The notes under the pieces: generated by a model
Databases searched by the model: none
Told to the model about the DNA's origin: nothing
The model's input: the letters and a program-made list of their open reading frames with translations, nothing else
Shown: piece after piece, positions 1-64,000 of the stretch
How positions within the stretch are numbered: position 1 is the first letter of the stretch
How the letters are laid out: the number at the start of each line of letters is the position of its first letter
Assembly (NCBI RefSeq): GCF_001625215.2
Contig: NC_030383.2
Coordinates: forward strand, 63,168,949 to 63,232,948
Direction: 5' to 3'
Length of the DNA stretch: 64,000 bases
Source: Daucus carota subsp. sativus
Taxonomy: Eukaryota; Streptophyta; Magnoliopsida; Apiales; Apiaceae
Program-made: the position numbers and the translations under genes

Positions 1-810
1 TCAAATAAACTCTATGGTACAATAAGTGCAAGGAGCATAGAAGATCCCTTCCCCAAGTTGCGGATTGTGGATCTGTCCAACAATCAATTCATGGGCCATT
101 TGCCAATTCAATACTTTAAGAATATGAAATCAAATGATAATTTGTATCGTTATCTGAATTCCACAGGAGAAATAGATATCTCTTATGAAGCAGCAGTCTC
201 ATTAACTGTGAAGGGAACAGAGTATGAAGTAGCAAATAACCTTCATATTTACACAGCTATTGATCTGTCGTGCAACAAATTTCAGGGAGAAATTCCAAAG
301 GTTGCCGGAGAGCTTAGATGGCTTGCATTGCTCAATTTATCTCATAATAGTCTAACAGGACCTATCCCATCATTGCTGAGAAATATGAAAGAACTCCAAT
401 CTTTAGATTTGTCCTCAAATCAACTGACAGGGGCTATTCCACCTCAGTTAACTGCATTGACATTTCTAGAGGTCTTAAATCTCTCGAAAAACCATCTCAG
501 TGGAGAGATTCCTCAGAAAGGACAGTTCAGCACATTCAACAATGATTCTTATCTAGGAAACTCCGCGTTATGTGGATCACCATTGACGAAGAAATGCGCA
601 AACACAGCATCACCTCCACAAGAAGTCAGAAATGGTGATGAAGATGATGCTGGTGATGAATGGACATGGGAAGCAATCGTGATGGGATATGGATGTGGAC
701 TGATATGTGGATTGTCATCTGCGTACATTGTTCTCAAACTAGGAAGGCCTTGGTGGTTTGTGAGATATGTCGAAGTATTGCAACTGAAGTTGATGAAAAG
801 ATATGCTTGA
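1..810 (+). CDS. LRR receptor-like protein, last exon only (gene enters from left edge)
   Basis: This is the 3' part of exon 2 of a cell-surface LRR receptor-like protein; frame 1 is open from the first base. In order it encodes an LRR, the non-LRR island (around SLTVKGTEYE), four more LRRs, a C-cap with LCG and KKC cysteines, an acidic spacer (NGDEDDAGDEW), one transmembrane helix with spaced glycines (GYGCGLICG) and a short basic tail ending KLMKRYA. No kinase follows, so this is an RLP and not a receptor kinase. It is almost identical to exon 2 at 9142-10328 and 28568-29724, which points to recent duplication or conversion. Exon 1 lies outside the window, so whether the gene is intact cannot be judged. 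Confidence 0.9.
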   Translation, partial: SNKLYGTISARSIEDPFPKLRIVDLSNNQFMGHLPIQYFKNMKSNDNLYRYLNSTGEIDISYEAAVSLTVKGTEYEVANNLHIYTAIDLSCNKFQGEIPKVAGELRWLALLNLSHNSLTGPIPSLLRNMKELQSLDLSSNQLTGAIPPQLTALTFLEVLNLSKNHLSGEIPQKGQFSTFNNDSYLGNSALCGSPLTKKCANTASPPQEVRNGDEDDAGDEWTWEAIVMGYGCGLICGLSSAYIVLKLGRPWWFVRYVEVLQLKLMKRYA

Positions 811-1080
811 AGAATGGTATTTGGTCTTGTACTAGCTGCATAAGTATTTGGCATTGTGTAGTATTCTGTTTGGTCTTGAATTATAATGATTTTTCTTGCT
901 TCAGGGGTATTAATATAAACCTTGCTATCTTGCTCAGTGTTAATGCAAATTAAGATGAATGAATAAACAAAAAATATGCATCAAATTAAGAATTCAGAAA
1001 TGGTGATACTCATGCAGTGTCACCAACTCAAGAATTCAGAAATGGTGATACTCATGAAGATGACGATGCTGATGATGAAC
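811..1080. other. 3' flank shared by the RLP paralogues
   Basis: The stretch contains the sequence found after nearly every exon 2 in the cluster (ttgcttcaggggtattaata near 896), so it is probably 3' UTR and the immediate flank. At 990-1070 a short direct repeat of AATTCAGAAATGGTGATACT resembles the acidic-spacer coding sequence. No other gene is seen. Confidence 0.5.
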
Positions 1081-1275
1081 TTTGATGTGGGACTTGGGTT
1101 GACCACTTGTTGGGCCGCACAACACCTGTTAAGCATTAGTATGACGTTGTCCGCTCTGGATCGTGACCAAGCCCGCACGGATTTGTTTTCGAGCTCCTCT
1201 CAAAAGGTCTAAAACTAATGGAGTTGTTTGGCTGCTTATATTCAAGATAAATCTTTTTGATGTGGGATTTGGGTT
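1081..1275. repeat. Dispersed short repeat, possible TRIM/LTR-type fossil
   Basis: The motif GATGTGGGAyTTGGGTTGAC occurs at 1084 and again at 1260, bracketing a segment with AAGCCCGCACGGATTTG. On the opposite strand this has the CCCACATC .. AGCGGACAA layout of a short repeat common in angiosperm genomes. The family assignment is from memory and uncertain. It looks like an old non-coding fragment. Confidence 0.3.
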
Positions 1276-1320
1276 GACACCCACACAACAAGACGTGAGG
1301 AAATATTGTTGTCTTGAGAT

Positions 1321-1831
1321 GACATATGTTCTGAATTATTATTATGCTTTCAACAATATTTTCAAACATTTTTCAATATGTATTTTTAAAGAATTCTCAA
1401 GCACTCGTGACCCCTATAATTTTTTCTCAGGCAACGCCTATAGTTTCAAAGAATTCCCAGGCACTTAAACATTTGGACCGGTTCTTTGGAAGCCAAGATG
1501 CCCAGGTTATCATGGCCATGCACAAAATGCAGTACCAAAGAAAAAAAATAATAAATTAAGAGAGATTGCTCTGGGTCACCCCAAGCCTTCGAGGACTCAT
1601 TCCAAGCCTCGCCCTTTCAAAGAAGTGATAGTAGCCGGAAAGTGATATAAATTATTCTCCGGACACTAAAACTAAATAATCAGATCAAATTAATCAATAA
1701 TAAATTAAAGATATGAAATCAAAATTAATCCTAAATTTTGATAATATACAAAAATTATAATTATAAATTTTATTATCAAATCAAGATTAAATTAACTTAC
1801 ATGGCCGTTAAAATTGATAAACGCAATATAA
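1321..1831. repeat. RLP leader block, copy 1 (left part)
   Basis: This non-coding stretch matches those upstream of other cluster genes: ttttcaaacattt...at 1360 and ccaagccttcgaggactca at 1580, then AT-rich sequence, parallel to 23650-24100 and 32900-33340. The block continues at 2573 after an inserted element. It is evidence that the leader has been duplicated along with the genes. Confidence 0.6.
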
Positions 1832-2572
1832 TAGGGTTAAAAATGGGGCGGGTTCGGGACGGGTACTTCATTTCCCAGCCTCGTCCCATATATATTTTTC
1901 CTGCCCCGTCTCCGCCCCATTCTCCACGAAGATTTATTTTTAATCCCCATTGCCGCCCGCCCCACCGGGGATTGAATATAATTTCGCCCCGCCCCGCTGC
2001 TATAATATTACACTTTAATTAATTACCTTAAAATTTAATAATCAGAATTTAATAAAAATATACGAGACATGTATATTAAAAGCAAAAAACTAAATATAAT
2101 AGAAATCAAAGAGACATGTTATACATTGTAAAATTATAGTTTTATGTATTATATAATAGATAATATTAAATATATTATATTAAATATAATTATTTATTTT
2201 TATTAAATATATGCGGGGCGGGGTGGGGAATCCCCGCGGGAATTCAACAAATACCATGCTTGCCCCATATTTTAGCGGGGCAGATAATCATTCTCCGTCA
2301 CTACCCCATTCCCCATAGAGTAGTGCTAGATGCACAAAATTGGATACATAATTTTACACAAAATGACATGGCAATCTAGGTGGAGAGCTTTAATTGGTAT
2401 TATTAATGCATGTGCAGGGGCTCATTCCAATCACAAATTGACACATACTCATTCTGTGAATATTTCTGTACTCAATTCTGTGCAGGTAGCATTTTTCTTC
2501 CCCATATTAGCGGGGCGCATCGGCTCCATTCGGGGCGGGTTCCCCATTTTCCCCACCCAATTTTTAACCCTA
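1832..2572. mobile_element. hAT-like non-autonomous element with GC-rich ends
   Basis: The ends are inverted: TAGGGTTAAAAATggGGcGGG on the left and the reverse complement of ..CCCAATTTTTAACCCTA on the right. Flanks caatataa and caatagta are an imperfect 8-base target duplication. The element splits the leader block that runs from 1576 to 2760. The interior has GGGGCGGGG-type runs and no transposase. A second short repeat (about 2320-2510, related to 11955-12110) seems nested inside it. Confidence 0.55.
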
Positions 2573-3620
2573 CAATAGTAATCAAATTGATGAAAAGTCA
2601 AAGTCCTCTAATAAATCCATAAAGAATATGATAATCAAAACTACAAAAATTATAATTGAAAAATCAAAATCATCCTAATAAGTTCATAGAATATATATGA
2701 TCAGTAGAGCATTAGAATAGTGTTCACACACTTATATGTCAAAATTTGTGGTCCAAAGACTATGACACAATATCCTAAATACACCCCCATTGAATAGTAG
2801 TTCAAAATATTTAATATATAATTGTTTTCATTCATAATTTTGTTATTATTTAAAAAATAATAATTTAATTGCTGTTAACCTTTATTTTAATATATAATCA
2901 TATCGTTTCCTTACAATTTAATTATCTAGAAACAATATTTTTGTTATAATCATTACATTAATTATATTAAAAAATATAATTTTGTTAAAACATTGAATGA
3001 AATTAAGAGTATTAATCTACGTCTCTCCAAGTCTACAGGACTCATTCCAAGTCTGCGTGAGACCACTGCCACCACCTTTGAGAGATGTGGAAGTGGAAGT
3101 AGCTTCAGATTGACCTAAATTATTTCCTGACAATAAATTTAATATCCGAAATAAATTAAATTAAACTAGTTTTTTGAAACAATTAAATTAAACTAGTTAA
3201 TAATAAATTAAGAATATATAAAATCAAAACTAATCATGAATTATGATAATAATTAAATAAATTATAATTAAGCTATATAAATCAACTCCAAATGACACCA
3301 ACAGCACCAAACCTTAGTTACTTTAATATTGGTAAATAAATATAATATAATAATCAATTGATGAAAAATCAAATCATCTAATAAATTCACAAAAAATATA
3401 TGATCATTAGTATATTATATTAGTATCCACACACTTATATTTCAAAATCTATCCTCCAAAATTATCATCTCGATAAACTAGCCACATAAAATAAAAATTT
3501 AAAGATATTAGATATTTAGTTATTTTCATTATATAATTTTTCCACACTAAATAACAAAATATTTTTATCAAATTATTATTTATGAGTTAAATATTCAAGT
3601 TATAAATCCAGCATGCAGCG
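2573..3620. other. AT-rich upstream region with two leader-block copies
   Basis: Sequences of the type GATGAAAAATCAAAGTCCTCTAATAAAT occur near 2590 and again near 3362; a CCAAGTCT/GAGGACTCATTCCAAGTCT motif lies at 3025-3060. The same combination lies before the RLP genes at 34403 and 39547. No gene is seen. The region probably holds the promoter of the gene starting at 3679, plus a duplicated older leader. Confidence 0.5.
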
Positions 3621-3628
3621 TATAAATA
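3621..3628 (+). promoter_or_regulatory. TATA box (TATAAATA)
   Basis: It lies 58 bases before the ATG at 3679. The same box sits 48-58 bases upstream of every exon 1 in the cluster, within a conserved TATAAATAGAAGTG context. Confidence 0.7.
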
Positions 3629-3678
3629 GAAGTGTGCAGTATGATATCAGAATCATAACCCAGTTGATCAGGAGAAAC

Positions 3679-6600
3679 ATGGCATACTCTGCAAAGCCTT
3701 CTCACCTTCTTCTCTTTGTTTTCTTTCTCTCATCACTTGAATCCATTCTAACAACACGAGAGGGAGAAGCTCTTGTGAAGTGGAAGAATAGCCTAGCCCC
3801 GTCTTCTTTTCTCGACTCTTGGTCACTCACCAATCTCGATAATCTTTGTAACTGGACTGGCATTACTTGTAACTCTGCAGGTTCAGTTTCTGAGATTAAC
3901 CTCTGTGAGAAACAACTTGATGGAATGCTGTCCGAGTTCGGTTTCACTTCATTTCCAAATCTCAAGAATCTCACCCTGGCAGACAACTTCTTCTCGGGTC
4001 CAATACCACCAGCCATTGAGAATTTAACACAGCTTCAATATCTTGATTTAAGCATGAATAGTCTTAATGGTCCCATTCCGTTCCAGGTTAGCCATCTTCA
4101 GAGTTTGCTCATATTAAACCTGTCACAGAATGCATTGCAAGCTCCAAATTGGTCCCATTTCTCTCCCATGCCTGTTTTGCGCTTCCTCAAGCTCAGTAGA
4201 AATCCTCTTGTGTCGAAATTCCCAAATTTTATATCCAATTCTCATAGCCTGACTTATCTCAACCTTTCACATAACAAGTTTAGTGGTGATCTTGTACGTG
4301 AATCAGTATTTATACCAATCTGCATCATCTTGAAGTCCTCAGTTTTTCACCGAAGAGTTGTGTGAGCCTATTTTAGACAATGGATTCTCTTACAATGGTA
4401 TAACCTCTGTAACAGTTGTGTCATTTTTAATGACACAACATATGTGCGTATAAAAACCGTTGTCTATTAGACACTACAGGACAAAATTTACCTTTTTACA
4501 ATAAGACAAAATTTACCTTTGACTGTTATTGTTAAAAAAACATACATAATAAACGTAAAAAATTTTGAATTTTTTTATGTATGATTAATATTGTTAATTC
4601 TCGAGATCCGTACGGTCAGATCATCGAAAAAAATATTTATAAATTAATACAGAGTTAATCGTATACATAACAAAGATTCTATTGAGTACTTTCTAAATTG
4701 TAACCATAAAACAAATACTAATATCCACATCCGAACTACAAAATTATCTTCATTGTACAAATGAACAATATATATTTGCATATATGCATAATATAAATAT
4801 ATGTTTTAAGATAAACTGTGCAAAAATTAGAATTTATCAAGGAATAGAGAATTTTTAACTTTTAAAAAGAAAAATTAATCATAAAACAGTTTCATTGCCA
4901 TAAATAATTAATAATTAATTCAATTGTAACCCCTAAAATAATTACTAATTAATAATTAATACAGTGCTAATCGTATATATAACAAAAATTCTATTATGTA
5001 CTTCCTAAATTATAACTTTAAACACATACTAATACTATTATATAATATTTTTCAATTATTAATATTATAATATATATTATAATACAACTAATTCTTTTAA
5101 ATTTTCAATTAAATTTTAATATTCTATAATATATAGATATATGAATTTAAGTAATATAACTTTTAATTATATTACACATATTTCTTCTTGTTTTTAATAA
5201 ATTATTTAAATTAAGATAATATTAATTATTTTCTTGACGCAAAAACAATTTTAATTATTAATTAAAGAATTAAAAGGAAAAAAAAGTAGATCTGCCCAAT
5301 GTACAGGTGAAAGTGAGAAGCGGCAAAGTTCCCCCCAAAACTAAAAACCACTGCCGAGTAAAAACCCCTAACCTGTACTCTCAAAAAACTTCTCACTCAC
5401 AAACACTCTCCCTGGATCTATGTATCTATCAACACTCGGGGGGTTTGTTATGTTTAAATGGAAGCAAAACAATGCTATAGTCATTTTCAGTATCCATGTG
5501 GTCCTCTTGCATCTCGGTTTGCTCTGCTTTTCACATGTTTGTGGCCAACATGAATCTTATATCTTGTTTATGAGTTTAATTTTGTTTATTTGTATTTGAG
5601 TGGCTTGATTTTGTATTTCTTCACTACTAATTGTTATTTTCTAAATTATCCATGTGATTAGGGCTCATTTTTAGGGGAACTTTGAATTAGGTCATTAAAT
5701 TACAGTTTTGGTGAATTGGGGCTTTCATTGTATATATTTGATTACATACAACTGTTAATATTTGAGCAGCCAAGGCTCAAGAGCTCAAAAGATGACATAT
5801 CGATGGGGTGACATGTATGGCTAACAATCGGAGTAATTTGAAAGGATTATTTTTTCGTTGGGCTGACAGAGGTATATTGTTCTTGACACTGGTTTTTAAC
5901 TTGCTGTCTTTAGTTTAGTTGTGAATAATGAGATGGTTGGATATTCTATTTCGTATTGTTGTATGTGGTCGTTAGCAGAAGCTCATTAAGTCTGCTATGG
6001 TTTATAGATTTTATAACATTGATAAGTATGGTTTGGGTGTCTAGGCTAGTTTTGTTTGTGTGTGTAATGGATGTGTTTTGATTTTTCTGATTTTTCTGAT
6101 TTTTCGATCATCTACTTCTTTTTTGTTGCGGGGTTGTTATTTGTTTACTCTTGTTCCCTGCAAAGAAATAAGTGTGGATAGTTATGCATTGGAATCATAA
6201 GTAGCAATTAAGTGTTAATTTCCAATTCAACGAGTTCAATGCACGCCTGTCTTCAACTAGATCCGTTTCTTAATGAATTTACAAGCATGTTTGAGCACAA
6301 TACTGAGCAGGGTTGTGTGTAGGTCACTTTATATATTTTAGTATCAAGAGACGTATTATGTTGATATGTGCTGTATAAAATATTTAATTGAAGCTAGGTT
6401 TATGTGTAACTGTTACTCATCTGGCTATGGAATACATTCCCAGATTAAAAAATTTGATAATGATTGATACTGTCTTGTCACTCCATTAAACATGACGTAA
6501 CATCTGTATTCAACTTTGGACTTCATTAATTGGTGTTAGTCGTGCAATATGTTTAAATTAAAAAAGTTATGTTTCTTTTATATGTTCGAATTTACTCCAA

Positions 6601-9600
6601 ATTGCATGTGGGCGTTTCACTTCTTATGAGCAGGCTGTGCTTTGGGAAGTTTAGGCATGCTTTGAGAATAGATATTTTAATCAAACTGTGCACTTTAGAT
6701 ATAAAAAATCTTGCTGTTCTGATGGATTGTATGGTGTGGAACAAGAGCTGTGTTCCAAGTTATGCTCAAGACTGTGGGTTTTTTTTGTTTTTAACACCCT
6801 TCCATAACTTCTCCATCTTAGTTATTAAACTCTTTCATTCTGTATTCCTAACTATACCATTCTTTTTTCCACATAAACCAAGCCATAATAAGAAACTGAC
6901 TTTCTCAAGGAACAAAGGACTATCACCACATGGCAGGATTGTGCATAGGCGTGCATATGCTTGAGTAAGTACACTTTTGGACTTATGTTGTGAAGTATTA
7001 TTTTTACAAATGTCATCCTTCTGGTCATATGACAAATCTTTTCCCTATCATTTCTGTAATTTGTTTTAAAGGTTAGAGCAAGAGTGGAGATGTCCCAAAT
7101 TGATGCAGTTGCTTACAACATTGGCATGGCTTTGTGGAAAGTTTTTGGTGGAGCTTCTAGCACAATAAAACAGATATAATAGTTTAGTTTCCGAGCTACA
7201 CCATTTCCCGGCTCATTTTGTCGGCTTCTATCGACTCTATACAGGCTCTTGCCAGTTGTGTGAAACATTACAAGATTTTACATTTTTATATGTGGTTGTA
7301 CGTTGATACTATAGTTGGTAATGAAAATTTTTGTTACTAATTTATGGCTTGTTAATTATATTCTCCAGCATAGTTTAATTAGATTATGTAAAACCATTGT
7401 CTGACATAACTAAACACAAAAGGAAAAGAAAAAGAAAACAGTTGTCCCAAGACTTACAAACAACACAATTTTAAAAATAAAATCGTTGTCTAAGACATAT
7501 ACAAATAAGTAAATAGTAGTAACAAACCATTGTCTAAATCAGTATTATTCAAGCATTTTGAACAAAAACTGTTGTAGAAGAGCTTTCACACAATTGTTTC
7601 ATTATATAAACTATTGTTATACGGAGCTTCACAGAAGTGACCACTGCTCTAAGCCCGTTGTACAAGGTAGTAAAACACGAGCCTCTAAAACGCAAACAAT
7701 CTTGTCTGATACTCTTATTAACAAGTAAATATATCCACAAACTGTTGTGGATAGTCCTAATAACAACACAAATTCCAAATATGACTGTTGTTATAAAATG
7801 TTTATAACAACACTTTGTTAAACTAATCTGTTGTTGTTTGTGGGTGTAACACAACACGCTGTTAAATATAAACCGTTGTGTTTCTTGATCTCACACAACG
7901 GTACGTACCGTTGTCTGAGGCGCGTATCAGACGGCATCGCAATAGACCACGGTTTTCTTGGGTATCAGACAACGGGCAAAAACCGTTGTCTGATGCTGTT
8001 TTTGTTGTAGTGACAATTCCTTTGAAGGACCGCTTCCACCAGGTATATTCAAGCTTTCAAAATTAAAACATCTTTTTCTTTGGGGTAATAAGTTTTCAGG
8101 TTCTGTTTCCAATGATATATGTTTGCTTTCTGAGCTTGAAAGCCTCGATCTTAACTCTAATTTTTTTGAGGGGCCGCTTCCGCCAAATGTATTCAAGCTC
8201 TCCAAATTAAAGTTACTTTCCCTTCAGAAGAATAACTTTTCAGGTTTTGTTTCCAATGATATAGGTTTGCTTTCTGAGGTTGAAACTCTCGATCTTCACT
8301 CTAATTTTTTTGAGGGGCAGCTTCCGCCAAATATATTCAAGCTCTCGAAACTAAGATTTCTTGCCCTTTGGCAGAATAACTTTTCAGGTTCTGTTTCCAA
8401 TGATATAGGTTTGCTTTCTAAGCTTGAAACCCTCGAACTTGACTCCAATTTTTTTGAGGGGCCGCTTCCGCCAAATATATTCAAGCTTTCCAAATTAAGA
8501 GTTCTTTCCCTTGACAATAATAACTTTTCAGGTTGTGTTTCCAATGATATAGGTTTGCTTTCTGAGCTTGAAACCCTCCGTCTTGGCTTCAATTCTTTTG
8601 AAGGACCGGTTCCACCAAATATATTCAAGTTTTCCAAATTAACAGGTCTTGACCTCTCAGGCTATAGAAATTTATTTGAAGGTAGTATCCCTATTGGACT
8701 GGGACTCTTGACTAACCTCAGCTACTTAGATCTAAGTTCCAATAATCTCAGTGGCTATATTCCATCTGAACTTGGAAACCTTAAGCTACTAGTATTTCTT
8801 GATCTCAGTTCTAACCAATTGACTGGACCGCTTTTAAAGATCGTTTCTAATCTCACAAATCTTATATATCTCCATGTACAAGATAATAGTCTTAGTGGGA
8901 ATATTCGCAGTGACTTGTGGAAAAACTCTTTATCCTTACGTTACATTGATCTTGAAAATAATTATTTGTCTGGGAACATTCCTAAGGAATATAACGATCA
9001 TCCAACTTTGGAATACATCAATTTAGGTGGGAACCATTTTACAGGTATATTTTTCTCTATATATCTTTTCCTTTTGTCATATGTAACTAAGCTAGTAATC
9101 TGATTGATGCAGTTTTACCAAAGTTTCAACAATCTTGACAGGTGAGCTTCCAACAACAATTTGCAATGTCACTTCCCTTTCGGTTCTTGATTTGTCAAAT
9201 AATGAATTAAGTGGTGCACTTCCAAACTGTTTCGGGAATCTTGCTGATGGATTGCTTTACATTAATCTTGCTAATAATCAGTTTCAAGGAACAATACCAA
9301 CTACTTTCTCCAGGAGTTGTCAGTTAACATATCTAAACATGGATAATAATGAGTTTGAAGGATTGATGCCCCCATCTTTGGCGAACTGTAAGCACTTGAA
9401 AATTCTTGATATAGGCAATAATAAAATAGGTGGTACATTTCCGTCATGGCTTTATGCACTTGGAGAGCTAGAAGTTCTTGTCTTGCGATCAAATAAACTC
9501 TATGGTACAATAAGTGGAAGGAGCATAGAAGATCCCTTCCCCAAGTTGCGGATTGTGGATCTGTCCAACAATCAATTCACAGGCCATTTGCCAATTCAAT

Positions 9601-10328
9601 ACTTTAAGAATATGAAATCAAATGATAATTTGTATCGTTATCTGAATTCCACAGGAGAAATATATATCTCTTATGAAGCAGCAGTCTCATTAACTGTGAA
9701 GGGAACAGAGTATGAATTAGCAAATAACCTTCATATTTACACAGCCATTGATCTGTCGTGCAACAAATTTCAGGGAGAAATTCCAAAGGTTACCGGAGAG
9801 CTTAGATGGCTTGCATTGCTCAATTTATCTCATAATAGTCTAACAGGACCTATCCCATCATTGCTGAGAAATATGAAAGAACTCCAATCTTTAGATTTGT
9901 CCTCAAATCAACTGACAGGGGCTATTCCACCTCAGTTAACTGCATTGACATTTCTAGAGGTCTTGAACCTCTCGGGAAACCATCTTAGTGGAGAGATTCC
10001 TCAGAAAGGACAGTTCAGCACATTTAACAATGATTCTTATCTAGGAAACTCCGCGTTATGTGGTTCACCTTTGACGAAGAAATGTGCAAACACAGCATCA
10101 CCTCCACAAGAAGTCGGAAATGGTGATGAAGATGATGCTGGTGATGAATGGACATGGGAAGCAATTGTGATGGGATATGGATGTGGACTGATATGTGGAT
10201 TGTCATCTGCGTACATTGTTCTCAAACTAGGAAAGCCTTGGTGGTTTGTGAGATATGTCGAAGTACTGCAACAGAAGTTGATGAAAAGATGCTTGAAGAA
10301 TGGTACTGGTCGATCAAGACGAACTTGA
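3679..10328 (+). pseudogene. RLP gene split by a CACTA element
   Basis: This is a complete RLP locus interrupted by about 3.7 kb. The 5' part (3679 to about 4347) begins MAYSAKPSHLLLFVF, a signal peptide, then the N-cap (EGEALVKWKNSL, LCNWTGITC) and the first LRRs. Compared with paralogues, two extra bases near 4310 shift its frame. The 3' part of exon 1 resumes at 8013 and stays open to the donor at 9044/9045, with four 48-residue LRR modules. The intron is 9045-9141 and exon 2 is 9142-10328. About 150 bases of LRR coding are missing across the insertion. A two-base loss just before the usual stop replaces the RYA ending with a tail ending GRSRRT. The locus cannot make a normal receptor. Exon 2 and the 3' half of exon 1 remain well preserved, so the damage is recent. 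Confidence 0.85.
4348..8012. mobile_element. CACTA (CMC) DNA transposon, non-autonomous
   Basis: The right end is canonical: the last 16 bases, read on the minus strand, are CACTACAACAAAAACA, followed by many copies of an AAACCGTTGT-type subterminal motif (7390-8000) in both orientations. Matching motifs (aaaaaccgttgtct near 4452) show that the left arm is present, but no perfect CACTA terminus remains at 4348, and host LRR sequence is missing at that border. No transposase is recognised. The interior 5300-7200 has lower A+T content and a leader-like look and may be captured host sequence. The nearby CACTACAGG at 4472 could be an alternative left end, but its flanking triplet does not match the right side. 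Confidence 0.75.
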
Positions 10329-11600
10329 AAGTTGTTGTCCTTGTGGACATTTCTGAACCAGTAGTGTACTAGCTGCATAAGTATTTGGTATTATGTAATA
10401 ATCCGGTTTGGTCGGGACTCATAATGATTTCTCTTGCTTCAGGGGTATTAATATCATCCTTGCTATCTTGAACAATGATAATGCAAATTAAAAAGAATGA
10501 AAAAACAAAAATATTGCATCAAACACCTGTTGTACCAAGATCCATTAATTTGCTTTCATCTCTTACGCAACAATTTAACAGCACTTCCACACTGTTTGAA
10601 AGATTATCATAAATTCGAGTTTTCCTCTCCAGCACCAAATCCAAATTAATATACAATGCCACACATTCCAGTCTCAGCTTCAGCTCCCAGGGTAGCATTC
10701 ATTTAGCCAAGCACGACAGTGGCCGCTTACGTGCCTAACAATAACAGTTGGGGATTTGAGTGAACTTGCCTTGGTCCTGCCTTCAAATGTCTGACAATAA
10801 CAGTTGGATATGTCGACAAAAAAATTGTTCCTCACAGAGGAGCTAATAGCAATTGACTTCGAATAAATCCGACAGTTCTTTTCATCCAGTTATTATTTCA
10901 GCAATATGTCTAGCAAATATGTAGTGCACTGGACACCATACTACCAACACAAGTAGTAAAAGGAGAGACCATTGTTTCGAATGCTCGGAAATTTGAACAG
11001 GGTTTTTTCCACCTGCCCCCTGACTTTTTACACAAACAGGTCAAGAAAAACAGAAGCCGGCTTCTGGAAAAATGAAGCACTACTTTATGAGTGACCATTG
11101 TTTTGAATGCTCGGAGATGTGAAGTGGATTTTTTCAGCCTGCCCCCAGACTTCTTTTTGTAAAACTAGATTTCTTTAGCTCCGGTGTCTTAGTATTGGAG
11201 ATTATGAGTGACTGTAGAAAAGACTTTAATATGAGTGTGAGATATACCCCGGTGGAAACAGGACCTTGATCCAAAGGGTCACGGGTTCAAACCTCACCTG
11301 ATCGGGTTCCACTCCACGCTCGGTCCACATCTATGCTGGATTCATATTAAAATGATAATGGAACACGGGCGTCCATGGTTGGGGATATCATATTAAAAAG
11401 ATTAGCTGGGCACAGATGAATATTTATATGGATTTTAAAAACAAACTATGACTTAATATAAGAAAAATCATTATTTTTTATTTTTCCGACTAAACATTTG
11501 TTAGCCTTCTCTGGTGCCCATCCAAATCATTCAGCGGGTTCTACTTTCAGCTCATCACAAGAACATCATTCTGCAGGTACTTTCTTATATTGTTTGCCAG
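10329..11600. other. 3' flank and duplicated intergenic segment
   Basis: 10329-10560 is the conserved post-exon-2 flank. About 10615-10860 (cctctccagcaccaaatcc...) recurs at 38145-38330. A repeated phrase (accattgtttcgaatgctcgg, 10969 and 11094) brackets a fragment related to the MITE at 12412 (cagaagccggcttctgg). A tRNA B-box-like GGGTTCAAACC at 11283 hints at a SINE but is unsupported by a clear A box. From 11480 the sequence matches 20810-20945. No gene is seen. Confidence 0.45.
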
Positions 11601-12178
11601 CGGTGACCGAGCCAGAAACTTTTTCGAGGAGGGGCCGGAATAGAAATATTATTTAAATTTGAAAATATTATATATCATATTGAAAATAGTATTAGTAACA
11701 AAAATCCATTTATTTTAGGTTTCTATGAGAAAACTCAGTCGTTTCATTAAGAAAATTTAATTACTTAATTACCAAACGGTTGAGGATGAAGATTTGAAAG
11801 AACGAGTTGCAACGGGGAGACTCATAGACGCGACAGAAAAAAATAGAAAAAGATATTGTTCAACAACCGAGTCTATATTATTAAAATTTATGATAAATGA
11901 GATAATTTTATTTTATAAACTAACTAAATACATATAATATAGTATTATATGTAATGCTACGTAAAATTGGATACAAGATTTTGCACAAAATGATATGATA
12001 ACTAAAGTGAAATATTTTAATTGGTGCTATTAATGTATATATACATTTATTACAATTAAAACTTAACACATATTATTAATTTTGTGAATAAAATATTTTT
12101 CTTAATAATATATAAGTAAAAAAAATAAAAATCTAGGAGGGGCTCAGGCCCCCTCTGGACCCCTCTAGCTCCGTCTGT
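11601..12178. repeat. Insertion relative to paralogous intergenic copy
   Basis: The paralogous segments at 20945 and 28137 run straight from TATTGTATGCCAG into the next block. Here about 0.58 kb intervenes, beginning ggtgaccgagccagaaac and ending ggaccсctctagctccgtc-like sequence, a style typical of plant non-autonomous elements. A few flanking bases were lost at the site, so no target duplication can be read. There is no coding content. Confidence 0.45.
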
Positions 12179-12411
12179 ATACACCTATCATATTATTGAC
12201 AGGTGGCTCTCTCATATTGCTCACAGGCGAACTCCTGCATATACTTTGTGAACCAATCATGACAAAAATATCATCATCCAATCAATTCGATTAATTATTC
12301 TTTAAATCAGTACAAATATTGTTAAATATATGGATGATTATCGTGTTTCCGCGAACCAATCATGAAATGAAATTACCTCTGTATAAATCCATCGGAAATA
12401 AGACAATTAAT

Positions 12412-12632
12412 GGGGCCGTTTGGGCAAGCTTAAAAGAAGTGACTTCTTGCTTAAACTAGAGAAGTGGAGCAGAAGTGAGAAGTAAATAAGTTATTAAAGT
12501 GTTTGGAAAAGAAGCAGAAGCTGTGAGACAAAAGCTAGCATTCTCAGCTTTTTAAAAGTGACTTCTTTACACAAACGGGTAAAAAAAGCAGAAGCCAGAA
12601 GCAGCTTCTGCTTCCGTTAAACAAACAGGCCC
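12412..12632. mobile_element. MITE, 221 bp, PIF/Harbinger-like
   Basis: The terminal inverted repeats are GGGGCCGTTTGGGC on the left and, read inward on the other strand, GGGCCTGTTTGTTT on the right. The flanks are the trinucleotide AAT on both sides (12409-12411 and 12633-12635). Paralogous empty sites (TTAATATCCCAATCG, near 21298 and 28481) contain a single copy. The three-base duplication fits PIF/Harbinger better than hAT. The interior contains cagaagc...gcttctg palindromes. Confidence 0.75.
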
Positions 12633-13153
12633 AATATCTCAATCGAATACACCCCGTGAGTTGTCAAACTCCTCGAAACGTATTAATCACTTTAGAAATT
12701 TGTTCCACTGGCGCCATTCAGTTCCAGAGTTGGTGGTAGGGGCCGTGCTTCTTGTGTTTCTTCTTTTCATTATTGACATTGTCATCTAGGTCCTTGCTTC
12801 TGGGCTTTGGAGAAGTAAACAATGGATCTATTAGTCTTCCATATCGCTGATACGCGCTAACGCGCATTATAGTGGATTGATCTTTATTAGTGATTTCTGT
12901 GGAGATGCATAATCATTATAAGCTCCAATATAAAATAAACCTAATTTAAAGTTAGTATGGGCATTTGTGTTGATAATTTACGCAATGTTAACAGGGATTG
13001 CTCCCAAGTCTTGGACGGATTCTTTCCAAGTCTTCTGAGGACCTATTTGCACACTAATTTGTCGCCAACTAAAAATTCAACGATATTGCTAGCTCCCTCT
13101 ACTAATTTTTTGCGGGACGTTTTTTACTTTTAACACATATCTTTAGATAGAAT
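12633..13153. repeat. Duplicated intergenic block with CCAAGTCTT element
   Basis: It matches 21300-21770 nearly throughout, including the phrase GCAATGTTAACAGGGATTGC and then CCAAGTCTTGGACGG and CCAAGTCTTCTGAGGACC (12985-13045). No gene is seen. Confidence 0.6.
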
Positions 13154-13336
13154 TAGTATTGTAAAAAGCGGGAATCAGACTTAATCGGTGAAGTCACAGA
13201 ACAACGATTAATCGATGATTAATTGGATTGATTGGGTATCAATCGGATGATTAATGAAATAATCGGATATTTAATCCGTTCGACGAGTTACGGAACAGGG
13301 ATTAATCGTGATTAATCACCGACTTTTAGAACAGAG
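13154..13336. mobile_element. hAT-type MITE, 183 bp
   Basis: It starts TAGTATTGTAAAAAGCGGG and ends ..CGACTTTTAGAACAGAG, imperfect inverted repeats. It is flanked by GATAGAAT and GATAGGAT, an 8-base duplication with one mismatch. The paralogous copy at about 13930 is the empty site with a single GATAGGAT. It is the same family as 14931-15097. Confidence 0.8.
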
Positions 13337-13542
13337 GATAGGATAATAAAATTATTATTTTTGATTATTTTTTTTGTGAATAAAAATTTTGATTATATAT
13401 TTTTATTAAAAAAGAATTTAAAATAATATTTTTAACTAACCGGTCCAAACAGCTAAAAGTGTGTGCCCAAGCGTCATATAAAAACGGAGGGAGCGAGCAT
13501 GTGCTGACTAACGGTTCAACTAACAGTTTACAAGTACTCCAT

Positions 13543-13760
13543 CTGTCCCATTTAGTCCTATTTAATTATATACGTTTTTTTTTAACTGTTTGACACGCAC
13601 TTCAATGCTCTTCTAAAATATGGTTCTATAACTTATTTTTAAAATTTTCTTTTTCTGAATAAAAATATAACATTCAAACTTTTATTCAGAAAAAAATATC
13701 GTAAAAATAAGTTATAGAATTATATTTTATAAGAGCATTAAAGTCCATGTCGCGTCCCCG
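13543..13760. mobile_element. Stowaway-like MITE remnant
   Basis: It begins TACTCCATCTGTCCC and has a palindromic interior (TTATAGAACCATATTTT-type arms near 13617 and 13713). The right terminus is not clean. Non-coding. Confidence 0.45.
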
Positions 13761-14046
13761 TCTTCTGATGTATAAATTTGCGCAATGTTAACGGGGATTG
13801 CTCATTTGCTCTCAAGTCTTGGACGGACCAAGTCTTCTAGGACCCATCTGCACACTAATTTGTCTGCCAACTAAAAAATCAACGATATTGCTGCCTCTGC
13901 TATTTTTTACCAGGACGTTTTTTACTTTTAACACATGTTTAGATAGGATAATAAATATTATTATTATTGATTAATTTTTTTGTGAATAAAAATTTTGAAT
14001 ATATATTTTTATCAAAAAAAGAAAATTTTAAAAATAATATTTTTAA

Positions 14047-15162
14047 GGGAAATTATTAATGGTACTATTGTGCTACTGGCTTTTCTAAATGGTACTATTT
14101 TGGTGTTTTCGACTTACATGCATTATCACTTCCATTAACGATACTACCATTCCGTCCCTCAAAACGTTAAAACCATTAGTTGACCGTATTTATTTTGTAT
14201 TTTCCTTGTAAAAAAAACAAAAGAATACAACTAATATTTGTATTTTTTGTTTGTGTTCAAATCGTCGAGATATGGAAGAGGTTATCAGAATTTTAGAATT
14301 GATTCGATGTCCTTCAGAAAGTCAGGGGGAAACGGAATGAGATACGAGTTTTGAACAAGAATCCAGTTTAGTTGTTGTTTATCTTGAAAAACAGATTTGG
14401 AAGTCATATATTTTCAGCCTTTGGCTTCATGTATTTCTGTCTCATCATTCCCAGATACTTGCTGAGGTTTATAGTCACTGTTTATTAAATGTTGTCGTAC
14501 ATTTTCCTGTATTATGCACCCATGTGGCGCCTGTGTTTTGCATGTCATGCACAATTTGCTCAACTACATACAGGTCACAGGATGAGTGCATGTGCCAAAG
14601 GGATTAGTGCATTGATCTGTGTAGTGTGAGGACACTGTGATACAAGGCACAATTTCTCAGATTTCTTCTGTCAACACCACTCCCATCCATAGCTCCCACC
14701 TTTTCTCTCTCAATCTCATGTTTCTCTCTTTCTCTCGCAGCTCCGCCGCCACCACTACATCAGTCTTCAAGAACTCAAGAAAAAATATGGATATCAGTTA
14801 TATTTTTTGTGTTTTTTAAAGAAGTATATGAAATAAATATAGTCAACTAATGTTTTTAACGTTTTGATGGACCGAATGGTAGTATCATTAACGGATCATA
14901 AACTGAGTGGTACCACTTGTAAGTAAAAACCAGTGTTGTAAAAAGCGGGAATCGGATTTAATCGGTGAAGTCACGGAACAAAGATTAATCGGAGATTAAT
15001 CGGACTAATCGGTGATTAATCGGATATTTAATCAGTTCGGCGAGCTACGGAACAGGGATTAATCGGTCGTGATTAATCACCGACTTTTAGAACAGAGGTA
15101 AAAACACGAAATGGTATTATTCATAAAAGCCAATACCACGATGGTACCATTAATAATTTCCC
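14047..15162. mobile_element. Mutator-like element (MULE), 1116 bp, possible Pack-MULE
   Basis: The terminal inverted repeats of about 40 bases begin GGGAAATTATTAATGGTAC on both strands. A perfect 9-base target duplication TATTTTTAA lies at 14038-14046 and 15163-15171, diagnostic of the Mutator superfamily. No transposase is seen. The interior (about 14260-14820) contains a CT-rich leader-like tract followed by a splice-acceptor-like ctctcgcag near 14740, and may be captured host sequence. A hAT MITE is nested at 14931-15097. Confidence 0.85.
14931..15097. mobile_element. hAT-type MITE, 167 bp, nested in the MULE
   Basis: The ends are CAGTGTTGTAAAA and, read inward on the other strand, CTCTGTTCTAAAA. 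A perfect 8-base duplication GTAAAAAC lies at 14923-14930 and 15098-15105. It is a close relative of 13154-13336. It is younger than the MULE that carries it. Confidence 0.85.
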
Positions 15163-15171
15163 TATTTTTAA

Positions 15172-15897
15172 TTACCGAGTCCAAATATTTAAACGTGTGT
15201 GCCCAAAATTAAAGCCGCATATAAAAAAACGGAGGGAGCATGTACTAACCGTTTCCATAACAGTTTACAAGTATAAGTTATACTCCCTCTCAATTTTTTT
15301 ATTTTTTTATATGACGTTTTGATCTTGGGCACACATTATTAAGTGTTTTGACCGGATAGTTAAAAATATTATTATTTAAATTTTCTTTTCTGAATAAAAA
15401 TATATAACCAAAAATTTTATTCACAAAAATTTTTAGTGATTTTTTCGTGAATACCTAAGGCCAATTTTTCAAATATTTTGTAAAAATACCAATTTTTTGA
15501 AAATATTTGCAAAGATAATGTATTCAACCACATGCAACCATACTTATAACCAGATGTAACCATAATTGCAACCTCTGCGGGACCAATTAACTGAATTTGT
15601 ATTTGGTTGCACTAGTTAGTATTTTCTTAAAGTTAGTATTTTTGTAAATATTTTTAAAAAAAAGTAAAATCGCAAAAAAAAAAATCGAAAAAATGGTTTG
15701 ATAAATTTCTAAATATTTAATCACAGAACAATAACTTTTACAATCCGATCAACTCATTTAAAAATGTGTGTCAAAAGTAAAAATGTCATATATATATATC
15801 ATATAAATGTCATATAAATTTAAAACAAAGGGATATATATTTTTTAATAAAATATACTCCCTCTATCCCAAATAAGTGTCAGTGACATTTTGCAAAA
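15172..15897. repeat. Stowaway-type remnants broken by a foldback element
   Basis: A ctccctctcaattttttta start at 15291 has its matching arm near 15750-15870 (gtcaaaagtaaaaatgtcat). Between them, about 15440-15700, sits a foldback repeat with TGCAACC-rich centre, the same family as 22079-22372. A further ctccctctatccc terminus lies at 15857. No coding sequence. Confidence 0.5.
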
Positions 15898-15907
15898 ATA
15901 GCTTGGG

Positions 15908-17070
15908 ACAATAGATTTTTTTGCCACTCAACTTAATGTGTTTTTAGAAATTCGCCACCCAACTAATTTTTTTTTCCTTTTACTCACTAATGTTAGGTTT
16001 GGATTTTTTTTAGCCACCAACTTAGGTTCGGATTTGATTACTAGTATTATGATAATTTTATTTATCACTAAACTTACTGCGTCTTTAGGAATTAACCACT
16101 GAACTATAATTTTTTTATTTTACTCACTAATGTTAGGTTCATTTTTTTTGTCACTGAAGTTAGGTTCGGATTTGATTATTAGCATTATATTAATTATGTG
16201 TAACATTATTAAAATATAGTGGTCTATAATATTTTGATGATTTGGTATATGTCTGTATCTTTATATATAGTACTTTTTATGTCTCCAATGTCGTTTAACT
16301 TGAGTGGTAAGAATTTTACACGCATTTTATGGCTTTTAAAAGATGTAGTTTCATAAATAATTTTATTTTTTTCTTCCGAATAAAAATTCAGCGTTTTACA
16401 CACAAAAAAATAACAAAAAAAAGTTATGAAGCTATGTTTTATAAGAGTCTTAAAATACGTGCTAAGCAGTAGAAAAAACTGTAAACTAATGAGAGGGACA
16501 TGTAGTAATAATAATAAAATGATGCATTATAGAGGACAATCATCGAAAATTAAGTTAACCTCTCTATTTATTTATCTTGAAAATTGTAGTAAAATAAAGT
16601 TATTAAAATTTATGAAGATAAATTTGAGAGAGATCTTGGACTGAGCTAGTCAATTGAAACTTTAATAGCGAAAGATGATGCATCATATCAATCAATTACA
16701 CTTTATCTTCTTATCATCAGGGAGGGTGAATTGTTTGAAGTCATTGATTTCATATTCATGATTTATTGAATTTTAGAATTCTAATTACGATTTTTCCTGG
16801 TTTTAATTTTTCATCGGCTCATTTTATATTATTTTTGTTATATATAAGGATATAAACATACGACACATCATCAAAATATTACATACTATCACTATGTATA
16901 AATGATGCGACAAAAATTATCATAATGCTAGTAATTAAATCCGAACCTGAGTAGTGGCTAAAAAAAAATCCAAACCTAATATTAATGGTAAAAGGAAAAA
17001 AAAAATAGTTAGGTGGCAAGTTTCTAAAAACACTATAAATTGAGTGGCAAAAAAAATCTATTTTCCAAAC
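15908..17070. mobile_element. MULE with ~150-bp terminal inverted repeats
   Basis: The left arm (15908-16065, from AATAGATTTTTTTGCCACTC) is mirrored by the right arm (about 16915-17070). The 9-base duplication TAGCTTGGG lies at 15899-15907 and 17072-17080. There is no transposase; the interior is AT-rich and only a chance ORF at 16426-16644 is seen. It ends about 60 bases before the TATA box of the RLP gene at 17182. It belongs to the same family as 24120 and 33358. Confidence 0.85.
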
Positions 17071-17133
17071 ATAGCTTGGGGTAATAACAAAACCTTAATC
17101 AACGCAAGCACAGCAGACCGCAGGCATAAGGCT

Positions 17134-17141
17134 TATAAATA
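17134..17141 (+). promoter_or_regulatory. TATA box (TATAAATA)
   Basis: It lies 48 bases before the ATG at 17182. In-frame ATGs at 17155 and 17161 fall around the expected transcription start and were not chosen. Confidence 0.7.
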
Positions 17142-17181
17142 GAAGTGCAGTATTGTGTTGATGGTCAAGTTGAGTGGAAAT

Positions 17182-20001
17182 ATGGTACACTTTGTAAAGC
17201 CTTGTTATCCTCTTCTCTTTGTTTTCTTTCTCTCATTACTTCAATCCATTCTAACAACACTACCTGAATCCAGACGAGAGGGAGAAGCTCTTGTGAAATG
17301 GAAGAATAGCCTAGCCCCGTCTTCTTTTCTCGACTCTTGGTCACTCACTGATCTCGATAATCTTTGTAACTGGACTGGCATTACTTGTAACTCTGCAGGT
17401 TCAGTCTCGGAGATTAACCTTTGTGAGAAACAACTTGATGGAATGCTGTCCGAGTTTGGTTTCACTTCATTTCCAGATCTCAACTATCTCACCCTCGCAG
17501 ACAACTTCTTCTCGGGTCCGATACCATCAGCCATTGAGAATCTAACACAGCTTCAATATCTTGATTTAAGCATGAATAGTCTCAATGGTCCCATTCCTTT
17601 CCAGGTTAGCCATATTCAGAGCTTGCTCATCTTAAACCTGTCACACAATGCATTGCAATCTCCAAATTGGTCCCATTGCTCTCCCATGCCTGTCTTGCGC
17701 ATCCTCGACCTTAGTTTTAATAATCTTGTGTCGAAATTCCCAGAATTTATATCCAATTCTCATAGCCTGACTCACCTTAACCTTTCAGATAACAAGTTTA
17801 CTGGTGATCTTGTGCGTGAATTTACCAATCTACAAAATCTTGAAACCCTCTACCTTCAAGATAATTCTTTTGAGGGGCCGTTTCCGCCTGATATAGTCCA
17901 GCTTTCCAAATTAAAACGTCTCGCCCTGTTAGGTAACAAATTTTCAGGTTCAATTCCCAATGACATAAGGTTGCTTTGTGTTCTTGAATACCTATATTTA
18001 GGCAACAATTCCTTTGAAGGACCACTTCCACCAAATATATTCACGCTTTCAAAATTAAAATTACTTGTTCTTTGGGGTAATAAGTTTTCAGGTTCTATTT
18101 CCAATGATATAGGTTTGCTTTCTGAGCTTGAAACCCTCGTTCTTGACTCTAATTATTTTGAGGGGCCACTTCCGCCAAATATATTCAAGCTCTCTAAATT
18201 AAAGGTTTTTTCCCTTGTGTACAATAACTTTTCAGGTTCTGTTTCCAATGATATAGGTTTGCTTTCTGAGCTTGAATATCTCCGTATTGGCTGCAATTCT
18301 TTCGAGGGACCGTTGCCAACAAATATATTCAAGCTTTCCAAATTAAGTAAACTTGACCTATCAAATAATAGTAATTTTTTTGAAGGAAGTATTCTTATTG
18401 GATTGGGACTCTTGACTAACCTCAGCTACTTAGATCTAGATTCCAATAATCTCAGTGGCTATATTCCATCTGAGATTGGAAACCTGAAGCTACTAGTATT
18501 TCTCGATCTTAGTTCTAATCAATTGACTGGATCGCTTTCAAAGATCTTTTCTAATCTCACAAATCTTATATATCTTCATGTATATGATAATAGTCTTAGT
18601 GGAAATATTCAGAGTGACTTGTGGAAAAACTCTGTATCCTTGCGTTTCGTTGATCTTGCAAATAATTATTTGTCTGGAAACATCCCTAAGGAATATAACG
18701 ATCATCCAACTTTGGAATACATTAATTTAAGTTGGAACCATTTTACAGGTATATTTTCTCTATATATCTTTTCCTTTTCTTATATGTAACTAAGCTAGTA
18801 ATCTGATTATTGCAATTTTACCTAAGTTTCAACAATCTTGACAGGTGAGCTTCCAACAACAATTTGCAATGTCACTTCCCTCTCGGTTCTTGTTTTGTCA
18901 AAGAATGGATTAAGTGGTCCACTTCCAAATTGTTTCGGAAATCTTGCTGATAGATTGCTTTCCATTAATCTTGCTAATAATCAGTTCCGAGGAACAATAC
19001 CAACTACTTTCTCCAGCAGTTGTCAGCTGACATATCTAAACATGGATGATAATGAGTTTGAAGGAATGTTGCCTCAATCTTTGGCGAAATGTAAGCACTT
19101 GAAAATTCTTGATATTGGCAATAACAAAATAGGTGGTATATTTCCGTCATGGCTTTATGTACTTGGAGAGCTAGAAGTCCTTGTCTTGCGATCAAATAAA
19201 CTCTATGGTACAATAAGTGGAAGGAGCATAGAAGATCCGTTCCCCAAGTTGCGGATTGTGGATCTGTCCAACAATCAATTCACCGGCCAGTTGCCAATTC
19301 AATACTTTAAGAATATGAAATCAACTGATAATTTGTATCGTTATCGGAATTCCACAGGACCATTATCTTTCTCTTATGAAGCAGCAGTCTCATTAACTGT
19401 GAAGGGAACAGAGTACGAGGTAGCAAAGAACCTTCATATTTACACAGCCATTGACCTGTCATGCAACAAATTTCAGGGAGAAATTCCAAAGGTTACTGGA
19501 GAGCTTAGATGGCTTGCATTGCTGAATTTATCTCATAATAGTCTGACAGGACCTATCCCATCCTTGCTGAAAAATATGAAAGAACTCCAATCTTTAGATT
19601 TGTCCTCAAATCAACTGACAGGGGCTATTCCACCTCAGTTAACTGCATTGACATTTCTGGAGGTCTTCAACCTCTCGGGAAACCATCTTAGTGGAGAGAT
19701 TCCTCAGAAAGGACAGTTCAGCACATTTAACAATGATTCTTATCTAGGAAACTCCGCGTTATGTGGATCACCTTTGACAAAGAAATGTGCAAACACAGCA
19801 TCACCTCCACAAGAAGTCGGAAATGGTGATGAAGATGATGCTGGTGATGAATGGACATGGGAAGCAATCGTGATGGGATATGGATGTGGACTGATATGTG
19901 GATTGTCATCTGCGTACATTGTTCTCAAACTAGGAAAGCCTTGGTGGTTTGTGAGATATATCGAAGTGCTGCAACTGAAGTTGATGAAAAGATATGCTTG
20001 A
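17182..20001 (+). CDS. Intact LRR receptor-like protein, 907 aa (exons 17182-18748, 18845-20001)
   Basis: This is a predicted plasma-membrane immune-type receptor lacking a kinase. The start MVHFVKPCYPLLFVF matches paralogues. Signal peptide about residues 1-27; N-cap about 33-72 (EGEALVKWKNSL, LCNWTGITC); LRRs about 75-675, including three full 48-residue two-LRR modules of the EGPLPPNIFKLSKL type; island about 675-720 (SLTVKGTEYE); final LRRs; C-cap cysteines near 829 and 837; acidic spacer 849-859; transmembrane helix about 861-886 with GxxxGxxxG; 21-residue tail. The 96-base intron splits the Gly codon of THFTG|ELP-type sequence in phase 1. Family knowledge: RLPs of this type act with the adaptor kinase SOBIR1, and the TM glycines are consistent with that. 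The ligand is unknown. A MULE ends just upstream, so its promoter differs from those of its paralogues. Confidence 0.92.
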
Positions 20002-20336
20002 AAAATGGTACTGGCCGATCAAGACGAACTTGAAAGTTGTTGTCCTTGTGGACATTTCTGAACCAGTAGTGTACTAGCTGCATAAGTATTTGGTATTATG
20101 TAATAATCCGTTTGGTCAGGACTCATAATGATTTCTCTTGCTTCAGGGGTATTAATATTAACCTTGCTAGTTAATTCAAATTAAAATAAATATAAAATCA
20201 AAAAATTTGCATCAAACACCTGTTATACCAACATCCATTAATTTGCTTTCATCTCTTACGTAACAATTTAACAGCGATTCCACACTGTTTTAGGCATGGA
20301 GATTACACAAAGAAGGCAAGTCCATGGACTAATATA
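20002..20336. other. Conserved RLP 3' flank
   Basis: It holds the same post-stop sequence as other members (ttgcttcaggggtattaata at 20138), with candidate AATAAA-like signals near 20188. No gene is seen. Confidence 0.5.
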
Positions 20337-20489
20337 CGAACAATTCATATTGGTCTTCCATCTGTTCAACCGTCTCCCGAAGATAGGCCAAAAATGTCAT
20401 CTGTGGTTCTTATCTTTGTCAGTAAAGGAGAATCTCTGATGCCTATACAACCTGGTTTTCTTACCGAAAGGAATGTAGGTGAAACCAGG
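20337..20489 (+). pseudogene. Fragment of a G-type lectin S-receptor-like kinase (C-terminus)
   Basis: An open stretch reads HIGLPSVQPSPEDRPKMSSV and then PIQPGFLTERN. Kinase subdomain XI and the tail of S-domain receptor kinases usually read HIGLLCVQ..PEDRP.MSSVV and ..PGFFTER. Only these roughly 50 codons are recognisable, so this is a relic and not a gene. A second copy is at 38421-38575. The assignment rests on remembered family motifs. Confidence 0.6.
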
Positions 20490-20790
20490 GGCATAAAATG
20501 AATCGGGACTAAAATCTGCTAAAATGATAATTATTTACTCATCATTCGAGATTAGTCGGGCTCGAATGAAGATTTATATGGATTTTAAGAACAAACTATG
20601 ACTAAATATGAAAACTATACAACCTGGTTTTCTTACAGAAAGGAATGTAGGTGAAACCAGGGGCGTAAAATGAATCGGGACTAAAATCTGCTAAAATGAT
20701 AATTATTTACTCATCATTCAAGATTAGTCGGGCTCAAATGAAGATTTATATGGATTTTTAAGAACAAACTATGACTAAATATGAAAAAAT
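20443..20790. repeat. Direct tandem duplication, period 172 bp
   Basis: Units start CTATACAACCTGGTTTTCTTAC at 20443 and 20615, and each runs through GACTAAATATGAAAA. The first unit includes the end of the lectin-kinase relic. Few differences between units, so the duplication is young. Confidence 0.8.
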
Positions 20791-21770
20791 CATTAATTTT
20801 TCCGACTCAATATTTTTTAGCCTCCCCCGGCCCTGGGTGAAACCATAAGCTTCTCTGGTGCACATCCAAATCATTCAGCTGGTTCTACATTCAGCTCACC
20901 CACAGGAACATCATTCTGCAGGTACTCTCTTATCTGTACTTTCTTATATTGTATGCCAGAAAATTTAATATCGACAAACTGCACAATACACCTCGATCTC
21001 ATATTATTGACAGGTGAGCTCCTCTCATAATGCTCACAGGCGAACTCCTGCATATATACTTTGTGATGTCATTGATGATCGATAGGCTTGAAAAAAAATT
21101 ATGACAAAGATTCATAAAATATCTACTTCCATCCTAATTCAGTATTCAATATTATTCATTCCGTATCATCATCCAATCAATTCTAATAGTTCTTCTTTAA
21201 ATCAGTATAAATATTGTTAAATATATTGATGATGGTTGTCTTTCCGCGAACCAATCATAAAATTACCTCTGTATAAATCCATCGGAAATAAGACAGTTAA
21301 TATCCCAATCGAATACACCCCTGTCAGTTGTCAAACTCCTCGAAACGTATTAATCACTTTAGAAAATTTGTTCCACTGGCGCTAGTCAGTCCCAGAGTTG
21401 GTGGTGGGTGCTTCTGGGCTTTCGAAAAGCACCCATTTACTCCATTGTTTAGAGAAGTAAAACCCCACCTTCCGCTCATTTGATTGATCAGCTGAATTAG
21501 GCAGAGTTTACATGGTCATGATCATAGTCTCCCATTTCCCAGATACGCGCATTATAGTGGATTTATCTTTATCAGTAATTTCTGTGGAGATGCATAATCA
21601 TTATAAACTCCAATATAAAAATTTAAAGTTGGTATGGGCATTTGTGTTGATAATTTGCGCAATGTTAACAGGAATTGCTCCCAAGTCTTGGACGGACTCT
21701 TTCAAAGTCTTCTGAGGACCCATCTGCACACTAATTTGTCTCCCAACTAAAAAATCAACAATATGTTACT
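20791..21770. repeat. Duplicated intergenic block
   Basis: It is parallel to 11480-13080 and 27985-28550. It carries the empty sites for the MITE at 12412 and the insertion at 11601, and the CCAAGTCTTGGACGG / AAGTCTTCTGAGGACC element at 21655-21725. No gene is seen. Confidence 0.65.
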
Positions 21771-21958
21771 CCCTCCGTTTTTCTTAAACGAGGTTAAAAT
21801 TTTTGACACAAGATGGGTTGACAGTATAATAAAAATTTTTGTGAATAAAATTTTTTTTATTTAGAAAGATAATCTTGAAAATAATATTATTAACTAAGTT
21901 AAATCACTTAAAAGTGTATGTCCAAAAATTAAAGCGGCATATAAAAAAAAGGGAGGGA
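21771..21958. mobile_element. Stowaway-like MITE
   Basis: It starts CTCCCTCCGTTTTTCTT after TA and ends AAAAAAAGGGAGGGAG. The interior shares the GTGTATGTCCAAAAATT segment with related copies near 13480 and 15200. The right-hand TA is not preserved. Confidence 0.6.
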
Positions 21959-22078
21959 GCATGTACTAACTGTTTCCATAACAGTTTACAAGTATAAGTT
22001 ATACTCCCTCTCTATTTTTTTATATGACGGTTTGATTTTGGGCACACATTTTTAAGTGTTTTGACCAGATAATTAAAA

Positions 22079-22372
22079 GGGGTTTTCTCATAAATACCTA
22101 AGTCTAAAATTATTTTTACGAAAATATTATATCTTTTTTTAAATATTTTGCAAAAATACCAAACTTTGTAAATATTTACAAAAATACGGTATGCAACCCG
22201 TTGCAACCACATGCAACCTTACTTGCAACCATATTTGCAACCCCTGCGGGGTCAATTAACTGAAATTGCATCTGGTTGCGTTTAGTTGCAGACCGTATTT
22301 TTGCAAATATTTTCTTAAAAGTTAGTATATTTGCAATTTTTTTAAAAATATAAGAAAATCGCAAAAATTATA
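22079..22372. mobile_element. Foldback MITE with TGCAACC-rich centre
   Basis: The arms are inverted copies of each other: CAAAAATACGGTaTGCAACC on the left and the reverse complement of GTTGCAGACCGTATTTTTGC on the right. The centre has several TGCAACC words. It is related to about 15440-15700. It abuts degraded RLP exon 2 sequence at 22380. No target duplication was settled. Confidence 0.55.
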
Positions 22373-22379
22373 ACAAAGC

Positions 22380-23195
22380 TTCAAGATTTTTAACAGGTGA
22401 GCTTCCACTAAAAATTTGCAAAGTCACTTCCCTTTCGCGTCTCATTATGTCAGATATTGGTCAAGTGGTGCACTTCCACAGTGTTTGGGGAACCTTTCTT
22501 TGCTTGGTTTCAATAATCTTGCTAATAATCAATTTCAAGGACCAATACCAACGACTGTCCAAGACTTGTCAGTGCATATCTAAACATCCATAACAATCAC
22601 TTTGAAGGTTTGTTGCTCCAATCTTTGGCAAACTATAAACACTTACAAAATCTTGATATTGGAAACAACAAAATAGGTGGTACATTTCCGTCATGGCTAT
22701 TTACTGTTGGAGAGCTAGATGTCCTAGTTAGGACGGTATTTCGACTAGAGCAAGCCGAGTTTTGAGCGGAGCCCAATTCGAGCCAAGTTTAATCGAGTCG
22801 AGCCGAGTCAGTTCGTTTGGCTAATCGAGCCTAAAACTCTGTCCGAACTCGACTCGTTTAATTTCACGAGTTGAGTCAAGCCAGCTCATTTAGCTAAACG
22901 AGTTGGTTTTAACGAGTTAAACGAGTGAGCTCGTATAATTTTAACTTAATCGAGCCTGGATCTCTATCCGAACTATTGGCTCGTGTAATTTCGCGAGTCG
23001 AATCGAGCCGGCTCGTTTTATTAAACAAACCGAAATTTTTGCCCAAATTTTGCTCGTTTAACAAGCCGATCTGAACCTAGTTAAATGAGTTCGAGCTAGT
23101 CGAGCTCGCAGCTTGCGAGCTCGCCGGACAGCTCTAGTACTAGTCTTGCGATCAAATAGGTTTCACGGTATAGAAAGTGGAAGGAACACAAGGCA
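22380..23195 (+). pseudogene. Degraded RLP exon 2 fragment
   Basis: It starts at an intron end and GGTGAGCTTCCACTAAAAATTTG and follows the exon 2 order (TSLS.., LANNQF, NKIGGTFPSW) to about 22731; it resumes at 23135 with CTAGTCTTGCGATCAAATAG. Several frameshifts relative to intact copies. It is interrupted by the repeat at 22732-23134 and ends near 23195 before unrelated flank. There is no exon 1 beside it. A shorter relative is at 32395. Confidence 0.8.
22732..23134. mobile_element. Non-autonomous element rich in TCGAGCC words
   Basis: It interrupts exon 2 sequence between CCTAGT and CTAGTCTTGCG, giving a flanking CTAGT repeat. Its end read inward (TACTAGAGCTGTCCGGCGAG) resembles the start (TAGGACGGTATTTCGA) only loosely. 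The interior is a rambling array of CGAGTCGAGCC / GGCTCGTTT words. Partial relatives are at 32531-32892 and 44030-44260. Probably hAT-like. Confidence 0.5.
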
Positions 23196-23241
23196 TCTGT
23201 ACTTTCTTGTACTGTATGCCACTTTGACAGTAAAATTTATA

Positions 23242-23553
23242 CTCCCTCCGTCCGAATGAATTGTATACAGTTTACTTTTTGGGACGTCCCATCAATTGTA
23301 TACATTCCTAAAGTAGTAAACTTTTATAATATAAAACATCATTAAACCAACTACTTTCTTCCCCTATCTCCATTCTATAATAATATAAACACTATTACAC
23401 CCACTACTTTCCTCCACTATCTCAAATTTATTATTAAATATAAATGGGTCCCACCACTATACTCACTTTTCATCCAACTTTACTCATTTCTAATAAAATT
23501 TCTTGGTCTCCGTGTCCCAGCCATTTGTATACAAATGACTGGGACGGAGGGAG
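23242..23553. mobile_element. Stowaway MITE, 312 bp, intact ends
   Basis: The inverted termini CTCCCTCCGTCC and GGGACGGAGGGAG are flanked by TA on both sides (23240-23241 and 23554-23555). The paralogous segment near 20952-20970 (AATTTAATATCGACAAACTG) is the unfilled site. It is absent from the duplicate block at 32890. Confidence 0.85.
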
Positions 23554-23555
23554 TA

Positions 23556-24119
23556 TCAACAAACTGCACGATTAAATCCTCGTACAATTGACAGGTGAAC
23601 TCCTGCATATGTTCTGAACTATTACGTACTATATTATGCAAGCTGTTTGCAACTTTCATCAAAATTTTCAAACATTTCTTAATATGTTTTTTCAAAAAAT
23701 TCTCGGGCCCTCTTAAGGCCTATTATTATTGCAACTCTCACGTTATGGACCACTATGTATTTTACAAGCACGACGAATCATGTGGTCATTATGGACTCCC
23801 CAAGCCTTCGAGGACTCACTCCAGGTCTTAGGAGGACCACTGCCTAGCTCACCCTTTCGGAGTGATGTAAATTATTTTCTAGACACTAAAAATAAGTATT
23901 CAGATTAATCATTACAAAATTAAGGATATAAAATCAGAATAAATCCTAAACTTTGATGATACAAAAAAATTATAATTGTAAATTATACAATCAAATTAAA
24001 ATCGAATTAACTTCCCTCACACTTAAAATTTATAGCGATCAAATCAAAATCGAATTAACTTTCCTATTACTAAAATATAATTACAATATTATTAGATAAA
24101 GAGAATATATAATAATCAA
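23556..24119. repeat. RLP leader block, copy duplicated at 32893-33357
   Basis: From about 23645 (ttcatcaaaattttcaaaca) through the CAAGCCTTCGAGGACTCACTC element at 23800 to the AATAATCAA site at 24111 it is nearly identical to 32893-33357. An ORF across it (23595-23831) is not supported as a gene. Confidence 0.7.
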
Positions 24120-24762
24120 GAGAAAATAGATTTTTTTTTGCCACTCAACTTATCGTGTTTTAAGAAACTTACCACCCAACTAAATTTTTTTTCCTTTTGC
24201 TCACTAATGTTAGGTTTGGATTTGTTTTTAGCCACCAACTAAGGTTCGGATTTGATTACCAGCATTATGATAATTTTTTTTGTCACTAAACTTATTGCGT
24301 CTTTAGAAACTAACCACTCAACTAAATTTTTTTTTATTTTACTCACTAATGTTAGGTTCAGTTTTTTTTTGTCACTGAAGTTAGGTTCGGATTTGATTAT
24401 TAGCATTACATTAATTCTGTGTAGCATTTTTAAAATATGGTAGTACTCTGTGATATTTAGATGATTTGATATATGTCTGTATTTTTATATATAGTATATT
24501 TTATGTCTCCAAGATCATTTACCTTGGGTCATAAGAATTTTACACGCATTATATGACTTTTAAAAGATGTAGTGTCATAAATAATTTTATTTTTTTTTCC
24601 GAATTAAAATTCAGCATTTGAATTTTACACACACAAAAATCGCAAGAATAAGTTATGAAATTATGCTTTATAAGAGTCTTAAAATACGTGCTAAACGGTA
24701 GAAAAAACGGTGAAATAATGAGAGGTACATAGGAGTAATAATAACATAAAATGATGCACAAG
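24120..24762. mobile_element. MULE copy lacking its right end
   Basis: It begins GAGAAAATAGATTTTTTTTT after AATAATCAA and is parallel to the complete copy 33358-34179. At about 24762 it jumps to flank that lies beyond the right terminus in the other copy, so the right arm and its target duplication were deleted. Confidence 0.75.
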
Positions 24763-24872
24763 TTAGTATATTGGACTAATATTCACGCATTTATATACGA
24801 GAATATATGGTCCACAAGTTAGTGCACAATGTCCAAGAATCTTTATCAAAGTAACACGGCAAGCATGCAGCA

Positions 24873-24880
24873 TATAAATA
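24873..24880 (+). promoter_or_regulatory. TATA box (TATAAATA)
   Basis: It lies 55 bases before the ATG at 24928. The ATG at 24829 lies upstream of it and was rejected as a start. Confidence 0.7.
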
Positions 24881-24927
24881 AGAGTGGGCAGTATGGTATT
24901 GCATTCATAACCCACTTGAGGAGAAAT

Positions 24928-27742
24928 ATGGCACACTTCCTAAAGCCTTCTCACCTTCTTCTCTTTGTTTTCTCTCTCTCGTTACTTCAATCCATTCTAC
25001 CAACAAGACCAGAGGGAGAAGCTCTTGTGAAATGGAAGAATAGCCTAGCCCCTTCTTCTTTTCTCGATTCTTGGTCACTCACCAATCTCGATGATCTTTG
25101 TAACTGGACTGGCATTACTTGTAACTCTGCAGGTTCAGTCTCTGAGATTAACCTTTATGAGAAACAACTTGATGGAATGCTGTCCGAGTTTGGCTTCACT
25201 TCATTTCCGAATCTCAACAATCTCACCCTCGCATACAACTTCTTCTCGGGTCCAATTCCACCAGCCATTGAGAATTTAACACAGCTTCAATATCTTGATT
25301 TAAGCATCAATAGTCTCGATGGTCCCATTCCGTTCCAGGTTAGCCATCTTCAGAGGTTGCTCGTCTTAAACCTGTCACAGAATGCATTGCAAGCTCCAAA
25401 TTGGTCCAAATTCTCCCCCATGCCCTTTTTGTGCATCCTCAACCTCAGTAGCAATCCTCTTGCGTCGACATTCCCAAATTTCATATCCAATTCTCATGGC
25501 CTGACTCACCTCAGCCTTGATCAAAACGAGTTTACAGGTGATTTAGCGCGTGAATCAATATTTGCCAATCTGCATAATCTTGAAGTCCTCAGTCTTGTTG
25601 GCAATTCTTTTGAGGGGGCCATTTCCGCCAAATATATTCAAGCTTTCCAAATTAAAACATCTTAGCCTGTCAGATAACAAACTTTCAGGTTCAATTCCCA
25701 ATGACATAAGGTTGCTTTGTGATCTTGAATACCTATATTTAGGCAACAATTCCTTTGAAGGACCGCTTCCACCAAATATATTCAAGCTTTCAAAATTAAA
25801 ACATCTTATTCTTTGGGGTAATAAGTTTTCAGGTTCTGTTTCCAACGATATAGGTTTGCTTTCTGAGCTTGAAAGCCTCTATCTTGACTCCAATTTTTTT
25901 GAGGGGCCGCTTCCGCCAAATTTATTCAAGCTCTCCAAACTAAAGATTCTTTTCCTTTATGAGAATAACTTTTCAGGTTTTATTTCTAAGGATATAGGTT
26001 TGCTTTTTGAACTTGAAACCCTCTATCTTGACTCTAATTTTTTTGAGGGGCCGCTTCCCCCACATGTATTTAGGCTCTCCAAATTAAGAGATCTGGGTCT
26101 CTCAGACAATAGAAATTTATTTGAAGGAAGTATTCCTATTGGACTGGGACTCTTGACTAACCTCAGATACTTGCGTCTATCTTCCAATAATCTCGGTGGC
26201 TATATTCCATCTGACATTGGAAACCTGAAGCAACTAGAACTTCTTGATCTCGGTTCTAATCAATTGACTGGACCGCTTTCAAAGATCGTTTCTAATCTCA
26301 CAAATCTTATATATCTTGATGTGAGTTATAATAGTCTTAGTGGAAATATTCAGAGTGACTGGTGGAAAAACTCTGTATCCTTACGTTACATTGATTTTGA
26401 AAATAATTATTTGTCTGGGAACATTCCTAAGGAATATAACGATCATCCAACTTTGGAATACATCAATTTAGGTGGGAACCATTTTACAGGTATATTTTCT
26501 CTATATATCTTTTCCTTTTGTCATATGTAAATAAGCTAGTAATCTGGTTATTGTAGTTTTACCAAAGTTTCAACAATCTTGACAGGTGAGCTTCCAACAA
26601 CAATTTGCAATGCCACTTCCCTTTCGGTTCTTGTTTTGTCAAATAATGGATTAAGTGGTGCACTTCCAAAATGTTTCGGGAATCTTGCTGATGGATTGCT
26701 TTACATTAATCTTGCTAATAATCAGTTTCGAGGAACAATACCAACTACTTTCTCCAGGAGTTGTCGGTTGACATATCTAAACATGGATAATAATGAGTTT
26801 GAAGGATTGTTGCCCCCATCTTTGGCGAACTGTAAGCACTTGAAAATTCTTGATATAGGCAATAATAAAATAGGTGGTACATTTCCGTCATGGCTTTATG
26901 CACTTGGAGAGCTAGAAGTTCTTGTCTTGCGATCAAATAAACTCTATGGTACGATAAGTGGAAGGAGCATAGAAGATCCCTTCCCAAAGTTGCGGATTGT
27001 GGATCTGTCCCACAATCAATTGACAGGCTATTTGCCAATTCAATACTTTAAGAATATGAAATCAACTGATGATTTGTATAGTTTCCGGAATTCCACAGGA
27101 ACCGCATCTATCTCTTATGAAGCATCGGTCTCATTAACCGTGAAGGGAACAGAGTATGAAGTAGCAAATAACCTTCATATTTACACAGCCATTGATCTAT
27201 CGTGCAACAAATTTCAGGGACAAATTCCAAAGGTTACTGGAGAGCTTAAATGGCTGGCATTGCTCAACTTATCTCATAATAGTCTAACAGGACCTATCCC
27301 GTCATTGCTGAGAAATATGAAAGAACTCCAGTCTTTAGATTTGTCTTCAAATCAACTAACAGGGGCTATTCCACCTCAGTTAACTGCACTGACATTTCTA
27401 GAGGTCTTGAACTTCTCGGGAAACCATCTTAGTGGAGAGATTCCTCAGAAAGGACAGTTCAGCACATTCAACAATGATTCCTATCTAGGAAACTCTGCGT
27501 TATGTGGATCACCTTTGACGAAGAAATGTGTAAACACTGTATCACCTCCTCAGGAAGTCGAAAATGGTGATGAAGATGATGCTGGTGATGAATTGACATG
27601 GGAAGCAATCGTGATGGGATATGGATGTGGACTGATATGTGGATTGTCATCTGCGTACATTGTTCTCAAACTAGGAAGGCCTTGGTGGTTTGTGAGATAT
27701 GTCGAAGTACTGCAACTGAAGTTGATGAAAAGATATGCATGA
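24928..27742 (+). pseudogene. RLP gene with one-base frameshift (exons 24928-26489, 26586-27742)
   Basis: The full RLP layout is present: signal peptide from MAHFLKPSHLLLFVF, N-cap, LRRs, 96-base phase-1 intron, and an exon 2 with island, acidic spacer, GYGCGLICG transmembrane helix and tail ending KRYA. At 25614-25618 a run of five Gs replaces the four seen in the intact gene at 17875, shifting the frame near codon 230. The wrong frame stops at 25665 (after QAFQIKTS). The rest of exon 1 is open in the other frame and carries three 48-residue LRR modules. As read, it would make only a secreted N-terminal fragment of about 245 residues. The same extra G occurs in the gene at 34403. A sequencing error is unlikely for both. 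No alternative splice that repairs it is evident. Confidence 0.85.
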
Positions 27743-28550
27743 AGAAAGGTACTGGTAGATCAAGATGAACTTGAAAGTTGTTGTCCTGGTAGACATTTCT
27801 GAACCAGTAGTATACTAGCTGTGTAAGTATTTGGTATTATGTAATAATCCGTTTGGTCGGGACTCAAAATGATTTCTCTTGCTTCAGGGGTATTAATATT
27901 AACCTTGCTATCTTGATCAATGTTAATGCAAATTAAAAAGAATATAAAAGCAAAAAATTTGCATCAAACACCTGTTGTACCACAGGCTTCCGACTCAATA
28001 TTTGTTAGCCTCCCGTGCCCTGTGTGAAACCATAAGCTTCTCTGGTGAATATCCAAATCATTCAGCTGGTTCTACTTTCAGCTCACCGCAGGAACATCAT
28101 TCTGCAGGTACTCTCTTATCTGTACTTTCTTATATTGTATGCCAGAAAATTTAATATCGACAAACTGCACAATACACCTCGATCTCATATTATTGACAGG
28201 TGAGCTCCTCTCATAATGCTCACAGGCGAACTCCTGCATATACTTTGTGATGTCATTGATGATCGATAGACTTGAAAAAAAATTATGACAAAGATTCATA
28301 AAATATCTACTTCCATCCTAATTCAGTATTCAATATTATTCATTCCGTATCATCATCCAATCAATTCTAATAGTTCTTCTTTAAATCAGGACAAATATTG
28401 TTAAATACATGGATGATGGTTGTCTTTCCGCGAACCAATCATGAAATTACCTCTGTTTAAATCCGTCGAAAATAAGAAAATTAATATCCCAATCGAATAC
28501 ACCCCGTGAGTTGTCAAACTCCTCGAAACATATTAATCACTTTAGAAAAT
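27743..28550. repeat. RLP 3' flank joined to intergenic block
   Basis: 27743-27985 is the shared 3' flank. From about 27986 it matches 20805-21375 (no MITE at the 28481 site). It ends inside ACTTTAGAAAATTT, where the sequence switches to RLP intron end. Confidence 0.65.
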
Positions 28551-29724
28551 TTCAACAATCTTGACAGGTGAGCTTCCAACAACAATTTGCAATGTCACCT
28601 CCCTTTCGGTTCTTGTTTTGTCAAATAATAAATTAAGTGGTGCACTTCCAAACTGTTTCGGGAATCTTGCTGATGGATTGCTTTACATTAATCTTGCTAA
28701 TAATCAGTTTCAAGGAACAATACCAACTACTTTCTCCAGGAGTTGTCCGTTGACATATCTAAACATGGATAATAATGAGTTTGAAGGATTGATGCCCCCA
28801 TCTTTGGCGAACTGTAAGCACTTGAAAATTCTTGATATAGGCAATAATAAAATAGGTGGTACATTTCCGTCATGGATTTATGCACTTGGAGAGCTAGAAG
28901 TTCTTGTCTTGCGATCAAATAAACTCTATGGTACAATAAGTGGAAGGAGCATAGAAGATCCCTTCCCCAAGTTGCGGATTGTGGATCTGTCCAACAATCA
29001 ATTCACAGGCCATTTGCCAATTCAATACTTTAAGAATATGAAATCAAATGATAATTTGTATCGTTATCTGAATTCCACAGGAGAAATATATATCTCTTAT
29101 GAAGCAGCAGTCTCATTAACTGCGAAGGGAACAGAGTATGAAGTAGCAAATAACCTTCATATTTACACAGCCATTGATCTGTCGTGCAACAAATTTCAGG
29201 GAGAAATTCCAAAGGTTACCGGAGAGCTTAGATAGCTTGCATTGCTCAATTTATCGCATAATAGTCTAACGGGACCTATCCCATCATTGCTGAGAAATAT
29301 GAAAGAACTCCAATCTTTAGATTTGTCCTCAAATCAACTGACAGGGGCCATTCCACCTCAGTTAACTGCATTGACATTTCTAAAGGTCTTAAATCTCTCG
29401 AAAAACCATCTCAGTGGAGAGATTCCTCAGGAAGGACAGTTCAGCACATTCAACAATGATTCTTATCTAGGAAACTCCGCGTTATGTGGATTACGTCTGA
29501 CAAAGAAATGTGCAAACACAGCATCACCACCACAAGAAGTCGGAAATGGTGATGAAGATGATGCTGGTGATGAATTGACATGGGAAGCAATTGTGATGGG
29601 ATATGGATGTGGACTGATATGTGGATTATCATCTGCGTACCTTGTTTTCAAACTAGGAAAGCCTTGGTGGTTTGTGAGATATATCGAAGTACTGCAACTG
29701 AAGTTGATGAAAAGATATGCATGA
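28551..29724 (+). pseudogene. RLP exon 2-only copy with nonsense codon
   Basis: It begins with the intron end TCAACAATCTTGACAG and then exon 2 (from 28568), nearly identical to 9142-10328. There is no exon 1 or normal intron before it; the left neighbour is intergenic block sequence. TGG to TAG at 29233-29235 (RWLALLNL context) stops the frame, which otherwise runs on to 29724 through LRRs, acidic spacer, transmembrane helix and KRYA end. It has no start or signal peptide, so no function is expected unless spliced to an upstream exon 1. Confidence 0.85.
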
Positions 29725-30121
29725 AGAATGGTACTGGCCGATCAAGACGAACTTGAAAGTTGGTCCTTGTGGACATTTCAGCTGAACCAGTAGGTACTAT
29801 TCTCTTTGTGACTGCATAAGTATTTTGTATTGTGTAATGTTCTGTTTGGTCTTAAATCATAATGATTTTTCTTGCTTCAGGGGTATTAATATAAAACTTG
29901 GTATTGTGTACTAGCTGTAATATTCCGTTTAATCAATGTTAATACCTGTAATTTTATGCTCCTGACTGCATCATGCAGCTCTCATATTATCTTCATATGT
30001 GTATTTATTTGGATATTGAAGTTGCATGGACATATGGATATGTGTTAACGGGGATTGCTCCCAAGTCTTGGACGGACTCTTTCCAAGTCTTCCGAGATCC
30101 TATTGGTTCAAATTAGTCCAA
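29725..30121. other. RLP 3' flank and CCAAGTCTT element
   Basis: The shared flank runs to about 29900. The element GTTAACGGGGATTGCTCCC.. CCAAGTCTTGGACGG.. TTCCAAGTCTTCCGAG is at 30041-30102, immediately before a degraded exon 1. No gene is seen. Confidence 0.5.
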
Positions 30122-31320
30122 TTTGAACTGCCATCAAATGCAACTCTGTAGATTCTGTCTCTGAGATTAACCTTTCAGGACATCAGCTCAATGGTACACT
30201 TGCTGAATTCAGTTTCGTTTAATTTCCGAATCTACAAATTAAGCTACAATAACTTCACTTGTCCAATACCCCCAGACATTGGAAATTTAACAGAGCTGCA
30301 ACACCTTGATTTTAGCTCTAATAAACTCACTGCTGCAATTCCGGACCAGGTAAGCCATCTTCAAACATTGCGGACCTTAAACCTGTAGGATAATCAACTT
30401 GGAAGCTCCAAACTGGTCCGCTTTTTCCCCTATGCCTTCTCTGACAAACCTCTGTCTCAATAATAATAATCTTTCGTCGAAATTCCAAGACTTCATATTA
30501 AATTGTGGTAACCTGACTTACTTTGATCTTTCATTAAATATGTTAACAGGTAATTTGGTTCCTTCATCAATTTTTAGAAATTTGTATAATCTTGAATTCC
30601 TTTATCTTTCTAGCAATTATTTTGAGGGGCCTTTCCCGCCAGGTGTATTCAAACTTTCCAAATTGAGAGTTCTTTCCCTATCATTTAATAACTTTTCAGG
30701 TTCTATTCCAGATGATATAGGAATGCTTGGTGATATGGAATCGCTCCATCTTAGAAGTAATTCTTTTGTGGGGGCATTTCCACCAAATATATTAAAACTT
30801 TCGAAATTAAGAGTTCTTTCCCTATCATATAATAGATTTTCAGGTTCTATTTCCATATGATATAGGAATGCTTCGTGTTTTGGAATCCCTTTTTTTAGTA
30901 GTAGTTCTTTTAATGGCCCACCTCCACCAAATTTATTTAAATTTTCTAAATTAAAAGTTTTTTCCCTATCATTAATAACTTTTCGGGTTCTATTCGAAAT
31001 GAAACAGGGATGCTTCATGATTTAGAGTCCCTCTATCTTAATGAACATTCTTTTAAGGGGCCGTTTCCACCAAATATATTCAACCTTTCCAAATTAAAAG
31101 TTCTTAATTACCTCTCAAATAATTCCTTTTCAGGTTCAGTTCCTAGTGATATAAGTGTGCTTCGTGATCTTGAGATACTTAATTTGTCCTCTAATTCTTT
31201 TGAAGGAATTATCCCATTGGAGCTTGGGTTCTTGAATAACGTGAGCTATTATTATATCTTGATTCCACTCAATTGACTGGACCGCTTTTGAAGAACATTT
31301 ATAATCTCAGTAATTTTTTG
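30122..31320 (+). pseudogene. Degraded RLP exon 1
   Basis: Homology to exon 1 starts inside the N-cap (TCTGAGATTAACCTT at 30160) and runs through many LRRs, with open pieces at 30191-30388, 30399-30860 and 31010-31276. Stops and frameshifts separate them. LRR text is more diverged than in neighbours (SFEGPFPPGVFKLSKL type, GIIPLELGFLNNVSYY), and it breaks off after AATTGACTGGACCGCTTTT. No signal peptide, donor site or exon 2 follows. An old member of the family. Confidence 0.8.
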
Positions 31321-32050
31321 TGTTGGCTTGAATGGATCATTCCATTCCCTCCAAAACTCATTCCGTTCATGTCAACCAAACAGAGCATCAATTACTAGTT
31401 ACTGGGAAATGCATTAGCCTAAATGTTCCTGGTTCATTGTTACCGGTATTTCTTAACTGCTGTGATTGCAAATTCAGTTGCAGATTGTTCATATATATCT
31501 AGAGAGACCTGACATAACTTTAGCCTCTGATATACAGCTTCCTTTCACAGTTGTGCCTATTCACCTAGACGCGTTTTTAACTGCATAATGTTGGGTCAAC
31601 TTCCGACCATTTATTTTCTCATTTGAAATTAGTGTATTAAAGTTCGACTTTAAGAAAATATATAGTTTTGTTAAACAAAAATTCCAAAAGGTTTGGTACG
31701 TTTTGAGCTGGGACTTTGAAATTGTTTGTCGTTAAAGATGAAGATTCACTTTTTAAGTTATATTAATCTGTAGTGGTAGACTGGTAGTTTTTCTTTATTG
31801 CTACTTTCCTTGTGCGTTCTTTATATTGATTTATTATTTAATTCGTAAAGTGTTGCGAACTACATTCCTGCAAAAGTAAAATCAGTGGAATTTGTTTGAT
31901 AGCATGATGAATATTTAAAGGGGTTAATTATCAAATTGGTCACTGAAGTGACTTTAATGTATCAAGTTGGTCACTGAACTCAAAACGGTATTAAGATAGT
32001 CACTGAAGTGGACATAAATATCAAACAGGTACCTTGAAATATAAGTTCAA
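31321..32050. other. Intergenic, no gene seen
   Basis: AT-rich sequence with a start of GGTCACTGAAGTGACT / GGTCACTGAACTC words at 31945-32010, a style common at the ends of plant non-autonomous elements. Nothing coding. Confidence 0.4.
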
Positions 32051-32052
32051 GC

Positions 32053-32345
32053 AGTAAAGATATTATTTATAAAATTTTACACATTATTTTTAAATGTTAC
32101 CACAACCAACTAAAAGGTTATGACTTCTAGTATTTAAATTAATATATTTATTTTATCAAGTTTATTTATTATTTATATTTTATTATATAGTTATTTTCTT
32201 TGTTTTAATTAAAAATAAATAATAAATAAACTTGATAATATCTAAATATATTATCATAAATATTAGAATTCATAACCTTTTACTTGGTCTAGGTAACATT
32301 CAAAAATAATGTGTAAAACTTTATAAATAATATTATCTTTATATT
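32053..32345. repeat. Long inverted repeat (foldback), arms ~140 bp
   Basis: AAAGATATTATTTATAAAAT at the left has its inverted partner ending in ATTTATAAATAATATTATCTTT at the right; inside, CTAAAAGGTTATGACTTCT is mirrored by GAATTCATAACCTTTTACTT. The whole can form one hairpin. Probably a MITE core. Confidence 0.65.
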
Positions 32346-32394
32346 CTTTCCTTTTCTATGTACCTATGCTAATTATCTGATTATTAAAATTATA

Positions 32395-32530
32395 ACAAAG
32401 CTTCAAGATTTTTAACAGGTGAGCTTCCACTAAAAATTTGCGAAGTCACTTGCCTTTCGCGTCTCATTATGTCAGATATTGGAAACAACAAATAGGTGGT
32501 ACATTTCCGTCATGGCTATTTACTGTTGGA
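32395..32530 (+). pseudogene. Short RLP exon 2 remnant
   Basis: It carries GGTGAGCTTCCACTAAAAATTTG, then after an internal deletion GGAAACAACAAATAGGTGG and the FPSW coding stretch, ending GATGTCCTAGTTAG at the same TCGAGCC-rich element as in the 22380 copy. It is the duplicate of that relic with a further deletion of about 180 bases. Confidence 0.8.
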
Positions 32531-32892
32531 GAGCTAGATGTCCTAGTTAGGGCGGTAATTCGACTAAAGCAAACCGAGTTTTGAGCGGAGTCAAATTCGA
32601 GCCAAGTTTAATCGAGTCGAGCCGAGTCGGCTCATTTAGCTAATCGAGCCTAAAACTCTGGTCGAACTCGACTCGTTTAATTTCGCGAGTCAAGTCGACC
32701 CAGCTCGTTTAGTTAAATGAGCTGGTTTTAACGAGTCAAGCGAGTGAGCTCGTATAATTTTAACTTAATCGAGTCTAAATCTCTACCCGAACTATTGGCT
32801 CGTGTAATTTCACGAGTAGAATCGAGCTGGCTCGTTTTATTAAAGAAGCCGAAATTTTTGCCCGAATTTGGCTTGTTTAACAAGCCGATCTT
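32531..32892. repeat. TCGAGCC-rich element, right end lost
   Basis: It is parallel to 22732-23070. At 32892 (AAGCCGATC) it jumps to TTTCATCAAAATTTTC, which is at 23647 in the other copy; about 0.6 kb including the Stowaway at 23242 is absent here. Confidence 0.65.
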
Positions 32893-33357
32893 TCATCAAA
32901 ATTTTCAAACATTTCTGAATATGTATTTTCAGAGAATTTCTCCGGCACTCTTAAGGCCTATAATTATTGCAACTCTCACGTTATGGACCACTATGTATTT
33001 TACGAGCACGACGAATCATGTGGTCATTATGGACTCCCCAAGCCTTCGAGGACTCATTCCAGGTCTTAGGAGGACCACTGCCTAGCTCACCCTCTCGGAG
33101 TGATGTAAATTATTTTCCAGACACTAAAAATAAGTATTCAGATTAATCATTACAAAATTAAGGATATAAAATCAGAATAAATCCTAAACTTTGATGATAC
33201 AAAAAAATTATAATTGTAAATTATACAATCAAATTAAAATCGAATTAACTTCTCTCACACTTAAAATTTATAGCGATCAAATCAAAATCGAATTAACTTT
33301 CCTATTACTAAAATTTAATTACAATATTATTAGATAAAGAGAATATATAATAATCAA
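32893..33357. repeat. RLP leader block, duplicate of 23645-24119
   Basis: Near-identical non-coding sequence with the CAAGCCTTCGAGGACTCATTC element at about 33038. It ends at the AATAATCAA target of the next element. Confidence 0.7.
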
Positions 33358-34179
33358 GGGAAAATAGATTTTTTTTTGCCACTCAACTTATTGTGTTTTA
33401 AGAAATTTACCACCCAACTAAATTTTTTTTCCTTTTGCTCACTAATATTAGGTTTGGATTTGTTTTTAGCCACCAACTAAGGTTCGGATTTGATTACTAG
33501 CATTATGATAATTTTTTGTCACTAAACTTATTGCGTCTTTAGAAACTAACCACTCAACTAATTTTTTTTTTATTTTACTCACTAATGTTAGGTTCAGTTT
33601 TTTTTTTGTCACTGAAGTTAGGTTCGGATTTGATTATTAGCATTACATTAATTCTGTGTAGCATTTTTAAAATATGGTAGTAGTCTGTGATATTTAGATG
33701 ATTTGATATATGTCTGTATTTATATATATAGTATTTTTTATGTCCCCAAGGTCGTTTACCTTGGGTCATAAGAATTTTACACACATTTTATGACTTTTAA
33801 AAGATGTAGTTTCATAAATAATTTTATTTTTTTCTTCCGAATTAAAATTCAGCGTTTGAATTTTACACACAAAAAAATCGCAAAAATAAGTTATGAAACT
33901 ATGTTTTATAAGAGTCTTAAAATACGTGTTAAACGGTAGAAAAAACTGTAAACTAATGAAAGGTACATAGGGAGTAATAATAACATAAAATGATGCACAA
34001 TCATCGAATTAAGTTTTCCTCTCTCTCTATATATTTATTTTGAAAATTATAATAAGATAAAGTTATTAAAATTTATGATATAAATTTAAAAGAGATCTTA
34101 GACTGAGTGGCAAAAATTTAGTTGGATGGTAAGTTTCTAAAAATACAATAAATTGAGCGGGAACAAAATCTATTTTCCC
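33358..34179. mobile_element. MULE, 822 bp, complete
   Basis: Both ends begin GGGAAAATAGATTTT on opposite strands. A perfect 9-base target duplication AATAATCAA lies at 33349-33357 and 34180-34188. It has no transposase. It is the same family as 15908-17070 and 24120. It lies about 170 bases before the TATA box of the RLP gene at 34403. Confidence 0.85.
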
Positions 34180-34347
34180 AATAATCAAAGTGATGAAAAA
34201 TTAAAGTCATCTAATAAGTCCAGAAAAAATATGACCATTAGTATTTTGGAATAATATTCACGCATTTATATACGAGAATATATGGTCCACAAGTTAGTGC
34301 ACAATGTCCAAGAATCTTTATCAAAGTAACACGGCAAGCATGCAGCA

Positions 34348-34355
34348 TATAAATA
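34348..34355 (+). promoter_or_regulatory. TATA box (TATAAATA)
   Basis: It lies 55 bases before the ATG at 34403, in a context identical to that at 24873. Confidence 0.7.
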
Positions 34356-34402
34356 AGAGTGGGCAGTATGGTATTGCATTCATAACCCACTTGAGGAGAA
34401 AT

Positions 34403-37400
34403 ATGGCACACTTCCTAAAGCCTTCTCACCTTCTTCTCTTTGTTTTCTCTCTCTCGTTACTTCAATCCATTCTACCAACAAGACCAGAGGGAGAAGCTCT
34501 TGTGAAATGGAAGAATAGCCTAGCCCCTTCTTCTTTTCTCGATTCTTGGTCACTCACCAATCTCGATGATCTTTGTAACTGGACTGGCATTACTTGTAAC
34601 TCTGCAGGTTCAGTCTCTGAGATTAACCTTTATGAGAAACAACTTGATGGAATGCTGTCCGAGTTTGGCTTCACTTCATTTCCGAATCTCAACAATCTCA
34701 CCCTCGCATACAACTTCTTCTCGGGTCCAATTCCACCAGCCATTGAGAATTTAACACAGCTTCAATATCTTGATTTAAGCATCAATAGTCTCGATGGTCC
34801 CATTCCGTTCCAGGTTAGCCATCTTCAGAGGTTGCTCGTCTTAAACCTGTCACAGAATGCATTGCAAGCTCCAAATTGGTCCAAATTCTCCCCCATGCCC
34901 TTTTTGTGCATCCTCAACCTCAGTAGCAATCCTCTTGCGTCGACATTCCCAAATTTCATATCCAATTCTCATGGCCTGACTCACCTCAGCCTTGATCAAA
35001 ACGAGTTTACAGGTGATTTAGCGCGTGAATCAATATTTGCCAATCTGCATAATCTTGAAGTCCTCAGTCTTGTTGGCAATTCTTTTGAGGGGGTCATTTC
35101 CGCCAAATATATTCAAGCTTTCCAAATTAAAACGTCTCACCCTGTCAAGTAACAAATTTTTAGGATCAATTCCCAATGACATAAGGTTGCTTTGTGATCT
35201 TGAATTCCTATATTTAGGAAACAATTCTTTTGAAGGACCGCCTCCACCAAATATATTCAAGCTTTCAAAATTAAAACATCTTGTTCTCTGGAGTAATAAG
35301 TTTTCAGGTTCTGTTTCCAATGATATAGGTTTGCTTTCTGCGCTTGAACTTCTGAATCTTCACTCTAATTTTTTTGAGGGGCCGCTTCCGCCAAATGTAT
35401 TCAAGCTCTCTAAACTAAGGTTTCTTAACCTCTGGGGTAACAACTTTTCAGGTTCTGTTTCCAATGATATAGGTTTGCTTCCTGAGCTAGAAATCCTCAA
35501 TCTTCACTCTAATTTTTTTGAGGGGCCGCTTCCGCCAAATATATTCAAGCTCTCTAAACTAAGGTTTCTTAACCTTTGGGGTAATAACTTTTCAGGTTCT
35601 GTTTCCAATGATATAGGTTTGCTTCCTGAGCTAGAATTCCTCAATCTTCACTCTAATTTTTTTGAGGGGCCGCTTCCGCCAAATGTATTCAAGCTCTCTA
35701 AACTAAAGTTTCTTCATCTTCGAGGTAATAAGTTTTCAGGTTCTGTTTCCAATGATATAGGTTTGCTTCCTGAGCTTGAAATCCTCAATCTTCGCTCTAA
35801 TTTTTTTGAGGGGCCGCTTCCGCCAAATGTATTCAAGCTCTCCAAACTAAGGTTTCTTTCCCTTAAGGAAAATAAATTTTCAGGTTCTGTTTCCAATGAT
35901 ATAGGTTTCCTTTCTGAGCTTGAATACCTATATCTTGACTATAATTTATTTGAAGGAAGTATTCCTATTGGACTGGGACTCTTGACTAACCTCAGCTACT
36001 TAGATCTAAGTTCCAATAATCTCAGTGGCTATATTCCATCTGACATTGGAAACCTGAAGCTACTAGTATTTCTTGATCTCAGTTCTAACCAATTGACTGG
36101 ACCGCTTTTAAAGATCGTTTCTAATCTCACAAATCTTATGAATCTTGATGTAAGTGATAATAGTCTTAGTGGAAATATTCAGAGTGACTTGTGGAAGAAC
36201 TCTATATCCTTACGTTACATTAATTTTGCAAATAATTATTTGTCTGGGAACATTCCTAAGGAATACAACGATCATCCAACTTTGGAATACATCAATTTAA
36301 GTGGGAACCATTTTACAGGTATATTTTTCTCTATATATCTTTTCCTTTTCTCATATGTAACTAAGCTGGTAATCTGATTATTGCAGTTTTACCAAAGTTT
36401 CAACAATCTTGACAGGTGAGCTTCCAACAACAATTTGCAATGTCACTTCCCTTGCGGTTCTTGTTTTGTCAAATAATGGATTAAGTGGAGCACTTCCAAA
36501 TTGTTTCGGGAAACTTGCTGATAGATTGCTTTCCATTAATCTTGCTAATAATCAGTTTCGAGGAACAATACCAACTACTTTCTCCAGGAGTTGTCAGGTG
36601 AAATATCTAAACATGGATAATAATGAGTTTGAAAGATTCTTGCCCCCGTCTTTGGCGAACTGTAAGCACTTGAAAATTCTTGATATTGGCAATAATAAAA
36701 TAGGTGGTACATTTCCGTCATGGCTTTATGTACTTGGAGAGATAGAAGTCCTTGTCTTGCGATCAAATAAACTCTATGGTACAATAAGTGGAAGGAGCGT
36801 AAAAGATCCCTTCCCCAAGTTGCGGATTGTGGATCTGTCCAACAATCAATTCACTGGTCATTTGCCAATTCAATACTTTAAGAATATGAAATCAACTGAT
36901 AATTTGTATCGTTATCAGAATTCCAAAGGATATCTATCTTTCCATCATGATGCAGCAGTCTCCTTAACTGTGAAGGGAACGGAGTATGAGGTAGCAAAGA
37001 ACCTTCATATTTACACAGCCATTGATCTGTCGTGCAACAAATTTCAGGGACAAATTCCAAAGGTCACTGGAGAGCTTAGATGGCTTGCATTGCTCAATTT
37101 ATCGCATAATAGTCTAACAGGACCTATCCCATCATTGCTGAGAAATATGAAAGAACTCCAATCTTTAGATTTGTCTTCAAATCAACTGACAGGGGCTATT
37201 CCACCTCAGCTAACTGCATTGACATTTCTAGAGGTCTTGAACCTCTCGAAAAACCATCTTAGTGGAGAGATTCCTCAGAAAGGACAGTTCAGCACATTTA
37301 ACAATGATTCTTATCTAGGAAACTCCGCGTTATGTGGATTACCTTTGACAAAGAAATGTGCAAACACAGCATCACCTCCACAAGAAGTTGTAAATGGTGA

Positions 37401-37572
37401 TGAAGATGATGCTGGTGATGAAATGACATGGGAAGCAATCGTGATGGGATATGGATGTGGACTGATATGTGGATTGTCATCTGCGTACATTGTTCTCAAA
37501 CTAGGAAAGCCTTGGTGGTTTGTGAGATATATCGAAGTACTGCAACTGAAGTTGATGAAAAGATATGCATGA
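34403..37572 (+). pseudogene. RLP gene with shared frameshift and expanded LRRs (exons 34403-36318, 36416-37572)
   Basis: The first ~690 bases of CDS are virtually identical to the gene at 24928, including the extra G (five Gs at 35089-35093) that shifts the frame near codon 230. The shifted frame stops at 35152. Beyond that point the two genes differ clearly. The remainder of exon 1 is open and holds six 48-residue two-LRR modules; five of them (35232-35951) keep an exact 144-base period. The intron is 97 bases. Exon 2 is intact: island, LRRs, LCG..KKC cap, acidic spacer, GYGCGLICG helix, tail ending KRYA. As read, only a short secreted N-terminal peptide would be made. It would otherwise be the longest receptor in the window. 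Confidence 0.85.
35232..35951 (+). repeat. Five tandem 144-bp LRR modules within exon 1
   Basis: Units start at 35232, 35376, 35520, 35664 and 35808, each beginning GA(A/G)GG.CCGC and encoding EGPLPPNIFKLSKL plus two LRRs (LWGNNFSGSVSNDIGLL, LNLHSNFF). Several neighbouring units differ at only a few bases, so they multiplied recently by unequal exchange. Confidence 0.9.
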
Positions 37573-38420
37573 AGAATGGTACTGGCCGATCAAGACGAAC
37601 TTGAAAGTTGTTGTCCTTGTGGACATTTCTGAACCAGTAGTGTACTAGCTACATAAGTATTTAGTATTATGTAATAATCCGTTTGGTCGGGACTCATAAT
37701 GATTTCTCTTGCTTCAGGGGTATTAATATTAAACTTGCTATCTTGATGAATGTTAATGTAAATTAAAAAGAATATAAAATCAAAAAATTTAAATCAAACA
37801 CCTGTTGTACCAAGATCCATTAATTTGCTTTAGTCTCTTACATAACAATTTAATAGCACACTTCCACACTGTTCACACGTGTAATGTATAAAAATTCCAG
37901 TCTTCTTCGGAGGCCTACAGCTTCAACAACCTCTCAAAGATGTAGCAGTTGCTTGACAGTGATAGATATATATTAGATAAACACTATGCAATAACCAAAG
38001 TGACAGAAAAATCAAAGTCCGCTAATAAATTCATAAAAAATATAATAATCAACAACAAGAATCATAGTCTTACAAGTTCATATAAAATATAGGATCATTA
38101 GTATTCCACATGTATATTTTCTTCTCTTTCTTTTCGAGTTTTCCTCTCCAGCACCAAATCCAAATTAATATACAATGCCACACATTCCAGTCTCAGCTTC
38201 AGCTCCCAGGCTAGCATTGATTTAGCCAAGCACGACAGTGGCCGCTCTTGGTCCTGCCTTCAAATGTCTAACAATAACAGTTGGATACGTCGACAAAAAT
38301 ATTGTTCCTCATCATACTGAGGAGTTATTGAATTCGACAGTTTTACACAAAGAAGACAATTCCATGGACTAATCTATTAGTAACACGTAAGCTATAAACA
38401 CGTAGTCCACATCTATGCTA
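37573..38420. other. RLP 3' flank and intergenic block
   Basis: The conserved flank is followed at 37985-38100 by leader-block words (aaaaatcaaagtccgctaataaat) and at 38145-38330 by the block also found at 10615-10860. No gene is seen. Confidence 0.5.
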
Positions 38421-38575
38421 CGAACAATTCATATTGGTCTTCTATCTGTGCAACAGTCTCCCGAAGATAGGCCAAAAATGTCATCTGTGGTTCTTATCTT
38501 TGTTAGCAAAGGAGAATCTCCGATGCCTATACAACCTGATTTTCTTACAGAAAGAAATGCAAGTGAAACTAGGGT
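38421..38575 (+). pseudogene. Second relic of a G-type lectin receptor kinase C-terminus
   Basis: It reads HIGLLSVQQSPEDRPKMSSV and then PIQPDFLTERN, closer to the family consensus than the copy at 20337. It is only about 50 codons, with no kinase core nearby. Confidence 0.6.
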
Positions 38576-39493
38576 CGGATACCATGTTAAATGATCAATT
38601 CTCCTAAAACTAGGTTCAGGATGATCATGATATATTCTAACATCAAGATTAGCAGGACTAAAATGAAGATTTAAATGGATTTTAAAAACAAGCTCCTACT
38701 GAATAAAAAGAATCATTAATTTTTCTGACTCAACATATGTTAGCCTCCCCTGGCCCTGGGTGAAACCATAAGCTTCTCTGGTGCACATCCAAATCATTCA
38801 GCTGGTTCTACTTTCAGCTCAGCACAGGAACATCATTCTGCAGGTACTCTTGTATCTGTAGTTTCTTATTAATTTATTAACAAAATTTAGCTATTAAATA
38901 TTTTGATAAAATATCTATTTATTAAAATATTTTTTTATTTAATTGGTCTGATAAAAATATTATTGATATATAAATTTTACCTTTTTTCTGAAACAAATTA
39001 TAATTTTTGCTTCAAGCTTTTGTATGATAAGTTGAGAAATATTAGTTTTCTTTATCACCGTGAGAGTAGATCCTCGTTCCACAAAAATTTGTAACTGAAA
39101 AATAAAATAGAGCCCTAAAACTTTTCGATAAATATGGACTAAACAATTTTGATGCTCAAGTCTCAATAGGATTTATAAACGGTCATGATGAGTTTGATTA
39201 TCAATGACACCAAAAAAATATTAGAATTATATTTAAGTTATAAATTTGTCAATAAATTGTGTGATAATCATACTTTCCAAGTCTTCTTCAGAGGCCTCCT
39301 GCCTCAACAACCTTTCAAAGATGTAGTAGTTGTTGCTCGAGAGGGACAAATATATTAGGTAAAGACTATGCAATAATCAACGTGACAGAAAAACCAAAGT
39401 CCTCTAATAAATTAATAAAAAATATTATAATCAATATCAAGAATCATATTATCATAGTCTTCTAAGTTCATATAAAATATAGAATCATTAGTA
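38576..39493. other. Intergenic and leader block
   Basis: 38690-38860 is another copy of the block at 20800-20940. 39275-39490 carries the leader (CCAAGTCTTCTTCAGAGGCC, then aaaccaaagtcctctaataaat) of the next gene. Small ORFs at 38903-39166 overlap on both strands in AT-rich sequence and are not supported. Confidence 0.5.
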
Positions 39494-39501
39494 TATAAAT
39501 A
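39494..39501 (+). promoter_or_regulatory. TATA box (TATAAATA)
   Basis: It lies 53 bases before the ATG at 39547. Confidence 0.7.
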
Positions 39502-39546
39502 GAAGAGTGCAGAGTAAAGCCTTTCATAATCCAGTTGAGGAGAAAT

Positions 39547-42500
39547 ATGGCATACTTTGTAAAGCCTTATCACCTTCTTCTCTTTGTTTTCTTTCTCTCA
39601 TCACTTGAATCCATTCTTGCAACAACACGAGAAGGAGAAGCTCTTGTGAAATGGAAGAATAGCCTAGCCCCTTCTTCTTTTCTTGATTCTTGGTCACTCA
39701 CTCATCTCGATAATCTTTGTAACTGGACTGGCATTACTTGTAACTCTGCAGGTTCAGTCTCTGACATTAACCTTTTCAACAAACAACTCACTGGAAAGCT
39801 TTTTGAGTTTGGTTTCACTTCATTTCCAAATCTCAACAATCTCACCCTTGCAGATAACTTCTTCTCTGGTCCAATACCATCAGCCATTGGGAATTTAACA
39901 CAACTTCGGTATCTTGATTTGAGCAATAATTATCTCAATGGTTCCATTCCGTACCAGGTTAGCCATCTTTCAAGATTACACATCTTAAACCTGTCAGAGA
40001 ATGAACTGCAAGCTCCAAATTGGTCCGATTTCTCCCCCATGCCTTGTTTGACCATCCTCGACCTTTATCAAAATAATCTTATGTCGGAATTTCCAGAATT
40101 TATATCTAACTCGCGTAACCTGACATACCTTGACCTTTCATATAACAAGTTCACAGGCGATCTTGTGCGCGAATCAGTATTAACCAATCTAGGTGATCTT
40201 GAAACCCTCTATCTTAATGAAAATTCTTTTAGGGGGCCATTTCCACCAGACATATTCAAACTTTCCAAGTTGAGAGTTCTTGCCCTGTTCAATAATTTTT
40301 TTGAGGGGCCGCTTCCGTCAAATATATTCAAGCTCTCTAAACTAAGATTCCTTTTACTTTGGAGTAATAGTTTTTCAGGCACTCTTTCCAGTGACATAGG
40401 TTTGCTTTCTGAGCTTGAAAACCTAGATCTTCACTCTAATTCTTTTGTGGGGCCGCTTCCGCCAAATATATTCAAGCTGTCTAAACTAAGAACCCTTTTC
40501 CTCTGGGGTAATAACTTCTCAGGTTCTATTTCCAACGACATAGGTTTGCTTTCTGAGCTTGAACACCTATATCTCGACTCCAATTCTTTTGAGGGACCTT
40601 TTCCAACAAATATTTTCAAGCTTTCCAAATTAATACAACTTGGTCTCGCAAACAATACAAATTTATTTGAAGGAAGTATTCCTCCAGGACTGGGGCTCTT
40701 GACTAACCTAGAGGACTTGTCTCTTGCTTACAATAATCTTGGTGGCTATATTCCGTCTTCCTTTGGAAACCTAACACTACTAGTATATCTTAATCTCGCT
40801 CGTAATCAATTGGTTGGAACACTATCAAAGACCATTTCTAATCTCACAAATCTGTGGTTTCTTGATGTACATCATAATAGTCTCTCTGGGAATATTCAGA
40901 GTGACTTCTGGAAAAACTCTACATCACTGCTTTACATTAATTTGGCAGACAATAATTTTTCTGGGAACATTCCTAAGGAATATAATGTTCTTCCAATCCT
41001 GGATCACATCAATTTTAGGGGGAACAACTTTACAGGTATTTTTAATTCCATATTTTTTCCTTCTGTTGTATTTAATTATGCTAACAACTACTGCCTCTGT
41101 TTTCAAATACATATCGTTTGACTTTTTGGCACAAAACTCTATAATAATTCTAACTATAAGGTCAATGAACTTAGAAATATATGTCAAAAAGTCAAACGTC
41201 ATATATTTGAAATTAGAGGGAGTATGGCTTAATGACCTTTTAGCCCTTAAAGTTTGGGTAGAAGTTCCGATGCGGCGTCGAAGTTTAAAAACGTACCTTT
41301 CGACCCTCAAAGTATCTTTGTCGTACCTTTTAACCCTTATGGCGTATACCGGTATATAACGGGTGGGCAAAGTTGACATTTCACACGTGAGGGTTAAATG
41401 GGGCATTAAACATTAAGGGTTAAAAGGAACATTTAATATATTTTAATGTATTATTTAGGGATTAAAAGGAACGAGATGTATACTTTAAGGGTTAAAAGGT
41501 ACGCCCAAACTTCACCCCGAATATGAATTGTCAAGTTTATCCCCCGATTTGTATCGGTATTTTTAAAAAGGGCTAAAAAGTACGACAAAGATACTTTGAG
41601 GGTCGAAATGTACGTTTTTAAACTTTGAGGCCGCATCGGAACTTCCACCCATTCTTCGAGGGCTAAAAGGTCATTAAGCCGAGTATATATTACAGTTTTA
41701 CCAAAGTTTCAACAATCATGACAGGTGAGCTTCCACCAACAATTTGCGATGCAACTTCCCTTTCGATTCTTGATCTGTCAAATAATGGATTAAGTGGTGC
41801 ACTTCCACATTGTTTGGGGAATCTTGCTGATAAATTGATTTCGATTAATCTTGCTAATAATCAGTTTCGAGGACCAATACCAACAAATTTCTCCAAGAGT
41901 TGTCGTCTGACGTATCTTAACATCTATAACAATCACTTTAAAGGATTGGTTCCCCAGTCTTTGGCAAACTGTAAGCACTTGCAAATTCTTGATTTTGGAA
42001 AAAATGAAATAGGTGGAACATTTCCGTCATGGCTTTTTACTCTTGGAGAGCTAGAAGTCCTGGTCCTGCGATCAAACAGATTTTTCGGGAGAATAACTAG
42101 AAGGAGCATACCACACCCCTTTCCCAAGTTGCGGATTTTGGATCTATCCAACAATCAGTTCACCGGCTATCTGCCAATTTCATACTTCAAGAATATGAAA
42201 CCAAATGATAATAATTATGATTATTTCAACAACACAAACGAAGCCTATTACGTTTATCAAGTTTCTATCACATTAAATGTGAAAGGAAGCGAGCATGAAG
42301 TGACAAATATTCTTTATATTTACACGGCCATTGATCTGTCGTGCAACAAATTTGAAGGAAAAGTTCCAGACATTACCGGAGAGCTTAGATGGCTTGCATT
42401 GCTAAATTTATCTCATAATAGTCTTTCGGGGCCTATTCCATCACAACTGGGAAATATGAAAGAGCTCCAGTCTCTAGATTTGTCGTCAAATCAATTGACA

Positions 42501-42881
42501 GGTGTTATTCCAGATCAACTTACTAGTATGACATTTCTTGCTAGTTTGAACCTGTCAGAAAACCATCTTTCTGGGAAAATCCCTCGGAAAGGACAGTTCA
42601 GCACTTTTGGCGAAGAATCTTACTTAGGTAACTCGGCCTTGTGTGGAGTTCCTTTGACAAAGAAATGTATAGACGAAGTGCCCCCTTCACAAGTTGGAAA
42701 TGGCGATGATGAAAATGTTGATGAAGATGATACCGTTGATGAATTCAATTGGAAAGTGATCCTGATGGGATATGCATGTGGATCAATAGGCGGATTGTCT
42801 GCAGGATACATTGTCTTCACAGTTGGAAAGCCTTGGTGGTTTTTGAGGTACATTGAGACACTGCAGCAGAAGTTGATGTGA
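39547..42881 (+). CDS. Intact LRR receptor-like protein, 881 aa (exons 39547-41035, 41725-42881)
   Basis: This is an open, complete RLP and the most diverged one among the left-hand group. It starts MAYFVKPYHLLLFVF (signal peptide to about residue 25); N-cap EGEALVKWKNSL and LCNWTGITC; LRRs; two full 48-residue modules plus one shortened by an LRR near 40255-40310; then GSIPPGLGLL-type repeats. Exon 2 has an island (SITLNVKGSEHEV), LRRs, the LCG..KKC cap, a longer acidic spacer (DDENVDEDDTVDEF), a transmembrane helix (GYACGSIGG) and a tail ending LQQKLM. The intron is 689 bases instead of about 95 because two non-autonomous elements lie in it; both splice sites are unchanged (CAG|GTATTT and TGACAG). 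An ORF reading through exon 1 into the intron to 41121 is an intron-retention artefact. Confidence 0.9.
41091..41222. mobile_element. Stowaway MITE in RLP intron, 132 bp
   Basis: TA-flanked (41089-41090 and 41223-41224). The left end CTGCCTCTGTTTTCAAATA mirrors the right end, read inward CTCCCTCTAATTTCAAATA. The arms continue to GTTTGACTTTTT on both sides. Confidence 0.85.
41226..41680. mobile_element. Long-TIR element in RLP intron, 455 bp
   Basis: Arms of about 110 bases start GGCTTAATGACCTTTTAGCC on both strands. It is flanked by GAGTAT (41220-41225 and 41681-41686), whose left copy overlaps the end of the Stowaway, so it inserted after it. The superfamily is uncertain: the arms look Mutator-like but only six flanking bases are duplicated. 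Confidence 0.8.
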
Positions 42882-43233
42882 TGCGCAACTAGAAACAACC
42901 TTATCTTAGAATGAATCTGATCAATGTTAGCATATACTGAACTTTTTTTTTTGTAAATATGATTTCAAGTTCTCATACTAATACAAGAACCACTTGTTAA
43001 ATCTTGACCATGCTAAGAGGATGCTGAATGCTGATTTAACACTTTGCGATGCAAAGCAGGGGCGCATTAGTATTTTATATGTGTTGATAATTTGCGCAAT
43101 GTTAACAGGGATAGGTCTTCTTCTCTGCCAGATCTTCGACAGACTCTTTCAAGGTCTTCTGAGGACCCATCGGCTCGAATTAGTCCATCGTGAATTATGA
43201 TCTGAGAGCTATCTGCACACTATTTCCAGGTCT
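42882..43233. other. 3' flank with CCAAGTCTT-type element
   Basis: GCGCAATGTTAACAGGGATA and TTTCAAGGTCTTCTGAGGACC at 43090-43172 are a further copy of the recurring element. No gene is seen. Confidence 0.5.
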
Positions 43234-43975
43234 TCTGTCTCGTTAACTATGAAAGGAAGAAATCATGAAGTGAATAAAATTCTTCATATTTACACAATTG
43301 ATCTATCATGCAACAAATTTTGAGGAGAAATTTCAGAGGTTTCCGAAGAGCTTAAATGGCTTGCATTGCTCAATCTATCTCATAATGATCTTACTAGACA
43401 TCTCCCCGTTGCTCGCCATTAGAAAACAGGGATTATTCACTCGTCCGCCGCACCGCGAACTCATTCTTAGGTGCTCGGAGGTTTTTGAGGATTCTTGTTG
43501 ATTATTAATTTTGTGATTTTGTTGAATACTCTATCACTTAATAATGTAATAATTGTGTTATTAAATAATTATATTTTAAATTGTTAAGGATATTGAACTA
43601 TTTGTTTGATTATTTGGTTTAAATATAAATGTAACTCTTGAAATACATTTATTATATATATATTTAACATGTTAATATTTACTGAATCCCTCGCATCCGA
43701 ATCCCGATATTTTTAAATTTACGGATTCTCGTATTCATGTACCGTGCACTACCATACCTTCAACCACACTCATACTTTCTAGCTGCTCGGAAATATGAAT
43801 CAATCTTTAGATTTGTCTTCAAATCGATTGACGGAGGCTATTCCACACCAGTTAGGCAGTTAACTAGATTGACATTTCTAGAGGTCTTGAACTTCTCAGA
43901 GAATAATCTTACCGGGAAAATACCGCAAAAAGGAAAAATCAGCACTTTCGAGAATATATGAGTCAGTGTGGTTCA
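43234..43975 (+). pseudogene. RLP exon 2 relic in two pieces
   Basis: 43234-43405 retains island to LRR coding (SLTMKGRNHEV, KILHIYT, LKWLALLNLSHND) with an internal stop and a lost codon. 43797-43960 retains the later LRRs (LDLSSNRLT.., LTFLEVLNFSENNLTGKIP) and ends at a stop in the QFSTF region. Between them about 390 bases of unrelated AT-rich sequence are inserted. No transmembrane region survives. GACCAAAAATGTCATCTG at 43982 recalls the lectin-kinase relic. Confidence 0.75.
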
Positions 43976-46043
43976 CCTGTCTAGACCAAAAATGTCATCT
44001 GAGATTCTTATGTTTTTTAGCTATATATGAGTGGAAGAAAATTGTCGAGTCGAGGTTAATCGAATAAGGCGAGCCGGCTCATTTTAATTTAATTGAGACA
44101 AAACTTCTACGGAGTTCGACTCCTTTAATTAAACGGCTATGAAATCTCATTAAAGTCAGCCTTGTATATAAACTCAAGCCAGGTCGAGTTTTATTGAACA
44201 AATTTCAGCTCAAACCAGTCGCGAGCAGCCCAGCTCAAGTTCGAGGCCTGCTCATCTGTCTTCGAGTCTTGGACGAGATTTGAATCATCAACTCCTTCCA
44301 AAAAGAGTATTACACTGACAAAAATGCAGTAACATGTTTAATTTAAAAGTATATCATCTGTTCCCGCAGTTTAATTTTACCCATATTTTTGAGATTCATA
44401 TAAATTATAATTCCATAATATTTTTTCAATCATATTGGTTTTGAATAAAAATATAAATATCAAACTTTTATTTTTAAAAAAATTATAAAATTATATTTTA
44501 TAAGAGTCTCAAATACGTGGGAAAGTGGGAGTATTAATTTCGCCCACTAAGTCACTGACAGGTTTGTTAATTTGTTTCCATTTGAAGGTGTACACTGCAT
44601 ATTTTCACCAGGGATGGCAACAAGTCGAATCAGTTCAGATATATCAGATATCTCAATCCAAATCCAAATTATTTTTAAAATCCAAATCCAATCGAGTTTC
44701 ACATATCAAATTCAAATCCAAATTCACGGGTTTCAGATCGGGTTCAGGTTTGTTTGGGTTTATCCAAAACCCGAATCCAGAAATGTAAGTAGTATTGTAA
44801 AAATATTATTTTTTATTTTTTCACCCTTGAATTTCATTATATTTAAAACTAAACTACACACATTCACACTTTATCTATCCATATTATAAACACAATTTAG
44901 TATATTTAAAATTGAAAAAAAGTATATTAGTATACTACATACATATATTTGGATATTTGGAAATTTTTTCGGGTTTTGTGTTTGGATCGAATTTAGATTT
45001 CGGGTCCGGTTTTGATACGGAATACTTAATATCTAAATCCAAATTCAAACTGGTTCGGGTCTAAAAATTAAATTCAAATCCAAATCCAAAATATCATGTT
45101 CGTTAAAATTCATTCGGGTCGAGGTTGAGTATCCATTCGGATCAGATTTTTCTCTAACCAATAAATTTTGTAAATGGTCTGCACAAACGCAGTTACCGGC
45201 CCATTTCCGTATGAAGCCCATGAACAATTATTTGTTCTGTATATTTTTCAATCAAACCAAACCCAAACGCTAACAGCAGAATTAATTAAATTCCTTTCAC
45301 ATGTGATTTTGTAATGGGCCTACATTACAAAAATACTGTAGGACTATCCCACTATCCCTGACCCTACATGTTTTCTCAATAATTTTGATAAATATATTAA
45401 ACAGATATTGAACTGTTACAAAAATATAACGTCTGTTTTTCAAATAAGTAACGTACGGTTTCCGAGAGATAAAGTTTGACTTATATTGACAAGATAACGC
45501 TTGAATTTAATATCTTTTTAAAAAAAACTAATATAAAATCTAAATTAAATCTTCTTCTTAAATGAGAATCCAGAAAAATCTCAAAAATTCACAACTACAT
45601 CAATAAAATATAATATCCAACATTAAATAAAAATCTTTCAATATCCATTTTTTGTGTAATTTTCAACCAATCTGCTCTAATTATTTCGTCACCTTTTAAA
45701 ATTTAAAATTTTTAAATACTCAAAACAATTACCCTAACCGCCAACCACCTTAGAATTATAAAATCTTAAAATTAAATGCTAATAAGATTATCAGTGTTAC
45801 TCACCTAAACCAAAACGGTTACAAAATCTAACGGCAATATTATAAACTTTTAAAAATTAAATTTTTAATTAATTTGGCAAGTGGTATTCATATAGAACAA
45901 AACAGTTACAAAATCAAACTGCAAATTATAAAATCTTGAAATTATATTTAATACTGTAAGATTTAGCATGTGGGTCCCACACAATCAGAAAATAATATGA
46001 ACACGAAATCTTGCTCTATTAAATACACACACCTGTACATACA
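43976..46043. other. Repeat-rich intergenic region
   Basis: 44030-44260 is a worn TCGAGCC-type repeat. 44362-44536 looks like a Stowaway remnant ending GTGGGAGTA. 44610-45150 is a non-autonomous element of the GGGATGGCAAC type with runs of AATCCAAATC and CGGGTTC on both strands. 45160-46040 is AT-rich with nothing coding recognised. Confidence 0.4.
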
Positions 46044-46051
46044 TATATAAA
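46044..46051 (+). promoter_or_regulatory. Probable TATA box (TATATAAA)
   Basis: It lies 333 bases before the ATG at 46377 and is followed by a CT-rich leader (ctcccctctctcctctctctc at 46119), typical of plant 5' UTRs. Confidence 0.5.
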
Positions 46052-46376
46052 CACCCACCGCCTCTTCAACTTTCCAACATCAAAACCCTCGTAATTCAAT
46101 TGGGTTTCTGCTGTTATTCTCCCCTCTCTCCTCTCTCTCGCCGAGATTTTTATATGCATACATGCGTGGGTATATGTATATGTACACCCCCTTGGCAAAA
46201 ACACAGACTAAACACTAAAAGAACCCACAGAATCATACCCATGTTATGGATATTATCTGGGGTTTGTTGAAATTGTTGTAGAAGGCCTAAAGATTTGATT
46301 TTGGAGTAGCCCATTTGGTTCTTGATTGAATTTGGTTGTGTTTTGAGTGTGAAAAGGCAAGATTTTATGATTCTTG

Positions 46377-47766
46377 ATGGATGAAAGTGCTATGTTTGGC
46401 TTGAATGGAGATAATGATGATATGGGGTGGGGTAAGAATTTGGGGGTGGTTGATAATGGTGGTGAAGTTGATGATGGTAAGTGGTTGCAAGAAATTTGTG
46501 ATACTTTGGAGAGAAAATGTGATGAGTATAATCAGAGTTTGTTGGTTAGTGGTGAAGTGAAGGGGTCTGGTGAGGATGATGATGATGATTGTGTGATTTT
46601 AGATGGTGATCCTGACAAAGTTGGTGTCGAAAGTGAGAATGTTGCGGTAGGGGGTGATTCGGATGAGCTTGTTGTTGTTGGGGAGACAGGGCAGGTATAA
46701 TGCTGCATTTGTTGTTTTTTTTGATATTATGTGTTGCTTTTGTGTTTTTTGTTATGTTTTCATATGTTTAGTCCGTTATTTTTTGGAGAATTAAGTAGTC
46801 TGATGAATGTTGATTAATCCAATATATAAGCTGGGCGTTTTTGTTTAATGTGCTTATTATGATTATATTATTTTGTTTGATAATTGAATTGTGTTTAGAT
46901 TGTTAATCCAAAGCCAAGGTCAAAAGACGTAAGGTAACATTGATGTTAATTGATAAAACTAACCTCAGAAAGTAGATTGTTTGAGGCAATAGAGAGTGTG
47001 AGCCTCTATCATGACAATTTAAGAAGTTTATAGTTGAGTCGTTGACTGCATTACTATCAAATGCATAGGGGTATGGAAATGAAAACGGTTAATAACATAT
47101 GGGCATTTAACCTAATAATTTGACAACTCGACACTCGGACTTGTATATGTAAGTTGTAGTAGATGCATACGGTGTTTTAGTAGTTTATTTGTGTACAAAT
47201 TATTTCATTGGGTATTATTTGAAGTGAATAGTATATTGGATTCATGCATGTTCAGACTTTAATATCAACATCTTTCAGATTTTTCTGGATAATGGTTAAT
47301 AAATTCTTTGTTTAATAATGACCGCTTCACTTAATGTCATTTCTCTTCTTTCTTTTTTTAATTATCGGAGTGGATATTTATTTAATTTTTTCTGATTTAT
47401 GTTGCAACTTCCAATATAATTTGTTTGGGTGCTATACTTTGATGGATTATAGGTCGCATGTCGAGACTATCCTCACCCACGAGATCTTTGTGCTAAACTT
47501 CCCTTTACATCTACTCCTCATGAACAATACTGTAACCAGGTAATAATATTTTTTCTCAGAATTAATTATTACACCTCTTTTCAGTGCCGAACGTTCTGCG
47601 TATCTTATTTGACCATTGTCTGTTGCAGTGTCACTGTTATGTTTGTGATGCACCGGCTCCATGTCTCAAATGGGGAACTGGCATATCTGTCAGTGACCAT
47701 TGTCATGCCACTGGGAAGGTGGAATTCTGGAATCAACAAAGCCTAAATTTTTTGAAAAGGCTTTAA
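46377..47766 (+). CDS. RPM1-interacting protein 13 (RIN13)-like gene, 180 aa model (exons 46377-46694, 47453-47539, 47629-47766)
   Basis: Exon 1 starts MDESAMFGLNGDNDD and is acidic, with DDDDCVILDGDPDKVG and an end SDELVVVGETGQ. Exon 2 gives VACRDYPHPRDLCAKLPF .. HEQYCNQ; exon 3 gives CHCYVCDAPAPCLKWGTG .. DHCHATGKVEFW. The cysteine/histidine block (ACRDYPHPR..LCAKFPF..HE..C..CHCYVCD..APC..W) is the hallmark I associate with RIN13, which in Arabidopsis binds the NLR protein RPM1 and promotes resistance; that link is from memory. All junctions are GT..AG and phase 0. After FW the frame adds only NQQSLNFLKRL before a stop, followed by low-complexity DNA, so the 3' end may be truncated. Part of exon 2 and all of exon 3 are inside the tandem duplication that follows. 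Confidence 0.65.
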
Positions 47767-48897
47767 AAAATTTGGAATTTTTTAAAAAAATGAAAAATGT
47801 AAAAATTAAAAAAATCTAAAAATATCTGGAAATTCAAAAAATATACCTAAATTTTTGAAATTAAAAAATTTTAGAATTTTTCCAAATTTTCAGATTTTTT
47901 CAAAGTTTTAAATTTATTTTCAAAATTTTTAGATTTTTTCGATGTTTTTTCATATTTTTTAAAGTATTTTAAAAAAATTCAACTTTATTAAAAAATCGAT
48001 ATTTATATTTTTCTCAAAGTTTTTTTTATTTTTTTTAAAGGATTCTGTTAAAGGCAGCTGATATTTAACGTCGCAGTGACCTATTTGCAAACTTTTATTA
48101 GTTCAGTGAGTTGACTGCAACTTAAATCGAGTTCTGTGATCCGTTTGCAAACTTTTTAAGTTCAGTGACTTAACTGCAAGTTGGCCATGAGTTCAATGAT
48201 CTTTTCGCCTATTAACCCGGACTAAATCTACTAAAATGATAATTATGGACTCACAATGTATATTTTTAATTTATATGTTTAGTTAAAAATTGGTTAATTT
48301 GACTTTCGAAAATCAAAATGAACATGTAAAAGGAGATCGTGGTAATAAGCCCCTCAACGTGTGTAAATGTTAAGTAAAAGGGATATGTTTATTTTTATTT
48401 TAAAAAAGAATTAAAAATATTATTTTACAAATTAAATTATAAAATACTCTCTATATTCCAAATTAGTGAGTTCGTTAATTTTAGGCACACTAATTTAGAT
48501 GATTTAACTGCATAGCTATATAATTTATTTTTAATATTTTTAAAAAACAATTAAAAATAATTTCACGAATAACAGATGATCATTATCTTTTAAATCACAT
48601 GCTGAAAATCGGATGTTGCCCTTATCATTATCACATTTTTAAGTAGTAATGTCTCGAAAATTAAATATTAGATCCAATATGATTTCAAATATCACTTTAT
48701 AATATTCTTTTTTGTCATAATATCACTTAATAATGTTAAATGAGTGACGTTTATATTTTTTTTAAAGTGTTACACAATGAGAAACTCTAAAAAATATAAC
48801 GGTAGATAATGTAGTATCATATCAAAACATTACTTTATCTAACCAGAACATAATATTCCAAGGACAATTTAACTTTTTTTATAATATTCAGAACCTT
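47767..48897. other. Low-complexity and AT-rich spacer
   Basis: 47767-48040 is a run of AAATTTTT-type words. 48060-48215 contains GTTCAGTGA..TGCAA words in several near-repeats (possible end of a non-autonomous element). No gene is seen. Confidence 0.4.
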
Positions 48898-49236
48898 CTT
48901 TTTTTTTTTTGAATAAAAGACAAATTTCATTAATACGAAATGTCATACAGAAAAATCTCCAACAATACATCTCGAGGAGACATAAACACTTTTTGACAAT
49001 TTAAAGAACAGGATAATTTAGCTACTAGATGAGCTACTCCATTCGCTTGTCGTTTAACAAATGAAACTGAATAACATGGCTTCGAATTTAAAATAAGCTT
49101 GCAGGCATTCAAGATGTGACCAACTTCTAAAAGATTTTCCTGAGAGTCATGCAAGGCTTTAATGGCCAGGAGAGAGTCTGATTCAATTTCCACCACCTCA
49201 TGATTTAATGAGCACAACCACGGGAGACCTTCAAAA

Positions 49237-50802
49237 GAGAAAAGGCCCCCAGTAACCTTTTTTTAGTGTCAAATGCCCTAGTTGTCATTATAATAAAAAA
49301 TGGCCCTCATTATCACTCTATAACACTACTTAAACTCACGTTCTGTTTTTCCATCATAAACGGCACACGCAACAGTGTTTCCAGGTTTAATACTTTTTAA
49401 AAAAAGTCTAACGTAACATGAAGTTACGTTCACTGATCTGAGTTTTTTTTTCATATTACTCACATCTTGCTTATTTCCATATAGAAAGAAATTCACTCAC
49501 TAGTCAACGTTATAACAAATTATAATAATATTTAACCAGTGCACCCCAAAGGGTAGCGGCTGCGGTTTCCTACGTTAAAAAGAATATTTAAGCGTTCATA
49601 CATGGGGTTTAGAAAAATTTGTTTATAATTGTAAATTAATTTTCTGAACGTTAGGGTTTAGGATTGAGGGTGTAGGGCCGGTAGGCCCTACTCCCTCGAG
49701 CCTAAAACCTAATTAATGCGAGGCTGAAGGGCCGAAGGCCCTGAAGCCGAGAAATCGGCAGAATAAATAAATTTACAATCGTTAACATTTAGGGTTTAGA
49801 TTTGGGTTGCAGAATGATTAATTCATACTGTAAATTAATTGGCCGAACGTTAGGGTTTAGGATTGAGGGTGTAGGGTCGGTAGGCCCTACTCCCTCGAGC
49901 CTAAACCCTAATTAATGCGAGGCTGAAGGGCCGAAGGCGAGAAACCGGCGGAATAAAAAAATTTACAATCGTTAACATTTAGGGTTTAGGTTTGGGTTGC
50001 AGAATGATGAATTCGTATTGTAAATTAATTGGCCGAACGTTAGGGTTTAGGATTGAGGGTGTAGGGCCGGTAGGCCCTACTCCCTCGAGCCTAAACCCTA
50101 ATTAATGCGAGGCTGAAGGGCCGAAGGCCCTGAAGCCGAGAAACCGGCGGAATAAATAAATTTACAATCGTTAACATTTAGGTTTAGGTTTGGGTTGCCA
50201 TAATGATTAATTCGTACTGTAAATTAATTGGCCAAACGCTAGGTTTTAGGATTGAGGGTGTAGGGCCGGTAGACCCTACTCCCTCGAGCCTAAACCATAA
50301 TTAATGCGAGGCTGAAGGACCTTCAAGCCCTAAACGCTCGAGCCTAAACCCTAATTAACTCGAGGCTCTAGGGCCGTGAGACCCTAAAGCCGAGGAACCG
50401 GAATTAAAATATAAAACAAAATTTTAAATGGCGTTTAAAGTGGCGACAGAATTGTAAGTTGGGTGTTAAGCTAGCAAACGACATTAAGTTACGTTTTAGA
50501 TTTTTAGGTTATTAAAAAATAAAAAAAAAATCAAGAACGTCACATGAAGGCACGTTTTACTTCTGATAAACACACCAGCACGTGACTAAAGTCTCGTTTT
50601 CATATATAACAGCAATTGAAGTGACGTTTTGCTTTTTTTAGTTTAAAATAATAACCCCATAACGTGACCAGGAGTCACGTTTTAGTATAAATCCTAAACG
50701 CTGCTTCAGAACATGTTTTGGAGTGACACCCGGGGCCATTTTACGGGATTGTGACTTTAAGGTCCATATTGTTACTGATGGTGACTCACAGGGCCAACAC
50801 CC
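49237..50802. mobile_element. MULE-like element, 1566 bp, nested in the LINE, copy 1
   Basis: A perfect 9-base duplication CCTTCAAAA (49228-49236 and 50803-50811) interrupts the LINE RNase H codons FEG. The ends are only loosely inverted: GGCCCCCAGTAACC and AAAATGGCCCTCATTATCAC on the left versus GGCCCTGTGAGTCACC and AAAATGGCCCCGGGTGTCAC on the right read inward. There is no protein. The interior carries a minisatellite (49650-50400) and repeated ACGT-centred words. Confidence 0.75.
49650..50400. repeat. Tandem minisatellite, ~195-bp period, telomere-like words, copy 1
   Basis: Units begin GTTAGGGTTTAGGATTGAGG at 49650, 49849 and 50039, with a variant at about 50235. Each has GGGCCGGTAGGCCCTACTCC and CCTAAACCCTAATTAATGCG, so TTTAGGG-type and CCCTAAA-type words face each other within a unit. 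Confidence 0.85.
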
Positions 50803-51602
50803 CCTTCAAAAATAGCGCTTGCTTCGGCTTCAAGGACAGTAGCCACCATGGCTTTACATATTGTTTTACCCATCACAAAAACTCCCTCGCTGTCACGCAG
50901 AACCAAACCCAACGAGACCGAGGCCTCACCGAAACGCACACCTGCATCAACATTTAGTTTGAGAACTCCATCCGTCAGCTTTTTCCACTTCACTCGAGAA
51001 GAAGATGCGGAACTAGAAGTACTACCAACCTGAACAACACGCTTAGCTTTAGCCTCCTTCCAGTCAGAAATAATCTTAGCGCTCCAATCCATAGCTATAG
51101 CAGCTGTAACAACCTTGTGATCCCAAACCTTCTTGTTTCGAAAAAACCAAATTCCCCAAAGAACTCGAGCAATATTAAAAGTTTCATGATCAGGACCTGA
51201 TTCAAACCTAGCAAGTAACCAAGAGGGGGCAAACTCCACCAGAGACAAATCAAAGACCATACCTGAGTATTGCCAACATAACATTGCAAACTGGCAGGTG
51301 AAAAATATGTGAATAAGGTCTTCGTCACCAGAGTTACACATGGGACAGTCAAGAGAAAGATTTACTCCCTTAGATTGTAATCGACTTTTCACAGGCACAT
51401 TATTCCTGCAAAAACGCCATAAAAACACTTTGATCTTAAGAGGAACCTCCAACTGCCAGAGTTTCTTCCACCCACTAGATTGTGTAACAGTGCCAGTGCC
51501 AATATTTTGGGCATGTCAAAACTGGTAACCTGTTTTCACAGAATTTTGGCTGTTAGTAGTCTTTGACCAAGCTAGACGATCCACGGTCGACCTACAGGGA
51601 AC

Positions 51603-53356
51603 ATAAGTTTTTAAAAATTATGTAATTCATTCAATTCCGTATCAGACAATACATCTTATCATCGGTGATAATGAAAATAGTGTAGATGTTTGACCTAGTC
51701 CCTGTTTGACAACCAATATAATAAGAAATAAATTCTTATTTTTCTAAAAAATATATTTTTGTATATAAATGTTAAAGAGATATTTCTTATTTGTTGTTTG
51801 AAAAAAGTAAAGACTTATTTCAGAATAAAAAAAAATTATTGTACATTCTCTTTATTTCTGAAAATAAGTTTGGTCAAATCATCCATAATTCACGTAATTC
51901 AAAAGCCCATTAATTTTTTTTTTTCTTGCTAATTGATCAGCACACGCACACGTTTCCAACTTCCCGCAAAGGGTACAGGAGTACCACCGGAGTACCATCA
52001 CACCGACGCTTTGTTGGGCCCAATAATTGGCTGAAGTTGAACGGGGCTTTCTGCCTCCGCTGGACCCCAGTTGGGAGGACTCTTTCCAAGTCTTCGGAGA
52101 CTCTTTCCCATTGACTCCAACTTTCCAGGGTGTATACAAATTTTTTGAAAGAGGGTGTATACAAATTATTCACGGCCATCAAATCAACCAGCGTAGCTGG
52201 TGAACAAATATTATTGTTTATTATAATTTTATTTAATTTAAATGTGATTATAAGAACATAAGAGGACGTTTGAAAGTGTGGGTCTTATTTCAAACAGTAG
52301 ATTTAAAAAAATATGATTTCAATTGTTATTTAAAATTCTTAAATTTATATTATATTAAAATGTTCTTATTCTAATTAATGAGTCACTATTCGTATTCTCA
52401 AGCATGTTAGTTTGTTAAAATTTAAAATTTCAAATGAAATTAGGCTAAAAGACCATAATATCAAAGCAAAATCTCATTATCCAATATATTGGTGGGCAAA
52501 AATATTAAACCTGGCTATTCATTAATATTGGTTCTTTATTCAAATTATGTCAAATTTATATAAAATTTCGAAAATTATTTATGAATAAGAGTCGGCATTC
52601 ATATATTTATTAAGGATACAAGTGAGAAAATGTTATTAAATTAATATTTTTTTAATATACGTAAGTTTTTTAAAATAAATTTGTAGCGTGGGACGGGAGT
52701 ATTAGACTGATTCTGGCTTGGAGTGAATCAGCCCATAAAGTTTACAGGGTAGATGACCATTCTTAAATCTTAAAGAATCTTACGGTGACAGCTAACTGAA
52801 CGACTCGGTTTCAGAAGTGCTGAAAAGTTTCGACGTAAACTACAATTTGCCTAGCATGTAATTTCCATGCATTTTCTCGTTACTAGTGACAGATAACTTT
52901 TTTGATATTTATATATTTTTAATTATAATAAAGATACTAGTGATTATGGTTAGCTTTTGGAGTACTTTCGGAGTACTTGGAAATTTTCTTTTCGAGAAAG
53001 ACGAGAGTACCTATTTCAATTTTTTACCAAAAATTATAATTGAAAACAACGGACTTTTATACTTATCATAACAATTTTTAACATCTTGTTTAGAAATAAC
53101 CTGTTGTTGTATTATGCAAAAGTAATATCACTAGTTTCTATATTCGTATTCTAATGATAATAAAAACATCTCTAATTCATTAAAACTCTTACATAGAAAA
53201 TGATAAAAAAAAAAAAGAAGATATAAAATAATTTATTAAAAATATATCAAAGTTTTTGCACTCGGTTATAATTATTGTGTAATTTCTTTTTTCAATTCCA
53301 AGATATTGTTATAAGAAAATTTTACATCATATATATATTACAAAAAAAATTAATGT

Positions 53357-53360
<4 letters not shown>
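51603..53360. other. Intergenic, upstream of the chimeric gene
   Basis: 51690-51840 resembles a worn MITE. 51945-52140 has a less AT-rich stretch with GACTCTTTCCAAGTCTTCGGAG, a short form of the recurring element. The rest is AT-rich. Small ORFs on both strands at 51879-52182 are unconvincing. Confidence 0.4.

Positions 53361-53424
<64 letters not shown>
53361..53424. repeat. (TA)32 microsatellite
   Basis: 64 bases of pure TA. The twin in unit 2 (61102-61155) has (TA)27. Confidence 0.95.
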
Positions 53425-53425
<1 letters not shown>

Positions 53426-53486
53426 TTACAATAAAAGTAATAATATATTATATTCTAAATATAGTTAACCACTGCAGTTGGTCGCT

Positions 53487-53494
53487 TATAAATA
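53487..53494 (+). promoter_or_regulatory. TATA box (TATAAATA)
   Basis: It lies 54 bases before the ATG at 53541; the context is identical in the twin gene. Confidence 0.7.
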
Positions 53495-53540
53495 GAAGTG
53501 TGCATTATAGGATGAAACGTACATCAAGCTGAGGAGAAAC

Positions 53541-55509
53541 ATGGCACACTCTGCAAAGCTATATCATCTTCTTTTACTTGTTTTCTTTTCCTCCTTACTT
53601 CCATCCATTCTATTGGCAACAAGACGAGAAGGAGAAGCTCTTGTGAAATGGAAGAATAGCCTAGCCCCGTCTTCTTTTCTTGATTCTTGGTCACTCTCCG
53701 ATCTCGATAATCTTTGCAACTGGACTGGCATTACTTGTAACTCAGCAAGTTCAGTGTCTCAGATAAATCTTTCCCAAAAACAGCTCGATGGAACGCTGTC
53801 CGAATTTGGTTTCACTTCATTTCCGAATCTCGAAAATTTGACCATAAGAGACAACAGCTTGTCCGGGCTAATACCACCAGGCATTGCGAATTTAACACAG
53901 CTTCAATACCTTGATTTAAGCTACAATTATTTCAGTGGTTCCATTCCGTACGAGGTTAGCCATCTTCAGAGATTACGTGTTTTAGACTTGTCGTATAATG
54001 AAATGCAGGCTCCAAAGTGGTCTGACTTCTCTCCCATGCCTTTTATGAGCATCCTCAACCTACGGGCCAATCATCTTGTGTCGAAATTCCCAGAATTTAT
54101 ATCCAATTCTTTTAGCCTGACTTTCCTTGACCTTGGAGACAACAAGTTCACCGCTGATCATCTTGTGCTCGAATCAGAATTTACCAATTTACAAAATCTT
54201 GAAACGCTGTTTCTTGATGGTAATTCTTTTGAGGGGACGTTTCCACCGAATATATTCAGGCTTTCTAAATTAAAACACCTTTCCCTATCTGCTAATAAGT
54301 TTTCAGGTTCTGTGCCGGATGACATAGGGATGCTTCGTGATCTTGAATCCCTTTATCTTGGTAACAATTCTTTCAAAGGGATGCTTCCACAAAATATTTT
54401 CAGACTTCCCAAATTACGGGATCTTTCCCTCTGGGGTAACAATTTTTCAGGTCTTATTTCAGATGATATAAGGATGCTTTCTAACCTGGAATCTCTTGAT
54501 CTTAATGGTAATTCTTTTCAGGGTCCGCTTCCACCAAATTTCTTCAAGCTTTCCAAATTAAGACATCTCGCCTTCTCAAATAATAAAAGAGTATTTAAAG
54601 GAAGTATTCCTCTTGGGTTGGGGCTTTTGACTAACCTTGACTACTTATGTCTTAATTCCAATTATCTCACTGGCTACATTCCATCTGACATTGGAAATCT
54701 AAAGCTACTAGAACATCTTGATCTCAGTTTTAATCAATTGACCGGACCGCTCCCAAAGATCATTTCTAACCTCACTAATCTAACGCGTCTTGGTCTGAAT
54801 GATAATTGGTTTTCCGGCAGTATTCCAAGTGACTTCTTGGAAAACTCTACATTATTATTTTACATTGATCTTTCAAACAATGATCTGTCTGGAAGCATTC
54901 CTAAGGAATTCAACGTTCATCCGACATTGGATTATATCAATTTAAGTGGAAACCGTTTTAGAGGTCTACTTCTCTCTTTAAATTTTTATGTTCATTTTGT
55001 ATATGCTAGTAACCTGATTATTACACTTTTACTGAAGCTTCAACAATTCTAACAGGCAAGCTTCCAGCAACGATTTGCAATGCTACATCCCTTTCGACTC
55101 TTGTTCTGTCAAATAATGAATTCAGCAATGCACTTCCACATTGTTTGGGGAATCTTGCTGATCAACTTCTTTCCATTAATCTTGCTAATAATTTGTTTCG
55201 AGGACCAATACCAACAACTTTCTCTAAGAGTTGTCGGCTGACATATCTAAACATGTACAACAATCACTTTGTGCTAAACCAGGTAATAATATTTTTTCTC
55301 AGAATTAATTATTACACCTCTTTTCAGTACCGAACGTTCTGCGTATCTTATTTGACCATTGTCTGTTACAGTGTCACTGTTATGTTTGTGATGCACCGGC
55401 TCCATGTCTCAAATGGGGAACTGGCATATCTGTCAGTGACCATTGTCATGCCACTGGGAAGGTGGAATTCTGGAATCAACAAAGCCTAAATTTTTTGAAA
55501 AGGCTTTAA
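53541..55509 (+). CDS. Chimeric gene: RLP ectodomain fused to RIN13-like C-terminus (exons 53541-54963, 55056-55282, 55372-55509)
   Basis: Exon 1 is nearly identical to that of the gene at 61272: signal peptide MAHSAKLYHLLLLVF, N-cap and LRRs with two full 48-residue modules. Exon 2 begins KLPATICNATSLS and follows the RLP up to YLNMYNNHF, then passes into RIN13-like sequence (VLNQ) and reaches the original RIN13-like donor at 55282/55283. Splicing to the copied acceptor (55371/55372) adds CHCYVCDAPAPCLKWGTG .. HATGKVEFW and the same ending LNFLKRL. The three exons sum to 1788 bases, an exact multiple of three, with no internal stop (595 residues). It lacks the RLP island, transmembrane helix and tail, so a soluble secreted LRR protein with a short Cys/His-rich end is predicted. 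If the second intron is retained the frame ends at 55489 with a hydrophobic tail. Expression is unknown. Confidence 0.75.
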
Positions 55510-56640
55510 AAAATTTGGAATTTTTCAAAAAAATGAAAAATGTAAAAATTAAAAAAATCTAAAAATATCTGGAAATTCAAAAAATATACCTAAATTTTTG
55601 AAATTAAAAAATTTTAGAATTTTTCCAAATTTTCAGATTTTTTCAAAGTTTTAAATTTATTTTCAAAATTTTTAGATTTTTTCGATGTTTTTTCATATTT
55701 TTTAAAGTATTTTAAAAAAATTCAACTTTATTAAAAAATCGATATTTATATTTTTCTCAAAGTTTTTTTTATTTTTTTTAAAGGATTCTGTTAAAGGCAG
55801 CTGATATTTAACGTCGCAGTGACCTATTTGCAAACTTTTATTAGTTCAGTGAGTTGACTGCAACTTAAATCGAGTTCTGTGATCCGTTTGCAAACTTTTT
55901 AAGTTCAGTGACTTAACTGCAAGTTGGCCATGAGTTCAATGATCTTTTCGCCTATTAACCCGGACTAAATCTACTAAAATGATAATTATGGACTCACAAT
56001 GTATATTTTTAATTTATATGTTTAGTTAAAAATTGGTTAATTTGACTTTCGAAAATCAAAATGAACATGTAAAAGGAGATCGTGGTAATAAGCCCCTCAA
56101 CGTGTGTAAATGTTAAGTAAAAGGGATATGTTTATTTTTATTTTAAAAAAGAATTAAAAATATTATTTTACAAATTAAATTATAAAATACTCTCTATATT
56201 CCAAATTAGTGAGTTCGTTAATTTTAGGCACACTAATTTAGATGATTTAACTGCATAGCTATATAATTTATTTTTAATATTTTTAAAAAACAATTAAAAA
56301 TAATTTCACGAATAACAGATGATCATTATCTTTTAAATCACATGCTGAAAATCGGATGTTGCCCTTATCATTATCACATTTTTAAGTAGTAATGTCTCGA
56401 AAATTAAATATTAGATCCAATATGATTTCAAATATCACTTTATAATATTCTTTTTTGTCATAATATCACTTAATAATGTTAAATGAGTGACGTTTATATT
56501 TTTTTTAAAGTGTTACACAATGAGAAACTCTAAAAAATATAACGGTAGATAATGTAGTATCATATCAAAACATTACTTTATCTAACCAGAACATAATATT
56601 CCAAGGACAATTTAACTTTTTTTATAATATTCAGAACCTT
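55510..56640. other. Low-complexity spacer (copy of 47767-48897)
   Basis: The same AAATTTTT words and GTTCAGTGA near-repeats as in unit 1. No gene is seen. Confidence 0.5.
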
Positions 56641-59346
56641 CTTTTTTTTTTTTGAATAAAAGACAAATTTCATTAATACGAAATGTCATACAGAAAAATC
56701 TCCAACAATACATCTCGAGGAGACATAAACACTTTTTGACAATTTAAAGAACAGGATAATTTAGCTACTAGATGAGCTACTCCATTCGCTTGTCGTTTAA
56801 CAAATGAAACTGAATAACATGGCTTCGAATTTAAAATAAGCTTGCAGGCATTCAAGATGTGACCAACTTCTAAAAGATTTTCCTGAGAGTCATGCAAGGC
56901 TTTAATGGCCAGGAGAGAGTCTGATTCAATTTCCACCACCTCATGATTTAATGAGCACAACCACGGGAGACCTTCAAAAGAGAAAAGGCCCCCAGTAACC
57001 TTTTTTTAGTGTCAAATGCCCTAGTTGTCATTATAATAAAAAATGGCCCTCATTATCACTCTATAACACTACTTAAACTCACGTTCTGTTTTTCCATCAT
57101 AAACGGCACACGCAACAGTGTTTCCAGGTTTAATACTTTTTAAAAAAAGTCTAACGTAACATGAAGTTACGTTCACTGATCTGAGTTTTTTTTTCATATT
57201 ACTCACATCTTGCTTATTTCCATATAGAAAGAAATTCACTCACTAGTCAACGTTATAACAAATTATAATAATATTTAACCAGTGCACCCCAAAGGGTAGC
57301 GGCTGCGGTTTCCTACGTTAAAAAGAATATTTAAGCGTTCATACATGGGGTTTAGAAAAATTTGTTTATAATTGTAAATTAATTTTCTGAACGTTAGGGT
57401 TTAGGATTGAGGGTGTAGGGCCGGTAGGCCCTACTCCCTCGAGCCTAAAACCTAATTAATGCGAGGCTGAAGGGCCGAAGGCCCTGAAGCCGAGAAATCG
57501 GCAGAATAAATAAATTTACAATCGTTAACATTTAGGGTTTAGATTTGGGTTGCAGAATGATTAATTCATACTGTAAATTAATTGGCCGAACGTTAGGGTT
57601 TAGGATTGAGGGTGTAGGGTCGGTAGGCCCTACTCCCTCGAGCCTAAACCCTAATTAATGCGAGGCTGAAGGGCCGAAGGCGAGAAACCGGCGGAATAAA
57701 AAAATTTACAATCGTTAACATTTAGGGTTTAGGTTTGGGTTGCAGAATGATGAATTCGTATTGTAAATTAATTGGCCGAACGTTAGGGTTTAGGATTGAG
57801 GGTGTAGGGCCGGTAGGCCCTACTCCCTCGAGCCTAAACCCTAATTAATGCGAGGCTGAAGGGCCGAAGGCCCTGAAGCCGAGAAACCGGCGGAATAAAT
57901 AAATTTACAATCGTTAACATTTAGGTTTAGGTTTGGGTTGCCATAATGATTAATTCGTACTGTAAATTAATTGGCCAAACGCTAGGTTTTAGGATTGAGG
58001 GTGTAGGGCCGGTAGACCCTACTCCCTCGAGCCTAAACCATAATTAATGCGAGGCTGAAGGACCTTCAAGCCCTAAACGCTCGAGCCTAAACCCTAATTA
58101 ACTCGAGGCTCTAGGGCCGTGAGACCCTAAAGCCGAGGAACCGGAATTAAAATATAAAACAAAATTTTAAATGGCGTTTAAAGTGGCGACAGAATTGTAA
58201 GTTGGGTGTTAAGCTAGCAAACGACATTAAGTTACGTTTTAGATTTTTAGGTTATTAAAAAATAAAAAAAAAAATCAAGAACGTCACATGAAGGCACGTT
58301 TTACTTCTGATAAACACACCAGCACGTGACTAAAGTCTCGTTTTCATATATAACAGCAATTGAAGTGACGTTTTGCTTTTTTTAGTTTAAAATAATAACC
58401 CCATAACGTGACCAGGAGTCACGTTTTAGTATAAATCCTAAACGCTGCTTCAGAACATGTTTTGGAGTGACACCCGGGGCCATTTTACGGGATTGTGACT
58501 TTAAGGTCCATATTGTTACTGATGGTGACTCACAGGGCCAACACCCCCTTCAAAAATAGCGCTTGCTTCGGCTTCAAGGACAGTAGCCACCATGGCTTTA
58601 CATATTGTTTTACCCATCACAAAAACTCCCTCGCTGTCACGCAGAACCAAACCCAACGAGACCGAGGCCTCACCGAAACGCACACCTGCATCAACATTTA
58701 GTTTGAGAACTCCATCCGTCAGCTTTTTCCACTTCACTCGAGAAGAAGATGCGGAACTAGAAGTACTACCAACCTGAACAACACGCTTAGCTTTAGCCTC
58801 CTTCCAGTCAGAAATAATCTTAGCGCTCCAATCCATAGCTATAGCAGCTGTAACAACCTTGTGATCCCAAACCTTCTTGTTTCGAAAAAACCAAATTCCC
58901 CAAAGAACTCGAGCAATATTAAAAGTTTCATGATCAGGACCTGATTCAAACCTAGCAAGTAACCAAGAGGGGGCAAACTCCACCAGAGACAAATCAAAGA
59001 CCATACCTGAGTATTGCCAACATAACATTGCAAACTGGCAGGTGAAAAATATGTGAATAAGGTCTTCGTCACCAGAGTTACACATGGGACAGTCAAGAGA
59101 AAGATTTACTCCCTTAGATTGTAATCGACTTTTCACAGGCACATTATTCCTGCAAAAACGCCATAAAAACACTTTGATCTTAAGAGGAACCTCCAACTGC
59201 CAGAGTTTCTTCCACCCACTAGATTGTGTAACAGTGCCAGTGCCAATATTTTGGGCATGTCAAAACTGGTAACCTGTTTTCACAGAATTTTGGCTGTTAG
59301 TAGTCTTTGACCAAGCTAGACGATCCACGGTCGACCTACAGGGAAC
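56641..59346 (-). mobile_element. L1-type LINE remnant, copy 2
   Basis: It is copied with the unit: zinc-knuckle and RNase H pieces at 59196-58516 and 56960-56673 on the minus strand are identical in protein to copy 1. It carries the same nested insertion and oligo(A) tail (56642-56653). Confidence 0.85.
56980..58546. mobile_element. MULE-like element nested in the LINE, copy 2
   Basis: It is flanked by CCTTCAAAA at 56971-56979 and 58547-58555. The content is the same as 49237-50802, one base longer in an A run, with the minisatellite at about 57393-58144. Confidence 0.75.
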
Positions 59347-61097
59347 ATAAGTTTTTAAAAATTATGTAATTCATTCAATTCCGTATCAGACAATACATCT
59401 TATCATCGGTGATAATGAAAATAGTGTAGATGTTTGACCTAGTCCCTGTTTGACAACCAATATAATAAGAAATAAATTCTTATTTTTCTAAAAAATATAT
59501 TTTTGTATATAAATGTTAAAGAGATATTTCTTATTTGTTGTTTGAAAAAAGTAAAGACTTATTTCAGAATAAAAAAAAATTATTGTACATTCTCTTTATT
59601 TCTGAAAATAAGTTTGGTCAAATCATCCATAATTCACGTAATTCAAAAGCCCATTAATTTTTTTTTTCTTGCTAATTGATCAGCACACGCACACGTTTCC
59701 AACTTCCCGCAAAGGGTACAGGAGTACCACCGGAGTACCATCACACCGACGCTTTGTTGGGCCCAATAATTGGCTGAAGTTGAACGGGGCTTTCTGCCTC
59801 CGCTGGACCCCAGTTGGGAGGACTCTTTCCAAGTCTTCGGAGACTCTTTCCCATTGACTCCAACTTTCCAGGGTGTATACAAATTTTTTGAAAGAGGGTG
59901 TATACAAATTATTCACGGCCATCAAATCAACCAGCGTAGCTGGTGAACAAATATTATTGTTTATTATAATTTTATTTAATTTAAATGTGATTATAAGAAC
60001 ATAAGAGGACGTTTGAAAGTGTGGGTCTTATTTCAAACAGTAGATTTAAAAAAATATGATTTCAATTGTTATTTAAAATTCTTAAATTTATATTATATTA
60101 AAATGTTCTTATTCTAATTAATGAGTCACTATTCGTATTCTCAAGCATGTTAGTTTGTTAAAATTTAAAATTTCAAATGAAATTAGGCTAAAAGACCATA
60201 ATATCAAAGCAAAATCTCATTATCCAATATATTGGTGGGCAAAAATATTAAACCTGGCTATTCATTAATATTGGTTCTTTATTCAAATTATGTCAAATTT
60301 ATATAAAATTTCGAAAATTATTTATGAATAAGAGTCGGCATTCATATATTTATTAAGGATACAAGTGAGAAAATGTTATTAAATTAATATTTTTTTAATA
60401 TACGTAAGTTTTTTAAAATAAATTTGTAGCGTGGGACGGGAGTATTAGACTGATTCTGGCTTGGAGTGAATCAGCCCATAAAGTTTACAGGGTAGATGAC
60501 CATTCTTAAATCTTAAAGAATCTTACGGTGACAGCTAACTGAACGACTCGGTTTCAGAAGTGCTGAAAAGTTTCGACGTAAACTACAATTTGCCTAGCAT
60601 GTAATTTCCATGCATTTTCTCGTTACTAGTGACAGATAACTTTTTTGATATTTATATATTTTTAATTATAATAAAGATACTAGTGATTATGGTTAGCTTT
60701 TGGAGTACTTTCGGAGTACTTGGAAATTTTCTTTTCGAGAAAGACGAGAGTACCTATTTCAATTTTTTACCAAAAATTATAATTGAAAACAACGGACTTT
60801 TATACTTATCATAACAATTTTTAACATCTTGTTTAGAAATAACCTGTTGTTGTATTATGCAAAAGTAATATCACTAGTTTCTATATTCGTATTCTAATGA
60901 TAATAAAAACATCTCTAATTCATTAAAACTCTTACATAGAAAATGATAAAAAAAAAAGAAGATATAAAATAATTTATTAAAAATATATCAAAGTTTTTGC
61001 ACTCGGTTATAATTATTGTGTAATTTCTTTTTTCAATTCCAAGATATTGTTATAAGAAAATTTTACATCATATATATATTACAAAAAAAATTAATGT

Positions 61098-61101
<4 letters not shown>
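59347..61101. other. Intergenic, upstream of the last RLP gene
   Basis: It is the copy of 51603-53360, including the GACTCTTTCCAAGTCTTCGGAG element at about 59820. No gene is seen. Confidence 0.5.

Positions 61102-61155
<54 letters not shown>
61102..61155. repeat. (TA)27 microsatellite
   Basis: 54 bases of pure TA, five repeats shorter than its twin at 53361. Confidence 0.95.
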
Positions 61156-61156
<1 letters not shown>

Positions 61157-61217
61157 TTACAATAAAAGTAATAATATATTATATTCTAAATATAGTTAAC
61201 CACTGCAGTTGGTCGCT

Positions 61218-61225
61218 TATAAATA
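61218..61225 (+). promoter_or_regulatory. TATA box (TATAAATA)
   Basis: It lies 54 bases before the ATG at 61272. Confidence 0.7.
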
Positions 61226-61271
61226 GAAGTGTGCATTATAGGATGAAACGTACATCAAGCTGAGGAGAAAC

Positions 61272-63931
61272 ATGGCACACTCTGCAAAGCTATATCATCT
61301 TCTTTTACTTGTTTTCTTTTCCTCCTTACTTCCATCCATTCTATTGGCAACAAGACGAGAAGGAGAAGCTCTTGTGAAATGGAAGAATAGCCTAGCCCCG
61401 TCTTCTTTTCTTGATTCTTGGTCACTCTCCGATCTCGATAATCTTTGCAACTGGACTGGCATTACTTGTAACTCTGCAAGTTCAGTGTCTCAGATAAATC
61501 TTTCCCAAAAACAGCTCGATGGAACGCTGTCCGAATTTGGTTTCACTTCATTTCCGAATCTCGAAAATTTGACTATAAGAGACAACAGCTTCTCCGGGCT
61601 AATACCACCAGGCATTGCGAATTTAACACAGCTTCAATACCTTGATTTAAGCTACAATTATTTCAGTGGTTCCATTCCGTACGAGGTTAGCCATCTTCAG
61701 AGATTACGTGTTTTAGACTTGTCGTATAATGAAATGCAGGCTCCAAAGTGGTCTGACTTCTCTCCCATGCCTTTTATGAGCATCCTCAACCTACGGGCCA
61801 ATCATCTTGTGTCGAAATTCCCAGAATTTATATCCAATTCTTTTAGCCTGACTTTCCTTGACCTTGGAGACAACAAGTTCACCGCTGATCATCTTGTGCT
61901 CGAATCAGAATTTACCAATTTGCAAAATCTTGAAACGCTGTTTCTTGATGGTAATTCTTTTGAGGGGACGTTTCCACCGAATATATTCAGGCTTTCTAAA
62001 TTAAAATACCTTTCCCTATCTGCTAATAAGTTTTCAGGTTCTGTGCCGGATGACATAGGGATGCTTCGTGATCTTGAATCCCTTTATCTTGGTAACAATT
62101 CTTTCAAAGGGATGCTTCCACAAAATATTTTCAGACTTCCCAAATTACGGGATCTTTCCCTCTGGGGTAACAATTTTTCAGGTCTTATTTCAGATGATAT
62201 AAGGATGCTTTCTAACCTGGAATCTCTTGATCTTAATGGTAATTCTTTTCAGGGTCCGCTTCCACCAAATTTCTTCAAGCTTTCCAAATTAAGACATCTC
62301 GCCCTCTCAAATAATAAAAGAGTATTTAAAGGAAGTATTCCTCTTGGGTTGGGGCTTTTGACTAACCTTGACTACTTATGTCTTAATTCCAATTATCTCA
62401 CCGGCTACATTCCATCTGACATTGGAAATCTAAAGCTACTAGAACATCTTGATCTCAGTTTTAATCAATTGACCGGACCGCTCCCAAAGATCATTTCTAA
62501 CCTCACTAATCTAACGCGTCTTGGTCTGAATGATAATTGGTTTTCCGGCAGTATTCCAAGTGACTTCTTGGAAAACTCTACATTATTATTTTACATTGAT
62601 CTTTCAAACAATGATCTGTCTGGAAGCATTCCTAAGGAATTCAACGTTCATCCGACATTGGATTATATCAATTTAAGTGGAAACCGTTTTAGAGGTCTAC
62701 TTCTCTCTTTAAATTTTTATGTTCATTTTGTATATGCTAGTAACCTGATTATTACACTTTTACTGAAGCTTCAACAATTCTAACAGGCAAGCTTCCAGCA
62801 ACGATTTGCAATGCTACATCCCTTTCGACTCTTGTTCTGTCAAATAATGAATTCAGCAATGCACTTCCACATTGTTTGGGGAATCTTGCTGATCAACTTC
62901 TTTCCATTAATCTTGCTAATAATTTGTTTCGAGGACCAATACCAACAACTTTCTCTAAGAGTTGCCGGCTGACATATCTAAACATGTACAACAATCACTT
63001 TGAAGGGTTGTTGCCGCAATCTCTGGCAAACTGTAAGCACCTACAAATTCTTGATATTGGAAACAATGAAATAGGTGGTAAATTCCCGTCATGGCTGTTT
63101 ACTCTTGGAGAGCTGGAAGTCCTAGTCTTGCGATCAAATAGATTCCACGGTCCAGTCAATGGAACAAGCTCAGCAAATTTATTCCCCAAGTTGCGGATTG
63201 TTGATCTCTCCAACAATCAATTTACAGGCGATTTACCAATTCAGTATTTTAAGAATATGAAACCAACAGATAACCACTATAGTTATTTTTATACAGAAAG
63301 TGGTTTTTACTATCATCAAGCATCGATCTCATTAACTGTGAAAGGAAGAGAGTATGAAGTGAAAAAGATCCTTCATATTTATACAGCCATAGATGTGTCA
63401 TGCAACAAATTTCAGGGAGAAATTCCCGAGGTTATTGGAGAACTTAAATGGCTTGCATTGCTCAATCTATCACATAATAGTCTTATTGGACCTATCCCAT
63501 CACAGCTCGGAAATATGGAATCACTTTTATCTCTAGATTTGTCTTCAAATCATTTGACAGGGGGTATTCCCGATCAGTTGATTAGGTTGACATTTCTAGA
63601 GGTCTTGAACCTCTCGGAAAATCATCTGACAGGGCCTATCCCCCAAAAAGGACAGTTCAGCACATTCAACAAGGATTCTTACCTAGGTAACTTTGCCTTG
63701 TGTGGATTACCTTTAACTAATAACTGTACACACACTGTGTCACCACCACAAGAAGGCGGAACTGGTGACAATGATGCCTATGATGAACCCGATTGGGAAG
63801 TGATCCTCATGGGATATGGATGTGGACTAATATGCGGATTATTGTCCACTGGGTACGTTGTCTTCACATTCAGAAAGCCTCAGTGGTTTATGAGATACAC
63901 TGAAAGCGTGCAACAGAAGTTGATGAGATGA
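61272..63931 (+). CDS. Intact LRR receptor-like protein, 855 aa (exons 61272-62694, 62787-63931)
   Basis: This is the undisturbed parent of the chimera: exon 1 differs from 53541-54963 at only a few residues (for example F/L in RDNSFSG, Y/H in SKLKYLSL). Signal peptide MAHSAKLYHLLLLVF; N-cap EGEALVKWKNSL and LCNWTGITC; LRRs with two full 48-residue modules (IFRLSKL, IFRLPKL types); 92-base phase-1 intron with donor GAG|GTCTAC. Exon 2 has the island (SISLTVKGREYEV), LRRs, C-cap LCG..NNC, an acidic spacer (GDNDAYDEPDWE), a transmembrane helix GYGCGLICGLLSTGYVVF and a tail ending VQQKLMR. This is an RLP with no kinase. It is the most diverged subgroup in the window together with its chimeric twin, and shares the island style of the gene at 39547. 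Confidence 0.92.
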
Positions 63932-64000
63932 TGCATGTTGAGTACCGTTCAATCATGAAGCACAACTGGAAACAATGTTATCTTAGGAAAACATGTGTTC
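63932..64000. other. 3' flank at window edge
   Basis: 69 bases after the stop, resembling the flank after 42881 (aactggaaacaatgttatctta). Nothing further can be said. Confidence 0.4.

Follow-up and report, generated by a model that had tools for sequence, protein, structure and literature searches.

Organization of the locus

The stretch of carrot DNA analyzed here (64,000 nucleotides, referred to as the window) holds a cluster of genes for LRR receptor-like proteins (RLPs). Comparison of the window with itself identified two near-identical head-to-tail units, 47534-55271 and 55277-63002, which are 99.677% identical over 7739 aligned columns and differ by 11 SNVs and four homopolymer or microsatellite indels (1, 1, 2 and 10 nt). 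This identity is far above that expected by chance, and the locus is a tandem duplication of approximately 7.7 kb. The first unit starts within exon 2 of an upstream gene (the partner), and the second ends within exon 2 of an RLP gene that lies in the same orientation. Because the remainder of each parent gene is found outside the units, both parents are whole and open, and a fusion of the 5' part of the RLP gene with the 3' part of the partner is found at the seam. The parents and the units are as follows.

46377-47766, + strand: upstream parent (partner), intact, 180 amino acids, with exons 46377-46695, 47454-47539 and 47629-47766
47534-55271, + strand: duplication unit 1, containing the 3' part of the partner, a spacer and the 5' part of the RLP gene (self-comparison)
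55277-63002, + strand: duplication unit 2 (self-comparison)
61272-63931, + strand: downstream parent RLP, intact and open, with exons 61272-62694 and 62787-63931

Based on reading of its sequence, the downstream parent has an island-like region, a membrane helix and a short tail. Its ORF at 61272-62783, which consists of exon 1 plus 29 residues read from the intron, was compared with PDB sequences, and plant LRR receptor ectodomains were the top matches, with GSO1 first (best 60 of 177). The sequence upstream of the RLP gene was duplicated along with it; this sequence contains no SNVs between 47784 and 53743 but does contain four small indels, and the 10-nt indel sits in an AT run approximately 170 bp before the RLP start codon.

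Structure of the predicted fusion gene

The gene predicted at the seam is composed of three exons (53541-54963, 55056-55282 and 55372-55509), which together make 1788 nt and encode 595 amino acids with no internal stop.

53541-54963, + strand: exon 1 of the chimera, equivalent to RLP exon 1, encoding the signal-peptide-like N-terminus, LRRNT and LRRs (translation, Pfam)
54964-55055, + strand: RLP intron, GT..AG (read by eye)
55056-55282, + strand: exon 2 of the chimera, consisting of RLP exon 2 to 55271, a filler, and the last bases of partner exon 2
55283-55371, + strand: partner intron 2, 89 nt, GT..AG, with two SNVs relative to the parent copy
55372-55509, + strand: exon 3 of the chimera, equivalent to partner exon 3 and identical to the parent copy, encoding the Cys/His-rich tail and the native stop

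The first-pass annotation had proposed an open three-exon product of 596 codons, stop included, that reuses the splice sites of both parents. Joining the exons reproduced its coordinates, frame and length, and both introns are bounded by GT and AG. The boundaries of the RLP intron are, by eye, identical in six of the eight RLP loci compared, including the fusion and its parent; the other two are without the donor side of the intron, the locus at 28477 being without its 5' part and that at 41634 carrying other sequence. The predicted frame thus continues through the seam without a stop, and the splice sites it needs are available. To what extent such an outcome depends on chance can be judged from simulated breaks, which were placed in exon 2 of each gene with no filler and with the terminal 60 nt of RLP exon 2 excluded. 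Among 93,310 such pairs of breaks, 32.5% gave an in-frame read to the partner stop and 67.7% reached exon 3 in any frame. With a chance of about one in three for an in-frame outcome, the open frame is unsurprising and constitutes weak evidence of function.

Retention of intron 2 (89 nt) also leaves the frame open. The tail encoded by the intron-retained form contains a strongly hydrophobic stretch with a 19-residue hydropathy of 2.0, and intron retention could give an alternative, membrane-anchorable product. T-rich introns, if translated, may often yield hydrophobic stretches.

Predicted properties of the fusion protein

Residues 1-546 of the fusion are derived from the RLP and residues 549-595 are in the frame of the partner. 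Over the shared part, the fusion differs from the intact parent RLP by three amino acids. The N-terminus is hydrophobic (KD 2.1) and signal-peptide-like, as judged by hydropathy, and Pfam analysis of the fusion gave matches to LRRNT_2 (5.3e-09) and to LRR families. The fusion thus shares with RLPs a putative signal peptide, the LRRNT and LRRs, and as a spliced product lacks the island, C-terminal cap, membrane helix and short cytoplasmic tail. Reading of the sequences indicates that the island-like region of the parent, its C-terminal cap and its C-terminal cysteine pair are absent from the fusion, and the best 19-residue hydropathy is 0.67 for the spliced fusion tail as compared to 1.54 for the parent tail. 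Translation, Pfam matches, hydropathy and sequence reading thus agree with the earlier proposal of an LRR ectodomain without island, membrane helix or tail.

Such a protein, being without cap, membrane helix and tail, is predicted to be unable to signal as an RLP. The tail contributes five cysteines, and these together with the exposed last LRR make it most likely that the fusion would either be subject to ER quality control or be an inert secreted protein. A functional alternative is that of a soluble decoy, in which the secreted fusion binds the ligand or co-receptor of the parent RLP without signaling and thereby tunes or traps it. Contact of plant RLPs with ligand and co-receptor often involves the C-terminal part of the protein. 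Much of the LRR region is retained in the fusion, in a sequence almost the same as that of the intact parent, along with the hydrophobic, signal-peptide-like N-terminus, but the fusion has lost the C-terminal LRRs together with the island, the cap and the membrane helix; in addition, it is very young, and two of its three derived coding changes are nonsynonymous. Although a decoy RLP, LeEix1, has been reported (PMC7238418), we consider a functional decoy very unlikely here, and a decoy or competitor role for the fusion is best described as possible but unsupported. Still less probable is the most specific version of this idea: that the newly arisen fusion is expressed and secreted as an LRR protein whose truncated RLP ectodomain is capped by a Cys/His-rich segment from a putatively immunity-linked intracellular protein, and that it would serve its intact parent as a soluble competitor or extracellular integrated bait, gained in one repair event.

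The partner gene and its Cys/His-rich tail

The upstream parent (46377-47766) is a candidate RIN13-like gene (RPM1-interacting protein 13), the label given to it in the first-pass annotation. The end of its coding region lies in sequence very rich in A+T (47740-48060), and its C-terminus may be shortened relative to RIN13-like proteins. The 180-amino acid parent matched no Pfam-A family at E-values up to 10. Comparison with PDB sequences yielded no matches to the parent, comparison of a 76-amino acid segment with viral contigs yielded six pattern stretches with none confirmed, and comparison of the parent with prokaryote contigs yielded 29 pattern stretches with none confirmed; none of these is a plant collection, and a miss in them says little. 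The residue string CHCYVCD did not occur in the literature text searched. RIN13 itself is described as an RPM1 interactor that promotes nuclear localization of PAD4 (PMC13326511) and as enhancing the resistance function of RPM1 (PMC8910659). For the partner segment to have an immunity role within the fusion, that role would need to be exerted in the secretory pathway, as opposed to the nuclear effect of RIN13 upon PAD4.

Endonuclease VII (PF02945) was considered as an identity for the tail and rejected. The 47-amino acid segment scored 15.3 bits (E 0.019), below the curated cut-off of 23.6 bits, and the E-value in the whole fusion was 0.22. Endonuclease VII was the sole Pfam match of the 47-amino acid segment and accounted for three of its four PHROG matches (phrog_2914, E 0.024); the 76-amino acid segment had no match in Pfam and, among the PHROGs, matched one endonuclease VII family (E 0.046) and one family of unknown function. 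Shuffled sequences in which the cysteines and histidines were held fixed reached E-values as low as 0.0044 with another family, and endonuclease VII was matched by none of the ten. The assignment was not accepted because the scores are weak and the shuffles equaled or bettered the E-values with other families. The structure predicted for exon 3 alone had a mean pLDDT of 48.2 and a pTM of 0.15 and is uninformative.

Sequence of the seam

Identity to the RLP extends through 55271 and is followed by the filler TGCTA (55272-55276), after which partner sequence is found again from 55277 (equivalent to 47534). The filler matches partner exon 2 at 47491-47495, and with its flanks forms a longer patch.

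55267-55279, + strand: junction patch CTTTGTGCTAAAC, equal to partner exon 2 at 47486-47498 (sequence comparison)

The single other + strand occurrence of CTTTGTGCTAAAC in the window is this segment of the partner (47486-47498). After the patch, 38 nt of the partner (47499-47536) are skipped. Microhomologies flank the patch on both sides, these being CTTTG on the left (5 bp, shared with the RLP) and AAC on the right (3 bp, shared with the resumed partner). The frame of the patch differs from the partner's own frame, and the 38-nt jump returns the partner's frame. With the seam flanks held fixed and a random 5-mer as filler, the probability of obtaining a 13-mer match on the same strand no more than 100 bp from one or other parental break is 0.0012. 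As assembled, the sequence diagnostic of the seam is CACTTTGTGCTAAACCAGGTAATAAT. The initial proposal that the breakpoints lie in exon 2 of both genes stands, with the refinement that the TGCTA filler lies between the RLP and partner sequences.

A review treats templated insertions as a smoking gun of polymerase-theta activity and puts them at as much as about 35% in A. thaliana (PMC12426944). The scar found here resembles polymerase-theta end joining as described there, with priming by a short microhomology, copying from nearby and re-annealing; it differs in that the enzyme is deduced from the scar only, and we accordingly refer to the scar as putatively polymerase-theta-like. In such a repair event, the RLP end would have paired via CTTTG with the partner exon and copied 8 nt, and the copied strand would then have been released and re-paired via AAC 38 nt onward.

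The same scar could in principle have been produced in two steps, by a plain out-of-frame join at the 5-bp microhomology followed later by a 38-bp deletion between AAC repeats that restored the frame. Both microhomologies needed for this are present, the patch has a frame unlike that of the partner, and the exon-3 frame of the initial fusion would also have been open, for 38 codons. A two-step origin, however, calls for two independent events within 13 bp, whereas a single template-switching repair accounts for both, and we regard it as unlikely. The templated patch, the two microhomologies and the 38-nt jump also disfavor a bare assembly misjoin, which would in addition require that a deletion of separate origin happened to fall no more than 13 bp from the join; the seam is free of N runs.

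Divergence between the two units

The SNVs that distinguish the two units are not evenly distributed.

53744-55526, + strand: interval on the seam side that contains all 11 inter-unit SNVs (unit alignment)

This interval takes in the fusion gene and the 17 bp after it, so that the SNVs occupy only the outer margins of the homologous sequence and are all no more than about 1.5 kb from the seam. The SNV-rich part has diverged by about 0.6%, and the remaining 5.95 kb (47784-53743) contains no SNVs. A uniform spread of SNVs gives a probability of 1e-7 for 53744-55526, an interval picked after looking, and an inner SNV-free stretch as long was found in none of 200,000 random draws. Eight of the SNVs are located in RLP exons, two in the partner intron and one after the stop, the three in the partner part having no outgroup within the window. 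Among the positions at which the fusion is distinct from the parent RLP are 53744 (A in the fusion), 53861 (G), 54573 (T) and 55234 (T).

We used the RLP paralogues to polarize the eight coding sites: three are derived in the fusion, three are derived in the parent, and two are unclear. The six clear sites have five to seven aligned rows each, not all of which are independent loci; one of six rows disagrees at 53843 and at 53861, and some of the rows at 54573 come from alignments that an internal repeat has displaced. The derived changes in the fusion are two nonsynonymous and one synonymous, compared with none and three, respectively, in the parent. This pattern may fit relaxed constraint on the fusion, but the contrast between the two sides falls well short of significance (Fisher p = 0.4). 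In the RLP coding part that both copies share, dN is lower than dS (0.0024 against 0.0135), and five of the eight coding changes are synonymous as compared to 23% expected for random changes (P = 0.018). The low dN relative to dS suggests that at least one of the lineages evolved under constraint, with fusion and parent inseparable in this respect.

The position of the SNVs raises the question of whether they arose by error-prone synthesis at the seam during the duplication, and the proximity of all 11 to the seam is in keeping with such synthesis. A mutation shower should, however, be one-sided, and the finding of derived states on both the fusion and the parent side disfavors it as the main cause; the excess of synonymous changes also runs counter to random error. 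We consider this source for the cluster improbable. An assembly artefact of either kind, be it a misjoin or two haplotypes placed end to end, would mean that the fusion is absent from the plant. The units are near-identical, their indels are confined to homopolymers and microsatellites, and patchy heterozygosity could underlie patchy SNVs, all of which would be in keeping with an artefact. Haplotype differences would nevertheless be expected in the 5.95-kb middle as well as at the ends, and taken together with the scar at the seam this leaves an artefact with little probability.

The absence of SNVs from the middle 5.95 kb would suggest that the event is young. The SNV pattern is not accounted for by a single simple age and needs either haplotype exchange at the outer ends or homogenization of the middle. 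In the former case, the outer ends of the units would pair with unduplicated haplotypes and crossovers there would import other alleles, with the seam-side copies keeping the founding alleles; the result would be old, constrained differences at the ends and a young middle without SNVs. An older duplication with a gene-converted middle would, we infer, look alike. Given an Arabidopsis-like mutation rate of 7e-9 per site per generation, and provided that the middle has not been homogenized, the data allow an age no greater than some tens of thousands of generations. Dating of the duplication by average identity was rejected because the SNVs are not uniform, and their clustering at the outer ends warns against dating such duplications in this way.

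Origin of the fusion and comparison with known chimeras

We favor, with a probability of about three in four, an origin by recent tandem duplication and theta-like template-switching repair, giving a young, nearly neutral, open-frame chimera under a duplicated RLP promoter that is probably inert. This reading starts from features of the assembled sequence: the structure of the locus, its repair scar, a frame that stays open and two surviving parents. A duplication of about 7.7 kb in the RLP cluster would have had its breaks in exon 2 of the RLP gene and exon 2 of the co-oriented upstream gene. The fusion would then be transcribed from the duplicated RLP promoter and spliced at the parental sites, and the resulting 595-amino acid LRR protein would be expected to enter the secretory pathway.

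The birth of chimeras at duplication seams is a known route to new genes, and the carrot fusion is a well-preserved, legible further example. In a study of D. yakuba, tandem duplications that ignore gene boundaries gave 76 chimeras in 15 lines, and for 24 of the 76 expression was elevated across half or more of the exonic sequence in a duplicated segment (PMC5460883). Like the carrot fusion, the chimeras described there join the 5' end of one gene to the 3' end of a neighbor, with the parents kept and the promoter of the 5' parent duplicated. The carrot fusion is unlike them in having a plant immune-receptor-type 5' parent and a base-level scar, and in being known from its sequence alone. Chimeric genes formed by unequal exchange have been documented in plant resistance clusters (PMC3017797); these resemble the fusion in that a clustered family of immune-type genes acquires new structures, but join paralogues, whereas the fusion joins unrelated genes by a non-homologous join. 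The resemblance to LeEix1 lies in an RLP-type ectodomain that may be able to compete with a signaling paralogue (PMC7238418). A fusion of an RLP with RIN13 was not described in the literature titles among the matches listed. LeEix1 is a full-length RLP, in contrast to the fusion, which is without membrane helix and tail.

The locus thus offers a base-resolved case of chimeric gene birth in a plant RLP cluster, with a legible scar and with intact parents as controls, and its low divergence allows the founder structure to be told from later change. If expressed, the fusion would illustrate how a signaling-type receptor gene can give rise to a soluble competitor in one step; if silent, it would serve as a good case of an open-frame fusion meaning nothing by itself.

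Other features of the window

Of the other RLP copies in the window, the paralogues at 24829-26530 and 34304-36377 each appear as a pair of overlapping ORFs that are in different frames. The start peptide found in the overlap is the same, which would fit a single old frameshift common to the two paralogues. The copy at 28447-29724 is without its 5' part, and a stop near 29235 divides it into two ORFs of the same frame; the RLP at 39535-42881 has other sequence in the intron region before 41718. Each duplication unit also carries, on the minus strand, a remnant of a zf-RVT sequence (zinc-binding reverse-transcriptase domain) at 50772-51452 and 58516-59196; the first copy matched the domain with an E-value of 5.4e-15, and the translation of the second is identical. 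A direct-repeat block is present in each unit as well (49630-50318 and 57373-58061), with an offset of about 199 bp and repeats that are 92-94% alike.
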